Below are positions 1 through 50,016 of a stretch of 50,016 nucleotides of DNA, piece after piece. Location: positions 1-50,016 of the IMG/VR virus record IMGVR_UViG_3300044547_001062; one strand, 5' to 3'. The notes under the pieces are model-generated. The model saw nothing but the letters and a program-made list of their open reading frames with translations, ran no database searches and had not been told where the DNA came from. Position 1 is the first letter of the stretch. Every line of letters begins with the position of its first letter. The translations under genes were made by a program, and so were the position numbers. Source of the stretch: a virus.

Positions 1-1
1 A

Positions 2-508
2 GATGGATTTCTTTTTGGTTCCTTTAAGTCTTTTAAAGTAAGTTCATTACCTGAACATTTTAAAAACTATAATAGAGATTTCATTGAAAATGAAATGAAA
101 GTACTTGAGCCAAAACAATTAGAATTCTTTACAAAAAATCTTTTCATGAATAACGGAAAGGTATTATTTCAAAATGAACCATCTGAGGATAAATTCAAAA
201 GAGGTAAGGCATTTTACAATAGAAATTTACATTACACATTATATTACAACCCAATTGATTTAACCTTAAACATTTTTTATAATTCAATAAATGACAATGA
301 AGAAAATATAGTTGTTATTGTTAATAAAGAAAAAGTAATTAATATTTCGGTTAAACCAAATCATTGGCATATAAGAAGTTTGGGAGTTTTTGACAATATA
401 AATCATGTAAGAATAGACAATTTAAAAAAAGTTATATATGAAAAAACATTTGATGATAAGTTTAGAGAGGTTTTTAAAATAAAGGCATACATAATGGATA
501 TTGAATGA
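2..508 (+). CDS. Unrecognised protein, 5' end outside window
   Basis: The frame is open from base 2 without a stop, so the gene very likely begins upstream of the window. The first internal ATG is at 95, but the 31 codons before it read as ordinary protein (DGFLFGSFKSFKV...). The visible part is about 168 residues, rich in Lys, Asn and Phe, with a beta-strand-like pattern and no motif that I recognise. Its TGA overlaps the ATG of the next gene by 4 bases, so it is translationally coupled to the BKACE-like gene and probably belongs to the same glycan or metabolite cluster. Function unknown. Confidence 0.6.
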   Translation, partial: DGFLFGSFKSFKVSSLPEHFKNYNRDFIENEMKVLEPKQLEFFTKNLFMNNGKVLFQNEPSEDKFKRGKAFYNRNLHYTLYYNPIDLTLNIFYNSINDNEENIVVIVNKEKVINISVKPNHWHIRSLGVFDNINHVRIDNLKKVIYEKTFDDKFREVFKIKAYIMDIE

Positions 509-1332
509 AAAAAATAATAAATTTCACACCAACAGGAACTCAAACCACAAGGAGTAATTCATTTGCACCATTAACACCAAATGAAATAATTGATTCAGTT
601 TATGAGGCAAACGAGATTGGAATATCTATTGTTCATTTACATGCAAGAGATGAGGTTACATTAGAGAATACCTACAAGAAAGAAGTATATCAAAGGATAA
701 TAGAGGGGATAAAAATATATTGTCCTGAACTATTAATTTGTGTATCATTAACGGGAAGAAACTTTCCTGAGTTAGAAAAAAGGTCGGAGGTATTACAATT
801 ATATCCTGACATGGGTTCACTAACAATGTCATCATTAAACTTTCCATCAGGGACATCAATCAATCAACCTGAGATGATATTATCTTTAATCAATGAGATG
901 GATAAGTATGGGGTTCAACCTGAGATAGAATGTTTTGATACAGGGATGTTAAACTATACAAATTACATTATTTCAAAGAACATATTACAGCCACCATATC
1001 ACATCAATATCATATTAGGAAACATGTACAATGGTCAATGTGATTTGGGTACCTTATCAACAATCAAAAACAATCTACCATCAAACTCATTTACCTGTTT
1101 GGGTGGAATAGGTTCACAACAACTAAAGAGTACAACATACGGGTTATTAGATTTTGATGGAATTAGAATCGGGTTGGAAGATAATCTATATTACAAAGAT
1201 AAGGTAAAGACAACAAATATGGAGTTATTAAAACGTGCCCATAGGATAATGAATGAGTTGGACATGAAACACTATACATCAAAAGAATTAAGAGAAAAAG
1301 GATATGGCAACAAAATTATTAATATTAGGTAA
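505..1332 (+). CDS. BKACE-family (DUF849) beta-keto acid cleavage enzyme-like protein
   Basis: The protein has 275 residues and starts with NFTPTGTQTTR, followed by PLTPNEI and the metal-binding HLHARD motif (His44, His46). GGIGSQQ and RIGLEDN (Glu225) lie near the C-terminus. These match the order of conserved motifs in BKACE/Kce enzymes, TIM-barrel zinc proteins that condense a beta-keto acid with acetyl-CoA to give acetoacetate and a new CoA ester. Length is normal for the family. It overlaps the gene before it by 4 bases and the acyltransferase after it by 29 bases, so all are one operon. Its substrate here is unknown. The neighbours suggest sugar or amine modification, possibly by supplying an acyl-CoA. 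A BKACE gene is unusual in a phage. Confidence 0.85.
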   Translation: MKKIINFTPTGTQTTRSNSFAPLTPNEIIDSVYEANEIGISIVHLHARDEVTLENTYKKEVYQRIIEGIKIYCPELLICVSLTGRNFPELEKRSEVLQLYPDMGSLTMSSLNFPSGTSINQPEMILSLINEMDKYGVQPEIECFDTGMLNYTNYIISKNILQPPYHINIILGNMYNGQCDLGTLSTIKNNLPSNSFTCLGGIGSQQLKSTTYGLLDFDGIRIGLEDNLYYKDKVKTTNMELLKRAHRIMNELDMKHYTSKELREKGYGNKIINIR

Positions 1333-1957
1333 GGGGGATAATAACATTACGATGATATTGGATAACTTGTATTCACATAATACAAGACAACCTGATATTC
1401 ACGTATACAATAATTTGAATCTACCAATCCTAAACACATTTGAACATGATAGATTTAATATTGAAATGTTTAACACGGTCAATATGGATGACTACGACTT
1501 GATGGCTCTTGGTGTATATCAACCATCACATAAGATAAAAATCGTGGAGACATTAAATCCTGATAAGAACAAATTCATGAATATAATTCATGATGGTTTG
1601 GATATCTCTTACACGAGTAAACTTGGTCGTGGACTTCTAATCAATTCAAAGGTATCAATTGCCGCACACACGACCATAGGAGACTTTGTATCAATCAACA
1701 GACATGTTTCCATAGGTCATCATACAAACGTCGGTGACTATTGTTCTATCAACCCAGGAGTTAACATTGCGGGAAACGTAACCATAGGAGAAGGAACAAC
1801 AATAGGAATAGGTGCAAATATAATTGACGGGATAAAGATAGGAAAGAATTCCATAATAGGTGCAGGTTCAGTTGTAACAAAAGACATTCCCGATAATGTA
1901 ATTGCTTACGGTAATCCATGTAAAATAATTAGAGACAATGAAACACAATCCATATAA
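1304..1957 (+). CDS. NeuD/PglD-like hexapeptide-repeat acyltransferase
   Basis: The protein has 217 residues. The N-terminus (KLLILGKGDNN) is a small nucleotide-sugar-binding-like region as in NeuD/PglD. From about residue 105 it becomes a left-handed beta-helix of hexapeptide repeats (VSIAAHTTIG, VSIGHHTNVG, VNIAGNVTIG, IIGAGSVVTKDI). It ends with the usual VIAYGNPCKII cap. The His in SIGHH is in the place of the catalytic base of PglD. Such enzymes N- or O-acetylate amino sugars or sialic acids with acetyl-CoA. It overlaps the BKACE-like gene by 29 bases and the DegT-like gene by 20 bases. With the aminotransferase it would fit amino-sugar formation and acylation; the exact sugar cannot be told. 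Confidence 0.85.
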   Translation: MATKLLILGKGDNNITMILDNLYSHNTRQPDIHVYNNLNLPILNTFEHDRFNIEMFNTVNMDDYDLMALGVYQPSHKIKIVETLNPDKNKFMNIIHDGLDISYTSKLGRGLLINSKVSIAAHTTIGDFVSINRHVSIGHHTNVGDYCSINPGVNIAGNVTIGEGTTIGIGANIIDGIKIGKNSIIGAGSVVTKDIPDNVIAYGNPCKIIRDNETQSI

Positions 1958-2531
1958 GATAGTACAAATGTTTGAGGAGGAGATTGCCGAATATACGGGA
2001 GCTCCATACGCAGTGGCATTAGATAATTGCACTGATGCATTATTTTTATGTTGTACATACTTGAATGTGGAACATGTTACAATACCTAAGAAGACTTACT
2101 TATCGGTTCCACAGGCTGTAATGGCATCAGGGGGAAAACTATCTTTTGATGATGTGGAGTGGAAAGGGTTGTATCAATTAAAACCATACCCAATTTATGA
2201 TTCAGCAAGAAGATTCACTTCAAATATGTATATACCAAATACATTCATGTGTTTATCGTTTCATCCCAAGAAGACACTAAAAATGAGAAAGGGTGGAATG
2301 ATTCTAACTGATAATGAAGAGGCATACAAATGGTTTAAGAAAGCAAGACACGAAGGTAGAGATGAAATACCATATACCCAAGATAATATAAAGTTTATGG
2401 GATGGAATATGTATATGACACCACCTGATGCCGCAGAAGGATTGTGGTTAATGTCGTCAATGCCAAAGGATAATGAAGATACAATAGAGGATTATCCTGA
2501 CCTAACAAGAAATGATTTATTCAAATTGTAG
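1938..2531 (+). CDS. Short DegT/DnrJ/EryC1/StrS-type PLP aminotransferase
   Basis: The protein has 197 residues, about half of the usual 370-400. The N-terminus has the EYTGAPYAVALDNCTDAL motif of the family. PIYDSARRF holds the PLP-ring Asp. The SFHPKKTLKMRKGGMI segment (Lys111/112 followed by GG) corresponds to the Schiff-base lysine loop. The usual C-terminal small domain is mostly missing. I recall similar short forms from phage genomes, so it may still be functional. DegT proteins aminate keto sugars of nucleotide-linked intermediates. It is the last gene of the overlapping cluster with the acyltransferase, which supports amino-sugar synthesis for a capsule, LPS or decoy receptor. Confidence 0.75.
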   Translation: MKHNPYKIVQMFEEEIAEYTGAPYAVALDNCTDALFLCCTYLNVEHVTIPKKTYLSVPQAVMASGGKLSFDDVEWKGLYQLKPYPIYDSARRFTSNMYIPNTFMCLSFHPKKTLKMRKGGMILTDNEEAYKWFKKARHEGRDEIPYTQDNIKFMGWNMYMTPPDAAEGLWLMSSMPKDNEDTIEDYPDLTRNDLFKL

Positions 2532-2546
2532 TCTATTATAAAAAAG

Positions 2547-2577
2547 TTTGGGGTTATTAATAATTGTGGTATCTTTG
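2547..2577 (+). promoter_or_regulatory. Bacteroidota-type promoter for 2607 gene
   Basis: TTTG (2547-2550), a 19-base spacer and TATCTTTG (2570-2577) match the -33/-7 consensus of Bacteroidota. The ATG at 2607 lies 29 bases further on, so this mRNA has a short leader. Confidence 0.75.
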
Positions 2578-2606
2578 TATCTCACAAATAAAGACAACTT
2601 AAAACT

Positions 2607-2828
2607 ATGACAGCTTTAGAACTAATCGAAAACGTGGAGATTTTAACTCAAGAACAGTATGAAATTGTAGATGCATACGACAAAGAGAATTCTACTAATT
2701 TAGTTTGGACTTATTTGAATAACATTGGTCCTGACTTTTATACAGGGATTACTCGTTGGTTAAACACTAACATATATTCAGAAGCGGATAAAGAAGAGTT
2801 TGATTTACAAAAGGAGATGGGTTATTAA
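2607..2828 (+). CDS. Small protein of unknown function
   Basis: The protein has 73 residues and is acidic and soluble-looking (start MTALELIENVEILTQEQY). It contains no motif that I can name. A well-formed Bacteroidota promoter sits just upstream, so it begins a new transcript after the sugar cluster. It ends directly next to the end of the convergent minus-strand gene at 2829. Function unknown. Confidence 0.7.
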   Translation: MTALELIENVEILTQEQYEIVDAYDKENSTNLVWTYLNNIGPDFYTGITRWLNTNIYSEADKEEFDLQKEMGY

Positions 2829-3269
2829 TTATCTAAAACTATGTGTATAAGACAATGCGTTCGTATTGAATACTCCATTTATAATAGTCAATAAAGGTAC
2901 ACTCCAAACATCCACACTTCCAAACAAACTCTCAAGCCTTTCATACATCTCATCAGATAATATAATGGTATCAAACTCTTTGTTATTTATATTAGGGGGA
3001 TTATAACAAGGTTCAGGTAAATCACCTTTAAGTTCGGAAGGGTAATCACCATCATCATCGTAGTACTTACTATTAACCAATTTAAATAGATAATCGTTAT
3101 ATTCACTATCAGGTAGAACAAACCCTACAGCATAAGGGTCACAACAAACACCCATACCACAGTTAAATTCAGCCCAATCATAATAAGAATCATCAAATCC
3201 TTCAAATGACATATTAATGTAGTTGTGAATGACTTTAGTAAGTTTAGATTCTGTGATGGTTACTTTCAT
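2829..3269 (-). CDS. ITES-tagged protein of unknown function
   Basis: The protein has 146 residues and begins MKVTITESKLTKVIHNYIN, a member of the N-terminal peptide family that recurs through this window (an I-T-E followed by S and an amphipathic helix). The rest is acidic, with an unusual cysteine cluster (CGMGVCCDPYAVG) and Pro/Asn-rich stretches. On the minus strand a TATTTAT motif ends 5 bases before the ATG. I infer from the tag that the protein may be packaged in the head, but its activity is unknown. Confidence 0.75.
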   Translation of the reverse strand: MKVTITESKLTKVIHNYINMSFEGFDDSYYDWAEFNCGMGVCCDPYAVGFVLPDSEYNDYLFKLVNSKYYDDDGDYPSELKGDLPEPCYNPPNINNKEFDTIILSDEMYERLESLFGSVDVWSVPLLTIINGVFNTNALSYTHSFR

Positions 3270-3274
3270 ATGAA

Positions 3275-3281
3275 ATAAATA
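3275..3281 (-). promoter_or_regulatory. TATTTAT-class promoter candidate (minus)
   Basis: Read on the minus strand, TATTTAT ends 5 bases before the ATG at 3269, as in the other members of this motif class. Confidence 0.5.
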
Positions 3282-3299
3282 TAAGAGTATGTGGTTAAT

Positions 3300-4080
3300 G
3301 TGAAACTAATTCACTCACTCCATGGGTGTCTACTTCGTGACACCATTCCCTTCGTTCATTCCTTTCACATTCCCCCACCTTATAACTTGTCCCCACCAAA
3401 CGACAAGACATATGACATGTGATGTAGTGGTTAGATAATATATAGTATAAAAAGACAATATCCTACGGATAATAGATAACATACTATCTACGACCTAACC
3501 ATATAGTGTGGGGAATGAGATGGACTCGTAAGATAAGACCTACGGTCTATGTTTATGTGAGTCCATTAGTCTCCCACTTATCACCACATGACTTGTCTCC
3601 ACTATGAAGGGACATATAATATCCACCACGTATGGGGTTAAATAACCTATCGGTTCACTCCTATAGTCGGTCTTCGACACTCGTTGAAGGGGGATAAAAT
3701 CCCTCTGTAACACTCACTACGTTCGTTTCACCGCCCATTACACTAGACACTCCTTTTTTATCTGGAAAACGTATATAGTAAAAATATGGTCCTCACACTA
3801 TCGTCAGGGGGAAAAAAGTGGTCATTATACTATCCACATAACCATATCGGTGGTAAAAAGTGGGGGATAGTGTAGTGACAGGAATACCACAAAAGGGGGT
3901 CAGGGGATTATCCCCATGCTAACGCGTCCCCTGACATTTTGACAAATCCAAATTTTTACCCCTAAAGTTACCCACATCCCCAAACTTTTTATCCCCCTGT
4001 CATAGTGTCATGTGGAAAAGTATATTTGTGGATAAGTTTATTTTATGTGTTCCGTAACCCTAATCTGTTCACTTTGTTCA
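3300..4080. other. Non-coding region with nested inverted repeats
   Basis: No convincing gene fits here, and the base composition is visibly richer in G and C than its surroundings. Compatible nested helices can be drawn. ATTCCCCCAC (3369-3378) pairs with GTGGGGAAT (3508-3516). Inside it are CTTGTC/GACAAG (3386/3402), TGGTTAG/CTAACCA (3428/3495), TATCC/GGATA (3459/3467) and TAGATA/TATCTA (3473/3485). Further hairpins are ATGGACTC/GAGTCCAT (3520/3559) with inner AGACC/GGTCT (3536/3544), CTTCGAC/GTTGAAG (3672/3683), AGGGGGAT/ATCCCTCT (3688/3699) and GTCAGGGG/CCCCTGAC (3899/3928). It could be a large structured RNA or an origin-type DNA region. I found no clear promoter at its edges. Confidence 0.5.
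4027..4035 (-). promoter_or_regulatory. DnaA-box-like 9-mer
   Basis: TGTGGATAA, the exact reverse complement of the DnaA consensus TTATCCACA. It is one of four perfect copies between 4.0 and 5.4 kb. Confidence 0.55.
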
Positions 4081-4091
4081 CAATGTGAATA

Positions 4092-4098
4092 TATTTAT
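4092..4098 (+). promoter_or_regulatory. TATTTAT-class promoter candidate
   Basis: TATTTAT ends 4 bases before the ATG at 4103. It overlaps the DnaA-box-like 9-mer at 4095-4103, so binding of both factors could compete. Confidence 0.5.
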
Positions 4099-4103
4099 CC
4101 ACA
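4095..4103 (+). promoter_or_regulatory. DnaA-box-like 9-mer
   Basis: Perfect TTATCCACA that runs into the start codon of the 4103 gene. Confidence 0.5.
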
Positions 4104-4375
4104 TGGAAATAACTGTGGACACATTGTCATATGCAATGGACGTAATAGAGGTGGGGAGAATAAGAATGGTAATCTCTCTCAACGAGGAAGTGGAACTCGG
4201 AACATTATATTTTGAGAAGGCGAAGAGAACCTTCCAACGAAAACCAATAGGGATGGATGCGTGGGCATGTGTGGATGCAAAGATAGAGGGGTTATATGTC
4301 CATGGTGGTGAACACATAACCCCCAAGGATATGGTAAGGAAATGTCAGGACCTCATCAAAGAGAACGGTTACTAA
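4103..4375 (+). CDS. Small protein of unknown function
   Basis: The protein has 90 residues starting MEITVDTLSYAMDV. I chose this ATG rather than the upstream in-frame GTG at 4085 because the TATTTAT motif ends 4 bases before it, as in many genes of the window. Composition is ordinary, with no membrane segment; GGEHITPKDMVRKCQDLI forms a likely C-terminal helix. It lies between the structured region and the small RNA candidate and is the only clear plus-strand gene of that segment before 4860. Function unknown. Confidence 0.6.
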   Translation: MEITVDTLSYAMDVIEVGRIRMVISLNEEVELGTLYFEKAKRTFQRKPIGMDAWACVDAKIEGLYVHGGEHITPKDMVRKCQDLIKENGY

Positions 4376-4399
4376 CCCCTTCTCCGACGTGGCGGGGTA

Positions 4400-4477
4400 T
4401 TAATCTTTCTTGGTTAACATACGGTATATCCACATGATGATATACCCCAAGAATAAAGCTTGTAAAAATTTTCTCAT
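4400..4477 (-). CDS. 25-residue membrane peptide with leaderless promoter
   Basis: The peptide is MRKFLQALFLGYIIMW followed by IYRMLTKKD: one hydrophobic segment with basic ends, as in small single-pass membrane peptides. Its support is mainly the promoter. On the minus strand TTG, 19 bases and TATCTTTG (4482-4489) precede it, and the -7 element ends exactly 4 bases before the ATG, the same spacing as nine other genes here. It overlaps no other gene. Function unknown. It could be a regulator of a membrane complex or a lysis or toxin-type peptide. Confidence 0.55.
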   Translation of the reverse strand: MRKFLQALFLGYIIMWIYRMLTKKD

Positions 4478-4481
4478 GGTA

Positions 4482-4511
4482 CAAAGATATAAAAAGTATT
4501 TAGATTTACAA
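4482..4511 (-). promoter_or_regulatory. Bacteroidota-type leaderless promoter (minus)
   Basis: TTG (-33), a 19-base spacer and TATCTTTG (-7, 4482-4489), followed by 4 bases and the ATG of the 25-residue peptide. Confidence 0.65.
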
Positions 4512-4623
4512 CATATTAATTATATTTATTAGTATAATGTTAATATTCCCCCTCAGTAGGGGATTCACCACTCAGTATCTTAATGAACGTAAAGTTTGGG
4601 GTTAATGTTTAATGAATAATCTT

Positions 4624-4800
4624 ATTAAAAATATTACCCTGTGGGTAAGAGAAAGTTAATAACCTACACGGAATTTTTTTATTCCATATGTGTGGGGTTT
4701 TTAGTTTATGGTCCCCATATTTTTTTTATAGGGCGAGCCGCCTCTGATTCAGCTCCAAGGGTTTCCCCCAGCCCGTCTTAACAATCTCCCGATATGTGAC
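4624..4800 (-). ncRNA. Candidate small structured RNA
   Basis: A strong minus-strand promoter (4805-4836) would start a transcript near 4800. No reasonable reading frame follows. Instead there is a G+C-rich block that folds as a three-way junction: GGGC/GCCC closes GGG-GGAAA-CCC and a GAGC/GCTC hairpin. A terminator-like TTACCC-ACA-GGGTAA hairpin followed by ATATTTTT ends at about 4626. The predicted RNA is roughly 175 nt. I do not recognise it as a known family. The evidence is promoter, composition, folding and terminator only. Confidence 0.45.
4626..4648 (-). terminator. Terminator for small RNA candidate (minus)
   Basis: On the minus strand a 6-bp TTACCC/GGGTAA stem with an ACA loop is followed by ATATTTTT. 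Confidence 0.5.
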
Positions 4801-4804
4801 AATA

Positions 4805-4836
4805 CAAAGGTATGGATAATAATTCAAACCCCCAAA
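4805..4836 (-). promoter_or_regulatory. Bacteroidota-type promoter of small RNA (minus)
   Basis: On the minus strand TTTG (4833-4836), a 20-base spacer and TACCTTTG (4805-4812) match the consensus well. No start codon follows closely, unlike the promoters of protein genes here. Confidence 0.65.
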
Positions 4837-4848
4837 TATATTTTCATA

Positions 4849-4855
4849 TATTTAT
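4849..4855 (+). promoter_or_regulatory. TATTTAT-class promoter candidate
   Basis: TATTTAT ends 4 bases before the ATG at 4860 and decides that start. Confidence 0.5.
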
Positions 4856-4859
4856 TATT

Positions 4860-5288
4860 ATGACAAGAGAAGAATTAGAAAACAACTATGAGTATAAGGT
4901 AACCAAGAAAGCTCTCATGAGAGAGTTCCCCTTCATTAAGGATGTCTTTGTTAAAGAGGATGAAGATATAACAAGATGGTCACACACCATATATCTCGAC
5001 GTTATAATTGACCCCTTCGCCTTTGGACACCAATATGGTTTCCGTGTTTGGGGACCAATCATTAATTACCTTAAACGTGGGGAACCTTATATGTCCCCAT
5101 ACCTATCCCTATTCATCGGGGACCCTGATAGGGTTGAACTTGCATCACCTATTAACAAAGCCATGGAGGAACTGATGGATGGTATTCATAAGTCCCCCGC
5201 CATTCCACAGGAACTTAAGCTTAATAAGAAGTTAATGTTGGGGTCCTTCACCGCAACCCCATCATCCTTACCGTCAAACCTGTCATAG
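4860..5288 (+). CDS. Protein of unknown function
   Basis: The protein has 142 residues starting MTREELENNYEYKVTKKAL. An upstream in-frame ATG at 4812 would add 16 residues, but it lies on the minus-strand promoter and the TATTTAT motif is placed exactly for 4860. The C-terminal third is rich in Pro, Ser and Thr (TATPSSLPSNLS) and may be disordered. A repeated CCTGTCATAGTG element, also found near 3996, overlaps its 3' end. Function unknown. Confidence 0.65.
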   Translation: MTREELENNYEYKVTKKALMREFPFIKDVFVKEDEDITRWSHTIYLDVIIDPFAFGHQYGFRVWGPIINYLKRGEPYMSPYLSLFIGDPDRVELASPINKAMEELMDGIHKSPAIPQELKLNKKLMLGSFTATPSSLPSNLS

Positions 5289-5348
5289 TGACATAACCAA
5301 ACTAACTTGTCCACATCCCACTGTTGATAACTATAGGAGGGGTGTTTT

Positions 5349-5357
5349 TTATCCACA
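5349..5357 (+). promoter_or_regulatory. DnaA-box-like 9-mer
   Basis: Perfect TTATCCACA in a non-coding stretch. Confidence 0.55.
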
Positions 5358-5386
5358 CCGACATAGGAGGGGTGGGGATAACTAAC

Positions 5387-5395
5387 TTATCCACA
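5387..5395 (+). promoter_or_regulatory. DnaA-box-like 9-mer
   Basis: Perfect TTATCCACA. It lies within a longer repeat shared with the one-mismatch box TTGTCCACA at 5307-5315. Confidence 0.55.
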
Positions 5396-5567
5396 TACCC
5401 CTGTCATCCCCCCCTTTGGCATGGGGGTACACCCCCCTCCCCTCCCGTATCCCCCCTTACATACTGTCAGAATGTCAGGTTAGGGGGGATAATCCCCTAT
5501 ATAACGACTTTAAAAATTTTGGGAAAAAATGTTCCCTTTTTTGACTATTTATCTTATAGTAAAACTT

Positions 5568-5648
5568 ATGTATATGAAAAAGAATTTTTGTTTATTTGTT
5601 AAGAAAATTACTTTCGGGAAAGTTTGTCTCGGATGGTGTACAATTTAA
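5568..5648 (+). CDS. Possible 26-residue Cys-containing peptide
   Basis: The frame MYMKKNFCLFVKKITF (then GKVCLGWCTI) begins after a TATTTAT motif and ends just before a strong terminator. Three Cys and a Trp in a hydrophobic basic peptide are unusual. The support is only position and the terminator, so it may be a chance frame. Confidence 0.25.
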   Translation: MYMKKNFCLFVKKITFGKVCLGWCTI

Positions 5649-5657
5649 TTAACTTAA

Positions 5658-5681
5658 CCCCTCCCAACAGAGGGGTTTTTT
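5658..5681 (+). terminator. Rho-independent terminator
   Basis: CCCCTC-CCAACA-GAGGGG followed by six T. The same sequence recurs at 6117. Confidence 0.8.
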
Positions 5682-5738
5682 ATTTAAGTGAACCACCTAA
5701 GGATTTAAGTACACCACCTATGGGGAATAAGAGCACCA
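5658..5738 (+). repeat. Duplicated terminator-spacer element, copy 1
   Basis: A 31-base terminator unit (5658-5688) and a 27-base unit (5712-5738) are each repeated exactly at 6117-6147 and 6150-6176. The units are further apart here than in copy 2. Confidence 0.85.
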
Positions 5739-5760
5739 ACCCTTTTTTTAAACCCCATAG

Positions 5761-5767
5761 TATTTAT
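5761..5767 (+). promoter_or_regulatory. TATTTAT-class promoter candidate
   Basis: TATTTAT ends 5 bases before the ATG at 5773. Confidence 0.55.
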
Positions 5768-5772
5768 TGAAT

Positions 5773-6111
5773 ATGAATCTACAAGATACCATAAGAAAAG
5801 TTCTTAAAGAAGAAATTAAATCATCTCTCAAACTTAGACGAGTGTTAAGTATGTTGGATTATGAGGTTGAATATAGATTAAGTTCAATTTATAGACCAGA
5901 TAACATATGTAGATATGAGAGTGGTGAAGAATTATTGGATGTGGTAGGTGAGGCCGCAATTGACTCAATGTATTATAAATATTTTGGTAATATGGATGAT
6001 ACTTCAAAAGAATGGGAAAGAACATATTATGATATGGTCCATTATATTGATATGAAATATGGTGAAAGAATAAAAGATTATTATAATAACAATTGCGAAA
6101 ATAAAGTTTAA
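5773..6111 (+). CDS. Phage protein of unknown function with IRKVLKEE N-terminus
   Basis: The protein has 112 residues starting MNLQDTIRKVLKEEIKSS. The start is placed at this ATG, not the TTG at 5767, because the TATTTAT motif is 5 bases before it. The amphipathic N-terminal helix resembles the tag helices of the ITES family but lacks a clear I-T-E. The middle (MLDYEVEYRLSSIYRPDNIC) looks like a compact conserved domain. It is flanked on both sides by copies of the same terminator-spacer repeat, as if it were a cassette. Function unknown. Confidence 0.7.
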   Translation: MNLQDTIRKVLKEEIKSSLKLRRVLSMLDYEVEYRLSSIYRPDNICRYESGEELLDVVGEAAIDSMYYKYFGNMDDTSKEWERTYYDMVHYIDMKYGERIKDYYNNNCENKV

Positions 6112-6116
6112 TATCC

Positions 6117-6140
6117 CCCCTCCCAACAGAGGGGTTTTTT
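6117..6140 (+). terminator. Rho-independent terminator
   Basis: CCCCTC/GAGGGG stem plus six T, a copy of the one at 5658, directly after the 5773 gene. Confidence 0.85.
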
Positions 6141-6176
6141 ATTTAAGATCACCACCTATGGGGAATAAGAGCACCA
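6117..6176 (+). repeat. Duplicated terminator-spacer element, copy 2
   Basis: This repeats the 31-base and 27-base units of the element at 5658-5738 exactly. Confidence 0.85.
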
Positions 6177-6237
6177 CCCCTTGATTTAAGAACACGACCC
6201 CCTATTTCAATTTGGTCCTAAATCCTGAAAAAAAATT

Positions 6238-6269
6238 TTTGGAAAATTTTGGGGAAATGTCTATCTTTG
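6238..6269 (+). promoter_or_regulatory. Bacteroidota-type leaderless promoter
   Basis: TTTG (6238-6241), 20 bases and TATCTTTG (6262-6269), then exactly 4 bases to the ATG at 6274. Confidence 0.75.
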
Positions 6270-6273
6270 TGGA

Positions 6274-6531
6274 ATGGAAAATTTATGGTCAAAGGCTCAT
6301 CATTTTATTTTGGATTCCAAGGTGGGTGATTTTTATATGTCGGGGGATAAGAAGGTTTCGGTTGTTAGGAGAAGTCCAAAGAGGATATATTTTTCCAATG
6401 GGAACATCATCTCTATAAAAACCGTTAAGGATGATGTTCATGATTTTTTTTATTTGTCGGGAAAGAATATTGATAATATGTTAAGGGATATTGAAGGTTA
6501 TTTTATCTATAAGATTCATAGTAAATTATAG
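6274..6531 (+). CDS. Small protein of unknown function
   Basis: The protein has 85 residues starting MENLWSKAHHFILDSKVGDF. It is basic and looks like a small beta-rich domain (DKKVSVVRRSPKRIYFSNGN, then a helix near SGKNIDNML). A good promoter with 4-base spacing to the ATG makes the gene credible and suggests a leaderless early mRNA. Function unknown. Confidence 0.7.
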   Translation: MENLWSKAHHFILDSKVGDFYMSGDKKVSVVRRSPKRIYFSNGNIISIKTVKDDVHDFFYLSGKNIDNMLRDIEGYFIYKIHSKL

Positions 6532-6576
6532 GTTGGGGTTTTTTATTGTATTTGGTTTGGGGATATTCGTAAACCT

Positions 6577-6608
6577 CCGACCACCCGAACTCCCTTCGGT
6601 CGGTTCAA
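6577..6608. repeat. CGACC hairpin element, copy 1
   Basis: A 32-base unit repeated exactly at 7787-7818. It can fold as CCGACC/GGTCGG or, exclusively, as CCGAA/TTCGG. A C run and a T run follow, so it may be a terminator. The intergenic region to 6744 holds nothing else clear except an imperfect CATATACGATAT inverted repeat near 6706. Confidence 0.8.
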
Positions 6609-6744
6609 TCCCCCCGCCCCCTTTTTTCTGGGTTATTTGTCTTTATGTTATAACCAATTAAACAACCTTCCCCATCTTATTATGTTTATGCCACACCCAT
6701 TGGTTGCATATACGATATGAATATCGGGTATGCGATAGTTAGGT

Positions 6745-7017
6745 TCAATCATTAATTTGTTTTGAGTTTTCAATATATTTTAAAACCAACAAACGAAAGA
6801 TAAAAGTTTTGAACGGTATTATTTTATCTGATGGTATTTTATCACCAATCCAGCGAGTAAACCATTTTTCATGCGGATATGTTAATAATGATTCTAAAAA
6901 TCTATCATAACTCATTGCTCCCATACAAGAATCACAAGCTAAATCCATTGGCAACCACCAATCAACGTATTCTTGATGTGCTATTTTTAAAATCTCTTCT
7001 TTTTCTATTTTATTCAT
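6745..7017 (-). CDS. Small protein of unknown function
   Basis: The protein has 90 residues starting MNKIEKEEILKIAHQEYVDWW. A longer in-frame start at 7059 runs through the promoter; the TACCTTTG element at 7025-7032 favours the ATG at 7017, 7 bases after it. The protein is rich in Trp and Ile, with DLACDSCMGAMSY in the middle. It has no clear membrane segment. Function unknown. Confidence 0.65.
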   Translation of the reverse strand: MNKIEKEEILKIAHQEYVDWWLPMDLACDSCMGAMSYDRFLESLLTYPHEKWFTRWIGDKIPSDKIIPFKTFIFRLLVLKYIENSKQIND

Positions 7018-7024
7018 ATTTTTA

Positions 7025-7032
7025 CAAAGGTA
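7025..7032 (-). promoter_or_regulatory. Bacteroidota -7 element (minus)
   Basis: TACCTTTG on the minus strand, 7 bases before the ATG at 7017. Confidence 0.5.
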
Positions 7033-7110
7033 AAACAAATTAATGACAAAACCTAACAAATGATAAACAACATTAAAACGATTGTTTATTATCGGACGTT
7101 ATAAGTAATA

Positions 7111-7404
7111 TTATTTTTTGATACGTTCTGCGCAAAATTTACAATTCCCTTTGTGTGTTAAAACATCGCTATGAAATGCGTTTATGTATCCGATATATTC
7201 GCAACTATCAATAACGTATAATCTCATATTTCTTATGCCGTTTCCATCAGCAGCATCAATTTTATCAATAATTGGATAAATTTTGTCAATAGGTGTTAGA
7301 TCCTGTTTTGGTGTTTCGCTTCCACAACCGAAAAAAATAACAGATACTAACAGCACATAAGTAAAGACAAAGTGTCTGTGGTAAATTGATGTTATCGTTT
7401 TCAT
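7111..7404 (-). CDS. Small lipoprotein with C-terminal CxxC
   Basis: The protein has 97 residues. A signal sequence (FTYVLLVSVIFFG) ends in a lipobox with Cys27 followed by GSE, so it should be lipidated and anchored in the inner or outer membrane. The mature part ends with SCEYIGYINAF and THKGNCKFCAERIKK, a Cys motif that I have seen in small proteins of Bacteroidota and their phages. Possible roles are superinfection exclusion or host envelope modification, without direct evidence. A TATATTTG element lies 35 bases upstream. Confidence 0.75.
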   Translation of the reverse strand: MKTITSIYHRHFVFTYVLLVSVIFFGCGSETPKQDLTPIDKIYPIIDKIDAADGNGIRNMRLYVIDSCEYIGYINAFHSDVLTHKGNCKFCAERIKK

Positions 7405-7439
7405 ATTATATTTGTTTTTAAATTAAATTTTTATCACAA

Positions 7440-7447
7440 CAAATATA
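7440..7447 (-). promoter_or_regulatory. Bacteroidota -7 element (minus)
   Basis: TATATTTG on the minus strand, 35 bases before the lipoprotein ATG. Confidence 0.4.
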
Positions 7448-7488
7448 AGAAATAAATTTTGATTTATCTATTTTTATAAAAAAATAAC

Positions 7489-7496
7489 TACCTTTG
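7489..7496 (+). promoter_or_regulatory. Bacteroidota -7 element, leaderless spacing
   Basis: TACCTTTG, then exactly 4 bases to the ATG at 7501. The -33 region is only T-rich. Confidence 0.6.
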
Positions 7497-7500
7497 TGTT

Positions 7501-7767
7501 ATGGAACATGAGGAAAATAAAATACAGGAATTGGAAGGAGAAATTTTTGAGATGGGATCTATTCTTAAGGACCATAGAGATAAGGAGAGAATTTATCAGG
7601 AGATATTATCTGACATTAATGGTTCCATAATTAATTTATTTAAAAGAGAAGAAGAGAATATCCGATTTAATTTTGGTGAAGAAATTGATTATCGTCAATG
7701 TATGATTGGAATGAAAGAATACTTGGATAACATTAAATCTGTGTATAAGGGAAAGATTAATTTTTAA
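7501..7767 (+). CDS. Coiled-coil protein of unknown function
   Basis: The protein has 88 residues starting MEHEENKIQELEGEIFEMGS, highly charged and helical, with heptad-like spacing of Ile/Leu over the first 60 residues. The start is fixed by a TACCTTTG element that ends 4 bases before the ATG. It stands alone between convergent minus genes and is followed by the second CGACC hairpin element, its likely terminator. Function unknown. Confidence 0.7.
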   Translation: MEHEENKIQELEGEIFEMGSILKDHRDKERIYQEILSDINGSIINLFKREEENIRFNFGEEIDYRQCMIGMKEYLDNIKSVYKGKINF

Positions 7768-7786
7768 TGGTGATATTCATATACCG

Positions 7787-7818
7787 CCGACCACCCGAAC
7801 TCCCTTCGGTCGGTTCAA
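7787..7818. repeat. CGACC hairpin element, copy 2
   Basis: Exact copy of 6577-6608, again just after a plus-strand gene and followed by C and T runs. This supports a terminator-like role. Confidence 0.8.
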
Positions 7819-7840
7819 ACCCCCCGCCCCCCTTTTTTTG

Positions 7841-8026
7841 TCATGCGGACAACTCGTTTCCATCAGGTTTAAGTCTATAATCATCAATATTCCTTGTTGC
7901 TGACAAAAGCAAATCCATTGCTTGGGCATAGTAGTTTGCTTTAATTCTTATCTCAATATTTGAGTTTAAGATGTTTTCAAAAATATATTCTTTCATTTTG
8001 TATTTTCCGAAGTTTTGTTTAACCAA
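7841..8026 (-). CDS. Small protein of unknown function
   Basis: The protein has up to 61 residues. An internal ATG at 7996 (MKEYIFENILNSNIEIRI) is equally possible and would give 51 residues. The C-terminus (NYYAQAMDLLLSATRNID) is a likely helix. It lies downstream of the 8241 gene on the same strand and may share its transcript. Function unknown. Confidence 0.5.
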   Translation of the reverse strand: MVKQNFGKYKMKEYIFENILNSNIEIRIKANYYAQAMDLLLSATRNIDDYRLKPDGNELSA

Positions 8027-8046
8027 TCATTTATTTCTTTGATGTT

Positions 8047-8241
8047 CTATTTTTGTTTCAATTCAAGTAAATCTTTTTCAAGTTGTTTTATGATTCTCTC
8101 CACCAAATAACTAATTTGTTCCATTCTGCTTCCTTCACCTTCATAGTAAGTAAATCCATGGTTTGTTAATGGATGGTATAACTTCCTAATCTCATTTAGT
8201 GCGGTTGCCTTTTTTTGTAATATAACTTGCTCTCGTGTCAT
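8047..8241 (-). CDS. Small helical protein of unknown function
   Basis: The protein has 64 residues starting MTREQVILQKKATALNEI, almost entirely helical and charged, ending KQLEKDLLELKQK. A complete Bacteroidota promoter precedes it on the minus strand (TTTG, 19 bases, TACCTTTG at 8264-8271), giving a leader of about 20 bases. Probably the first gene of a two-gene unit with the one at 7841. Function unknown. Confidence 0.65.
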   Translation of the reverse strand: MTREQVILQKKATALNEIRKLYHPLTNHGFTYYEGEGSRMEQISYLVERIIKQLEKDLLELKQK

Positions 8242-8263
8242 AATCAGTAAATTTTATTTTTAA

Positions 8264-8294
8264 CAAAGGTATATATAAATTCGACATATCCAAA
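8264..8294 (-). promoter_or_regulatory. Bacteroidota-type promoter (minus)
   Basis: TTTG, a 19-base spacer and TACCTTTG (8264-8271) upstream of the 8241 gene. Confidence 0.7.
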
Positions 8295-8329
8295 TAAAAA
8301 CCAACCTTTTTTTATTTAAAATAATTCAT

Positions 8330-8337
8330 TATCTTTG
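8330..8337 (+). promoter_or_regulatory. Bacteroidota -7 element
   Basis: TATCTTTG, with a T-rich -33 region, 24 bases before the ATG at 8362. A TTG start at 8335 would lie inside this element and is therefore unlikely. Confidence 0.65.
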
Positions 8338-8361
8338 TTGGGTTATCCTAAAAATAATGTT

Positions 8362-8820
8362 ATGGAAAAAATTTTAATTGATATTGAAGAAGAAATTTTA
8401 ACAATTCCTTATGCCCATTTTGAAGACTGGGATATGTTGCAAGTATTCTTGAAAAGAAGAAAAAATCCTCCTTATAGAATAAGTGATAATTTGGATTTGG
8501 CAGGATCTTCGGTTGAATCTCTTGGAAACCTTGAATCGGTTGGTGGGTGGTTGAGTTTGGAGAAAACTAATATTAAATCTCTTGGAAATCTTGAATCGGT
8601 TGGAGGTAGTTTGTTTTTGTGTGATTCTTCAATTAAATCTCTTGGAAACCTTGAATCGGTTGGAGGTAACTTGGATTTGAGAGGAACTTCAATTAAATCT
8701 CTTGGAAACCTTGAATCTGTTGGAGGTAGTTTGTATTTGTATAGAACTCCAATCTCCAAAAAATATACCAGAGAAGAAATTAGATCGATGGTTAATCTTG
8801 GAGGTGATGTATATTTGTAG
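8362..8820 (+). CDS. Leucine-rich-type repeat protein (SLGNLESVGG repeats)
   Basis: The protein has 152 residues. After an N-terminal helical part (MEKILIDIEEEILTIPYAHF) come four tandem units of about 20 residues with the pattern (I/V)(K/E)SLGNLESVGG.L.L, from about residue 50 to 130. The repeat DNA is 60 bases per unit and nearly identical, which implies recent expansion. Such LRR-like solenoids bind proteins. I recall similar repeat proteins in other large phages, but not their role. The end (YTREEIRSMVNLGGDVYL) caps the solenoid. Confidence 0.8.
   Translation: MEKILIDIEEEILTIPYAHFEDWDMLQVFLKRRKNPPYRISDNLDLAGSSVESLGNLESVGGWLSLEKTNIKSLGNLESVGGSLFLCDSSIKSLGNLESVGGNLDLRGTSIKSLGNLESVGGSLYLYRTPISKKYTREEIRSMVNLGGDVYL
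8511..8750 (+). repeat. Four tandem 60-base coding repeats
   Basis: Each unit encodes one SLGNLESVGG solenoid turn. The units differ at few positions, so copy number could change by slippage or recombination. Confidence 0.85.
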
Positions 8821-8822
8821 TT

Positions 8823-8888
8823 ATGAAATACATTGAAACATATATTGATGGAGTTTTTGTGTGGCACGTATTTGAAATAATAAAATAA
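8823..8888 (+). CDS. Possible 21-residue peptide
   Basis: The frame MKYIETYIDGVFVWHVFEIIK starts 2 bases after the stop of the LRR gene. Its first residues MKYIET echo the MKYIITES starts, so it may be a remnant of a tagged gene. Weak support. Confidence 0.25.
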   Translation: MKYIETYIDGVFVWHVFEIIK

Positions 8889-8900
8889 TTTTTGTGGATG

Positions 8901-8932
8901 TTGTAATATATTTGGGGAATTGATTATCTTTG
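8901..8932 (+). promoter_or_regulatory. Bacteroidota-type leaderless promoter
   Basis: TTG (8901-8903), 21 bases and TATCTTTG (8925-8932), then exactly 4 bases to the ATG at 8937. Confidence 0.7.
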
Positions 8933-8936
8933 TATC

Positions 8937-9095
8937 ATGAATAAAGAATTATTTACAGCAGAACAAATGATCGAATTCGCTAATTGGTTTAGTGAGGTCT
9001 CAGAAAAAGAATTAAACTCATATAGAGATATGTTGAAGCAGAAAGAAGAACAACAATATCAATTATACTTAACCTTAAAAGCCAAATACGAATAA
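8937..9095 (+). CDS. Small helical protein of unknown function
   Basis: The protein has 52 residues starting MNKELFTAEQMIEFANWFS and is strongly helical and charged at its C-terminus (KQKEEQQYQLYLTLKAKYE). The promoter with 4-base spacing fixes the start. The following gene begins one base after its stop, so it leads an operon running to 10525. Function unknown. Confidence 0.7.
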   Translation: MNKELFTAEQMIEFANWFSEVSEKELNSYRDMLKQKEEQQYQLYLTLKAKYE

Positions 9096-9096
9096 T

Positions 9097-9759
9097 ATGA
9101 AAAACATACATTTATTACCAACAGATAAATCAAGATTGTATATACATCAAGGAAAGTTGTATGACAATAAAAAAACAATGCATATACCAGATGGTGTACA
9201 AATACCTCACCACATCTACATCACTGAAGATTCAGAGATTAAAGAAGGAGATTGGATTATTTGGAATAAGAAAATTGTAAAAGCTATTGATACTGCTTAC
9301 TACTCTGCTAAAAAAATAATCCTAACAACAGACCGAGACCTAATTGCAGACGGTGTACAATCTATTGATGATACTTTTTTAGAATGGTTTGTAAAGAATC
9401 CAAGTTGTGAGAAGGTTGAGACTGAAAGGTTAGAAAATGGAAAATATGTTGATTGGCTTGCAGATGGTAGCGTAATTGAGGGGATTTACGAAAATTACAA
9501 AATCATTATCCCACAAGAAACAATTGAAGAGGCTGCTGATTTATGGGCAACAGACACCAAAAATGTACATCCTGCCGATAGTTATATTGCCAAACAAAGT
9601 TTTATTCAAGGCGCTAAATCGCAACAAGAACAAGACAAGAATAAGTATAGTGAAGAAGAAGTAATTGAATTATTACATAGTAGAATGAGATATACATTGG
9701 GTGAGGATTACAAAGAAATGACCACAATAGATTGGTTTGAACAATATAAAAAGAAATAA
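9097..9759 (+). CDS. Phage protein of unknown function (HLLPTDK family)
   Basis: The protein has 220 residues starting MKNIHLLPTDKSRLYI. The IKEGDWIIW and KKIILTTDRDLIADGVQSI segments form a pattern that I recall from many phages of Bacteroidota. The C-terminal half carries another helical part (ETIEEAADLWATDTK, AKQSFIQGAKSQQEQ). I know no function for the family. It is the second gene of an operon started by the promoter at 8901. Confidence 0.75.
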   Translation: MKNIHLLPTDKSRLYIHQGKLYDNKKTMHIPDGVQIPHHIYITEDSEIKEGDWIIWNKKIVKAIDTAYYSAKKIILTTDRDLIADGVQSIDDTFLEWFVKNPSCEKVETERLENGKYVDWLADGSVIEGIYENYKIIIPQETIEEAADLWATDTKNVHPADSYIAKQSFIQGAKSQQEQDKNKYSEEEVIELLHSRMRYTLGEDYKEMTTIDWFEQYKKK

Positions 9760-9760
9760 T

Positions 9761-10108
9761 ATGGAAAAATTGTTTTTCAATATGGTTGATTCAATGTGTG
9801 AGGGTTGTACTCTTTATAGAGACAAGAAGGGAGACTTATGGTTAATTGATACCAAAACAAAACAATGGATTATACATTATTATCTTCCCACCAATTATGC
9901 CTGGTGGAACTATAGGTTCTTTGAAACAGTATATAAATTTCTATCTATGCATATTGATGATAGGGGGCCAATTAAAAATTGGATTCAAACCAAAATGAAT
10001 GTTGAGGTTGGATTATGTGAACCCAATATGTTACCAGGAAATTATGATTGGTCTGATGACTTTAAATTTGAAAAGGTTATTTCTGATGGGGAGGTTTTAA
10101 ATTTTTAA
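9761..10108 (+). CDS. Protein of unknown function
   Basis: The protein has 115 residues starting MEKLFFNMVDSMCEGCTLY. The ATG one base after the preceding TAA was chosen over an earlier in-frame ATG at 9737 inside the upstream gene. It is rich in aromatic residues (NYAWWNYRFFETVYKF), which suggests a compact globular fold. Third gene of the 8937-10525 operon. Function unknown. Confidence 0.65.
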   Translation: MEKLFFNMVDSMCEGCTLYRDKKGDLWLIDTKTKQWIIHYYLPTNYAWWNYRFFETVYKFLSMHIDDRGPIKNWIQTKMNVEVGLCEPNMLPGNYDWSDDFKFEKVISDGEVLNF

Positions 10109-10111
10109 GTT

Positions 10112-10312
10112 ATGGATGCAGAATCACAATTAATAGAAATGTTGGATAACGAGTTTCAACTTGAAATTGCAAAACATATATATGAGGATTTTGGATATCA
10201 TCCAAACATTGTTCAGGACTTGGTTACAGGTCTTAAACATAAGCTTGATACTGAATTTCATCGTAAGGTAAGTGGACTTACTCATATGGATATTCATAAC
10301 CCAAAAATATAA
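10112..10312 (+). CDS. Small protein of unknown function
   Basis: The protein has 66 residues starting MDAESQLIEMLDNEFQLEI, helical and acidic, with several His in its second half. It follows the previous stop by 3 bases. Function unknown. Confidence 0.65.
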   Translation: MDAESQLIEMLDNEFQLEIAKHIYEDFGYHPNIVQDLVTGLKHKLDTEFHRKVSGLTHMDIHNPKI

Positions 10313-10315
10313 CTT

Positions 10316-10525
10316 ATGTGGACAGCTGACGCAATATTAAAACGTAGATTACATTTATCTAAAGATTATGAACACCCCGACCATATTCTTACTCTTGAAA
10401 AGGGGACCACGGTGACCATTACAAAAGGACGTGAACAGAAGTATTGTGTGTGGGGTCATTTTGGTCTATGGGACATTGATGAGACGTATATTGACGAAAC
10501 AACAATTAAGATAATATCTAAGTAG
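10316..10525 (+). CDS. Small protein of unknown function
   Basis: The protein has 69 residues starting MWTADAILKRRLHLSKDYE. The pattern of short beta strands (LTLEKGTTVTITKG, WGHFGLWDIDE) suggests a small barrel such as an SH3- or OB-like fold, which I cannot confirm. It is the last gene of the operon; the third CGACC hairpin lies after it. Confidence 0.65.
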   Translation: MWTADAILKRRLHLSKDYEHPDHILTLEKGTTVTITKGREQKYCVWGHFGLWDIDETYIDETTIKIISK

Positions 10526-10567
10526 GGGGAATAAATTCTTCTTTTTAACCAGTATGTTCCGCCGTTT

Positions 10568-10582
10568 CCGACCTTCGGTCGG
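10568..10582. repeat. CGACC hairpin element, short copy
   Basis: CCGACC-TTC-GGTCGG, a perfect 6-bp stem related to the elements at 6577 and 7787, again after the last gene of an operon. Confidence 0.7.
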
Positions 10583-10641
10583 TCCGAACTCCTTTGTTAT
10601 ATTGTCTCTTCATTTAGTGTCATCTTAAACAATGGTCGGGA

Positions 10642-10648
10642 TATTTAT
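10642..10648 (+). promoter_or_regulatory. TATTTAT-class promoter candidate
   Basis: TATTTAT ends 6 bases before the ATG at 10655 and starts the ITES gene cluster. Confidence 0.55.
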
Positions 10649-10654
10649 TTGTAT

Positions 10655-10894
10655 ATGAAATATATCATCACAGAACAACAACAAGAAAATTTAATTTATG
10701 ACTACTTGAATAAGTACATTGAGTCAGGTTGTGTCAAAATTAAAAAAGCTGGTAGATATATGTCCGTTGATGTTGAAAGTCCAAGTTATTTTGAATGGAA
10801 TGGATTTGATAGGTCTGATGCCTCTAAGATAAAAATATTTCTAAAAAAGAACTCATTCCAATATGCGTTCGGAGATTACATCAAAGAATTTTAA
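10655..10894 (+). CDS. ITES-tagged protein, family member 1
   Basis: The protein has 79 residues starting MKYIITEQQQENLIYDYLN. The ATG was chosen over the TTG at 10649, which lies within the promoter region. The first 20 residues are the recurring tag: I-T-E followed by an amphipathic helix. The rest (GRYMSVDVESPSYFEW) is a small beta-rich domain and the C-terminus is short. It heads a run of five related genes up to 12757. Inferred to be a packaged or processed protein; activity unknown. Confidence 0.7.
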   Translation: MKYIITEQQQENLIYDYLNKYIESGCVKIKKAGRYMSVDVESPSYFEWNGFDRSDASKIKIFLKKNSFQYAFGDYIKEF

Positions 10895-10898
10895 TAAC

Positions 10899-11315
10899 AT
10901 GAAAATCATCATAACCGAATCCAAAATGAATTCCACCATCTATAATTTTATAGATGAACTATTTGCGTCAAAAGATGGGAATCCCGAAATTTTTAAACTT
11001 GACTCTTTTGATTCAGATGGAGCACCATTGATTGATGCATTTGATTTTGTGAATTCCGATTATTATGGTGATGAGGGTTCAGATTACCTTTTTAGTTGGA
11101 CAGGAAAAGAATATTATAAAACAATTTATGCTCAAGGTAATATAACCAAATTTGAATATGAAAGGATGATATTGGTATCACCTTTTGTTGAAATTATAGA
11201 TAAAGATGCTATTGATTCTCTCAATGGTTATTTTGGTGATTTGTGGAAACCTGTATTCAAACAATGGTTCAAAGATAAAACAGGATTGGATTATAAAACT
11301 TTAACTTTATATTGA
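10899..11315 (+). CDS. ITES-tagged protein, family member 2
   Basis: The protein has 138 residues starting MKIIITESKMNSTIYNFIDE. The start follows the family motif; an in-frame ATG at 10863 would overlap the previous gene. After the tag comes an acidic domain with FVNSDYYGDEGSDYLFSW, ending GDLWKPVFKQWFKDKTGLDYK. The same C-terminal pattern (W-F, then a short basic tail) recurs in the 12401 and 19578 genes, so these are paralogues. Function unknown. Confidence 0.75.
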   Translation: MKIIITESKMNSTIYNFIDELFASKDGNPEIFKLDSFDSDGAPLIDAFDFVNSDYYGDEGSDYLFSWTGKEYYKTIYAQGNITKFEYERMILVSPFVEIIDKDAIDSLNGYFGDLWKPVFKQWFKDKTGLDYKTLTLY

Positions 11316-11316
11316 T

Positions 11317-11643
11317 ATGAAATACATTATAACTGAGAGTAAAATGGAAAACATGATTAAGGAATATATTCTTAATGATGATAATGATGTTGTTGATGTT
11401 GAGTTTGGGACTCAGCGTATAATGTTAGGTTCAGGTCCAAATGAAAAGGGTGAAAGAATTGTGACACAAAAAATAATCATGGTAACCTTTGATAATGTTA
11501 AAAATAAAAAGACCTCAGGTGAATTAAGAGAAAGTACAAGAAAAATTGCAAAAACTCTTGAAGGTTTATTCGGGATTGATTTTAGAAGTTATGGTAGTGA
11601 GTGGGCTTTGAAATTCTATCAAATAAAAAAAGAAGAACTATAA
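11317..11643 (+). CDS. ITES-tagged protein, family member 3
   Basis: The protein has 108 residues starting MKYIITESKMENMIKEYIL. The domain after the tag has a beta-beta-helix look (VDVEFGTQRIMLG, KIIMVTFDNVK, then TRKIAKTLEGLFGIDF). It follows the preceding stop by one base. Function unknown. Confidence 0.75.
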   Translation: MKYIITESKMENMIKEYILNDDNDVVDVEFGTQRIMLGSGPNEKGERIVTQKIIMVTFDNVKNKKTSGELRESTRKIAKTLEGLFGIDFRSYGSEWALKFYQIKKEEL

Positions 11644-11687
11644 CATGAAATATGCCGCCAAGAAGACGAAGATTATTAAAATATATT

Positions 11688-11987
11688 ATGGATAAAGAAG
11701 AAGTAGAAAACGCAATTAATAAATTAATGTCATTAATTAAACCTGATGAGGTTACGGAAGTTGCGTTTGAATTACCACACTCATCACCAGATTCATTTAC
11801 AATGAATGTGGTTTTTGTTGTACCTGATGAGTGGATTAAATCTATGGATGAATATGAACGTCCTTTGGCTCTTATCCATTTTGTTCAACATATAAGAAAA
11901 CAAATTAAAAATTATTTGGGAATTAATATTGTTATTCCAAAAGGTGACAGTAGAATTGTTAAAGAAAGTGATTGGTATAAAATATGA
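11688..11987 (+). CDS. Family-related protein that has lost its ITES tag
   Basis: The protein has 99 residues starting MDKEEVENAINKLMSLI. A longer frame opens with ATG at 11652 (MPPRRRRLLKYI). Between them lies a relic: ATGAAATAT at 11645, the usual MKY start, now opens a different frame (MKYAAKKTKIIKIYYG, stop at 11695). A small indel therefore seems to have separated the tag codons from the body. The body resembles member 3 (VTEVAFELPHSS, VVFVVPDEWI, then LIHFVQHIRKQIKNYLG). Function unknown. Confidence 0.6.
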   Translation: MDKEEVENAINKLMSLIKPDEVTEVAFELPHSSPDSFTMNVVFVVPDEWIKSMDEYERPLALIHFVQHIRKQIKNYLGINIVIPKGDSRIVKESDWYKI

Positions 11988-12304
11988 AATACATTATAAC
12001 AGAAAATAGATTAAACAATATTGTATTCAAATATTTGGATATGAAATATGGCGCTCTTGAACAAAAAAAAGGAAAGTATAGTGATATTATTTTTGATTTT
12101 CCTGATGAAGAATATGGTATATTAGGATGGGAAAAATCAGGAAATTTATATGTTTTTCACAAATTAAGGGACGAAATTTCCAAATATTTTGGACTGGATA
12201 ACAACGATTCCCTAAGGGTTATAGGTAAGTGGGTTGAAGATAGATACAATTTGAAGGTCATAAACACCAATGGGCAAAGTATGTATTACCTCGCCCGTGG
12301 TTGA
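11984..12304 (+). CDS. ITES-tagged protein, family member 4, rearranged 3' end
   Basis: The protein has 106 residues starting MKYIITENRLNNIVFKYLD. It overlaps the previous gene by 4 bases. The end, WVEDRYNLKVINTNGQSM, lies in a 36-base repeat (12233-12268) that recurs just after the gene (12300-12335) and in part at 12366-12392. The normal C-terminus was therefore probably displaced by a duplication. Function unknown. Confidence 0.7.
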   Translation: MKYIITENRLNNIVFKYLDMKYGALEQKKGKYSDIIFDFPDEEYGILGWEKSGNLYVFHKLRDEISKYFGLDNNDSLRVIGKWVEDRYNLKVINTNGQSMYYLARG

Positions 12305-12392
12305 AGATAGATACAATTTGAAGGTCATAAACACCGTCCGGCTAGGGTTCCATCTTTGGTAATATGTTGAAGATAGACACAATTTAAAGTTA
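12233..12392 (+). repeat. Three copies of a gene 3'-end segment
   Basis: A 36-base unit beginning GTTGAAGATAGATACAATTT occurs exactly at 12233-12268 and 12300-12335. A degenerate 27-base copy lies at 12366-12392. All encode V-E-D-R-(Y/H)-N-L-K, the usual C-terminal motif of the tagged family, so the region has been rearranged by duplication. Confidence 0.85.
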
Positions 12393-12400
12393 ATAATAAC

Positions 12401-12757
12401 ATGAAATACATAATAACAGAAAGTAAAATTAACAAATTTGTATCCAATTATTTGGATGGACAAAAATGGTATACATGGGATATTGGAGATGGTGAATTTA
12501 ATGTTGCCGATGAAGAATATGGAAAAGACATTATTCATTATAGAATCCAAGAATCAATTACGGTTCCTGACCGTATGTTTGATTTAATTTATGTTGATGG
12601 TATGTTTGTTACAAGGTTATCCAAATTATTTGGTTTGGAGGCTGTTAGGGATGTTAATCCGTTAGTTGTTAATTGGTTTAATAAAAAATATAATAAAAAC
12701 TTAAACAAAGACGATTGGGAGTGGATGGATGAAGAAGATGAAGAAGAAGATTTTTAA
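12401..12757 (+). CDS. ITES-tagged protein, family member 5
   Basis: The protein has 118 residues starting MKYIITESKINKFVSNYLDG. The middle (FNVADEEYGKDIIHYRIQES) resembles member 4 (DFPDEEYGILGWEKSG). The W-F-N-K-K-Y-N motif near residue 100 matches the family C-terminus. It ends in an acidic tail (MDEEDEEEDF). The gene is followed by a cut-off tag copy at 12761. Function unknown. Confidence 0.75.
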   Translation: MKYIITESKINKFVSNYLDGQKWYTWDIGDGEFNVADEEYGKDIIHYRIQESITVPDRMFDLIYVDGMFVTRLSKLFGLEAVRDVNPLVVNWFNKKYNKNLNKDDWEWMDEEDEEEDF

Positions 12758-12760
12758 ACA

Positions 12761-12835
12761 ATGAAATACATTATAACAGAATCACAATATAAATTAAAAG
12801 GATGGGGGTTTTTTATTTATGGGGTATTTATGTAA
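12761..12835 (+). pseudogene. Truncated ITES gene (tag only)
   Basis: The frame begins MKYIITESQYKLKGWGFF and stops after 24 residues. The sequence after the tag (AAAAGGATGGGGGTTTTTT) matches the 3' half of the terminator at 14106, so a deletion seems to have joined a tag start to a terminator remnant. It is the clearest broken member of the family. Confidence 0.7.
12825..12831 (+). promoter_or_regulatory. TATTTAT-class promoter candidate
   Basis: TATTTAT ends 5 bases before the ATG at 12837 and favours that start over the ATG at 12819. Confidence 0.55.
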
Positions 12836-12836
12836 T

Positions 12837-14081
12837 ATGAAAGTAACGATTAGCGAAAGCCAATTTATTAGAATGGTTAATAACTCAAAAGGGTGGGGGT
12901 TAATCGGTATTAACGAGGGCGGTAAACCAAAAAATACTTTAGAATATATTAAAGACCATAGTAATGAATTAGAATTAAAATATTTAGGAACGCAAGACGA
13001 AAAACTTAGTTATGGGATGACAGACTATAATTGGTTAGATAGAAATAATAAAGAATTGCGCGACAAAATTATGTTACACCAAAAAAATAAAAAGAAGAAA
13101 AAAGAACGGGACATAATAGAAAAAAAATATTTAGGAACTATAGATGGAAACCCTATTCCAGGATATAATGTTGTTGATACACTTAAGCAGGGTTCCGAGG
13201 ATTATTATTGGCTTAAATATAATGACATACCTTTACGTGATAAAATTAAAAGTACAGAATATTCTTTACTTGGAAAAGTACCTACATCAACAAGATACGT
13301 TTCAAGTGATATTAAAGACCATAGTAATGAATTAGAATTAAAATATTTAGGAACGCAAGACGAAAAACTTGTTCCAAACTATAAAGTTGTTGATAAACTC
13401 ACATATAACACTACAGATTATAGTTGGTTATCTAATTATAACATACCATTACGTGACAAAATTATGTTATACCAAAAAAATAAAGATATTGAAATACGTA
13501 GTAATGATTTCCTCCAAAACTATAAAAAAAATAAGGAGTTTAATTATCTTATGACGGATTATAAGTGGTTATGGTATAATAATCCAAACTTGTTTAAAAA
13601 AATTAGATTAGATTTTATAAAAAACCACCCTGAAAAACGTAAAGAAAGTATAGGGGAAAAAAATCTTAAAGACGTATTAAATAGTATGGGATTTACAGGT
13701 TTAATTCCTCAGTATAGATATGATGATTGTAGAGGGTCAAAATCTTGTCGTCAGTATATGTTTGATATATATTTACCATATACAGGTAAAAATATAGAAA
13801 TTAATGGTAATATACCAAAAAATGGAGTTTTATTTGAATTTGACGGAGAAGGACATTTTAAATCTATTAAAAGTTGGGGGGGTGATGATGGTTTATCAGA
13901 ACGTATTTATAATGATGTATCAAAAAATGAATATACCAAAACTAAAGAAATTAAATTAATTAGAATTCCATATACCTCTAATAATAAAGAGTTTATTAAG
14001 AGCCAAATTATTGATGCACTTAATAACCCTAATCAATTAGTTTTAACTGGAAATTATCCCAAACTTGGGTGGAATAAATAA
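12837..14081 (+). CDS. Vsr/PD-(D/E)XK-type nuclease with N-terminal repeats
   Basis: The protein has 414 residues. It starts MKVTISESQFIRMVNN, a degenerate tag with S-E-S in place of T-E-S. Residues about 40-260 hold repeated units with KYLGTQDEKL, DY.WL and (L/I)RDKI, probably DNA-reading modules. The last 140 residues look like a Vsr-like or homing-type nuclease: IGEKNLKDVLNSMGF, YMFDIYLP (Asp), GVLFEFDGEGHF (Glu/Asp) and NEYTKTKEIKLIRIPY. The order fits Vsr-like homing endonucleases such as I-Bth0305I, but I recognise it by pattern only. A 62-base exact repeat lies in the coding sequence. A terminator follows. Confidence 0.7.
   Translation: MKVTISESQFIRMVNNSKGWGLIGINEGGKPKNTLEYIKDHSNELELKYLGTQDEKLSYGMTDYNWLDRNNKELRDKIMLHQKNKKKKKERDIIEKKYLGTIDGNPIPGYNVVDTLKQGSEDYYWLKYNDIPLRDKIKSTEYSLLGKVPTSTRYVSSDIKDHSNELELKYLGTQDEKLVPNYKVVDKLTYNTTDYSWLSNYNIPLRDKIMLYQKNKDIEIRSNDFLQNYKKNKEFNYLMTDYKWLWYNNPNLFKKIRLDFIKNHPEKRKESIGEKNLKDVLNSMGFTGLIPQYRYDDCRGSKSCRQYMFDIYLPYTGKNIEINGNIPKNGVLFEFDGEGHFKSIKSWGGDDGLSERIYNDVSKNEYTKTKEIKLIRIPYTSNNKEFIKSQIIDALNNPNQLVLTGNYPKLGWNK
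12946..13007 (+). repeat. 62-base exact direct repeat, copy 1
   Basis: Identical to 13309-13370 in the nuclease gene. It encodes IKDHSNELELKYLGTQDEKL. Perfect identity at DNA level points to recent duplication or gene conversion. Confidence 0.9.
13309..13370 (+). repeat. 62-base exact direct repeat, copy 2
   Basis: Second copy of the 12946-13007 unit, in the same frame. Confidence 0.9.
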
Positions 14082-14105
14082 ACGACACCTTCAGTATAAT
14101 ATTAA

Positions 14106-14132
14106 CCCCACCTCAAAAGGATGGGGTTTTTT
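14106..14132 (+). terminator. Rho-independent terminator
   Basis: CCCCACCT-caaa-AGGATGGGG with one mismatch, then six T, after the nuclease gene. Confidence 0.8.
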
Positions 14133-14150
14133 GTTTTAAAATAATTTGTG

Positions 14151-14158
14151 TATCTTTG
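14151..14158 (+). promoter_or_regulatory. Bacteroidota -7 element
   Basis: TATCTTTG 18 bases before the ATG at 14177. TTTTG of the preceding terminator T run (ending 14133) may serve as the -33 part with a 17-base spacer. Confidence 0.6.
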
Positions 14159-14176
14159 TGACCTAAGAATACTAAT

Positions 14177-14482
14177 ATGAACATAGAAGAAAAAATGAAA
14201 ATGGTTAGAGACTTGGTTTCTGACTTTATGGTTGAAAATGACAACCTAATTCCAATCCAACATAGACTTAACCCTGAAGACATTTCTCACATTAAAAATA
14301 TTGCCACAAGTATTCTATGTACCAAATGGAATGTTGGATATCCTGGTGGTTCCTTTGTTCAAGCCGTTGTTGATAATAAATTAACTGAAGCATTTGGTAG
14401 GGCAGACTCGGTTAATCGTGATTGTATGTTATTCTATACCTCTTTAATGTCCAATGTCGGAAAACCATTATGTCTTTCATAG
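14177..14482 (+). CDS. Phage protein of unknown function
   Basis: The protein has 101 residues starting MNIEEKMKMVRDLVSDFMV. It is a helical globular protein with HRLNPEDISHIKNIATSIL, CTKWNVGYPGGSF and GRADSVNRD, a pattern that I recall from related phages without a known role. Its last codons lie in the left arm of the terminator hairpin, so gene end and terminator overlap. Confidence 0.7.
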   Translation: MNIEEKMKMVRDLVSDFMVENDNLIPIQHRLNPEDISHIKNIATSILCTKWNVGYPGGSFVQAVVDNKLTEAFGRADSVNRDCMLFYTSLMSNVGKPLCLS

Positions 14483-14496
14483 ATGTATGGTTTTTT
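14463..14496 (+). terminator. Terminator overlapping a gene end
   Basis: AACCAT...ATGGTT arms, with further imperfect pairing inside, then six T. The left arm lies in the last codons of the 14177 gene. Confidence 0.6.
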
Positions 14497-14507
14497 ATTT
14501 AGTTAGG

Positions 14508-14514
14508 TATTTAT
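14508..14514 (+). promoter_or_regulatory. TATTTAT-class promoter candidate
   Basis: TATTTAT ends 5 bases before the ATG at 14520. The string GTATTTATAACTAATG is identical at 43953. Confidence 0.6.
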
Positions 14515-14519
14515 AACTA

Positions 14520-15476
14520 ATGGATAAAACAATTAAACTTCTTGAAGAATTTCTTAAAGATTACACAATGGAAGGAGCCTGTGGTTTTTGGGTGCAACCT
14601 GATGAAGAAGGTGGAGTGCCGTCAGTTTATATTGTATTGGATTTAGATTGGTTGAAGGAAACCCAAACAAAACCTGGATTTATTGAACGAAGAATGAGAC
14701 AAGGACTTAAAGAAGATATTAAAAATTGGACAGGTATTGAAGTTCCTTATGTTGGTTCCACCGCAAAAAAATGTGGTAGTCTAAATGAAAATGTGTCAAC
14801 GTATCTTCGTAGAAGATTGTCTTTAGAGGGTATGAAACAAGATATTGATAATCTTGTTGATTATGAATTAAATCCATGTGAATTTTCGGATATTGGTGAT
14901 TTTGTTGCTGAAGCCTGTGATATGTTGGCGCATAACTATCTTGAAGACCTACAAGTATCATCTAAAGATAAAGATAAGTTCTATTTTGCACTTGTTGATT
15001 TATTTGGGAAACATCTTGTGAATGTATACAAACAAAGATGTGTAGAAGGACTAATGGAATCCAAAAAGAGAATTATTGTTACAGAATCTCAATATAAGAG
15101 GATATTTGAACAGAAAAAATCAAAAGTTGAGATGTTTCAAGACTTAATAAATGATAAGTTAGAAGATATTAGAAAAGAGTGTGATGATTTGGGATTTAAT
15201 TTTGAGACTTGTAATGATGTTGATATGATTGAATCTATTAAAGTTGAAGGGGTGAATATGTTAACAGGTGACAGAACGGACATGAGTGGTAATAAGTATG
15301 TTTCAGAACCATCAATATACGTTAAACTCACAATTAATTATTCAAGTATTATCCCATCAAAGGATTTTGACGAAATTATTTATGATTTAAAATGGATGTT
15401 AAAAAAATCAACAGGTGGATTACCAATTGTATTGGATTATCAAATAAATAATTTGAACACAAATAAAGAGTGGTAG
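14520..15476 (+). CDS. Two-part protein with internal ITES-type motif
   Basis: The protein has 318 residues. The first part (MDKTIKLLEEFLKDYTMEGA) contains a helical domain with NVSTYLRRRLSLEGM and FVAEACDMLAHNYLE. At about residues 182-190 the sequence KKRIIVTESQYKRIFEQKKS repeats the tag found at the N-terminus of other proteins, here in the middle. It is followed by a second domain (residues 200-318). If I-V-T-E is a protease site, the protein could be cut into two parts. Alternatively two genes were fused. Function unknown. Confidence 0.7.
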   Translation: MDKTIKLLEEFLKDYTMEGACGFWVQPDEEGGVPSVYIVLDLDWLKETQTKPGFIERRMRQGLKEDIKNWTGIEVPYVGSTAKKCGSLNENVSTYLRRRLSLEGMKQDIDNLVDYELNPCEFSDIGDFVAEACDMLAHNYLEDLQVSSKDKDKFYFALVDLFGKHLVNVYKQRCVEGLMESKKRIIVTESQYKRIFEQKKSKVEMFQDLINDKLEDIRKECDDLGFNFETCNDVDMIESIKVEGVNMLTGDRTDMSGNKYVSEPSIYVKLTINYSSIIPSKDFDEIIYDLKWMLKKSTGGLPIVLDYQINNLNTNKEW

Positions 15477-15528
15477 TTAATTTGAATTATTAAAATTTAT
15501 TTCTTATTATTTTAGAAATAAACAACAC

Positions 15529-15795
15529 ATGGAAGACCAATTATCATTAACTGTAACAATCAAACCAAATGACGGTAATGTTTCCGTTTTTATTACATAC
15601 CCCCAAGAACAACAAAAAATATCTTTGTTGGAAATGTCTCAGATTCTAACAGGTGGAATTTCATTAATAATTAAGTTAGCCAGCAATGATAAAGAGGACG
15701 TTAAAGATTATGAAATTATGAATAGAGTAATTAAACAACTTAACGAAGATTTTATATCAACTCAATCATTCGAAGATGCGAAAAGAATAGATTAG
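15529..15795 (+). CDS. Protein of unknown function
   Basis: The protein has 88 residues starting MEDQLSLTVTIKPNDGNVSV. The first half is beta-rich and the second helical (LLEMSQILTGGISLIIKLAS, then MNRVIKQLNEDF). A mildly hydrophobic GGISLIIKLA stretch is too short for a clear membrane segment. Function unknown. Confidence 0.65.
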   Translation: MEDQLSLTVTIKPNDGNVSVFITYPQEQQKISLLEMSQILTGGISLIIKLASNDKEDVKDYEIMNRVIKQLNEDFISTQSFEDAKRID

Positions 15796-15847
15796 TTAAT
15801 ATAAACTAACTATTTATATTCCATAATCCTAAATTACATTAAGACAC

Positions 15848-16048
15848 ATGGAAAAAATAATAACTAGAACGATTCGTTTCTTGGATAGAAAAATCGTAAT
15901 GAAGCCAATTGAAGGTAAAGGGTTAGTAGAAACATGGACAACATCACCTCCAATTGATGGATTAATAACACAATTTATAAAATACAAAGGTGTTTTTTAC
16001 TATCTTGTTTTGAGTGTAGATAAATCACTGCCAAGCCCATCTTTATAA
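15848..16048 (+). CDS. Small protein of unknown function
   Basis: The protein has 66 residues starting MEKIITRTIRFLDRKIVMK. The C-terminus (SLPSPSL) is encoded by the left arm of a strong terminator, so the reading frame ends within it. A TATTTAT motif lies far upstream (about 30 bases). Function unknown. Confidence 0.6.
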   Translation: MEKIITRTIRFLDRKIVMKPIEGKGLVETWTTSPPIDGLITQFIKYKGVFYYLVLSVDKSLPSPSL

Positions 16049-16060
16049 GGTGGGTTTTTT
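16036..16060 (+). terminator. Rho-independent terminator
   Basis: CCCATCTT-TAT-AAGGTGGG, 8-bp stem with one G-T pair, then six T. It overlaps the end of the 15848 gene. Confidence 0.8.
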
Positions 16061-16078
16061 ATTTTAACGTATTTTTAT

Positions 16079-16086
16079 TATACTTG
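16079..16086 (+). promoter_or_regulatory. Variant -7 element, leaderless spacing
   Basis: TATACTTG, a one-base variant of TAnnTTTG, then 4 bases to the ATG at 16091. The same octamer occurs at 17660. Confidence 0.4.
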
Positions 16087-16090
16087 TTTG

Positions 16091-16345
16091 ATGAAGAAAG
16101 AGATTATAAAATTTATTGAAAACAAATTTAGTTTTCCTTATCTGTATTACGATAAAGCTGAACAGACTTGGTATAACGAATTTTTTTTGTATGATATTAA
16201 AAGTGAAACTATATTTGTTTCAGATATTGTTAAATCAGAATTATGGAAACGATTTGGTAAAGATTTTATTGGAAACATTTTTTTTGAGGTAGTATCGGAG
16301 TGGTTTAAAATTTCACACAAATATCCTGTAAAAGAAGTTATATAG
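16091..16345 (+). CDS. Small protein of unknown function
   Basis: The protein has 84 residues starting MKKEIIKFIENKFSFPYLYY. The ATG was chosen over the TTG at 16088. It is rich in Phe and Tyr, with a C-terminal W-F-K-I pattern (VVSEWFKISHKYPVKEVI) like that of the tagged family (W-F, basic, then V-K). It may be an untagged relative. Function unknown. Confidence 0.6.
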   Translation: MKKEIIKFIENKFSFPYLYYDKAEQTWYNEFFLYDIKSETIFVSDIVKSELWKRFGKDFIGNIFFEVVSEWFKISHKYPVKEVI

Positions 16346-16390
16346 TTTTTTTATCAGTAATTTTTCCTATACTTTATAAAAAGTATTGTT

Positions 16391-16834
16391 ATGGAAAATA
16401 TAGTTACATGGGACTTCATGGGTTGGAAAGAAAATAACGAACCTGAAGTTGGTTTACAATTAAAATGGAATAAAACATTATTAGAAAAATTCACTCAGGT
16501 TTCAGCACAAATAAATAGAAATTCTTTAAGAGGTGGTGCAGATACTATTACAATGTATCCATCACTTGAAGGATTACTTCACCCTGATTATTATGATAAT
16601 CATAAAAAAATTTTGATGGGTGGTTATAATGTGGTTCTTGATGAAACAATGGACAAATATGCTATTGAACTTAAGAACCTTAGACTCCTTGAGGATTTAA
16701 AAGTTATTCCTGATTTATTAACACCAGGTGAGGTTAACCTAAAACGAATTGAAGACTGTACTGAAGAACAAGTGGTTAACTATATTGAAGGGTTAATGGG
16801 ATTTGTATTAATTGAAAACCTAATTGTAAACTAA
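16391..16834 (+). CDS. Protein of unknown function
   Basis: The protein has 147 residues starting MENIVTWDFMGWKENNEPEV. It is mixed alpha/beta with no motif I recognise (RGGADTITMYPSLEGLLHP, then LKNLRLLEDLKVIPDLL). It is followed one base later by the 16836 gene, so the two are co-transcribed. Confidence 0.7.
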   Translation: MENIVTWDFMGWKENNEPEVGLQLKWNKTLLEKFTQVSAQINRNSLRGGADTITMYPSLEGLLHPDYYDNHKKILMGGYNVVLDETMDKYAIELKNLRLLEDLKVIPDLLTPGEVNLKRIEDCTEEQVVNYIEGLMGFVLIENLIVN

Positions 16835-16835
16835 C

Positions 16836-17021
16836 ATGATAACAACTATTAATATTGAAGGAAAAGATTATAAGGTTACTGATGAGCAACCAATTGAATC
16901 TACAGAAGAATTGGTTTTTGAGTTAAGAAACTATAGTGATAAAGAAAATACATTTGTTATTGGATGTTTTGATGACTTACTAGGGTCTCCAATTAAAAAA
17001 GTGTGGAAGATTATAGAATAG
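16836..17021 (+). CDS. Small protein of unknown function
   Basis: The protein has 61 residues starting MITTINIEGKDYKVTDEQPI, acidic and probably beta-rich. It is coupled to the gene before it (one base gap). Function unknown. Confidence 0.6.
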   Translation: MITTINIEGKDYKVTDEQPIESTEELVFELRNYSDKENTFVIGCFDDLLGSPIKKVWKIIE

Positions 17022-17056
17022 ACTTATATTTATAATTGATAGAAAATATTAAAAAA

Positions 17057-17308
17057 ATGTCAAAAATAATAAGATTAACTGAGTCCGAAATGGTTACTTT
17101 AATTGAGAAAGTAATTAAAGAACAATATGATTCAAAAAAACTTTACAATAGAGAACACATAGTTAATCGAGTTAAAAATGGCCCAAAAGAGTTAAAGAAA
17201 TATATTAGGGAATTACCGTATATAGATTGTTCTGATGGTCAAGGTAATTCACATGTTTGTACTACAATACCTGAAGTAATTCATGTCTTTTTATCAGGTA
17301 GATATTGA
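17057..17308 (+). CDS. LTES-tagged small protein
   Basis: The protein has 83 residues starting MSKIIRLTESEMVTLIEKVI. The ATG was chosen by the family motif over the TTG at 17036. The tag has L-T-E in place of I-T-E, which still fits an (I/L)-x-E cleavage rule. The mature part contains IDCSDGQGNSHVCTTIPEVI with two Cys. It is followed 3 bases later by the 17312 gene. Function unknown. Confidence 0.7.
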   Translation: MSKIIRLTESEMVTLIEKVIKEQYDSKKLYNREHIVNRVKNGPKELKKYIRELPYIDCSDGQGNSHVCTTIPEVIHVFLSGRY

Positions 17309-17311
17309 AAT

Positions 17312-17632
17312 ATGGGCGAAGAAAAATTAATTAAGGCTTATTCAAAACTAATTAATTCGGATATACTAAAAAGTGTATACCCAATGTTAGACCATATTGA
17401 TATTGCTAAAGTTAAAGACAACCCTAACTTTATAGGATATGATATGTCTGTCAATATTTTTCTAAATGACCCTAATATTGATAAAAATAATATGTATGCC
17501 AAAAAATTTGACCCACATTATCTTGTGGAAAAACATTTAAAAGACCTTTCAAAATATCTTGGAATTGATTTTCACAAAATCACATTCAAACTTTATTCTC
17601 CTGATGGAGAATTAATCTTAAATTGGGATTAA
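17312..17632 (+). CDS. Protein of unknown function
   Basis: The protein has 106 residues starting MGEEKLIKAYSKLINSDIL. It has a strand pair (YDMSVNIFLND), a helix (HYLVEKHLKDLSKYLGID) and a final strand pair (KITFKLYSPDGELIL). This resembles the body of the ITES family (a helix ending in L-G-I-D), so it may be an untagged paralogue coupled to the tagged 17057 gene. Confidence 0.65.
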   Translation: MGEEKLIKAYSKLINSDILKSVYPMLDHIDIAKVKDNPNFIGYDMSVNIFLNDPNIDKNNMYAKKFDPHYLVEKHLKDLSKYLGIDFHKITFKLYSPDGELILNWD

Positions 17633-17659
17633 CTATTTTTCTTTTTCAAAAAATTTTAT

Positions 17660-17667
17660 TATACTTG
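17660..17667 (+). promoter_or_regulatory. Variant -7 element
   Basis: TATACTTG, 14 bases before the ATG of the cyclophilin gene. Same octamer as at 16079. Confidence 0.35.
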
Positions 17668-17681
17668 TAAAAAATACATTT

Positions 17682-18113
17682 ATGAGTAAAGTTAAAATTT
17701 CTACAAGCAAAGGTGATATGATTTGTGAGTTGTACGACAACGAAACACCAATCACCACCAACAATTTCAAAAGTTTAATTGAAAAAAAATTCTATGACGG
17801 TTTGAACTTCCATAGAGTTATTCCAAACTTTGTGATTCAAGGAGGATGTCCAAATGGTATGGGTAACGGTGGTCCTGGATATCAAATTGAATGTGAAGTA
17901 ACGGCACCAAACCAGTTCCACGATAAAGGTGTGTTATCAATGGCTCACGCTGGACGTAACACAGGTGGTTCTCAGTTCTTCATCTGTCACAACAGACAAG
18001 GAACCCAACACTTGGATGGTAACCATACTTGTTTCGGAAAAGTTGTTGAAGGTCTTGATGTTATAGACCAAATCCAACAAGGAGACAAAATCAATTCTAT
18101 TGAAATGATGTAA
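17682..18113 (+). CDS. Cyclophilin-type peptidyl-prolyl isomerase
   Basis: The protein has 143 residues, complete for a minimal cyclophilin. FHRVIPNFVIQGG provides the catalytic Arg45, Phe50 and Gln53. SMAHAGRNTGGSQFFI and LDGNHTCFGKVVEG complete the active site. The Trp that binds cyclosporin is replaced by His110, as in many bacterial forms. No signal peptide, so it acts in the cytoplasm on prolyl bonds of folding proteins. A phage copy could help fold Pro-rich proteins such as the 24580 product, which is only a suggestion. A terminator follows directly. Confidence 0.95.
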   Translation: MSKVKISTSKGDMICELYDNETPITTNNFKSLIEKKFYDGLNFHRVIPNFVIQGGCPNGMGNGGPGYQIECEVTAPNQFHDKGVLSMAHAGRNTGGSQFFICHNRQGTQHLDGNHTCFGKVVEGLDVIDQIQQGDKINSIEMM

Positions 18114-18120
18114 TTCTAAA

Positions 18121-18146
18121 CCCCATCTCACAAGGTGGGGTTTTTT
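18121..18146 (+). terminator. Rho-independent terminator
   Basis: CCCCATCT-CACA-AGGTGGGG with six T. The near-identical hairpin is used at 18362 and 29283. Confidence 0.85.
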
Positions 18147-18178
18147 GTTTCTCATGATATTTATGTTAAAGAAAAAAT

Positions 18179-18355
18179 ATGAAACACATTTTAAATAATT
18201 TGTCAGAACAGGAGAAGAATAGTATCCGTGAACAACATACAGGTGGAATGAAGGTTATGACCGAGAACTTTAGTAAGTTGTTAAACTCAAAACTTGGTGA
18301 TTCAAAACCATTGGTTGAACAAAAAGAAGATACATTAGATACTGAAGAAAATTAA
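18179..18355 (+). CDS. Small LSEQ-type tagged protein
   Basis: The protein has 58 residues starting MKHILNNLSEQEKNSIREQH. The L-S-E-Q-E-K motif is similar to L-T-E-S-E-K and L-T-E-Q-E-R at the starts of the 23477 and 21416 proteins. The rest is short, polar and probably disordered (GGMKVMTENFSKLL, then VEQKEDTLDTEEN). A TATTTAT motif lies upstream and terminators bound it on both sides. Possibly a small head-packaged peptide. Confidence 0.65.
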   Translation: MKHILNNLSEQEKNSIREQHTGGMKVMTENFSKLLNSKLGDSKPLVEQKEDTLDTEEN

Positions 18356-18361
18356 AACTAA

Positions 18362-18386
18362 CCCCACTCACAAGGTGGGGTTTTTT
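18362..18386 (+). terminator. Rho-independent terminator
   Basis: CCCCAC-tcacaag-GTGGGG with six T. Confidence 0.85.
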
Positions 18387-18397
18387 CATTTCTAAAG

Positions 18398-18404
18398 TAT
18401 TTAT
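18398..18404 (+). promoter_or_regulatory. TATTTAT-class promoter candidate
   Basis: TATTTAT ends 5 bases before the ATG at 18410. Confidence 0.55.
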
Positions 18405-18409
18405 ATATT

Positions 18410-19066
18410 ATGGCAAAAAAAGTTATACGACTTACTGAACAAGAATTATCTAAAGTATTAAGCGATATTTTAAACATGACTGGAGCGTTTGGTGGAAAAG
18501 GAAAAAAAGATAATAAAAGTTCTGAACCAAAAAAATCTATAGGTAAAGTATCCGCAAAAGGTCAAGAACTTTTGAATAACCCAACCTTTAAAGAAAAATT
18601 AAAACAAATCTCAAGTGAGATTGGAATTAGTGAAAATTCAATTATTAAGTTAATGAAACACGAATCAGGATTAGATTCTTCTGTCAAGAACAGTATTGGT
18701 TGTGTTGGTTTAATCCAATTTTGTCCTGACAACAAAGGGGGGTCGTCAAAAACCATCAACGGAAAAACATATAATTTAAGTGAGTTACAAGATGATTTAG
18801 AATTACAATTAGATGCAATTAAAGAGTTTTGGTCTAAAGGTAAACGTGATGGTAAAATTAAAAATGCCAAAGATTTATATGTTTATAATTTCTTCCCAAT
18901 CGCAGCGGGAAAATCTGATGAGTATGTTCTACAAACTAAAGGATTATCTGCGGAAAAAATTGCAAGAGCAAATCCTATTTTTAATAAAACATTAGGTAGA
19001 CCAATTAATACGCCTTTAACGGTTGGTGATTTAGGAGACTATTATCAAATGACGGGAATGGTTTAA
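18410..19066 (+). CDS. LTEQ-tagged lytic transglycosylase (SLT-like)
   Basis: The protein has 218 residues. It starts MAKKVIRLTEQELSKVLSDI, the tag with L-T-E. A polar Lys/Ser-rich linker (residues 28-48) leads into a lysozyme-like domain: IIKLMKHESGLDSSVKNS holds the catalytic Glu85 and IGCVGLIQFCPD follows, as in SLT/LT-type transglycosylases. These cleave peptidoglycan between MurNAc and GlcNAc. No signal peptide is present. A tag that targets the head or tail would explain delivery: the enzyme could be carried in the virion and act at DNA entry. Terminators lie on both sides. Confidence 0.85.
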   Translation: MAKKVIRLTEQELSKVLSDILNMTGAFGGKGKKDNKSSEPKKSIGKVSAKGQELLNNPTFKEKLKQISSEIGISENSIIKLMKHESGLDSSVKNSIGCVGLIQFCPDNKGGSSKTINGKTYNLSELQDDLELQLDAIKEFWSKGKRDGKIKNAKDLYVYNFFPIAAGKSDEYVLQTKGLSAEKIARANPIFNKTLGRPINTPLTVGDLGDYYQMTGMV

Positions 19067-19091
19067 TTCCTATTTAAAATAAAAAATAAAA

Positions 19092-19117
19092 CCCTTAACA
19101 TTGTTGAGGGTTTTTTT
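19092..19117 (+). terminator. Rho-independent terminator
   Basis: CCCTTAAC-ATT-GTTGAGGG plus seven T, ending just before the smpB promoter. Confidence 0.8.
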
Positions 19118-19119
19118 AT

Positions 19120-19127
19120 TATATTTG
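19120..19127 (+). promoter_or_regulatory. Bacteroidota -7 element, leaderless spacing
   Basis: TATATTTG, then exactly 4 bases to the smpB ATG. The -33 region overlaps the preceding terminator stem. Confidence 0.6.
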
Positions 19128-19131
19128 CTTA

Positions 19132-19566
19132 ATGAAAAATCAAGTTAACATAGTAAATAAAAAGGCCAAGTTTGAATATGAGTTTATCCGAACTGAGGTT
19201 GCTGGTGTTGTATTGATGGGTTCTGAGGTAAAATCAATCAAAGAAGGTAAAATATCATTGGTTGAGTCGTATTGTTCATTTAATAATGGTGAATTATACC
19301 TAAAAAACGCTAACATAACCGAGTTTTTATCTGATTATACTCATAAATCATCCCAAGATAGGAAACTTCTATTAAAAAAGGTAGAATTGAACCGTTTAAA
19401 GAAGGAATTGATAAAGGGGTTAACCATTGTCCCATATAGAGTATTTGTTAACGAGAAGGGGTTAATTAAGGTTGAAATCGTATTGGCACGAGGTAAAAAC
19501 CATCAAGATAAGAGAGATACAATCAAAAAACGAGATTTTGATAGGGAAATTAAGAGAAACTCTTAA
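19132..19566 (+). CDS. smpB: SsrA-binding protein SmpB
   Basis: The protein has 144 residues, close to the 150-160 of cellular SmpB. NKKAKFEYEFIRTEVAGVVL and GSEVKSIKEGKISLVESYCS are characteristic; LSDYTHKSSQDRKLLL and the basic KRDTIKKRDFDREIKR tail match the family order. SmpB carries tmRNA into stalled ribosomes for trans-translation. I see no tmRNA in the window, so it probably uses the host tmRNA or one elsewhere in the phage. Why a phage would carry it is open: leaderless or cut mRNAs could raise stalling. It has its own promoter with 4-base spacing. Confidence 0.93.
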   Translation: MKNQVNIVNKKAKFEYEFIRTEVAGVVLMGSEVKSIKEGKISLVESYCSFNNGELYLKNANITEFLSDYTHKSSQDRKLLLKKVELNRLKKELIKGLTIVPYRVFVNEKGLIKVEIVLARGKNHQDKRDTIKKRDFDREIKRNS

Positions 19567-19577
19567 TATTTAACAAT

Positions 19578-19967
19578 ATGAAATATATTATTACAGAATC
19601 AAAATTAGAACGGGTAATTACTGGTTATATTAATGAATTATTCCCAATTGATGAGATTAATTATACACATCCTGATGCTTATGATGATGAGTACGGAGAA
19701 GTATATGAGGACAAAAATATGGTTCAGTTTTATCTTGGCAATTATGATGAAGGTGAAAACAATATTTTTTTGTGGTTAGGTTCAGAATATTTTGAAAAAA
19801 ATAGTTCAGCAAGAGATCGTAGCCCAACTATAGTCGTTGAACACCCTTACGATGACACACTAATCGCATATTTTAATGACCAATGGGAGGAACCATTTAA
19901 AAAATGGTTTACAGAAAATTTTGACTTACCTGTTAAAACCGTTGAGTGGAAAAGAATGATTGATTAA
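19578..19967 (+). CDS. ITES-tagged protein, family member 6
   Basis: The protein has 129 residues starting MKYIITESKLERVITGYINE. The body matches member 2 (10899): a tyrosine-rich acidic part, FLWLGSEYFEK, and the C-terminal WEEPFKKWFTENFDLPVKTV against WKPVFKQWFKDKTGLDYKTL. It lies 11 bases after smpB and is probably co-transcribed with it. Function unknown. Confidence 0.75.
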   Translation: MKYIITESKLERVITGYINELFPIDEINYTHPDAYDDEYGEVYEDKNMVQFYLGNYDEGENNIFLWLGSEYFEKNSSARDRSPTIVVEHPYDDTLIAYFNDQWEEPFKKWFTENFDLPVKTVEWKRMID

Positions 19968-20246
19968 ATGAAAAAATCACCAAAACAAGTTAAAAAAATT
20001 GTTGAGACGTATTTGAATACCGAATATGTTCATAAATTCCCAATAGTTGAGATAACTCAAGAAGTTGTATCAACATATGATGGGGACTACCCATCATTTG
20101 TTATTGATTATAATGGCTCAAATCCTGCCGATGACGATGAACTTTGGAATGATTTGGTTGAAGGAATAAAAAAATATACCAATTTAAAACAAGGTGAAGA
20201 TTATTGGTTAGGATTAAGATGGTCATGGAATTCTTACGGTACGTAA
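19968..20246 (+). CDS. ITES-family body without tag
   Basis: The protein has 92 residues starting MKKSPKQVKKIVETYLNTEY. The helix V-K-K-I-V-E-T-Y-L is like the helix after the tag in other members, but the M-K-Y-I-I-T-E-S part is missing. The start follows the previous stop without a gap. Function unknown. Confidence 0.65.
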   Translation: MKKSPKQVKKIVETYLNTEYVHKFPIVEITQEVVSTYDGDYPSFVIDYNGSNPADDDELWNDLVEGIKKYTNLKQGEDYWLGLRWSWNSYGT

Positions 20247-20413
20247 TAAAATGGATTGCATCTAATTTGGCAATACCATTTTGGGTTGTTGGTCACGTGC
20301 ACCTAACCATGAATATTTATAAAGACATTTATGAGATATTATCATCATTTGGAATGAATTTAATTGTTATTTATGGGTTTTGGTTGGAATGGAAAGACCG
20401 AAAGAAAATCTAA
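20225..20413 (+). CDS. Small two-segment membrane protein
   Basis: The protein has 62 residues starting MEFLRYVIKWIASNLAIPFW. Two hydrophobic segments (about 8-25 and 38-55) are joined by a short loop, and the C-terminus is basic (EWKDRKKI), so both ends probably face the cytoplasm. It overlaps the previous gene by 22 bases; a start at 20204 is less likely. It might be a holin-like or envelope protein, but nothing specific supports that. Confidence 0.55.
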   Translation: MEFLRYVIKWIASNLAIPFWVVGHVHLTMNIYKDIYEILSSFGMNLIVIYGFWLEWKDRKKI

Positions 20414-20462
20414 AATCTATTTATAATCATAAAACATATATTATTTTTAAAAAAAACATAAG

Positions 20463-20660
20463 ATGGGAGCACAACATTTAACACAACAAGAAAAGGCAAA
20501 ATTGTATGACGATATGCTTTTGAGATATCAAAGACTTCAAGAACAAGTTAGATTGATTAAGGCAAAAAGTTTTGAGGTTTCAGATGAAGACCAAAGACAA
20601 ATCAATATAATTGAGTCGAGTATGAAAAGATTATATAACGACACTCAAAAGTTATTTTAA
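20463..20660 (+). CDS. Small helical protein of unknown function
   Basis: The protein has 65 residues starting MGAQHLTQQEKAKLYDDMLL, almost all helical with heptad spacing (coiled coil likely). L-T-Q-Q-E-K near the start weakly recalls the L-T-E-x-E-K tags but lacks the Glu at the cleavage position. A terminator follows. Confidence 0.65.
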   Translation: MGAQHLTQQEKAKLYDDMLLRYQRLQEQVRLIKAKSFEVSDEDQRQINIIESSMKRLYNDTQKLF

Positions 20661-20669
20661 AAAATAAAA

Positions 20670-20691
20670 CCCACTTATTAGTGGGTTTTTT
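20670..20691. terminator. Bidirectional terminator
   Basis: CCCACT-TATT-AGTGGG with T runs on both strands, between the convergent 20463 and 20694 genes. Confidence 0.8.
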
Positions 20692-20693
20692 AT

Positions 20694-21368
20694 TTATTTA
20701 AATTTTAATCCTGTTAGTCTCTCGATAACTGACACATCAACTTGGTTATTCAAATAACCATCAGGTTTTGATGTATCATTAACAAATAAGAATGCGTTCC
20801 ATTCATTTGTTTTTTTAACATAAAAAACTTTCCAACACTTTTCAGGAACGGCAACTCTACCGATTCTTTTAACCTCACCGATATTACCACACCAAACATG
20901 TATACTATCTTTTTCACTTGCTAATTTTCTTGTTAACACTTCAACTGATTTCCAATCACCAGCATTTAAACTTCTATATTGTGGTGACATATTTGAGAAA
21001 TAAAAACATTCATCTTGAATTTGTTGTGTTTGACATAAATTATCTGCAGCTGGCATCATGTGACCTCTATCAGTTCCACTTCCAACGTAATCTTTAGCGA
21101 TATCGGTTTCTTTTGGTAAAAGTGGGTCAGGTTTAAAATTGTCTTTTCTCTTTAGTGGTGTAGTACAAGTAACCATTGATTTTGTTACCCACCATTCAAC
21201 CATTACGGGATACATTTTTGATTTACTAAAAACAGAAATGTAATTAATATGGTTTAATCTTACAGTATCACTGTAATCTTGAGAGACTTTTTGAATGTTC
21301 GTATTCAATTGTCCGTTTGCAATTATACTAAATAGTATAATACTTGTGAGTATAAAAATTTTCTTCAT
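20694..21368 (-). CDS. Secreted DNA/RNA non-specific endonuclease (NUC1/DRGH family)
   Basis: The protein has 224 residues. The signal peptide is residues 1-19 (IFILTSIILFSIIANG). The DRGHM motif with Asp100, Arg101 and catalytic His103, followed by PAADN, and the metal-binding Asn126 in FSNMSPQ, identify a beta-beta-alpha-metal nuclease of the Serratia/NUC1 type. It cleaves single- and double-stranded DNA and RNA. With a signal peptide it should act in the periplasm or outside, where it could degrade DNA from lysed cells, or competing phage DNA as it enters. It stands alone on the minus strand. Confidence 0.9.
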   Translation of the reverse strand: MKKIFILTSIILFSIIANGQLNTNIQKVSQDYSDTVRLNHINYISVFSKSKMYPVMVEWWVTKSMVTCTTPLKRKDNFKPDPLLPKETDIAKDYVGSGTDRGHMMPAADNLCQTQQIQDECFYFSNMSPQYRSLNAGDWKSVEVLTRKLASEKDSIHVWCGNIGEVKRIGRVAVPEKCWKVFYVKKTNEWNAFLFVNDTSKPDGYLNNQVDVSVIERLTGLKFK

Positions 21369-21404
21369 ACTATTAAATATTTATACATATAATATTTATT
21401 ATTA

Positions 21405-21411
21405 TATTTAT
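21405..21411 (+). promoter_or_regulatory. TATTTAT-class promoter candidate
   Basis: TATTTAT ends 4 bases before the ATG at 21416. Confidence 0.55.
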
Positions 21412-21415
21412 TAGT

Positions 21416-21922
21416 ATGGGAACAAAATTTACGCTTACAGAACAAGAAAGAGAAGATATTAAAAAACAATATCAATATCTAATCAAAGAATCTGATGATA
21501 AAAAAGATGATAGAAAATTCTGTCATGGAGGAAATGTAAAGACATTAGAAGAGATCGTTGGTGATGACACCATGGAAGATTATATTGAGGGAGTTCAAAT
21601 TAGACCTAACGGAGTTAATGGTTTGGTTGATAAAATTGAACTATTAAAGACACTTAGAATTCATCCAAAAGTATCCGATGGTGGAGAACACTTGGCTAGT
21701 GAGATTATGAACCATTTGAAAACATATAAGCCATATAATTATTTCGATGAGACTAAAAATGAGTGTAACTCGGCAATGGATAAAATTATTGAATTGTATA
21801 AAGAACATGAAAGTGGTGAAGAATTGGTTAAAGATATTGAAAAGGTTTATGCAATGCAACACATCTCACCAAGGGCAAAAGAATTCTTAAAACACGGTCT
21901 TGGAATGCTTAGAGGTAAATAA
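21416..21922 (+). CDS. LTEQ-tagged protein of unknown function
   Basis: The protein has 168 residues starting MGTKFTLTEQEREDIKKQY. The L-T-E-Q motif and following helix (YQYLIKESDDKK) match the tag class seen at 18179, 18410 and 23477. The mature part is helical, with EEIVGDDTMEDYIEGVQIRP and HISPRAKEFLKHGLGMLRGK. Function unknown; possibly packaged. Confidence 0.7.
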   Translation: MGTKFTLTEQEREDIKKQYQYLIKESDDKKDDRKFCHGGNVKTLEEIVGDDTMEDYIEGVQIRPNGVNGLVDKIELLKTLRIHPKVSDGGEHLASEIMNHLKTYKPYNYFDETKNECNSAMDKIIELYKEHESGEELVKDIEKVYAMQHISPRAKEFLKHGLGMLRGK

Positions 21923-21954
21923 CTTTGATTTTTATTTTTAAATTATTATAATTA

Positions 21955-21984
21955 ATGTCTCACACTTGTGGGACATTTTTTTTT
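21955..21984 (+). terminator. Rho-independent terminator
   Basis: An ATGTCTCAC/GTGGGACAT stem, then nine T. The apparent ATG at 21955 is the left arm of this hairpin. Confidence 0.8.
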
Positions 21985-22365
21985 ATGACAAATGAAAAAC
22001 CAGACAATATAGCAGATAATCCAAGTTTACTTCCTTATGCGAGTAATGTTGGCGCACCACCAATAATTGCGACAGATTTAACCACGTTTAAACAAAACGG
22101 TCTCTCGAAAGTGGAGAAAGTTTTTGACCGAAGATATAAAGAACTTGTAGAACAAGCAGAAACCCTCCAAAAATCGTTTATGATAACTCAAGAGGTGTAT
22201 GACTCAAAATATAAATTTGAACCTCTTATAGGTGAGATATACCACCTATATGAAGATTCAGATGGTGGTCGTACATTGTCTTTGATTGAGCCAACCCATT
22301 GGAATAGGAAACATATTTATTCGGTTATTCTTAATTCAGACATGACATGGACCAAGATAGATTAA
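21985..22365 (+). CDS. DUF2452 family protein
   Basis: The protein has 126 residues starting MTNEKPDNIADNPSLLPYAS. NPSLLPYASNVGAPPI, the helix with VEQAETLQKSFMITQEVYDS, and KFEPLIGEIYHLYE match the order of the DUF2452 family of Bacteroidota and phages. The ATG at 21985 lies directly after the terminator T run. An ATG at 21955 would start inside the hairpin and is rejected. The biochemical role of the family is unknown. Confidence 0.85.
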   Translation: MTNEKPDNIADNPSLLPYASNVGAPPIIATDLTTFKQNGLSKVEKVFDRRYKELVEQAETLQKSFMITQEVYDSKYKFEPLIGEIYHLYEDSDGGRTLSLIEPTHWNRKHIYSVILNSDMTWTKID

Positions 22366-22595
22366 AGAAACTTATACAATCTGCGTTGGACACTTCATAC
22401 GATGAATCATTACTGATAACCGAATTTAGAGCATTACCAACACACTCATATGATAATGAAAAAGGTGAATGGGTTCCTGATTCACATTCATTATTTTTAG
22501 TCGTTAAAAAAACAAAAGATTGTGAGAATTGTAAAAACGTATCAAGACTTATAGAGTCAGTATTTGGATTTGAATGTGTGGTCGATTTTTCCTAG
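22347..22595 (+). CDS. Small protein of unknown function
   Basis: The protein has 82 residues starting MDQDRLKKLIQSALDTSYDE. The pattern of helix, strand pair with SHSLFLVVKKT, and CENCKNVSRLIESVFGFEC recalls the ITES family body without its tag. It overlaps the DUF2452 gene by 19 bases, so translation is coupled. A terminator follows at its stop. Confidence 0.7.
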   Translation: MDQDRLKKLIQSALDTSYDESLLITEFRALPTHSYDNEKGEWVPDSHSLFLVVKKTKDCENCKNVSRLIESVFGFECVVDFS

Positions 22596-22619
22596 AACTA
22601 GTAATAGACTAGTTTTTTT
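22596..22619 (+). terminator. Rho-independent terminator
   Basis: AACTAGT-AATAG-ACTAGTT followed by T. Confidence 0.75.
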
Positions 22620-22655
22620 ATTTGGTTGGTATATTTATCATAAAAACATATTTTA

Positions 22656-22964
22656 ATGGAAAATCAATCATTTTGGGCTGTATTGGCAACACTTATTACA
22701 GTATTAGGGAGTTCAGCGGCTTGGAGGTATTACGAAAAAAGGTCAATGCAAAGAGATAGAGACGAAGATTTTATTCGCCATGACTGTAGAGATAGAATAT
22801 CAAAATTAGAAGCGTTATTGGTTGCAAGTAGTCAAGAAAAAGACAACATGAGACAAACCATTTTAGAATTAACCGAAAAAGTTGCTCAACTTACAGTCAA
22901 AGTTGAGTTCATGCAGAAAGAAAACGCCGAGTTGATGAGTACAATGGCTAAAAGAAATCATTAA
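22656..22964 (+). CDS. Membrane-anchored coiled-coil protein
   Basis: The protein has 102 residues. A hydrophobic segment at about residues 7-23 (AVLATLITVLGSSAAW) is followed by a basic stretch (RYYEKRSMQRDR) and a long coiled coil (SKLEALLVASSQEKD, then LTEKVAQLTVKVEFMQKE). The layout resembles i-spanin or membrane-bound tail or holin-regulating proteins of phages, but no motif proves it. Its stop overlaps that of the minus gene at 22961. Confidence 0.7.
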   Translation: MENQSFWAVLATLITVLGSSAAWRYYEKRSMQRDRDEDFIRHDCRDRISKLEALLVASSQEKDNMRQTILELTEKVAQLTVKVEFMQKENAELMSTMAKRNH

Positions 22965-23245
22965 ACATCCCATCTAACCATCAATTTTAATTTTTGATCT
23001 GGAAAAAAATAAACCAAACAATCAGAAACTAAAACTTCAGCCATAGAGGTATCCAAAATATCCTCATTAATTACACCACCCAACAACACAATAACCTCAA
23101 TCATTACGCTGTTGTCGGATATTCCAAAATTAATATTATGAATTTTAATGTAAGACCCCTCACCATAAAATAATTTTACGGAATCACCTTTTAAATCATT
23201 AATATAGTTCTCAATTAAGCTATACAATCTCCTTTTATTATCCAT
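22961..23245 (-). CDS. Protein of unknown function
   Basis: The protein has 94 residues starting MDNKRRLYSLIENYINDLK. The layout is helix, strands and an acidic middle (IEVIVLLGGVINEDI), ending FFPDQKLKLMVRWDV. The fold pattern resembles the ITES family body (N-terminal helix with Y-I-N, final strands) without the tag. Function unknown. Confidence 0.65.
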   Translation of the reverse strand: MDNKRRLYSLIENYINDLKGDSVKLFYGEGSYIKIHNINFGISDNSVMIEVIVLLGGVINEDILDTSMAEVLVSDCLVYFFPDQKLKLMVRWDV

Positions 23246-23286
23246 TACAATAATAATAAGAAAAACATAAATAAAATATAGACAAA

Positions 23287-23430
23287 TTACCCCTGACCTC
23301 TATTTGGTTTTACATAATTCTTGGAGTTTTTATTATTAGATGTCTTCGTCTTGGCATGAACACCAGGTCTTGTAATTTTATTTTTTACTCTTTTTATTGA
23401 GGTTGTTGTTGAATTTTTTGCTTTTGCCAT
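23287..23430 (-). CDS. Small basic protein (RPGVHAKTKTS family)
   Basis: The protein has 47 residues starting MAKAKNSTTTSIKRVKNKIT. It is very basic with the motif RPGVHAKTKTSNNKNSKNYV and ends KPNRGQG. I recall this motif from small proteins of phages and Bacteroidota; its regular K/S/N repeat suggests binding to RNA, ribosome or DNA. It fills the gap between 22961 and 23477. Function unknown. Confidence 0.7.
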   Translation of the reverse strand: MAKAKNSTTTSIKRVKNKITRPGVHAKTKTSNNKNSKNYVKPNRGQG

Positions 23431-23465
23431 TATATTTGTTGTTATTTTTTACATAAATACACTTA

Positions 23466-23472
23466 TATTTAT
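23466..23472 (+). promoter_or_regulatory. TATTTAT-class promoter candidate
   Basis: TATTTAT ends 4 bases before the ATG at 23477. Confidence 0.55.
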
Positions 23473-23476
23473 TAAT

Positions 23477-23770
23477 ATGAACCTTACAGAATCAGAAAAA
23501 AAAGAAATATTATCAAAATATGATGGAACCACTTCTGATGAGTTATTAAACCATCTTAAAAGAAACTTTCCTGTAAATGAAATTAAATTTGATTGGATGA
23601 AAAAACCAATTAAGCAAATCTCTATTGATTACAAAACTTATAACATTGAATACAATAAAAAATATTTGGTTGGTAAACTAGCGAACTATCTTGAAAATGA
23701 ATGGACACATTTAGATAACGCGGTCTTAAGAAGAACAATCAAAAAATTTCTTGACGGGCACTTGTTGTGA
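23477..23770 (+). CDS. LTES-tagged protein of unknown function
   Basis: The protein has 97 residues starting MNLTESEKKEILSKYDGTTS. The tag is short (L-T-E-S at residues 3-6). The body has several strands and a final helix (VLRRTIKKFLDGHLL) and is strongly basic. Function unknown. Confidence 0.7.
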   Translation: MNLTESEKKEILSKYDGTTSDELLNHLKRNFPVNEIKFDWMKKPIKQISIDYKTYNIEYNKKYLVGKLANYLENEWTHLDNAVLRRTIKKFLDGHLL

Positions 23771-23792
23771 TAAAAAAATATTCGTATCTTTG
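23762..23792 (+). promoter_or_regulatory. Bacteroidota-type leaderless promoter
   Basis: TTG (23762-23764), 20 bases, TATCTTTG (23785-23792), then exactly 4 bases to the ATG at 23797. The -33 part lies in the end of the previous gene. Confidence 0.7.
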
Positions 23793-23796
23793 TGGT

Positions 23797-23916
23797 ATGA
23801 AAAAAGGGGATAGTAGCGAACTTCCCCTTTTAAGTGTTATCATAACGATAACGGTCCTAATAGTCCCCATCGTTGTGGGGAGGCTGATTTACAATAAATA
23901 TCAAATAGAATGTTAA
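23797..23916 (+). CDS. 39-residue membrane peptide
   Basis: The peptide starts MKKGDSSELPLLSVIITITV and continues as a single hydrophobic segment (SVIITITVLIVPIVVG), ending RLIYNKYQIEC. The complete promoter with 4-base spacing supports it. Its end overlaps the next gene by 7 bases. A small single-pass membrane protein of unknown role. Confidence 0.7.
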   Translation: MKKGDSSELPLLSVIITITVLIVPIVVGRLIYNKYQIEC

Positions 23917-24152
23917 TACATATAGGTGTTGAAGAATTAGAAGAAAATTTTAGGTCTCATTGGAGAAATAACTTGATTTCTCATCCACACATTGATTATG
24001 CGACAAACGCAATTCACGGTTGGTTTGAAAATAAAGACTGTGTCATTTTTAGATTTAAAGATTATGGGTATATTCATGACAATAGGTCAAACACTTATAA
24101 CGTATCATCAGGGTCGGCAGGAATTATAATTCAAATAATTAAAAATAAGTAA
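23910..24152 (+). CDS. Small protein of unknown function
   Basis: The protein has 80 residues starting MLIHIGVEELEENFRSHWRN. It is His/Asn-rich with FRFKDYGYIHDNRSN and ends in a strand (GSAGIIIQIIKNK). It is coupled to the membrane peptide by overlap. Function unknown. Confidence 0.6.
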   Translation: MLIHIGVEELEENFRSHWRNNLISHPHIDYATNAIHGWFENKDCVIFRFKDYGYIHDNRSNTYNVSSGSAGIIIQIIKNK

Positions 24153-24159
24153 AAAAATA

Positions 24160-24191
24160 TTTGGTAGTTTAAAAAAAATGTCTTACATTTG
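24160..24191 (+). promoter_or_regulatory. Bacteroidota-type promoter
   Basis: TTTG (24160-24163), 20 bases and TACATTTG (24184-24191), 23 bases before the ATG at 24215. Confidence 0.7.
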
Positions 24192-24214
24192 TAACACAAT
24201 AAACAACTACAAAT

Positions 24215-24469
24215 ATGTCAACAGAAAAATTAATCAGAGACAAAGACGGACGATACAATTATTTGTTTAATTGGATTGGTGGTGGATTTAATGATGTTTG
24301 GGCATTTAATATAAAAGATGCTCGTGATATTGTTAAGAAACAACGTAAAGAATCTGAGGAAAAATATCCAACACATGTAAAGTTGGTTGCTGACCCAAAA
24401 TCGTTCAGAAAGGCAACAAGAAAAATGTCTGAAGAACAGAATAGAATGGGTTGGATGATGACAATGTAG
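24215..24469 (+). CDS. Phage protein of unknown function
   Basis: The protein has 84 residues starting MSTEKLIRDKDGRYNYLFNW. The pattern NWIGGGFNDVWAFNIKDARD is one I recall from small phage proteins; it would form a strand-loop-helix element. A Lys/Met-rich C-terminus follows (SFRKATRKMSEEQNRMGW). Own promoter with a short leader. Function unknown. Confidence 0.7.
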   Translation: MSTEKLIRDKDGRYNYLFNWIGGGFNDVWAFNIKDARDIVKKQRKESEEKYPTHVKLVADPKSFRKATRKMSEEQNRMGWMMTM

Positions 24470-24521
24470 TTGTTAAATTTGGAGATTTATACTCATGACG
24501 ACAGAATAATTAAATAAAGAT

Positions 24522-24546
24522 AGGGGATATTTAATCCCCTTTTTTA
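24522..24546 (+). terminator. Rho-independent terminator
   Basis: AGGGGAT-ATTTA-ATCCCCT with six T. Confidence 0.85.
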
Positions 24547-24579
24547 TTTCCGTATATTTATAGGGGAATAAGAAACTTT

Positions 24580-27500
24580 ATGTCATTCTCAAGACCATTT
24601 ACATATAATCCATCACCTAATCCACTAATTAATGGTACTGAACAAGTTGGTAGTTTAGCAGTTGGAACACCAACATCAGGATTTACAAATAATCCACAAT
24701 TTTGGAACGGACCTGACGAAGCGTTGGGGTATGTTATTGCTTATCCTGTTTCAGGAGGAACTCATCCAACACCAATTTCGGGTGTAACAGCATATCTTGG
24801 TTTTAAAGGAACCAAAAACATGACTAATCCATTAAGTGAATCAACATTTGTGGAATTGGTTAACAGTTCATTTAATCAAAGTTTCACAAATGGGGACGAG
24901 GCTTCATATTATTTATTGAGTGAAGGATATTGGACATCTTACCCCTACACACCACTTTTCTCAGTTCAATTTTTTGAGTCAGGTTCTGATGTAATATTAT
25001 CTTATGAGGGTCGACTTAACTTAGATGGTTTAGATTTTGTTGAAAGTGGTTCTTTAGGATTCGGTGGTGGAGTAGTACCAAATGTTGGTGTATTTCTAAA
25101 TCAAGACGTAAATGGTTTTTCAGCATACGGTGGAGCCACGTTTAATGTCCCAACCTCTTTTGGTTCAGGAGAGGGGGGTGTTTCAGATTTGGGTAGTGGT
25201 AATAGTTTTGGTGTGTTTAACCCGTACGGCAGTTATTTTCTTTTAGTTCCTACGGGATATACATCGTTTGAAGATTATATCCAAGGGTCATTATTATTTA
25301 CAGGACAAACACTTACAAGTTTGGGAATGAATACTGGCACATACAACTATAGTTGGGGGGGATACTTGGGACAATCATTTGTTCTTACAATTGGAGGACC
25401 AGCTCCAACACCAACACCAACAGGGACAATTGCGGTTACACCAACTAATACACCAACACCAACTAATACACCTACAGGAACTGCGGCTGAAACGCCAACT
25501 CCTACACCTACAGGTACACCTGCTGAAACACCAACAGGAACTGCGGCGGCAACTCAAACACCATCAGTTACACCAACATTAACACAAACACCAACTCCAA
25601 CTGATTTAAGTGCGATTACCACTTACACCATCTCAGGATGTAGTAGTTCAAATGTTATTGTCGCTGATTTAGGACCAGGAGCATTTTTCCCTGGTGATAC
25701 ATTCTATTTGGACTTTACAGGAGCGACTGCAACTGAATGTTACACAATTATCAATAAAATCAACGCAACACCTACAGATGGTGGTAACCCAATATCTTCC
25801 TATCCTAATTGTGCCGATTGTATTGACGGAACAACCACAACTTACACAATTTCAGGATGTACTACTTTGAATGTATTAGTCGCTGATTTAGGACCAGGAG
25901 CATTCGGTGCTGGTGATATATTCAACATGACATTTACAGGAGCAACTCCAAGTGGATGTTACAGAATTGTCAATAAGATTGTTGCTACCCCAACAGATAC
26001 AGGAGCACCACTAACTTTCTATTTTAATTGTGATGATTGTGAGGCTTCATTGGTAACACCAACACCTACGGCAACACCAACAAATACTGAAACTCCAACT
26101 GAGACTCCTACACCTACGGTAACAGAAACTCCAACAGGAACACCATCTGTAACAGAAACACCAACTGAGACTCCTACACCGACAGTGACGGAAACTCCGA
26201 CAGGAACACCAGCGGTAACACCAACAAATACGGAAACACCAACTGAGACTCCTACACCGACAGTAACTGAAACACCAACTAATACTCCAACAGAGACGGA
26301 AACACCAACACCAACTCCGACAGGAACAATTGGAGCGACACCTACTGAAACGGAAACTCCTACTCCAACACCAACTGAGACTCCAACAGGAACTCCATCG
26401 GTGACAGAAACACCAACTGAGACTCCAACAGGAACTCCTGAGGTAACACAAACAAATACTCCAACAAATACGGAAACACCAACTGAAACTCCTACACCAA
26501 CTCCGACTGAAACTCCAACAGGAACACCATCGGTAACACCAACAAATACAACTACACCTACTACAACACCTTCAGTATGTACTCCTACCGCAACGCAAAA
26601 CGTGGCGGGTGTTGATGGATTAACAGGATTTTTCTTTGGTGGATTCCCAACACCACTTGGAATAGTTCAAGTTGGATGGTATGCTAATGGACCTGGTGTT
26701 TTAGACGCATTGGTCACTAATATTGATAGTGTGAATCAAAATATTACTATAGCTCCAGGAAACGGAGTATTTGTTTCTGGTAGTTTCTATACTTTCTGTA
26801 ACGCACCTCAATTCCCTAATGTTACACCAACATCGACTCCAACTGAGACGGAAACTCCTACTCCTACACCAACAAATACTGAGACTCCGACTAATACTCC
26901 AACTGAAACACCTACAAATACACCAACCAATACGCCTACTGAAACTCCAACACCTACTCCAACTGAAACACCTACCGAGACTCCTACTGAAACTCCTACT
27001 GAAACTCCTACTGAAACTCCAACAAATACTCCAACTGAAACACCAACTGTAACCGAAACTCCAACAGGAACACCAACAGGAACACCAGAAGCAGAAACTC
27101 CTACTCCTACACCAACAAATACTGAGACTCCGACTAATACTCCAACTGAAACACCTACAAATACACCAACCAATACGCCTACAGAAACTGAAACACCTAC
27201 TCCAACTCCTACGAATACAGAAACTCCAACCAATACTCCAACTGAAACAGAAACTCCAACTGAAACACCAACTAATACTCCAACAGGAACACCAGAAGCA
27301 GAAACTCCTACTCCTACACCGACAGTAACTGAAACTCCAACTAATACTCCTACACCAACTGTAACAGAAACTCCAACAAATACGCCTACTAATACTACAA
27401 CCACCACACCTTCAGTTACACCAACAAACAGTATTAATGGTAGTGCGTTGTTCAATGATACTAATTTCCTTACTATAAGTGGAAACACAGGTACTGCTAT

Positions 27501-28989
27501 GGGAATAGGTGATTTTACTTGGGAGTGTTGGGTTTATCCGACTAGTAGTTTAGGATTTCAAACATTTATAGACACTAGAACAAATCCACTTAGTGGTGGT
27601 GATACTACAGGTTATTATTTTGGTACAAATAATAACACATTAACTCCTATGGTTTATACAAATGGCATTCTTTTACAATCAACAAACAACATAACATTAA
27701 ATGGATGGAATCACGTTGCGTTGACTAAAGTAAGCGGAACCTTAAATATTTGGATAAATGGTGTTAATAGTGGTAGTGTCTCAGATGCGTTTACAAATTT
27801 GACAAACCAAAGAATACTCATCGGAGGTGCCGCTGCCAACTCGGCAGCATTAACTTTAACAGGAAACCTTAGTAATATTCGTATTACAAAAGGAGTTGCG
27901 GTCTACACGGCAAACTTTACTAAACCAACAACTAACTTTACCGTAACTCAATCAGCAAATGTTAATGGTAATCCATCGGCAGCAATTACGTCAGGACAAA
28001 CCCAAGTATTATTAAACACTAATTTTGGTGGTGGATTCTTAACAGATACTTCTACCAATAACTTTACTGTAGTAAATAATAACGGAGTGACGAGTTCGAC
28101 TTTTGAGCCATTTACTCCTATTCCATTCCCAACACCAACTCCAACTAATACTCCTACTAACACCGCAACTCCAACACCAACAACAACCGAGACTCCTACA
28201 GAAACTCCAACAAATACTCCTACACCGACAGTAACAGAAACTCCAACAAATACTCCTACACCTACTAATACTGAAACACCAACTAATACTCCTACACCAA
28301 CAAATACTGAAACTCCTACACCAACTATAACTGAAACACCAACTAATACTCCTACACCAACTATAACTGAAACACCAACTAATACTCCTACACCAACTAT
28401 AACTGAAACACCAACTAATACTCCTACACCAACTATAACTGAAACTCCAACAAATACTCCTACACCAACTATAACTGAAACTCCTACTGAAACACCAACA
28501 AATACTCCAACACCAACAGTAACTCCTACATCGGGAGTAACAGGTGATTTTAATATAACCATTTCACAAGTAACAGGCCCTAACGTTGTATGGTCAGGTT
28601 CGGGTTCATTTAATTTAAGTGGTTTAACATCTGGTGGAAGTCCAAGTGGTCTTGCAGTGTCTGAAGTATCAAACGGACTTTGGATAGTAGGACCAACAGG
28701 ATCTATTAATTTTAATGCATACAATGGTGTGACAACATTCCCATCTAACTTTGGAACAGGAGGTACATTTTTCCCTGACTCAGGTTCAGGAAGTTTTGGT
28801 ATAGTATCAAATGAAACAAACAGAACTTTATTAGTACCTACAGGATATGTCTCAGGTGACTTTATAATTGGTACTTCAACATATGAAGGTGAAACACTTA
28901 TATCTATGGGATTAAGTGCAGGAGATATATTCACTTGGAGTTGGGGTTCAGGAGAAAATACAAGTACAATAGTGATGAGTATCATATAA
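24580..28989 (+). CDS. Giant Thr/Pro-repeat surface or fibre protein with LamG-like domain
   Basis: The protein has 1,469 residues. Domains are: an N-terminal beta-rich part (1-270) ending in [14 protein letters not shown]; a PT-rich block (275-342); two copies of a 65-residue domain (about 347-412 and 419-487, TYTISGC...ADLGPGAF); PT blocks at 492-666 and 747-951; a concanavalin/LamG-like domain (about 952-1180, [22 protein letters not shown]); a PT block at 1183-1317; and a C-terminal domain (1318-1469) related to the N-terminal one ([13 protein letters not shown]). There is no signal peptide, as expected for a virion fibre. LamG-like domains often bind glycans, so host attachment is likely. 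The PT blocks act as stiff spacers that may be glycosylated. A TATTTAT motif lies about 18 bases upstream. Confidence 0.8.
25405..25605 (+). repeat. PT-rich coding repeat block 1
   Basis: Degenerate short units of CCAAC(A/T)- and ACTCCTAC-type codons encode TPTNTP, ETPT and TGTP. Low complexity and variable in order. Confidence 0.85.
26056..26577 (+). repeat. PT-rich coding repeat block 2
   Basis: About 174 codons of [18 protein letters not shown]-like units. Synonymous changes between units show that it did not arise in one step. Confidence 0.85.
26821..27432 (+). repeat. PT-rich coding repeat block 3
   Basis: About 204 codons of the same type. A longer segment containing [20 protein letters not shown] recurs twice within it. 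Confidence 0.85.
28129..28530 (+). repeat. PT-rich coding repeat block 4 with 36-base tandem units
   Basis: It includes an almost perfect 36-base tandem repeat starting at 28321, 28357, 28393, 28429 and (partial) 28465, encoding [12 protein letters not shown]. The uniform unit suggests recent slippage. Confidence 0.9.
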
Positions 28990-29020
28990 TAGATATTTAT
29001 TAATATAAAACCAAGATACT

Positions 29021-29275
29021 ATGAAAAAATTTTTTAGCAACTTATTTAACGACAATAACTCAATTAATGAAAAGGCGGTTATCGGATTTATGGCATTTAC
29101 AATGATGTGCATGTTCGCAGTAGTTGACATCATAACAGGCGCAATGAATAAACCACTATTGATTAATGAGTTTATTTTTGATTCATTTAAATTTATCACA
29201 ATTGCTTGTTTTGGTATTGCATCCGTTGATAAGTTCATCAACCTGACAAAAGGTAAAAACGAAGACGAAGAGTAA
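29021..29275 (+). CDS. Small two-segment membrane protein (holin-like)
   Basis: The protein has 84 residues starting MKKFFSNLFNDNNSINEKAV. Hydrophobic segments are at about 22-42 (GFMAFTMMCMFAVVDIITG) and 53-70 (FKFITIACFGIASV). The charged C-terminus (TKGKNEDEE) is typical of small phage holins and tail-membrane proteins. Size, topology and position after the fibre gene suit a holin, but no family motif confirms it. A terminator follows. Confidence 0.65.
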   Translation: MKKFFSNLFNDNNSINEKAVIGFMAFTMMCMFAVVDIITGAMNKPLLINEFIFDSFKFITIACFGIASVDKFINLTKGKNEDEE

Positions 29276-29282
29276 CTTACTA

Positions 29283-29309
29283 ATCCCCACTCACAAGGTG
29301 GGGATTTTT
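29283..29309 (+). terminator. Rho-independent terminator
   Basis: ATCCCCAC-tcacaag-GTGGGGAT followed by T. Same hairpin type as at 18362. Confidence 0.85.
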
Positions 29310-29321
29310 GTTATTATCAAG

Positions 29322-29328
29322 TATTTAT
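29322..29328 (+). promoter_or_regulatory. TATTTAT-class promoter candidate
   Basis: TATTTAT ends 6 bases before the ATG at 29335. Confidence 0.55.
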
Positions 29329-29334
29329 TGAGAT

Positions 29335-30381
29335 ATGAGAGATTTAATTAAAAAAATTTTAAATGAACAATTGTATGAAAAGTCGGTAATTGCTGAAATG
29401 GCAAAGGCGAAAGGTTATTGTGGAAAACATTTTAGTTCAATATCTCCAGAATTACCATTCTGTAACGCGGCAGAAAATTACATTAAAACTGAAATCGAAC
29501 AAATTGGTAAAAGAAAATCAAAAGTAATTTTTGACAAATTTAGAAAAGGTCTTGCCAGTTTTTATGAGAAAATTGAAGACGATGTTTTAGAAATAAAAAT
29601 TGAAGAACTTACCAATATTCATAATGTTGTGATTGAAGGAAAAAAAGAACTTCAAGACGCCGAAAATATGTTAAGAGGTAATTGTACAAATATTAATTAC
29701 GTTGCCAAAAGACAAGTTAACTTATTGAAAGATAAGGCTCAATTATATTTTACAGGTAAAAATGGTGAATATAGTTTAACAAACAGATTGGACACCAACT
29801 ATTCAGCGATTGCTATTTTATTTACAAAATTTTTCTCAAAAAAAGGTGCGTTTGATGGTGTTGGATATGATAGTAATAATGATTGGGTAAAAATTACAAA
29901 AAATTGGATTGAACATTCATTTAATCCATCAATTAACTTTATAGACATTAGACCTGAACACGAAAAAAATGATAAATCTGCAGAATTAAGTAGTTTAGAA
30001 TTTCAAGAATTAGCAAAAATATATTTTAGTAATAGTATTACGTTTGGTTCAAGTGAAATTAGAAGTATGGTTGATGATGTTCTAACTGATGTTAGAAAGA
30101 GAGGTTTTGAAAGTGAAAAACAATTTGAAAAATCTTATTTGGATGACGGAAAAAAAGAATTTAAACGATACGCTAAAGACTATGGATTTGTTGATAGATT
30201 TTTAGGTATTGATTTTATTTATAAAGGAAAAAACTTTTGGATTCCAGTACAAGTTAAATCTAGCCCGCAAGAAGCGACATATCTGATTAGTAGTTTAGGT
30301 TGTAAAACTTATGTAATTGCCGAAAAAACAGGTAAAACTTTTAAAATTAACACATTACATTCTGATAAATTAAGTGATTAA
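29335..30381 (+). CDS. Tagged PD-(D/E)XK-like nuclease
   Basis: The protein has 348 residues. It starts MRDLIKKILNEQLYEKSVIA, where I-L-N-E|Q fits the (I/L)-x-E site of T4-type prohead proteases. The middle is helical. The last 90 residues have FESEKQFEKSYLDDGKKEF, then LGIDFIYKGKNFWIPVQVKS with Asp293, Gln306 and Lys308, the D...(Q/E)xK arrangement of PD-(D/E)XK nucleases. YLISSLGCKTYVIAEKTGK follows. If packaged and ejected, it could attack the host chromosome or rival DNA at infection. Nuclease class is by motif only. Confidence 0.7.
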   Translation: MRDLIKKILNEQLYEKSVIAEMAKAKGYCGKHFSSISPELPFCNAAENYIKTEIEQIGKRKSKVIFDKFRKGLASFYEKIEDDVLEIKIEELTNIHNVVIEGKKELQDAENMLRGNCTNINYVAKRQVNLLKDKAQLYFTGKNGEYSLTNRLDTNYSAIAILFTKFFSKKGAFDGVGYDSNNDWVKITKNWIEHSFNPSINFIDIRPEHEKNDKSAELSSLEFQELAKIYFSNSITFGSSEIRSMVDDVLTDVRKRGFESEKQFEKSYLDDGKKEFKRYAKDYGFVDRFLGIDFIYKGKNFWIPVQVKSSPQEATYLISSLGCKTYVIAEKTGKTFKINTLHSDKLSD

Positions 30382-30398
30382 TTTAAAGAATAATTGCG

Positions 30399-30406
30399 TA
30401 TATTTG
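30399..30406 (+). promoter_or_regulatory. Bacteroidota -7 element, leaderless spacing
   Basis: TATATTTG, then exactly 4 bases to the ATG at 30411. Confidence 0.6.
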
Positions 30407-30410
30407 CGTA

Positions 30411-30644
30411 ATGACAAAACAAGTAAATTCCGATAAACCTACAAGATGGGAGGTTGTATATGAAAATGAACAATGTATTTCTATTTGGAAGTATGATTCA
30501 AAAATAACAACAAATGGTCCTATATCCGTTGAACATAAATGGAAGAAGGGATTTGATACTCCTGTATCAACTAAGAAAAAAACTTTAGGTGATTTAGCTA
30601 ACGACGCTAAAAAAGTGGTAAAATCAAAGAGACCTAAGTCTTGA
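30411..30644 (+). CDS. Small basic protein of unknown function
   Basis: The protein has 77 residues starting MTKQVNSDKPTRWEVVYENE. There is a beta hairpin (WEVVYENEQCISIWKYDS), NGPISVEHKWKK, and a basic tail (DLANDAKKVVKSKRPKS). The start is fixed by a -7 element 4 bases before it. Its end overlaps the convergent 30624 gene by 21 bases. Function unknown. Confidence 0.7.
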   Translation: MTKQVNSDKPTRWEVVYENEQCISIWKYDSKITTNGPISVEHKWKKGFDTPVSTKKKTLGDLANDAKKVVKSKRPKS

Positions 30645-31265
30645 TTCAATAATCTGTTTTAATTTTAATAAGGTTTGTTTGTCTAATGATGAAACAACCT
30701 CTGAAGTGTTTTCAAGAACAAGTCGGTCTAATAATGATTCTTTGATTTTGTTATCGTTAACTTCATATACCCTATCAAAAGTATGCTCACTTTCCTCAAA
30801 ATTATCGTAAGAGGTTTCACGACGATTACGACCATCGTATAAATCCCAATTACCCTCTTCTCTCTGTTGGTTTGCAGAATCAATAACCCAGTCCTCATCG
30901 TAAGAATCAAAAGATTGTGTAAGATATTCTTCATATGAACAAGTACCCCAAACACTGTAGTCTAAATTATAAGTTTTTGCAACAGGTATTATAAGGTCTT
31001 CATATGATAATATATCACTTTTTTCCATAATTTTGGCAAGAATACCGTCGTTAATGTAAAGGAATTTTGCAAAGAATTGAACGTCTTCATCAACAACATT
31101 CATATTAAAATATTTTCCAATATTTTCTAATTCACTAAAATGTTCGCCGTAATCGTTATCATTATATGGGTTATCTGTTGGGAATCCAGCATCAATTAAC
31201 TTTTCCGCAATGAAGAATAATTGTTTTTTTGATACTTTTGAAAATTGACTTTGTTCTGTTGCCAT
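30624..31265 (-). CDS. Acidic protein of unknown function
   Basis: The protein has 213 residues starting MATEQSQFSKVSKKQLFFIA. A longer start at 31388 would run through a terminator and into the next gene; the TATTTAT motif ends 4 bases before the ATG at 31265 on the minus strand. It is strongly acidic, with YNDNDYGEHFSELENIGKYF and repeated D/E-Y pairs. It ends in a helix (DKQTLLKLKQIIESRLRSL). Function unknown. Confidence 0.7.
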   Translation of the reverse strand: MATEQSQFSKVSKKQLFFIAEKLIDAGFPTDNPYNDNDYGEHFSELENIGKYFNMNVVDEDVQFFAKFLYINDGILAKIMEKSDILSYEDLIIPVAKTYNLDYSVWGTCSYEEYLTQSFDSYDEDWVIDSANQQREEGNWDLYDGRNRRETSYDNFEESEHTFDRVYEVNDNKIKESLLDRLVLENTSEVVSSLDKQTLLKLKQIIESRLRSL

Positions 31266-31269
31266 GTTA

Positions 31270-31276
31270 ATAAATA
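31270..31276 (-). promoter_or_regulatory. TATTTAT-class promoter candidate (minus)
   Basis: On the minus strand TATTTAT ends 4 bases before the ATG at 31265. Confidence 0.55.
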
Positions 31277-31308
31277 TAAAAAAAAGGTGATAATCTCTTA
31301 TCACCTTT
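31277..31308 (-). terminator. Terminator (minus)
   Basis: AAAGGTGATAA/TTATCACCTTT, an 11-bp stem, followed by T on the minus strand. It ends the transcript of the 31312 gene and is directly followed by the next promoter. Confidence 0.85.
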
Positions 31309-31311
31309 AAT

Positions 31312-31626
31312 TTATTTTTCTTCAGTTTCCCAACCTTCTTCATCATACCAATATTCAACGCAAGGATATTCTCTACCTTTATCGTCAATATGACACCAAT
31401 GAGTTTTTTCTTCGTCTAACCATTTCCAATCTTTCCCTTCCTCACCTTCAGGTAAATCAGGATTATCTAATGGTGGATGATATGAATTGACATCAACATA
31501 TCTGTAATTACAAGAACATCCACGATGAACACAATCATCACAATAATTAGGATTACCCCCACCTGAATAACCAGGACCATAAGTCCAAACAGCTACTTTT
31601 CCGCAATCACATAATTCTTTAAACAT
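31312..31626 (-). CDS. Cysteine-rich, possibly zinc-binding protein
   Basis: The protein has 104 residues starting MFKELCDCGKVAVWTYGPGY. Cysteines occur as CDC, YCDDC and GCSC within the first 45 residues, a likely zinc site. The rest is acidic, rich in Trp (KDWKWLDEEKTHWC, EYWYDEEGWETEEK). I recall similar proteins in other large phages, without function. The start was taken at 31626, where it overlaps the phosphoesterase gene end by 8 bases; a start at 31659 is less likely. Confidence 0.75.
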   Translation of the reverse strand: MFKELCDCGKVAVWTYGPGYSGGGNPNYCDDCVHRGCSCNYRYVDVNSYHPPLDNPDLPEGEEGKDWKWLDEEKTHWCHIDDKGREYPCVEYWYDEEGWETEEK

Positions 31627-32293
31627 ATTCAATCTCTTTTGTTTCAGGGTTATACTCAATTACGATTGGTTTGTTCTCATATTGGTATCTCTCATTCAAA
31701 ACACTTGCATTTAAGTATTCTGTACCATGAAACGATTTTTGACCATAAGCCCAATGGATGTGACCACAAACATGGATTTTTGGTTTAACTTGTAAGATTC
31801 TATTAAACAAATCTTGACACCCCACATTTAATCCTTGAATTGTGTGGTCAACCATTCCGTAAGCAGGACCATGAGTAACCAAGATATCAAGACCTTCAGG
31901 TATTTTTTCCCACTTCTCAGCGAGTTTCTCCCCTCTAGGTAGGTTGAATGCCCAATTATAAAATTCAGGTTGCCATGGACTTCCGTAGATTTTTACACCG
32001 TCAATTTCAACCATCTTGTCAAAAAGATAATGAACACCTTTTTCTTTATACTCAGGAGCAATGTCGTGGTTGGTTTCAAATCCCCAATCGTGATTACCGG
32101 CAATGAATACTTTATGTTTGAATGGTGTGTTAGAGAACCAATCCAAGAATTGTTTGATTTCGTGGGTTTTACCAACATTAGTGCAATCGCCCGCATGAAT
32201 TAAGACATCACCTTCACCCAAGATATTATTAAATCCCTTGCTTGTCAAAACTTCGTGTTTTCCGTGTGTGTCGCTGATAAATACAATTTTCAT
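31619..32293 (-). CDS. Calcineurin-like metallophosphoesterase
   Basis: The protein has 224 residues with all motifs of the superfamily: DTHGKH (Asp8, His10), HAGDCTN (Asp36), AGNHDW (Asn67, His68), VTHGPAYG and VCGHIHWAYG. The arrangement is close to MPPED-like phosphodiesterases. These use two metal ions to cleave phosphodiesters, including cyclic nucleotides in some members. A phage copy might remove 2',3'-cyclic ends or signalling nucleotides, but substrate cannot be told from sequence. Leaderless-type promoter upstream; cotranscribed with the Cys-rich gene. Confidence 0.93.
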   Translation of the reverse strand: MKIVFISDTHGKHEVLTSKGFNNILGEGDVLIHAGDCTNVGKTHEIKQFLDWFSNTPFKHKVFIAGNHDWGFETNHDIAPEYKEKGVHYLFDKMVEIDGVKIYGSPWQPEFYNWAFNLPRGEKLAEKWEKIPEGLDILVTHGPAYGMVDHTIQGLNVGCQDLFNRILQVKPKIHVCGHIHWAYGQKSFHGTEYLNASVLNERYQYENKPIVIEYNPETKEIEYV

Positions 32294-32297
32294 AATA

Positions 32298-32305
32298 CAA
32301 ATATA
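32298..32305 (-). promoter_or_regulatory. Bacteroidota -7 element, leaderless spacing (minus)
   Basis: TATATTTG on the minus strand, then TATT and the ATG at 32293. The octamer and spacer are identical to those at 41306. Confidence 0.6.
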
Positions 32306-32316
32306 CTAATAATTTA

Positions 32317-32916
32317 CTAATCCCACCATCCTCTTAACCCTGATCCGTCAAATTGTTCGTCCCAATCAATCTCTTTGTCAAATTTGGTATAATCTTGTCC
32401 TTTTAAAATTACGAATAATTCACTCCACTCTTTTTCCTGAATTTCATTAGATCTATCAAATATTTTACGATTGTGAATTCTTTCTTCGTCAGTATCGTTA
32501 TCCACCAATTGAGAAAATCCTGGTTTATCTGGAACATCTTCAAATTCCCAATCATTAAAAATTAAATCTCCCAATTCTTTTTCAGCCATAGCAAGATAAT
32601 TATCTTCTCGACAATTTTTAAGTATTTCAATTGCTCGACGCATTGCCTGAACCTTTTTAAGACGGGTCTTATCAATCTCATTACCATGTTTTTCAATATT
32701 ACCCACCATATTAGTGTATGATGTTTCCATAAACTCTAATGACCCATTGTAGTCAAACCAATAGTGATTCCATAAAGGTTTTCTAAACCTCCAAATGTTT
32801 TTAAAAAATCGTGGTAAGTCATAACGAAATAAGTCGTATGTCTTATACCACCAAGTGTTGTGTCTAATCATAGTTTTGAGACTATCTCCAAAACTATCCG
32901 CAAATTTTATTTCCAT
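32317..32916 (-). CDS. Phage protein of unknown function (GLRGWWD C-terminus)
   Basis: The protein has 199 residues starting MEIKFADSFGDSLKTMIRHN. It is rich in Trp, Tyr and charged residues, with the regions WWYKTYDLFRYDLPRFFKNI and AMAEKELGDLIFNDWEFED. It ends in DGSGLRGWWD, an ending I recall in a widespread phage family. I know no function. The following small gene is directly upstream on the same strand. Confidence 0.75.
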   Translation of the reverse strand: MEIKFADSFGDSLKTMIRHNTWWYKTYDLFRYDLPRFFKNIWRFRKPLWNHYWFDYNGSLEFMETSYTNMVGNIEKHGNEIDKTRLKKVQAMRRAIEILKNCREDNYLAMAEKELGDLIFNDWEFEDVPDKPGFSQLVDNDTDEERIHNRKIFDRSNEIQEKEWSELFVILKGQDYTKFDKEIDWDEQFDGSGLRGWWD

Positions 32917-32917
32917 A

Positions 32918-33169
32918 TTATTCGGGTTTTTGTGTTAATTCTTCAGAGTTGAATTTTTTGTCTAATCTTGTATAAAATTTTTGATCAAGAGTATCTCTCA
33001 ACCTTCTGCTGAGTTGAAAATTAAGTTTTATATCAATTTCACGATATTGTAGTTCAAATTGATAAATCAATTTTCTAGCAGTTCCTTCTTGTAATGGTGT
33101 CTCACATGAATTGATAACTTTTTCAATCCAATTTACAACGTCTCCATAATGTTTACTTGTTGATGCCAT
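32918..33169 (-). CDS. Small helical protein of unknown function
   Basis: The protein has 83 residues starting MASTSKHYGDVVNWIEKVIN, mostly helical (YQFELQYREIDIKLNFQLSR). The stop is one base before the start of the 32317 gene, so they form a pair. A TATATTTG element lies 19 bases upstream. Function unknown. Confidence 0.7.
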   Translation of the reverse strand: MASTSKHYGDVVNWIEKVINSCETPLQEGTARKLIYQFELQYREIDIKLNFQLSRRLRDTLDQKFYTRLDKKFNSEELTQKPE

Positions 33170-33188
33170 TTTATTTTAATTTAGAATA

Positions 33189-33196
33189 CAAATATA
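33189..33196 (-). promoter_or_regulatory. Bacteroidota -7 element (minus)
   Basis: TATATTTG on the minus strand, 19 bases before the ATG at 33169. Confidence 0.45.
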
Positions 33197-33198
33197 GT

Positions 33199-33236
33199 AA
33201 AAAAATAAGACCCGTCAAAATAAATTTACGGGTCTT
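33199..33236 (-). terminator. Terminator (minus)
   Basis: AAGACCCGT/ACGGGTCTT with a T run on the minus strand, after the zincin-like gene. Confidence 0.85.
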
Positions 33237-33257
33237 TTAAAATAAAAATTAAATTAT

Positions 33258-33677
33258 TTAAGAGAAATGATGTTTTACTCTATCTAATAATTTTTCGTTG
33301 AACTTTATTCCGTGTCTATTTTTAAATTGTTTTAATAATGTTTTAATTGATTCGATTTTACCTGATTTAGATAATAAAATATAAGCACCTAAGTCAGCGT
33401 CTATTTCATCATCCTCACTTCTTGGACCATCATGACCCATTATAATATGAGATATTTCATGTGCCTCAATAAATTTTAACACTTCGGCACCTAATCCATT
33501 TACTAACTGTTCTCCATCAATAAGAACCAAATTTTGACCTGGAATCATAAAACCATACCCATACTCTTCAAAATAGTCTTTTAACTCCTCATATTGAGGA
33601 TTTTCCTCAAATATTACAGCAATTTGTACACTTGGTAGGAATTCGCTATTGTATATTATTGGGTTTGATTCTTCCAT
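33258..33677 (-). CDS. Zincin-like metallopeptidase domain protein
   Basis: The protein has 139 residues. IEAHEISHIIMGHDG is an HExxH zinc site (His73, Glu74, His77), and SEDDEIDADLGAYILL about 15 residues later supplies an acidic third ligand, as in gluzincin or ImmA/IrrE-like proteins. A small soluble zinc peptidase could cut a host regulator or structural precursor. It overlaps the endolysin gene start by one base, so the two are coupled. It could also be an inactive relative. Confidence 0.75.
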   Translation of the reverse strand: MEESNPIIYNSEFLPSVQIAVIFEENPQYEELKDYFEEYGYGFMIPGQNLVLIDGEQLVNGLGAEVLKFIEAHEISHIIMGHDGPRSEDDEIDADLGAYILLSKSGKIESIKTLLKQFKNRHGIKFNEKLLDRVKHHFS

Positions 33678-34534
33678 TATGATAATAATTTATAATATTC
33701 GTTAAAATGTTTAATTCTGTCAGCCAAACCTATTGTGCCGCCATTAACTCTTTTAGTTACAGCAGTTACTGTTGCGTTATCAGATCCTCTATCACAAATT
33801 GCCCACAATTTATTGGAATCAAAGAAAAATGCGGCAGATGCTAAAGGATATTTGGTTGCGACTAAATCAGGGTTGGAAACAGTATCTTCACCGATGAACC
33901 TCGCAAATCTACTGTAATTATCTTTACCAGTCAACTGTATAAAACCCCTACCTCTAAATTTAAAACCATCCCCTGTTGATTCGGGACCATTACCCATTCT
34001 ACCACCATAAACTTTACTTGCGATTTTTTGTGGTTGACGTGCGTATGATTCTGCCAAATTACCTGGAAAATATTTTCCAAAAATACTCTTAAGACCTGAT
34101 GCGGAATAATTAACATTTTCGGTAACAGCTTTAAATCCACCTGATTCGTGACCACACTGTGCTAAAAAATGAGCCAATCTTAAATTATTTGTTATATTAA
34201 ATTTTGATGCGGTTTCAGGTATTTGTAAAATAACTGAATCGGGTATATGACCTTTTAATTTATCAATTTTTAACCCATTAACAGGTAAAATATTAGAGGT
34301 TGTTGGAGTTATGATTTTATCTTCTTTAATAATTTCATTACCAAACATTTTGTTCCAAGTTTCATCACCAACAATACCATCGGCACCTAATCCATTTTTG
34401 GATTGCCATTTTTTAACCGCAGCTGAAGTTCCAGGACCGAAGATACCATCAGGTTCTAAACCTGCTTTTGTTAAACCCAACTTTGTTTGGAGTTTTTTTA
34501 CGTCTTCTCCTTTAGACCCAATTTTTAGTAACAT
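33677..34534 (-). CDS. Endolysin: peptidoglycan-binding plus GH19 domain
   Basis: The protein has 285 residues. Residues 4-63 are a PG_binding_1 domain (GSKGEDVKKLQTKLG, DGIFGPGTSAAVKKWQ, DGIVGDETWNKMFG). A linker follows to about 90. The C-terminal GH19 domain has HFLAQCGHESGGFK with the catalytic Glu130, then YFPG, KVYGGRMGNG and GDGFKFRGRGFIQLTGKDNY. GH19 phage lysins hydrolyse peptidoglycan for lysis. There is no signal peptide, so it depends on a holin. This is the clearest lysis gene of the window. Confidence 0.95.
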   Translation of the reverse strand: MLLKIGSKGEDVKKLQTKLGLTKAGLEPDGIFGPGTSAAVKKWQSKNGLGADGIVGDETWNKMFGNEIIKEDKIITPTTSNILPVNGLKIDKLKGHIPDSVILQIPETASKFNITNNLRLAHFLAQCGHESGGFKAVTENVNYSASGLKSIFGKYFPGNLAESYARQPQKIASKVYGGRMGNGPESTGDGFKFRGRGFIQLTGKDNYSRFARFIGEDTVSNPDLVATKYPLASAAFFFDSNKLWAICDRGSDNATVTAVTKRVNGGTIGLADRIKHFNEYYKLLS

Positions 34535-34608
34535 ATTTATTATTTTTTAAATAAATATATTTCAAGTATTGATTTTAAAGTATTTATCTATACCAAGATA
34601 CTATTAAA

Positions 34609-35106
34609 ATGAAAAATTTATTCGTTTTGATGCTAATTATGCTATTATCATCATTTAATCACCAAGACCCACCCAAAAAAGTTTTTATTCAATCAGTTAA
34701 TAATAAGATTGAAGTTGGAACTTTGGCAAATAACAGAAATTTGTCCTTTGGGTTTAAAAACATTCTTTTAGAAAACTTACAAGAATTAAATTACGATGTT
34801 GTTTCGTCTGCAGAAGATGCTGATTACACCATCAAAGTTGAATTATTGTATTTTGACGTGTTGGAAACAAATTCCGGATTCTCAGTTTTTCACAAAAGTG
34901 AAAATGAAACTGTATTAAGAATTAGAGGTTATTTGTATAACAAAGACGGCAAAAAACTAAAAGAATTTGTTTCCGTTGGAAAATCATCTGAGATTTCCAT
35001 GTCAACACTTATAATATCTGAAGGCGGAGGTATCAACCAGACCTCAGTTTCTAATGTTATAAAAAAGTCCTCTGAGACATTAATCCTTAATCTATTTAAA
35101 AAATGA
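34609..35106 (+). CDS. Exported protein of unknown function
   Basis: The protein has 165 residues. A signal sequence (LFVLMLIMLLSSF) is followed by a mature domain with alternating strands and helices (DYTIKVELLYFDVLETNSGF, then ENETVLRIRGYLYNKDGKKL). The pattern of a helical tail after S-S-E-T-L recalls periplasmic domains of CsgG-like or LPS-export proteins, but this is weak. First gene of a tight run of seven to 41108; overlaps the next by 4 bases. A TATTTAT motif lies about 25 bases upstream. Confidence 0.7.
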   Translation: MKNLFVLMLIMLLSSFNHQDPPKKVFIQSVNNKIEVGTLANNRNLSFGFKNILLENLQELNYDVVSSAEDADYTIKVELLYFDVLETNSGFSVFHKSENETVLRIRGYLYNKDGKKLKEFVSVGKSSEISMSTLIISEGGGINQTSVSNVIKKSSETLILNLFKK

Positions 35107-37004
35107 AAAAAATCATTTCGGTTATATCCATCTTACTATTAGGTATGGTTGGATATGCACAAACACCCGAAATAGGACATTTTGAACAACTAAAAACGGT
35201 AAGAAGAGGGGACACAATTGATGTTGCATGGTATTACAAACCAGCTTCAGGGGTTGATGTCAGAACTTTTCAAGTTGATTTTCAGTTTAAGAAAACCCTA
35301 TTTACTCACATTTCTTCTAATGTTGATGCTGTTTACTCAAACAACTCACCAACATTAAATTATCAGGAATGGAAAAATTACAAGTATGGTTCTTACTCGT
35401 CAGCAGCAGGAACATACAATTACACATCGGATACAAACTGGACGGTGGGTCGTAACTACTTAATCTTTGCGTTAGGTAGTTCATCTACATTCTCATCAAA
35501 CGGTTATATTATCCATAACAAATTCATCATCAATGATGTTCAACCAAATTACGTATCAGATTCAATTATTGTGAATTGGTCAAGAATGTTTAGAGTGAAT
35601 GGAACCACGATAGGAGATAATGTTGCAACTCTATCACACCAAAAACAAGCAATTAAATTGTTGGGTAATTTAACAATTTCAGGTAAAGTTTGGTTTCCAT
35701 CAACAATAACTGCGGGTCTACTTCCCACAATTTATTGTTATGAAAACAACACAGGTGTTTTAGTTTCACAAACAAAACCAACTATTAATGGTAATTACAC
35801 TTTAATTAATATTGATGAAAAAACTAAATATAAAATTGAAGTTAGGTTTCCTCAAGATAGTTTAGAAAAAATGAGGGATTATGCTGTAACCATTTCAGAT
35901 GCTATCAAGGCATATAATGAATATGTTAATACAGATGTTAATCAAAACTATGGTCGGGCTTACTTAAAACATGGTTTAGGTTTATTGATTAGTGATATCA
36001 ATTTAAACTCTAAATTTGATGGTGGAGATCCTTATGGGATTTACGCATCAGTTTCTGGTTTAAGACCAATTGACCCTTCAAAATTAATAAATGTATTTAG
36101 CAAAGGTGAATATGATTCTCTTGTATTAGGAGGTAACCAATGGGTTGATTGGACTGCTTACTCTGACAGAGGAAAATTCATTTATGATAGTGTTGGAACA
36201 AATAATCTAACATTAGATGTTAAATATTTTATATTGGGTGACGTTGATAGAACACACTCATCACCGGTATTTAACGGAACGAGTGAAGTATTTGCTGCGA
36301 TTTACAAAGGACAATATAATGTTGAAATTCCAAACGCATATTCTGTTGGACAACCGATGTATTTACCATTTAACATAAACACAAATGGTGATTATAACAA
36401 TGGATTACAATTTGAAGTTAAGTATGATGTGAGTAAAGTTAATTTTGAAGAAATAATATCTAATTTACAAGGTCCGTGGTTACAATATGTTACACATGAT
36501 AATGTGAATGGTATTGTTAGATTCGGAGCGATGAACAATCAAAAAAAAGGGTCACTACAAGGTGTAGTGACCCCTTTCAATCTTAAATTTTCAGCCAAAG
36601 TCTCAACAAACGACATAACAACTGATGTTGTCGTGAGAGAATTAATGGATGCTTCAGATAAAGAAGGAGACCATTTTAATATCGTGTTAAAATCACAAAG
36701 AGTTGTGATGATGTATAAAACACGAACAATAAATAACATAACAGAGCCAATCGTAAATCTTTACCCTAATCCAAATAATGGTGAATTTAAACTTGATTTT
36801 GAATTACCACCTAATACAAATGTGAATACATCTATTTATGATTATCAAGGTAAACTAATAATAAATTTGGGAAATATTGAATCAGGTTTTAATACAGCAA
36901 AAACAACAAAATCAGTTGAAGAACCTCAATTACCTCAAGGAAACTATTTATTAGTGGTATCAGGAGACGATAAACAAATAAATAAACCTTTTATTAAATT
37001 CTAA
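35103..37004 (+). CDS. Exported multidomain protein with T9SS sorting domain
   Basis: The protein has 633 residues. The signal peptide ends at about 19 (LLLGMVGYAQ). Domains are: a cohesin-like beta domain (25-160), a carboxypeptidase-regulatory-like part (ISGKVWFPSTITAG, about 195-270), a dockerin-like loop (LLISDINLNSKFDGGDPYG), YFILGDVDRTHSSP, a second cohesin-like domain (about 410-525) and a C-terminal type A sorting domain of the type IX secretion system (VNLYPNPNNGEFKL, LPQGNYLLVV). The last is a host-exported surface signal found in Bacteroidota. A phage copy implies use of the host T9SS. A hairpin with a minus-strand T run lies inside the gene. Confidence 0.8.
   Translation: MKKIISVISILLLGMVGYAQTPEIGHFEQLKTVRRGDTIDVAWYYKPASGVDVRTFQVDFQFKKTLFTHISSNVDAVYSNNSPTLNYQEWKNYKYGSYSSAAGTYNYTSDTNWTVGRNYLIFALGSSSTFSSNGYIIHNKFIINDVQPNYVSDSIIVNWSRMFRVNGTTIGDNVATLSHQKQAIKLLGNLTISGKVWFPSTITAGLLPTIYCYENNTGVLVSQTKPTINGNYTLINIDEKTKYKIEVRFPQDSLEKMRDYAVTISDAIKAYNEYVNTDVNQNYGRAYLKHGLGLLISDINLNSKFDGGDPYGIYASVSGLRPIDPSKLINVFSKGEYDSLVLGGNQWVDWTAYSDRGKFIYDSVGTNNLTLDVKYFILGDVDRTHSSPVFNGTSEVFAAIYKGQYNVEIPNAYSVGQPMYLPFNINTNGDYNNGLQFEVKYDVSKVNFEEIISNLQGPWLQYVTHDNVNGIVRFGAMNNQKKGSLQGVVTPFNLKFSAKVSTNDITTDVVVRELMDASDKEGDHFNIVLKSQRVVMMYKTRTINNITEPIVNLYPNPNNGEFKLDFELPPNTNVNTSIYDYQGKLIINLGNIESGFNTAKTTKSVEEPQLPQGNYLLVVSGDDKQINKPFIKF
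36541..36576 (-). terminator. Terminator-like hairpin inside a coding gene (minus direction)
   Basis: GGGTCACTAC-AAGGT-GTAGTGACCC, a perfect 10-bp stem. The A run before it on the plus strand is a T run on the minus strand, so it could end antisense transcripts. Confidence 0.6.
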
Positions 37005-37010
37005 AAAAAA

Positions 37011-37337
37011 ATGTCAGAAGAACAAAACGTAGAGACAAATGACGGAACATGGTCAGGTCTTAAAAAAACAATTATTGCAACATTAACAACTGTTATTACC
37101 GGAGGTGGAGTATGGTTAAGTACTACTTTATTTAGTGGTCAAGAAGAACCACAAGTACAACAACCAGTTCAACAAGTGGCACCCGTGATTAACATTAACA
37201 ACACCCAGCAGCAACAATCTGGTGGTGAAAAAACAATCATCATAAAAGAAAAAGCGCCAGCGGCTGCACCTGCTAAAAAATCAGAAGAACCAGTTAAACC
37301 TAAAAAAGAATTCACAGAAGAAGAACCAAAATGGTAA
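37011..37337 (+). CDS. Membrane protein with Pro/Gln and Lys/Pro-rich tail
   Basis: The protein has 108 residues. One hydrophobic segment at about 18-41 (KTIIATLTTVITGGGVWLST) is followed by a low-complexity Gln/Pro region (QVQQPVQQVAPVININ) and a Lys/Glu/Pro-rich tail (KKSEEPVKPKKEFTEEEPKW). This suits a bitopic inner-membrane protein with a flexible arm. It overlaps the next gene by 7 bases and sits in the exported-protein cluster, so it may anchor or energise it. Function unknown. Confidence 0.7.
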   Translation: MSEEQNVETNDGTWSGLKKTIIATLTTVITGGGVWLSTTLFSGQEEPQVQQPVQQVAPVININNTQQQQSGGEKTIIIKEKAPAAAPAKKSEEPVKPKKEFTEEEPKW

Positions 37338-37903
37338 CTAATCAACAACCAACAGGATTTAAAGAACTTTTAAGTGCGATGATGAAACGAAGATGGTTTA
37401 TCACCGCAATCGTACTTGGTGGTTTTATGATTATCATATTTGGCATTTTTTTGGCAATTATGGGTAAAACCCCAATGTCCTCTGAATGGAAAGAGTTACT
37501 TCTTTTATTGTTAGGTGCATTTATTGGTTCTTATGGTAAAATCATTGACTATTGGTTCAGTGATACCGACAAAGATAAAATGCTAGTCCAGAAAATGGAT
37601 GAGGAGGACGGTGTATCGTTATCAAATACTACAGACATACCAAACAACCCAATCGTTCCTATGAGTATGGTACCATTAGTTTTACCAACAAGTGAGAAAG
37701 TTGAACAACCTGTCCAAGCTAAAGTAGGTGTTGAAATCGATGAAGATGGTGATGGTGTAATGGATGGTTTAGATTTCGATGGTGATGGTAAAATTGATGA
37801 ATATTTTTCACATAGAAATTGTCAGCATGTTTGGGGTGATTCAGATGGTGACGGTGATGAAGAATGTCTTATTTGTGGATTAATTAAACCAATTGAAGAA
37901 TAA
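37331..37903 (+). CDS. Membrane protein with C-terminal Ca/Zn-like loops
   Basis: The protein has 190 residues. Membrane segments lie at about 22-45 (WFITAIVLGGFMIIIFGIFL) and 55-70 (LLLLLLGAFIGSYG). The C-terminal 55 residues have two EF-hand-like or dockerin-like loops (DEDGDGVMDGLDFDGDGKID), then NCQHVWGDSDGDGDEECLIC with a possible zinc site. The combination of membrane part and calcium loops suggests docking to the dockerin- or cohesin-bearing neighbours, which is inference. It ends one base before the CsgG-like gene. Confidence 0.7.
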   Translation: MVTNQQPTGFKELLSAMMKRRWFITAIVLGGFMIIIFGIFLAIMGKTPMSSEWKELLLLLLGAFIGSYGKIIDYWFSDTDKDKMLVQKMDEEDGVSLSNTTDIPNNPIVPMSMVPLVLPTSEKVEQPVQAKVGVEIDEDGDGVMDGLDFDGDGKIDEYFSHRNCQHVWGDSDGDGDEECLICGLIKPIEE

Positions 37904-37904
37904 T

Positions 37905-38657
37905 ATGAAAAAGTTTAAATTAAACAAAATGAAACAAAAAATATCGGTGTTTATAATATTTTTATTATGTATTTTAACACAAAATGCTGTTGCTCAAACC
38001 ATAGGTAAAACAAAGACAGAATCTTATGTTGCGGAATTTGAAAAGAAAAGGGACATAAGTGATTATATGAAATACGATGGTCCTCAAATACCAATCCAAA
38101 TCCTTAAATGTGGTATATCTGAAGAAATGTATGAGATGTATCCAGAATTAAAAGAAAAAAGAGTTGGTTTGGGCGTTGCTAATATTTCAATGGAATATTT
38201 GGAAAACTTAAACAGATTTAAATTTACTGAAAGTCAAACAGAAATTAAGAATCGTATGGTTTTACAATATAAGGCATCTGCTGCAGGTATTTCCGAAAAT
38301 AAATTAGATGGTCGAGGTAAAATCAATTTGGCAAAATATTTTGTAACGATTGAATGTTATGATTATTCAATATCTGAAGACGAGACAATTAGTTTAAAAG
38401 ACGGAATTAAAGATAATATGGTAACTCGTATTGGTTTACAAGTAAGATTTACCGATGCGGAGACTGGTTTAGTATTTGGCGGATCAGGATTAGGTGAGGC
38501 TAAGACAACAAGAGAACTTACTTTAATATCCGATGCAACCATCGATCCAATTAAATTCAACCAATCAACAATATCAATCGCAACTAAAAAAGCATTAGAT
38601 GTCGCAGTTGTTAACATTCTTGATAGAATGATTAAAAAACAAATATTCACCAACTAA
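37905..38657 (+). CDS. CsgG-like exported protein
   Basis: The protein has 250 residues. The signal sequence is at residues 10-26 (ISVFIIFLLCILTQNAVAQ). The ATG at 37905 is used; a second at 37929 is possible. The mature part has KINLAKYFVTIECYDYSISE, a strand with VGLQVRFTDAETGLVFGGSG, and an ending helix ATKKALDVAVVNILDRM. This order is like CsgG/HfaB, the outer-membrane pore of curli and holdfast export. The lipobox of CsgG is absent. It is part of the seven-gene exported cluster. Family assignment is by pattern. Confidence 0.65.
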   Translation: MKKFKLNKMKQKISVFIIFLLCILTQNAVAQTIGKTKTESYVAEFEKKRDISDYMKYDGPQIPIQILKCGISEEMYEMYPELKEKRVGLGVANISMEYLENLNRFKFTESQTEIKNRMVLQYKASAAGISENKLDGRGKINLAKYFVTIECYDYSISEDETISLKDGIKDNMVTRIGLQVRFTDAETGLVFGGSGLGEAKTTRELTLISDATIDPIKFNQSTISIATKKALDVAVVNILDRMIKKQIFTN

Positions 38658-38661
38658 TTAA

Positions 38662-40002
38662 ATGAAAAAGTTAAAACCAGTTTTTCTTTTATTATTTGTG
38701 TTATTCACAAGTTTAAAAACTATTGGTCAGTCATTAACTTACACATTTATTGACCCATGTACCAAAGAAGTAACATATTTTAGTGTTCCAATTCAAAGTG
38801 GTGGAACAACAATATTCTTTTTGGGACAACAAAGATATTTCACCGCTGGAGATGTATCCAGCGGTGTCTTTGCCTCTTGGATAAGTCAAACATATACCGA
38901 TTACCGAAAAATTTCACCATGCGGAGTACAACAAGTAAGGGTTACACAAAATCAAATTACATCACAAATTATAGGTAATACTATTCAAAGCGTAGTCGGT
39001 AGTATTATGAGCCAAACAAAAATCGAATCAAATATATCAAAAGATGATAAAAATAATACTAATGATGGTTCTACTACCCCTAACATTACTAGCAATAGTG
39101 ATAGAACTAGCAATAATAATCAAGGAAATACGACTTCAAATACAGGATCGTCAAGTTCTAAAAATGAATCCAATGGTGGTAGTAATAATGGAACTAATAA
39201 TAAAAATAACGGATCGGGTACATCAACAAATCAAGGAGATAAAAATACTGAAACTAAAAAAGAAGATAATGAAGTAGTTGGTGCGACAACAATGACCGTA
39301 GATGCCAATAACGATAAGGGTGGTAATGGAGGATCAAGTAAAAGTAATACAAGAAATAATCCCGTTATCGTTTCATCAGATCTAACAAGCGCACAAAATT
39401 TAGACAGAAGTTATACAGGTATCATAAATGTCGGAATGTCACAATCATCTATGACTGGAACCTCAAGTTGGGGTGTTAATTCCATGATTTGGTTTAATCT
39501 TAATCAGTTTGCAATAACTGGTAGATACACAAAAATACAATATAATAAAACTCGTAAAATAAAATTGATTCACAATTTGAACTTAACAGGATTATATTCT
39601 TATGGAAATATATTAGGATTTGCGGGTTATAGTACAATATTAAATGCGGGTAAATTTGGTATAACGGGAGTTAATGTTAGTGGTGCGATAACAAAAACAC
39701 CTGAAGATGAAAATTTATTTATTAGTCCTTCGGCAACCGCGTTTTACACTAAACCATTTAGAGTTGGAAAAAAATTAGTCCTATCACCTGAATTGTATGT
39801 TATCTCAACTCCATTGATTTATTCATCTGTGGATAAAGTTACAGTATCAGATAGAACATTTAGTTCATTTATTGGAACAGGTGTTGATTACCAAATCTCA
39901 AGAAAATTTAAAGTAAATATTAATTACAAATTAAACATGAGTACCAATCCTGATTTTCCAGTTCTTTCGTTTTTCTTAATTGGATCAAAGATTAATTTAT
40001 GA
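38662..40002 (+). CDS. Exported protein with Asn/Ser-rich linker and beta-barrel-like end
   Basis: The protein has 446 residues. A signal sequence ends near residue 22 (LLLFVLFTSLKTIGQS). The first domain (23-135) is followed by an Asn/Ser/Gly-rich low-complexity linker (about 140-245) and a C-terminal part of amphipathic strands (LNQFAITGRYTKIQY, ATAFYTKPFRVGKKLVLSPE) ending FFLIGSKINL, as in outer-membrane barrels. A perfect 10-bp hairpin lies in the early coding region (38841-38866). It overlaps the next gene by 4 bases. Likely an outer-membrane component of the cluster. Confidence 0.7.
   Translation: MKKLKPVFLLLFVLFTSLKTIGQSLTYTFIDPCTKEVTYFSVPIQSGGTTIFFLGQQRYFTAGDVSSGVFASWISQTYTDYRKISPCGVQQVRVTQNQITSQIIGNTIQSVVGSIMSQTKIESNISKDDKNNTNDGSTTPNITSNSDRTSNNNQGNTTSNTGSSSSKNESNGGSNNGTNNKNNGSGTSTNQGDKNTETKKEDNEVVGATTMTVDANNDKGGNGGSSKSNTRNNPVIVSSDLTSAQNLDRSYTGIINVGMSQSSMTGTSSWGVNSMIWFNLNQFAITGRYTKIQYNKTRKIKLIHNLNLTGLYSYGNILGFAGYSTILNAGKFGITGVNVSGAITKTPEDENLFISPSATAFYTKPFRVGKKLVLSPELYVISTPLIYSSVDKVTVSDRTFSSFIGTGVDYQISRKFKVNINYKLNMSTNPDFPVLSFFLIGSKINL
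38841..38866 (+). promoter_or_regulatory. Perfect 10-bp hairpin inside a gene
   Basis: CACCGCTGGA-GATGTA-TCCAGCGGTG. No T run follows, so it is not a simple terminator. It could affect mRNA stability or translation. Confidence 0.5.
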
Positions 40003-41108
40003 TGAGACATATAATTTTTATAATACTATTTTTAATTACGTTTTCATTAAGTGCTCAATCACCCTTATGTACCAGTAGACCTACAACATTTTGTTGTGAG
40101 TATGTTTCAAGTGTTACTATAAACGGTAGAACATATAGTGGTAGTAATGGATTTGCGGCATCCTCAGGTGGAAATCCTGCGGGTTATTATGATTATACAA
40201 CAGGAACTGGTATTCCAACGATAACCGCAGGTCAAAATATTTCAATTTCATATACAGCGGTTACGAATGGTAATTATATGGAATATTTTAAATTATGGAT
40301 AGATTTTAATGGTAATGGTAGTTTAACAGATCCGGGTGAGTTAGTTCATAGTAATAATGTTTCTTGGGTCGGAACAAGAACAATTAACGCAACATTTGTA
40401 GTTCCAACAACAGTATTTAACGGACAAGTGTATATGAGATTTATTATGCAATATTCAGGTTCACCTATTATATGTGGAACCTACCCTTATGGTAATACTT
40501 TTGACTTTAAGACTACAATTGCAGGTGCCCAACCAAATCCTAATCAACCAATACCAACAGAAACTATAAGTGGTAAAATCAGTATTCCAATAGGATTATC
40601 TGTAAGACCAAAAGTTATGTTGTATAAAGTAATTGGAACCTCGTTAAGTTTAATTGATAGTGTAATTGTTGATGTTAATGGTAATTACATTTTGAAACCT
40701 AATGAATATAATGTAACATATAGAGTAGTTCCATCTTATTCTGCTGTGTTGACCTCATCGGATTTGGTTAATCTTTTAGATGAAGCAAAAAATGTTAGTG
40801 TCCCACCAAAATTATCACCAGGATTAATATTAAATACGGGTCCAAAAATGATGGCAGGAGACATAAATAACGACGGCAAAGTGTATATTGATGACGGATA
40901 TTTGTTGGCGAGAAATCTATCGGGAATGAACCCTATAAACACAGTATATTGGTTTACCGACTCACAATACTCAACAATCACATTAAGTAATTTTAACATA
41001 ATAACACCATCGTCACACTTTATTGTTAATTTTACAACATTTTCAGTTATATTAAACATAAAATATGTTGTTTTAGGTGATACTAACTTATCATCTTCTT
41101 CACAATAA
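39999..41108 (+). CDS. Exported GEVED/dockerin-like protein lacking a sorting domain
   Basis: The protein has 369 residues. A signal peptide (residues 3-20, IIFIILFLITFSLSAQ) is followed by a GEVED domain (EYFKLWIDFNGNGSLTDPGE, YMRFIMQYSG), an SGKISIP... regulatory-like part and a dockerin-like loop (GDINNDGKVYIDDGYLLAR). The end YVVLGDTNLSSSSQ matches YFILGDVDRTHSSP of the 35103 protein, where that one continues with a cohesin-like and the T9SS domain. So this gene looks truncated, or it is secreted by another route. Last gene of the cluster. Confidence 0.75.
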   Translation: MMRHIIFIILFLITFSLSAQSPLCTSRPTTFCCEYVSSVTINGRTYSGSNGFAASSGGNPAGYYDYTTGTGIPTITAGQNISISYTAVTNGNYMEYFKLWIDFNGNGSLTDPGELVHSNNVSWVGTRTINATFVVPTTVFNGQVYMRFIMQYSGSPIICGTYPYGNTFDFKTTIAGAQPNPNQPIPTETISGKISIPIGLSVRPKVMLYKVIGTSLSLIDSVIVDVNGNYILKPNEYNVTYRVVPSYSAVLTSSDLVNLLDEAKNVSVPPKLSPGLILNTGPKMMAGDINNDGKVYIDDGYLLARNLSGMNPINTVYWFTDSQYSTITLSNFNIITPSSHFIVNFTTFSVILNIKYVVLGDTNLSSSSQ

Positions 41109-41109
41109 G

Positions 41110-41301
41110 TTAATTCTCAACCTCAATACCAGTATTTGATATTGAAATCCAAATATCAAATAGTAAAAATACCAAGTAAAACTCTATATCTGAAATTGAG
41201 TGTATTTCAGGGTAATTATATTCCTCGTATAACCAATATATTACCTTAAATGCGACTATTATCCGTATTATAAGTAAAAAAAACCCTAGTAGTATTTTCA
41301 T
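41110..41301 (-). CDS. Small membrane protein
   Basis: The protein has 63 residues starting MKILLGFFLLIIRIIVAFKV. There are two hydrophobic stretches (about 3-20 and 42-56) with a Tyr-rich part between. The full promoter (TTTTG, 20 bases, TATATTTG and 4 bases to ATG) supports it. It is convergent with the 39999 gene. Function unknown. Confidence 0.65.
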   Translation of the reverse strand: MKILLGFFLLIIRIIVAFKVIYWLYEEYNYPEIHSISDIEFYLVFLLFDIWISISNTGIEVEN

Positions 41302-41305
41302 AATA

Positions 41306-41338
41306 CAAATATAAACTATTTATTAAAATAAAACAAAA
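41306..41338 (-). promoter_or_regulatory. Bacteroidota-type leaderless promoter (minus)
   Basis: On the minus strand TTTTG, a 20-base spacer and TATATTTG (41306-41313) precede TATT and the ATG at 41301. Confidence 0.7.
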
Positions 41339-41343
41339 ATATT

Positions 41344-41967
41344 ATGAATTTACGTGAATTTATTAAAGAACAATTAGAGAAACATTTAGATAAAACTTTA
41401 ATATTAAAGGAGGAAACTAAAGTTTCTGAATCGTTAAAGTATCATATTGATAATAATATATCTTTAACTGACAATATTTTTAGAGTTTATTCCGAAAGTT
41501 ATTTTGATTTAGTAAATGAAGTAAGAGAACTTTACAATAAAGGTAAAATTGAACTTAATGAAGAAGATAAATTAATGGTTGAATCTGATTTAGGTAAAAA
41601 AGTTAAGATAGGTAAAGAATATATTTATTTAGACGCTCCTTACATTTATGAAACTGAAACTGAGGAGGATATTTTGTCCGAAGCAAAACATCGTGGTAAA
41701 AATGTTAAACTTGGTAAGCCATTTAGAACTTCAGGTGGTCCTAAAAAGTTTGCGGTATATGTAAAAAGTAAAAGTGGTGGAGTTAAAAAGGTAACTTTTG
41801 GAGATCCAGGATTAAAAGTAAAAAATTCAAACAAAAAAGCGGCAAAATCTTTCAGAGCAAGACACAATTGTAAAGATAAAAAAGATAGAACAACTGCTGG
41901 ATACTGGAGCTGCAATGTGGGACGTTATGCTAAACAATTAGGTTTATCTTCATCAAATTCTTGGTAA
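41344..41967 (+). CDS. Tagged protein with head-associated VTFGDPG-type C-terminal domain
   Basis: The protein has 207 residues. The N-terminus MNLREFIKEQLEKHLDKTLI is an amphipathic helix like the other tags. The C-terminal half has HRGKNVKLGKPFRTSGGPKK, then VTFGDPGLKVKNSN, SFRARHNCKDKKDRTTAGYW and SCNVGRYAK. I recall this V-T-F-G-D-P-G ... F-R-A-R-H-x-C ... Y-W-S-C domain from phage proteins linked to head assembly, sometimes fused to a maturation protease. A head role is therefore likely but not proven. It is coupled to the next gene by TAATG. Confidence 0.7.
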   Translation: MNLREFIKEQLEKHLDKTLILKEETKVSESLKYHIDNNISLTDNIFRVYSESYFDLVNEVRELYNKGKIELNEEDKLMVESDLGKKVKIGKEYIYLDAPYIYETETEEDILSEAKHRGKNVKLGKPFRTSGGPKKFAVYVKSKSGGVKKVTFGDPGLKVKNSNKKAAKSFRARHNCKDKKDRTTAGYWSCNVGRYAKQLGLSSSNSW

Positions 41968-42260
41968 TGGAAATAGAAAAAATTAAAAAATATCTACAGG
42001 TTTATTTAGATGAGGTAATTATTCCCGAACTTAATAATGAATTAGTTGGTGAAAATGACGAACCAATAAATGTCACCATATATAAAATAAATTATGGTGA
42101 GGCAAATCCGAACAGAATAAACTTTTTTTTAGATATGGACCCAGATTGGTCTAAAGGAAGTTTTACTAATAAAATTAATTCTGATATATCAAGTTTTTTT
42201 AGAATGTTAGGTGTTGACAAGAATCTACACATTTATTGGAATAAAAGACCCTTATTTTAA
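41967..42260 (+). CDS. ITES-family body without tag
   Basis: The protein has 97 residues starting MEIEKIKKYLQVYLDEVIIP. The start overlaps the previous stop (TAATG). Layout and spacing resemble the family (helix, YKINYGEANPNRINFFLD strands, then ISSFFRMLGVDKNLHIYW). Function unknown. Confidence 0.65.
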   Translation: MEIEKIKKYLQVYLDEVIIPELNNELVGENDEPINVTIYKINYGEANPNRINFFLDMDPDWSKGSFTNKINSDISSFFRMLGVDKNLHIYWNKRPLF

Positions 42261-42261
42261 T

Positions 42262-42531
42262 ATGGATTTCCCATTTGAACAGATAGAAAAAGAAGGTAAA
42301 ATAGTTAGGACATTTAGTCCTGATGTTGAGGAAGATGAATTAAAATGGCATCAAGATTTAAAAGACCGAAAAGTTACTATTATTGAGTGCGGAGGATGGT
42401 CTTTTCAAATGGAAGATGAATTACCAATCAAATTACAAAATGCCAAACAAATATTCATTCCGAAATTTGCTTGGCATCGAGTTTTAAAGGGTAATGGTGA
42501 GTTAATTGTTGAAATAGAAGAACTCACTTAG
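42262..42531 (+). CDS. Cupin-like small phage protein
   Basis: The protein has 89 residues starting MDFPFEQIEKEGKIVRTFSP. The ATG after the preceding stop was chosen; an earlier in-frame ATG at 42211 lies inside the previous gene. SPDVEEDELKWHQDLKDRKV, GGWSFQMEDELPIKL, then IFIPKFAWHRVLKGNGELIV form the strand order and His position of a single cupin barrel. I recall closely similar proteins from phages. The substrate is unknown. Confidence 0.75.
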   Translation: MDFPFEQIEKEGKIVRTFSPDVEEDELKWHQDLKDRKVTIIECGGWSFQMEDELPIKLQNAKQIFIPKFAWHRVLKGNGELIVEIEELT

Positions 42532-42546
42532 TTTTTATCACTAATA

Positions 42547-43458
42547 TTAATTACCAATAACCCAATCGGATCTAAATGCTTCATTAGTATATTGTTCCAT
42601 AACAGGTTGTGGAGAAGGTTCATCATAACCAATTTTTTCCTGATAATATTCGTTATTTAACCATAAAGTTTGGTTATTTTTTTCATCATCAGACAATAAA
42701 TCCCAATTAGTTTGTTTTGTTTTAGTAAAATCTTCTTTTATTATCGACATAACATCAATTGGTAAACCACTATCTAAAGAATCAATTCTTCGATCAATTA
42801 AATCCCAAAAAGAAGTTTCTCTATCGTATGCTCCATCAAGATTTTTAAATGCAGCAACACTATTTCCTGTAAGTTTATTAATACAATAAATTAAAATCCC
42901 TCTTTGTGAATATCTTAAATAATATTCAGGATTTTTTTCACTTGTAGTACACCACTTAGTTCCCGCACCATATTTTTTGGATGCTAAAAATGAAAGAGGT
43001 TTAATAATTAACCATTCATCAGTTTCATATAATTTTTGAATTTGTTTTTCTAAACTTTTATCAATTAGTTTTAAAGACGATAAAGCTATTTGAAGTTCTA
43101 ACTCGTTAAATGTTTTATATGTGGTCAAATCATTATTAGTTATTAATTTTCTCTCATTCAATTCTATAAATTTTTTAACATTTTTAAAATTACTATACCC
43201 GATATAGTCAGTTAAAATTCTATGAATGTTTAAAATCTGAAAGTTAGATTGTTGTTTTATGAATTCAATATCAAAATCAAATTCACTAACTAATTCGGTT
43301 GTTAAATCTCCAAAGTATTTTAAATCATTATTTTTATTCTTCATCAAATTAATAACCATCTCAGTATATTTTGGTTTTTTGAAAACATCGTGAATCACAC
43401 CTATAACATCAATTGTTAGATTAGGGTTTTGTTTTTTTATCTCATCAATTTTAGACAT
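42547..43458 (-). CDS. Phage protein with KYGAGTKWCTTS motif
   Basis: The protein has 303 residues starting MSKIDEIKKQNPNLTIDVIG. The N-terminal two thirds are helical. The conserved core is FLASKKYGAGTKWCTTSEKN, YYLRYSQRGILIYCINK, then VAAFKNLDGAYDRETSFWD. I recall this motif set (G-A-x-T-K-W-C-T and G-x-L-x-Y-x-I) from phage proteins of unknown role. Trp-Cys-Thr and Tyr positions suggest a ligand-binding or catalytic site. Standalone minus gene. Confidence 0.75.
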   Translation of the reverse strand: MSKIDEIKKQNPNLTIDVIGVIHDVFKKPKYTEMVINLMKNKNNDLKYFGDLTTELVSEFDFDIEFIKQQSNFQILNIHRILTDYIGYSNFKNVKKFIELNERKLITNNDLTTYKTFNELELQIALSSLKLIDKSLEKQIQKLYETDEWLIIKPLSFLASKKYGAGTKWCTTSEKNPEYYLRYSQRGILIYCINKLTGNSVAAFKNLDGAYDRETSFWDLIDRRIDSLDSGLPIDVMSIIKEDFTKTKQTNWDLLSDDEKNNQTLWLNNEYYQEKIGYDEPSPQPVMEQYTNEAFRSDWVIGN

Positions 43459-43516
43459 AATTTTAAATTTTTTGTTAAATGTAGAATATATTTTTTAATA
43501 AATCAAATAATTAACC

Positions 43517-43524
43517 TATCTTTG
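43517..43524 (+). promoter_or_regulatory. Bacteroidota -7 element, leaderless spacing
   Basis: TATCTTTG, then TTAA and the ATG at 43529. The -33 part is a T run with a 20-base spacer. Confidence 0.65.
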
Positions 43525-43528
43525 TTAA

Positions 43529-43951
43529 ATGAAAAAAATAACAACTATACTATTACTATTTTTAACTTTAACCTCAAGATCCCAACAGAAAGACATACTT
43601 TATATTCCACAACAAAATTCCTTGGTTGCGTCTCACAATTATAAACAAATTGGTTTATATTTTGGAGGATATTTTTTAACAACACTACCTCAACCTTATG
43701 TGTATACTACACCATTATCAATAATTAATCGTGTTGGATTGACATATGTTAATAAAGATAACACATATAGTATAATGTGTGGCGCATTTTTACAATCATA
43801 TTTTGATCATGTTGACATGACTCCCGATGTTTGGGTTAAAATTTATCCAATAAGAATGATAACTAAAAATAAAAAAAGTTTAGATTTTTCACTTGGTGTG
43901 AATTATTCTGACGGTTTTAGGTACGGAGTTGGGTTATCAATTCCATATTGA
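43529..43951 (+). CDS. Small exported beta-rich protein
   Basis: The protein has 140 residues. A signal peptide (ITTILLLFLTLTSRSQ) is followed by alternating amphipathic strands (QIGLYFGGYFLTTLP, INRVGLTYVNKDNTYSIMCG), ending DGFRYGVGLSIPY, a pattern close to an outer-membrane barrel C-terminus. The leaderless promoter is like that of early genes. Possible outer-membrane protein that alters phage receptors. Function unknown. Confidence 0.7.
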   Translation: MKKITTILLLFLTLTSRSQQKDILYIPQQNSLVASHNYKQIGLYFGGYFLTTLPQPYVYTTPLSIINRVGLTYVNKDNTYSIMCGAFLQSYFDHVDMTPDVWVKIYPIRMITKNKKSLDFSLGVNYSDGFRYGVGLSIPY

Positions 43952-43953
43952 AG

Positions 43954-43960
43954 TATTTAT
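43954..43960 (+). promoter_or_regulatory. TATTTAT-class promoter candidate
   Basis: TATTTAT ends 5 bases before the ATG at 43966. Same flanks as at 14508. Confidence 0.6.
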
Positions 43961-43965
43961 AACTA

Positions 43966-44961
43966 ATGACACTAATAGATTTCCCAATAGAAAGATTAAA
44001 TGAGTTTTTTAGAGACCATTCGTTTGTAATCCAAAACCCTTTTGGTGATGGATTAAATGAAAAAATGAATCTTACCGTTAAAGTACAATTAACAGGTGTT
44101 AAACCTATGATTTCAGTTGGTGAGTGGAAAGACTTTATTGAATATACTTTGTTTTTAGAAGAAATTGATAGTAGTTTTGGTAGAAAAATATTCGGTAATC
44201 AATTTGCAGTGTTAAAAACACACGACTATAAAATATCAAATACTGATACAACATTTTACTCAACAACCATTAAAGTTAATGATATATTACGTAACTTCTT
44301 GAAATATTGGGGGATGGATAACTATGTAACATGTAGAAGAATAGTTAATAATCTTGCTGATGTAGACCCAAAGTATATGACAGAAAGTTTGATTACAGAA
44401 GGTAAATACGATGGTGTGGTTAGACAATTGGTTAAAGATGTTTTAAATATTATAAAATATCAAAAAGAAGGTGAATTTGAATTACCTGAAGACATTAATA
44501 ATGAAATGGTGTATAGTTTTCCGCAAATAGAATCTGAATTTACTATTGAGTTATCTTTACAAGTTAGCGATGATGTTGAAACCGTTGATGTTGACGGAGC
44601 ATATTATCCTGAAGACGATGTTATTGAAATTTTAATTATAACTAATCCAAATCTTAATAGAGAAATATTAGAAGAGCTTCATTTTGAACTTAATGAATTA
44701 ATTAGGCATGAAATAGAACATATAATTCAATTTGAAAGAGGTGATAATATACCAAAGAAAGAGCCAAAAGCACCTTTAAAATATTATACTCAAAAACATG
44801 AGTTACAAGCTCAAATTGCTGGTTTTAAACGGAGAGCCCAAAAAGAAAGAAAACCATTAGAAGTTGTTATTAGAAGTTGGTTTAACAAAAACAAATTAAG
44901 ACACAGATTGTCTCCTAAAAATGTTGAGATTGTAATAAACCAAATTCTTGAATTATCATAA
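43966..44961 (+). CDS. HExxH metallopeptidase-like protein with internal ITE motif
   Basis: The protein has 331 residues. Residues 1-135 form a beta-rich domain. LITEGKYDGVVRQLVKDVLN lies at about 142-161, where I-T-E|G is like the N-terminal tags but placed inside. After it comes a zinc-peptidase-like domain: ELIRHEIEHIIQFERGD (His248, Glu249, His252), with YTQKHELQAQIAGFKRRAQK supplying a Glu ligand further on. Cleavage at the internal site would free the peptidase domain, a design like a zymogen or a packaged enzyme. Coupled to the next gene. Confidence 0.75.
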   Translation: MTLIDFPIERLNEFFRDHSFVIQNPFGDGLNEKMNLTVKVQLTGVKPMISVGEWKDFIEYTLFLEEIDSSFGRKIFGNQFAVLKTHDYKISNTDTTFYSTTIKVNDILRNFLKYWGMDNYVTCRRIVNNLADVDPKYMTESLITEGKYDGVVRQLVKDVLNIIKYQKEGEFELPEDINNEMVYSFPQIESEFTIELSLQVSDDVETVDVDGAYYPEDDVIEILIITNPNLNREILEELHFELNELIRHEIEHIIQFERGDNIPKKEPKAPLKYYTQKHELQAQIAGFKRRAQKERKPLEVVIRSWFNKNKLRHRLSPKNVEIVINQILELS

Positions 44962-45716
44962 TGAATAAAATTGCGTCATTTGCTAAAAAATTTTTAATGT
45001 CACAACCATTTTTTGAAGATGGTTTTGAATATCAATTTATATCAGTAGAACCTGATAGTGATTGGGCAATCAAATTTACCGTAAATGTATTATTACCAAA
45101 AAAAGGTCAATCTTTTGTTGTAGAAAAATTCAGTTATGACATTGGTGTTATTATAGAAAACGCCTCAAGATATATTGGTGAAGGTATTTCTTATACAGAA
45201 AACATTTTAGTTGAAGGCAGACCTATTCCTGAAAATGGTGTGTATATAAATGATGAAGATTGTGATGAAATCATTCGTTCGTTAAATGAGAATGTAAAAC
45301 AAATAACATTGTCTAACGATAAAGATGTTTCATATGTTAGTGTAAAAATTTTATTTTTTCGTAATACTGAAAGAAATAAATTTTATTTAATGGATTCTCA
45401 TCAGTACATTGATTTTTATCTAAAATATGATATTGGTAGAATTGAATATAATAATGCTCCTGTACGTATAAATCAAAAGATGTTTGATAGTTTTGGTGAG
45501 GTTTTTAATGAAAAACTTCAGGATTCAAGTAGATTTAGAGATGGATTACAAGACATAATTTATCGTGTTTTGGAACCAAGTATAAAAATACAAGACATTG
45601 AAGTTTATATTAACGCCCAATATTGGATAGATAAAATAGATGGTATGGAAGTTCTTGTAGATGGTAATAGTACCATATATGAATTTATACCTGAAATGTT
45701 TATTGAAATTTCTTAA
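44961..45716 (+). CDS. Protein of unknown function
   Basis: The protein has 251 residues starting MNKIASFAKKFLMSQPFFED. It appears beta-rich in the middle with FYLKYDIGRIEYNNAPVRIN, acidic, with no motif I recognise. One base overlaps the metallopeptidase gene, suggesting joint function. The ending WIDKIDGMEVLVDGN and the convergent 45700 gene overlap at their 3' ends. Confidence 0.7.
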   Translation: MNKIASFAKKFLMSQPFFEDGFEYQFISVEPDSDWAIKFTVNVLLPKKGQSFVVEKFSYDIGVIIENASRYIGEGISYTENILVEGRPIPENGVYINDEDCDEIIRSLNENVKQITLSNDKDVSYVSVKILFFRNTERNKFYLMDSHQYIDFYLKYDIGRIEYNNAPVRINQKMFDSFGEVFNEKLQDSSRFRDGLQDIIYRVLEPSIKIQDIEVYINAQYWIDKIDGMEVLVDGNSTIYEFIPEMFIEIS

Positions 45717-46320
45717 TAATTTTTTTGATTGTTTCGGTTAGAGCAATTTGGCCAGTAAGTACAACTCCTGAGGCAACTAATCTTTTTGCAATTGTCATTG
45801 CGGTTGTTTGTATATCACTACCTTCCGTGATTGCGGATTGAATATCTGTGATAATTGGAATTAAAAACGAATACGTCACTAATTCTAATGTTGACCCTAA
45901 AGTAACATTGGCAGATTTCATAAAATTAAAAAATGAATCTCTTAAATTTCTTGATTTAATTAAAACTTCTTTAAATGTATCTTCTAAACCTTCTTCTTTA
46001 ATTTTGGTTAAAATTGTTTTAAGAGTTTTTACGTTATCGTAGAAATATGTACATGCAACGCCAATTAAGATTAAAGTCGCTTGGTCATCTGTTAATTCAA
46101 ATCTTCCTGTTCTTATAAAGTTATTTAGTGGCATAACTAAACCACCAACAGACGATCCCCAAGTTAAAAGTAACTTTAGGTTCAAACCATAAGTCTTTTT
46201 CGCCTTGTTAACAAGATTACTTGTAAATGAATACAATTCTTTCATGTAATCACTCATCTTTGATTGGTCTTGTTCTTGTAAAATAATTCTCAGTTGAGAT
46301 TCGTTAATTAAAAAATCCAT
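45700..46320 (-). CDS. INES-tagged membrane-associated protein
   Basis: The protein has 206 residues starting MDFLINESQLRIILQEQDQS. L-I-N-E|S fits the (I/L)-x-E rule. After the tag come helical and hydrophobic segments (LLLTWGSSVGGLVMPLNNFI, TLILIGVACTYFYDNV, then LVASGVVLTGQIALTETI), so it may insert in membranes. An ejected membrane protein is possible. The minus TATTTAT motif ends 6 bases before the ATG, opposite to that of the 46354 gene. Confidence 0.7.
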   Translation of the reverse strand: MDFLINESQLRIILQEQDQSKMSDYMKELYSFTSNLVNKAKKTYGLNLKLLLTWGSSVGGLVMPLNNFIRTGRFELTDDQATLILIGVACTYFYDNVKTLKTILTKIKEEGLEDTFKEVLIKSRNLRDSFFNFMKSANVTLGSTLELVTYSFLIPIITDIQSAITEGSDIQTTAMTIAKRLVASGVVLTGQIALTETIKKIIKKFQ

Positions 46321-46326
46321 ATAATT

Positions 46327-46333
46327 ATAAATA
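46327..46333 (-). promoter_or_regulatory. TATTTAT-class promoter candidate (minus)
   Basis: On the minus strand TATTTAT ends 6 bases before the ATG at 46320. A divergent motif of the same type lies 10 bases away. Confidence 0.55.
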
Positions 46334-46342
46334 TACTAAAGA

Positions 46343-46349
46343 TATTTAT
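46343..46349 (+). promoter_or_regulatory. TATTTAT-class promoter candidate
   Basis: TATTTAT ends 4 bases before the ATG at 46354. Confidence 0.55.
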
Positions 46350-46353
46350 TGTT

Positions 46354-46965
46354 ATGAGTAAATCAAAGAAAGAGTTAAATCCAAAATTAGTTAAAGGTGA
46401 TAGAATCATGTGTCTTCATATGGATGGTGAGACTTCAGTACCTCCTATGACAACAGGAACCGTTAGAAGTGTCGTTAGAGACCCTTTTGAAGATAATAGT
46501 GAGATTATTAATGTTAATTGGGATAATGATAGTACATTAGGTTTAATATCAATTACGGACAGTTGGGTTAAAATTGCCCAAGAAACTCTTGAAGAACAAG
46601 CAGGTAGCACCTCCGAATACGATTTTTTCAATAAGAATCCTGAAATATTTAATAACTTTGATTGGAGATTTTTAAGAAAGTTTTTAAATAAATTAAGAGA
46701 GGCCGGACCTGTTAATATGTTTCAATCCCAACCATTTTTATATTCAGGTAGAGAATGGATTGATAGATATTATGGTGAAAATCAAGAAGATAATGAAGAT
46801 TTTCAAGAAGTTTTAGAAATGGCGGATGAAGCCAAAAATAAAATGATTCAAGGAGTCTTAAAATATATGAAATCTGAAGGGTTTGAAATTGAAATAGATA
46901 AAGTTAATCATTTGATTAAGAAGTTTTCGAGTAGTATTTTAAAGTTTTATATCTCTTTCTTTTAA
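46354..46965 (+). CDS. DUF4314-like domain protein
   Basis: The protein has 203 residues. The N-terminal part, VKGDRIMCLHMDGETSVPPM followed by TTGTVRSV, VNWDNDSTLGLISITDSWVK, matches the short beta-barrel DUF4314 of phages and plasmids. The rest (90-203) is helical (FDWRFLRKFLNKLREAGPVN, EWIDRYYGENQED). Function unknown. The last 50 bases overlap the 3' end of the convergent lipoprotein gene. Confidence 0.75.
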   Translation: MSKSKKELNPKLVKGDRIMCLHMDGETSVPPMTTGTVRSVVRDPFEDNSEIINVNWDNDSTLGLISITDSWVKIAQETLEEQAGSTSEYDFFNKNPEIFNNFDWRFLRKFLNKLREAGPVNMFQSQPFLYSGREWIDRYYGENQEDNEDFQEVLEMADEAKNKMIQGVLKYMKSEGFEIEIDKVNHLIKKFSSSILKFYISFF

Positions 46966-47116
46966 ATAACTTAAATTTTCTTTTTTTTGGAGGGACTTTT
47001 CCCTCCTTTTTTATTTCAATAACTTTAGGTGTTGTGATGGTATTACTAGGGATGAACTCGTCTTTTTTACACGAGCCCATCATAAGTAATATTAATAAAG
47101 TTAAAATTCTAATCAT
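46916..47116 (-). CDS. Small lipoprotein with basic C-terminus
   Basis: The protein has 66 residues. ILTLLILLMMGSC is a signal with a lipobox (Cys16). The mature part ends very basic (KKRKFKLFKRKRYKTLKYYS). It overlaps the stop of the 47116 gene by one base and the convergent 46354 gene by 50 bases. The terminator at 46989 lies within it on the other strand. An anionic-lipid or LPS-binding role would fit the charge. Function unknown. Confidence 0.6.
   Translation of the reverse strand: MIRILTLLILLMMGSCKKDEFIPSNTITTPKVIEIKKEGKVPPKKRKFKLFKRKRYKTLKYYSKTS
46989..47012 (+). terminator. Terminator within a convergent gene
   Basis: GGAGGG-ACTTTT-CCCTCC with six T on the plus strand, 24 bases after the stop of the DUF4314 gene and inside the minus-strand lipoprotein gene. 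Confidence 0.8.
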
Positions 47117-47733
47117 TATTTTTCTTTGATATCGTAGTAAAATGAATTACTATCTTCAGTCACCCATCTATCAGATTGGTTTTCAACCGATATTGACTCT
47201 GTATCAACTTTAAATTGTTTTAAATCTTCAGGAAGTGATTTGGTAACCCAATTACTATCCCTCCAAAAAAGTCTATTGTTTGGTTGACATAATAAATACC
47301 CCTCATCTGACTCAAATATATGTCCACATTTATAATCAGATGGTTCATCGCTATATGGGTTATTATACCAATCGACAGTAAACATATATGTCCCCCAAAC
47401 TTTTGTCCCGTCTCTTAATACTATCTGAGCCCTGTGAAATGCTAAAAAATCATATTCAATTACAGAAACGTTCTCACTAAAACAATCCCACAATTGTTTA
47501 AAATTGAAGGGGATATCATTGGTTGGAATTTTTGTGTAGATTTCGGATAATGGTACCCTACTTCTTAACATACCAGTATCAGTCATAACGTGAAAAGTAA
47601 GTATTTGACCACCACAAGATTGAATACCGAAAATGTAAACACCATAATAATCGTTTGCGTCTTCTTCATTTTTAGTAAAATAAGATTTTTTAACAAATCC
47701 TTTAAAGGATGGAATATTTGAATTTAATTTCAT
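47116..47733 (-). CDS. Phage protein of unknown function (WGTYMFTVDWY family)
   Basis: The protein has 205 residues starting MKLNSNIPSFKGFVKKSYFT. HVMTDTGMLRSRVPLSEIYT, FKQLWDCFSENVSVIEYDFL, VWGTYMFTVDWYNNPYSDEP and SDEGYLLCQPNNRLFWRDSN form a conserved set that I recall from many large phages. I know no function. ATGA overlap couples it to the 57-residue gene before it on the minus strand. Confidence 0.8.
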   Translation of the reverse strand: MKLNSNIPSFKGFVKKSYFTKNEEDANDYYGVYIFGIQSCGGQILTFHVMTDTGMLRSRVPLSEIYTKIPTNDIPFNFKQLWDCFSENVSVIEYDFLAFHRAQIVLRDGTKVWGTYMFTVDWYNNPYSDEPSDYKCGHIFESDEGYLLCQPNNRLFWRDSNWVTKSLPEDLKQFKVDTESISVENQSDRWVTEDSNSFYYDIKEK

Positions 47734-47903
47734 TTTTTATAGTAGGGTATTTTATATATTTCATAATATTCGCTTAAACCTCCTTCAAGAGGTGCCAAAT
47801 CTTTTATTGCCATTTCATATCCATTTTTACCCATTGCAATTTTTAACAACTCTAACCTTTCTTCTGGTGAGTATTTGATATTATTTTCTTTTATTTTATC
47901 CAT
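47730..47903 (-). CDS. Small protein of unknown function
   Basis: The protein has 57 residues starting MDKIKENNIKYSPEERLELL. It has a helical N-terminal half and MAIKDLAPLEGGLSEYYEIY with a Tyr-rich end. The stop overlaps the start of the 47116 gene by 4 bases. It lies 8 bases after the thymidylate synthase gene on the same strand. Function unknown. Confidence 0.7.
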   Translation of the reverse strand: MDKIKENNIKYSPEERLELLKIAMGKNGYEMAIKDLAPLEGGLSEYYEIYKIPYYKK

Positions 47904-47911
47904 AATATATT

Positions 47912-49006
47912 TTAATTTGATAATGGTGCTTTAATTGATGGGTGCGATTGATAATCATTTAAATAAAAATCTTCAAATACTAATTTATCCCAGTTACCAC
48001 TATTAGGTTGTAATGATGATGGTAATGTTATGGTTGGTAATGAATATGATTCTCTTGTTATTTGTTCTTTAGCTTGCTCAACATGATTTGAATATAAATG
48101 AGTATCACCTAAGTTACCAATCAATTCATCAGGTACCATATTAACTTCTTTAGCAATGATTTCAAGTAATAATCCATAAGAAGCAATGTTGAATGGTAAA
48201 CCTAAAAATGTATCTACTGAACGCTGATTCCACATTAAAGAGATTGCTCTGGTTGGAGTATTAGTATAGTCTAGGTATTTCTTTATAATGTCTCTATCAT
48301 CTCTTTTAATAGCTTCATCAATATCCATATCAATATCTATATTACATAACTTAAGCCTCTCTTCCATACTCAACTCTCTTGTAAAAAATTGAAAATCAGT
48401 ATGACAAGGAGGAAGAACCATTTGGTCTAATTCACCAACGTTCCAAGCATTAACTCTATTACGTCTTGAATCTGGGTCTGTTTTAAGTAGATTGATTGAG
48501 TTTGCGATTTGGTCTATTTCATTCCAATCATTATAAGAATTATAATCAGCCCCGTCTGTAGTGTAATTACACTCCCACTTTCTCCATTGCTTACCATAAA
48601 TTGGACCTAAATCACCCCACTTTTTAGCAAACTCATTATCGATTTCGATTCGTTCTATAAAACTTTCTTTATTGAGATATTCAAATCCCTCTAATCCGTT
48701 TTCCTTATGAGATTGAATTATAGATTTTTCATAATTCTTATAAGCATCACCATTCCAAATATTACAACCATTATCAACTAAGTACTTAATATTTGTATCA
48801 CCTCTCAAAAACCATAACAATTCCGTTACTATTGATTTAAAATGTAATTTTTTAGTTGTAAGTAAAGGAAATCCTGTTTTCATATCGTGACGGATTTGTC
48901 TACCGAATACTGAAATGGTTCCAGTTCCTGTACGATCCATTTTACGGGTACCATTATCTAAAATGTCCTGTAATAAATCTGTGTATCGTTTATCTAAATT
49001 ATTCAT
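47912..49006 (-). CDS. thyA: Thymidylate synthase with phage-type insertions
   Basis: The protein has 364 residues against about 264 in E. coli ThyA. GTISVFGRQIRHDMKTGFPL, ELLWFLRGDTNIKYL and VLPPCHTDFQFF with the nucleophile Cys201 are standard; NQRSVDTFLGLPFNIASYGL completes the dUMP site. Two extra regions occur: about 90-130 and about 212-250 (SMEERLKLCNIDIDMDIDEA...). The enzyme methylates dUMP to dTMP with methylene-tetrahydrofolate and raises dTTP for an AT-rich genome. It overlaps the 48999 gene by 8 bases. Confidence 0.95.
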   Translation of the reverse strand: MNNLDKRYTDLLQDILDNGTRKMDRTGTGTISVFGRQIRHDMKTGFPLLTTKKLHFKSIVTELLWFLRGDTNIKYLVDNGCNIWNGDAYKNYEKSIIQSHKENGLEGFEYLNKESFIERIEIDNEFAKKWGDLGPIYGKQWRKWECNYTTDGADYNSYNDWNEIDQIANSINLLKTDPDSRRNRVNAWNVGELDQMVLPPCHTDFQFFTRELSMEERLKLCNIDIDMDIDEAIKRDDRDIIKKYLDYTNTPTRAISLMWNQRSVDTFLGLPFNIASYGLLLEIIAKEVNMVPDELIGNLGDTHLYSNHVEQAKEQITRESYSLPTITLPSSLQPNSGNWDKLVFEDFYLNDYQSHPSIKAPLSN

Positions 49007-49205
49007 ATCTTAATTTTATTTTATCGTAATCGGTATCATACCACTCACCATTCTCTTGTTTATGTTCTCTGATAAGTTGTGCTAATAGGATTTCGCACAA
49101 CCCTACTTCTGAACAGTCTCCTTTATCCCAACCCATCCAATTTTGTTTTGTTATTGGGTCTTCCATATTTAATAGTGATTCTATTTGGTCTCTTCTTTTA
49201 TTCAT
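48999..49205 (-). CDS. Small protein of unknown function
   Basis: The protein has 68 residues starting MNKRRDQIESLLNMEDPITK. Notable are KQNWMGWDKGDCSEVGLCE and a helix with LLAQLIREHKQENGEW. Overlaps both neighbours by 8 bases, so it is part of the thyA operon. Function unknown. Confidence 0.65.
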   Translation of the reverse strand: MNKRRDQIESLLNMEDPITKQNWMGWDKGDCSEVGLCEILLAQLIREHKQENGEWYDTDYDKIKLRYE

Positions 49206-49542
49206 AACTTTCTAATTTAGTATCGTTGTATGTTATTGTGATTAGTTTTCGTGGATATAGTGTTGTACTTCCTTTGAGTACTGGGTTGGTTTGATCTACT
49301 TGTTCCAATGTTGTTCGTTCTTCAATCTTTAATCCCCACCTTTCAGAAAACTCTGTATCGGTTTTACATTTGTTGATGAATTCTTCTTGTGTATGATGAA
49401 TATAATTTGGATAACCTGAGTTAAATTCTAGTCCATTTGATTTGAAATGTTTTTCTCTTTCCGAGAAAGTAATAGAACCTATTAACACTTTTGTGTAATT
49501 CACATAAACCTCATCCAATAATTCTTGTTGTTCTTTACTCAT
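49198..49542 (-). CDS. Protein with KLITITYND C-terminal tail
   Basis: The protein has 114 residues starting MSKEQQELLDEVYVNYTKVL. The end, LYPRKLITITYNDTKLESYE, is nearly the same as the end of the partial gene at 49937 (TKLITITYNDKTIESYE). Their 3' DNA shares an exact 27-base segment, so the tails come from recombination or a common ancestor. Function unknown. Confidence 0.65.
   Translation of the reverse strand: MSKEQQELLDEVYVNYTKVLIGSITFSEREKHFKSNGLEFNSGYPNYIHHTQEEFINKCKTDTEFSERWGLKIEERTTLEQVDQTNPVLKGSTTLYPRKLITITYNDTKLESYE
49222..49248. repeat. 27-base exact repeat, copy 1
   Basis: ATCGTTGTATGTTATTGTGA plus TTAGTTT, identical at 49961-49987. It encodes the KLITITYND tail on the minus strand. 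A further TCATAACTTTCTA unit lies at 49202, 49539 and 49941. Confidence 0.9.
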
Positions 49543-49548
49543 AACTTT

Positions 49549-49944
49549 CTATTGTTTTGGTTTAAAACTTTGTAATTCACTAGCAATTGTTTTAGCACTT
49601 ACATTTTTAACAATTGGAAAAGAAAGTGAGTCCCAATCAATCGGATGACTCTCAGCTTTTGGAATTATAATAAATTCCTCATTTTTCCATTTATAATCAT
49701 CAGAACCAATATTCCAAAGACCTGATGCGTATTGAGTAGCACGTAATCCAGTTTTGGTAATATATTCGGTATAGAATCCATATACAAAATTATGACCGCA
49801 ACCAGTTTCATATAAATTCTCACCTTTAAAAGAAAAGATTGAAACTTTATCTTCTGTGATTTCTGTTACTAATTTTTTTGTTTCATTCTTTATGTCCTCT
49901 TCAGTCACATAAACCAGATGAAATTTGTTTTGTTCTTTATTCAT
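49549..49944 (-). CDS. Protein of unknown function
   Basis: The protein has 131 residues starting MNKEQNKFHLVYVTEEDIKN. It has TGCGHNFVYGFYTEYITKTG in the middle and ends ASELQSFKPKQ. It overlaps the partial gene upstream by 8 bases. I recognise no family. Confidence 0.65.
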   Translation of the reverse strand: MNKEQNKFHLVYVTEEDIKNETKKLVTEITEDKVSIFSFKGENLYETGCGHNFVYGFYTEYITKTGLRATQYASGLWNIGSDDYKWKNEEFIIIPKAESHPIDWDSLSFPIVKNVSAKTIASELQSFKPKQ

Positions 49945-50016
49945 AACTTTCTATTGTTTTATCGTTGTATGTTATTGTGATTAGTTTGGTTGGGATATTC
50001 CATTTATCATAATCTT
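49937..50016 (-). CDS. Partial gene with KLITITYND tail
   Basis: On the minus strand the frame is open from the window end and reads DYDKWNIPTKLITITYND, then KTIESYE and a stop. The N-terminal part is outside the window. It is a tail paralogue of the 49198 gene. Confidence 0.6.
   Translation of the reverse strand, partial: DYDKWNIPTKLITITYNDKTIESYE
49961..49987. repeat. 27-base exact repeat, copy 2
   Basis: Second copy of the 49222-49248 unit. Confidence 0.9.

Follow-up and report, generated by a model that had tools for sequence, protein, structure and literature searches.

Most known cases of phages remodelling the surface of an infected cell involve a single protein or glycosylation genes, and among envelope structures the PelBC exopolysaccharide exporter is built as a PelC ring on a PelB barrel. 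Operons of csgG and csgF have been reported in pelagimyophages (PMC7029224) and in methylophage Melnitz (PMC9004378); the roles suggested for them are sibling capture, uptake or lysis. CsgG-type phage genes are in this way already known, but the gene set presented here is undescribed as far as we have found: the open-licence literature searched holds no description of this set or of phage T9SS cargo or cohesin modules, and two published accounts of aquatic jumbo-phage lineages name neither CsgG nor cohesin. The original prediction that no described phage system has such a set stands for the set itself, but has to be tempered by the published csgG/csgF operons.

The window, a stretch of 50,016 bases that is one complete virus record entry, carries seven genes (g1–g7) at 34609–41108, all on the + strand and each overlapping its neighbor or lying a few bases from it; all seven predicted open reading frames are present, and the block is overall as it was originally described. 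The first gene, g1 (34609–35106), codes for an exported 165-residue protein with a predicted CsgG/LptE/YajG-type fold, and g2 (35103–37004) for an exported member of the cohesin family that carries a dockerin-like loop and, at its C-terminus, a sorting tail of T9SS type A. They are followed by g3 (37011–37337), a bitopic membrane protein with a Pro/Gln/Lys-rich tail and an invariant terminal Trp, which is the marker gene of the module; g4 (37331–37903), a putative membrane protein with two hydrophobic segments, EF-hand-like calcium-type loops (DxDxDG) and a Cys/His cluster; and g5 (37893–38657, with the true start likely at 37905 or 37932), an exported CsgG-fold protein and the most conserved of the module. 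The last two are g6 (38662–40002), coding for an exported protein with a Cys-containing N-terminal domain, a Ser/Asn-rich linker and a C-terminal barrel-like domain, and g7 (39999–41108), coding for an exported GEVED protein whose dockerin-like region is shared with the cohesin family. The divergent neighbor of g1 (33677–34534, − strand) codes for an endolysin with peptidoglycan-binding and GH19-like parts, whose family is found beside or inside the module elsewhere. Just downstream of the module, 43529–43951 codes for a small, apparently barrel-like exported protein with no Pfam match.

A contig from another sample (L002) contains the block and both of its junctions, with g1–g7 at 100% protein identity and two flank proteins 98–99% identical to those of the window; this independent copy, 98–100% identical across the junctions, excludes an assembly chimera. 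Scans of viral contigs with g5 and with its relative in Flavobacterium phage immuto (the best 80 of 249 and the best 80 of 113) place relatives of the module in at least ~160 viral contigs among the matches listed, and the recurrence of the gene order across about 160 contigs shows that the block is not due to chance. Several of the parent contigs exceed 200 kb, the largest being 335 kb, and the nine large records tested have terminase and tail-sheath matches, which identifies them as contractile-tail phages; the window record has neither a terminase nor a tail-sheath match and probably represents a fragment. Immuto (MW353176), the cultured relative that carries the module, has T4-like capsid genes; its genome also includes a block of glycosyltransferase genes at about 49–60 kb and a set for 7-deazaguanine DNA modification at about 18.6–37 kb. 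Bacterial genomes all but lack these genes, with two matches to the g5 family (by two strict patterns) among 84,980 species genomes, both in contigs of metagenome-assembled genomes (MAGs), and one match to the g3 family among 396 Flavobacteriales genomes, in the MAG holding one of the two g5-family contigs. Each of 10 related phage records has g3 exactly once.

A core of five families (g1, the cohesin family, g3, g5 and g6) is present in 75 of the 79 adequately flanked loci, including 32 of 35 in clade A and 43 of 44 in clade B. The loci share descent and so these counts are not independent, and after dereplication at 95% the core is present in 27 of 28 loci (16/17 in clade A, 11/11 in clade B). 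Clade A, to which the window belongs, has the order g1, cohesin family (often two genes), in some cases a 297-aa exported protein, two lipoproteins, g3, g4, a two-transmembrane (2-TM) protein, g5, in some cases a 275-aa exported protein or small lipoprotein, and g6; in the immuto clade the order is cohesin family, g3, g5, g6 and g1. A g6 relative lies no more than 4 kb downstream of g5 in 139 of the 140 testable loci. The proposed synteny across large Bacteroidota phages is thus borne out, with a set that is conserved, order-stable and phage-encoded. Conservation differs among the parts, however: in pairs of clade A loci with g5 at 74–88% identity, the median is 84% for g5, 61% for the cohesin family and 43% for g6 where it can be aligned, so that the envelope part is kept while the exported parts diverge between phages. 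Some loci have a small gene between g4 and g5 that reads as tail-collar-like (L013:8978-9214 and L005:8993-9229).

The promoter-like motif TATTTAT is located 28 bases before g1 (34581–34587, + strand) and precedes many other phage operons too. It is found near the g1 start in 33 of 37 clade A loci (7 expected) and near the starts of cohesin-family genes in 85 of 142 clade B cases (18 expected), and is scarce inside the clade A module except ahead of some g5 genes. In immuto it lies upstream of 14 of 22 structural genes by 7-mer count, but it is also common near the replication genes, and its interpretation as a strictly late motif was dropped.

The identification of g5 as CsgG-like holds for its fold. 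CsgG is the best structural match of the g5 AF2 model (pLDDT 75), both at the top of the Foldseek results (3.3e-6) and by VIA (Z 11.7, rmsd 4.8 over 161 residues), and is followed by Cj1090c, PelC, LptE, FlgT and others; a viral-structure search with the same model returned one good match, an uncultured Caudovirales CsgG (4.4e-6). Profile searches gave little, with no Pfam CsgG match to the window g5 at E≤1, PF03783 matches in two of 21 g5 relatives (best 1.9e-4), no significant hhalign match to E. coli or Flavobacteriales CsgG, and nothing at E≤10 in a PDB profile search; the relation to CsgG therefore derives from the fold and the two Pfam matches. The product of g1 is a remote relative of g5, a kinship that the original prediction had missed. 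The hhalign comparison of the two profiles gives 95.7% and an E value of 9.5e-9, which places a related pair of proteins of one fold in the module, and the g1 AF2 model (pLDDT 86) is matched by Foldseek to Cj1090c, HpaA, GNA1162, LptE and CsgG; the PDB profile search returned chance-level matches only. Among 27 g1 relatives, six match TraT (best 1.2e-4) and five match Lipoprotein_16 (best 5e-5).

We do not class g5 as a curli channel. The protein has no lipobox, its signal in the window ending in NAVAQ-T, and the family consensus has no conserved Cys there, though a few relatives do carry one in the signal region. CsgG-like TM1 and TM2 hairpins are also absent; the tip of hairpin 1 is 35% charged (18% in CsgG), the TM2 region is shorter than that of CsgG and is modelled as one strand, and there is no GGxGARYFGIGA motif. 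CsgF (PF10614) was found in none of 11 records, some of which, the window included, may be fragments, and was detected in the E. coli control. A non-pore ring like PelC would be an equally fair analogy for g5. What is supported of the original interpretation is a conserved, phage-encoded block directed at the envelope, whose products include exported, T9SS-tagged, cohesin/dockerin-type and CsgG-fold proteins; a CsgG-type pore is not supported.

The g2 product matches T9SS profiles PF18962 (36.4 bits, cut-off 27; 6.5e-9) and TIGR04183 (1.7e-8), and with this C-terminal sorting domain and its predicted Sec signal peptide it has the makeup of T9SS cargo; its tail is the only T9SS tail found in the window record. 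A dockerin-like calcium loop (DINLNSKFDGGD) lies at residue 298. The g7 product clusters with the g2 family, and its originally proposed GEVED and dockerin-like nature agrees with a PF20009 match (8.7e-12) and a single calcium loop at residue 288. No cohesin profile matches the window g2. Among 72 family members, 27 have Lectin_C, 20 have Cohesin and 12 have a T9SS tail, and Laminin_G_3, LCCL, GEVED, PA14 and Ig_7 domains also occur. Dockerin-type loops are present in 42% of the family and 2% of shuffled sequences, with PF00404 matching only two of the 72. A T9SS tail went undetected in 60 of the 72 proteins; it occurs once per record in six of 11 records and always belongs to the gene directly upstream of g3, as in immuto, where the product of the gene before g3 (immuto35A_15) combines a cohesin domain with a sorting tail. 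Judged from its sequences, the g2/g7 family consists of exported proteins that diversify quickly and are built of lectin, cohesin, GEVED and dockerin-like parts. We considered whether a diversity-generating retroelement lies behind the lectin variation and rejected the idea, as no reverse transcriptase was found in the 11 records.

The predicted membrane topologies of g3 and g4 agree with the earlier description. The g4 product is holin-like in its anatomy, and has no convincing match among Pfam-type profiles and none in the PDB profile search; the C-terminal barrel of g6 is a candidate recognized from its sequence pattern. An exported endonuclease family has 26 members in or near the module (e.g. 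L082:9935-10513), and PF01223 was confirmed in the three of them tested, as well as in the exported DNA/RNA non-specific endonuclease of the window (20694–21368, − strand; 7.8e-38), which is 13 kb from the module. Elsewhere in the window, 24580–28989 codes for a likely tail or fibre protein of 1469 aa that contains long TPTPT-type repeats, and the GC skew inverts across this gene; genes at 505–2531 appear to code for an enzyme of the keto-acid cleavage type, a hexapeptide acyltransferase and an aminotransferase, which might modify the sugars of surface glycans. Several otherwise unrelated window proteins have in common an ITESKL or INESQLRII-like motif at or near the N-terminus (2829–3269, 10863–11315, 12819–14081, 14520–15476, 21416–21922, 45700–46320 and others).

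The module is carried by phages, is conserved and keeps its gene order, and from sequence its products are predicted to be exported or membrane proteins. We suggest, at a little under an even chance, that it is a single operon by which the phage remakes the surface of the Bacteroidota cell it infects, most likely excluding rival phages; the one promoter-like motif ahead of the first gene, with little of it within the clade A module, counts for such an operon. The g3 and g4 products would serve as anchors in the inner membrane, and g5 and g1, together with the barrel-like g6, would build an outer-membrane assembly. Sec would move the lectin, cohesin, dockerin and GEVED proteins out, with some phages using the host T9SS through the tail of a cohesin-family protein, and outside the cell cohesin and dockerin parts may hold the exported proteins together. 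The resulting coat would hide or block receptors, so that rival phages would most likely be excluded, and the exported nuclease accompanying some module copies would fit the destruction of incoming DNA. The fuller statement, that paired CsgG-fold proteins g1 and g5, a g6 barrel and the g3 and g4 anchors form an undescribed, phage-specific envelope machine, and that this machine displays a fast-changing lectin/cohesin/dockerin set partly through the host T9SS and so excludes competitors, is doubtful.

Surface remodelling with exclusion is favored because the immuto module (10–16 kb) is separate both from the chitinase-holin cassette (~44 kb, about 28 kb away) and from the capsid and tail genes (119–160 kb), and because the cargo looks adhesive and often has an exported nuclease as a companion. 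A part in outer-membrane lysis is the main alternative, and the endolysin and holin-like genes often present in or beside the module fit it as well: g4 or a small 2-TM neighbor would be the holin, the endolysin would cut the wall, and g5, g1 and g6 with the lipoproteins would open the outer membrane. The endolysin family is represented in 59 loci, 86 loci have 2-TM holin-like genes, at times such genes lie within the module, the endolysin is divergent from g1 in the window, and a similar role was proposed for CsgGF of phage Melnitz (PMC9004378). We nonetheless regard lysis as unlikely, as immuto has its separate cassette, lectin or cohesin heads and T9SS tails would not be expected, and the holin-like genes match their profile weakly (E 0.095) while g4 matches none.

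Lectin/cohesin-dockerin proteins at the surface might instead glue infected cells to uninfected cells or particles and bring hosts near, an idea published for the curli genes of pelagimyophages (PMC7029224) and one that suits the varying lectin-type and adhesive domains and the presence of cohesin and dockerin-like parts within one family; with no amyloid or fibre subunit identified, no CsgF in the 11 records and no clumping shown by Melnitz (PMC9004378), such aggregation or sibling capture seems quite unlikely. That the module proteins are virion parts acting as host-binding decorations is improbable in view of their N-terminal export signals and the position of the immuto module outside the capsid and tail cluster, although lectin and Ig-type domains are common on virions and a tail-collar-like gene, as read in L013, lies near some loci. 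A recent insertion from a host or an assembly chimera, raised with the original prediction as what would overturn it, can be set aside as extremely unlikely: T9SS, GEVED and cohesin domains are of a kind typical of hosts, but the L002 junctions, the spread over about 160 viral contigs and the near absence from bacterial genomes all speak against it.

The order-conserved, multi-gene surface module proposed here is present in a cultured Flavobacterium phage, which makes its role directly testable, and it shares single traits with several known systems. It resembles curli export (type VIII; CsgG/CsgF/CsgE) in the CsgG fold of g5 and in export, but differs in the missing lipobox and TM1/TM2 of g5, the lack of a CsgF match and its other partners. 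The g5 model matches PelC, and a ring with a barrel would be the analogue of g5 with g6, although there is no sequence family link to PelBC and the likening of g6 to PelB is by analogy. Weak Pfam matches of g1 relatives recall the surface exclusion lipoprotein TraT, but the window g1 scores below the cut-off (14.6 bits, cut-off 31) and has no lipobox and no Cys in its N-terminal region. The sorting tail, cohesin and dockerin-like parts resemble those of T9SS cargo and cellulosomes, but here they are phage-encoded, with variable lectin heads and no enzyme domains found; if the proposal is true, a virus feeds cargo into a bacterial T9SS. The csgGF genes of pelagimyophages and Melnitz are likewise CsgG-type genes of aquatic myoviruses located outside the structural genes, but those phages have recognized CsgG and CsgF, whereas the phages described here have Bacteroidota hosts and, with no CsgF found in the 11 records, a module with g1, g3, g6 and lectin/cohesin cargo. 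If its proposed role is true, this module would give the puzzling CsgG-type genes known from marine phages a second context.
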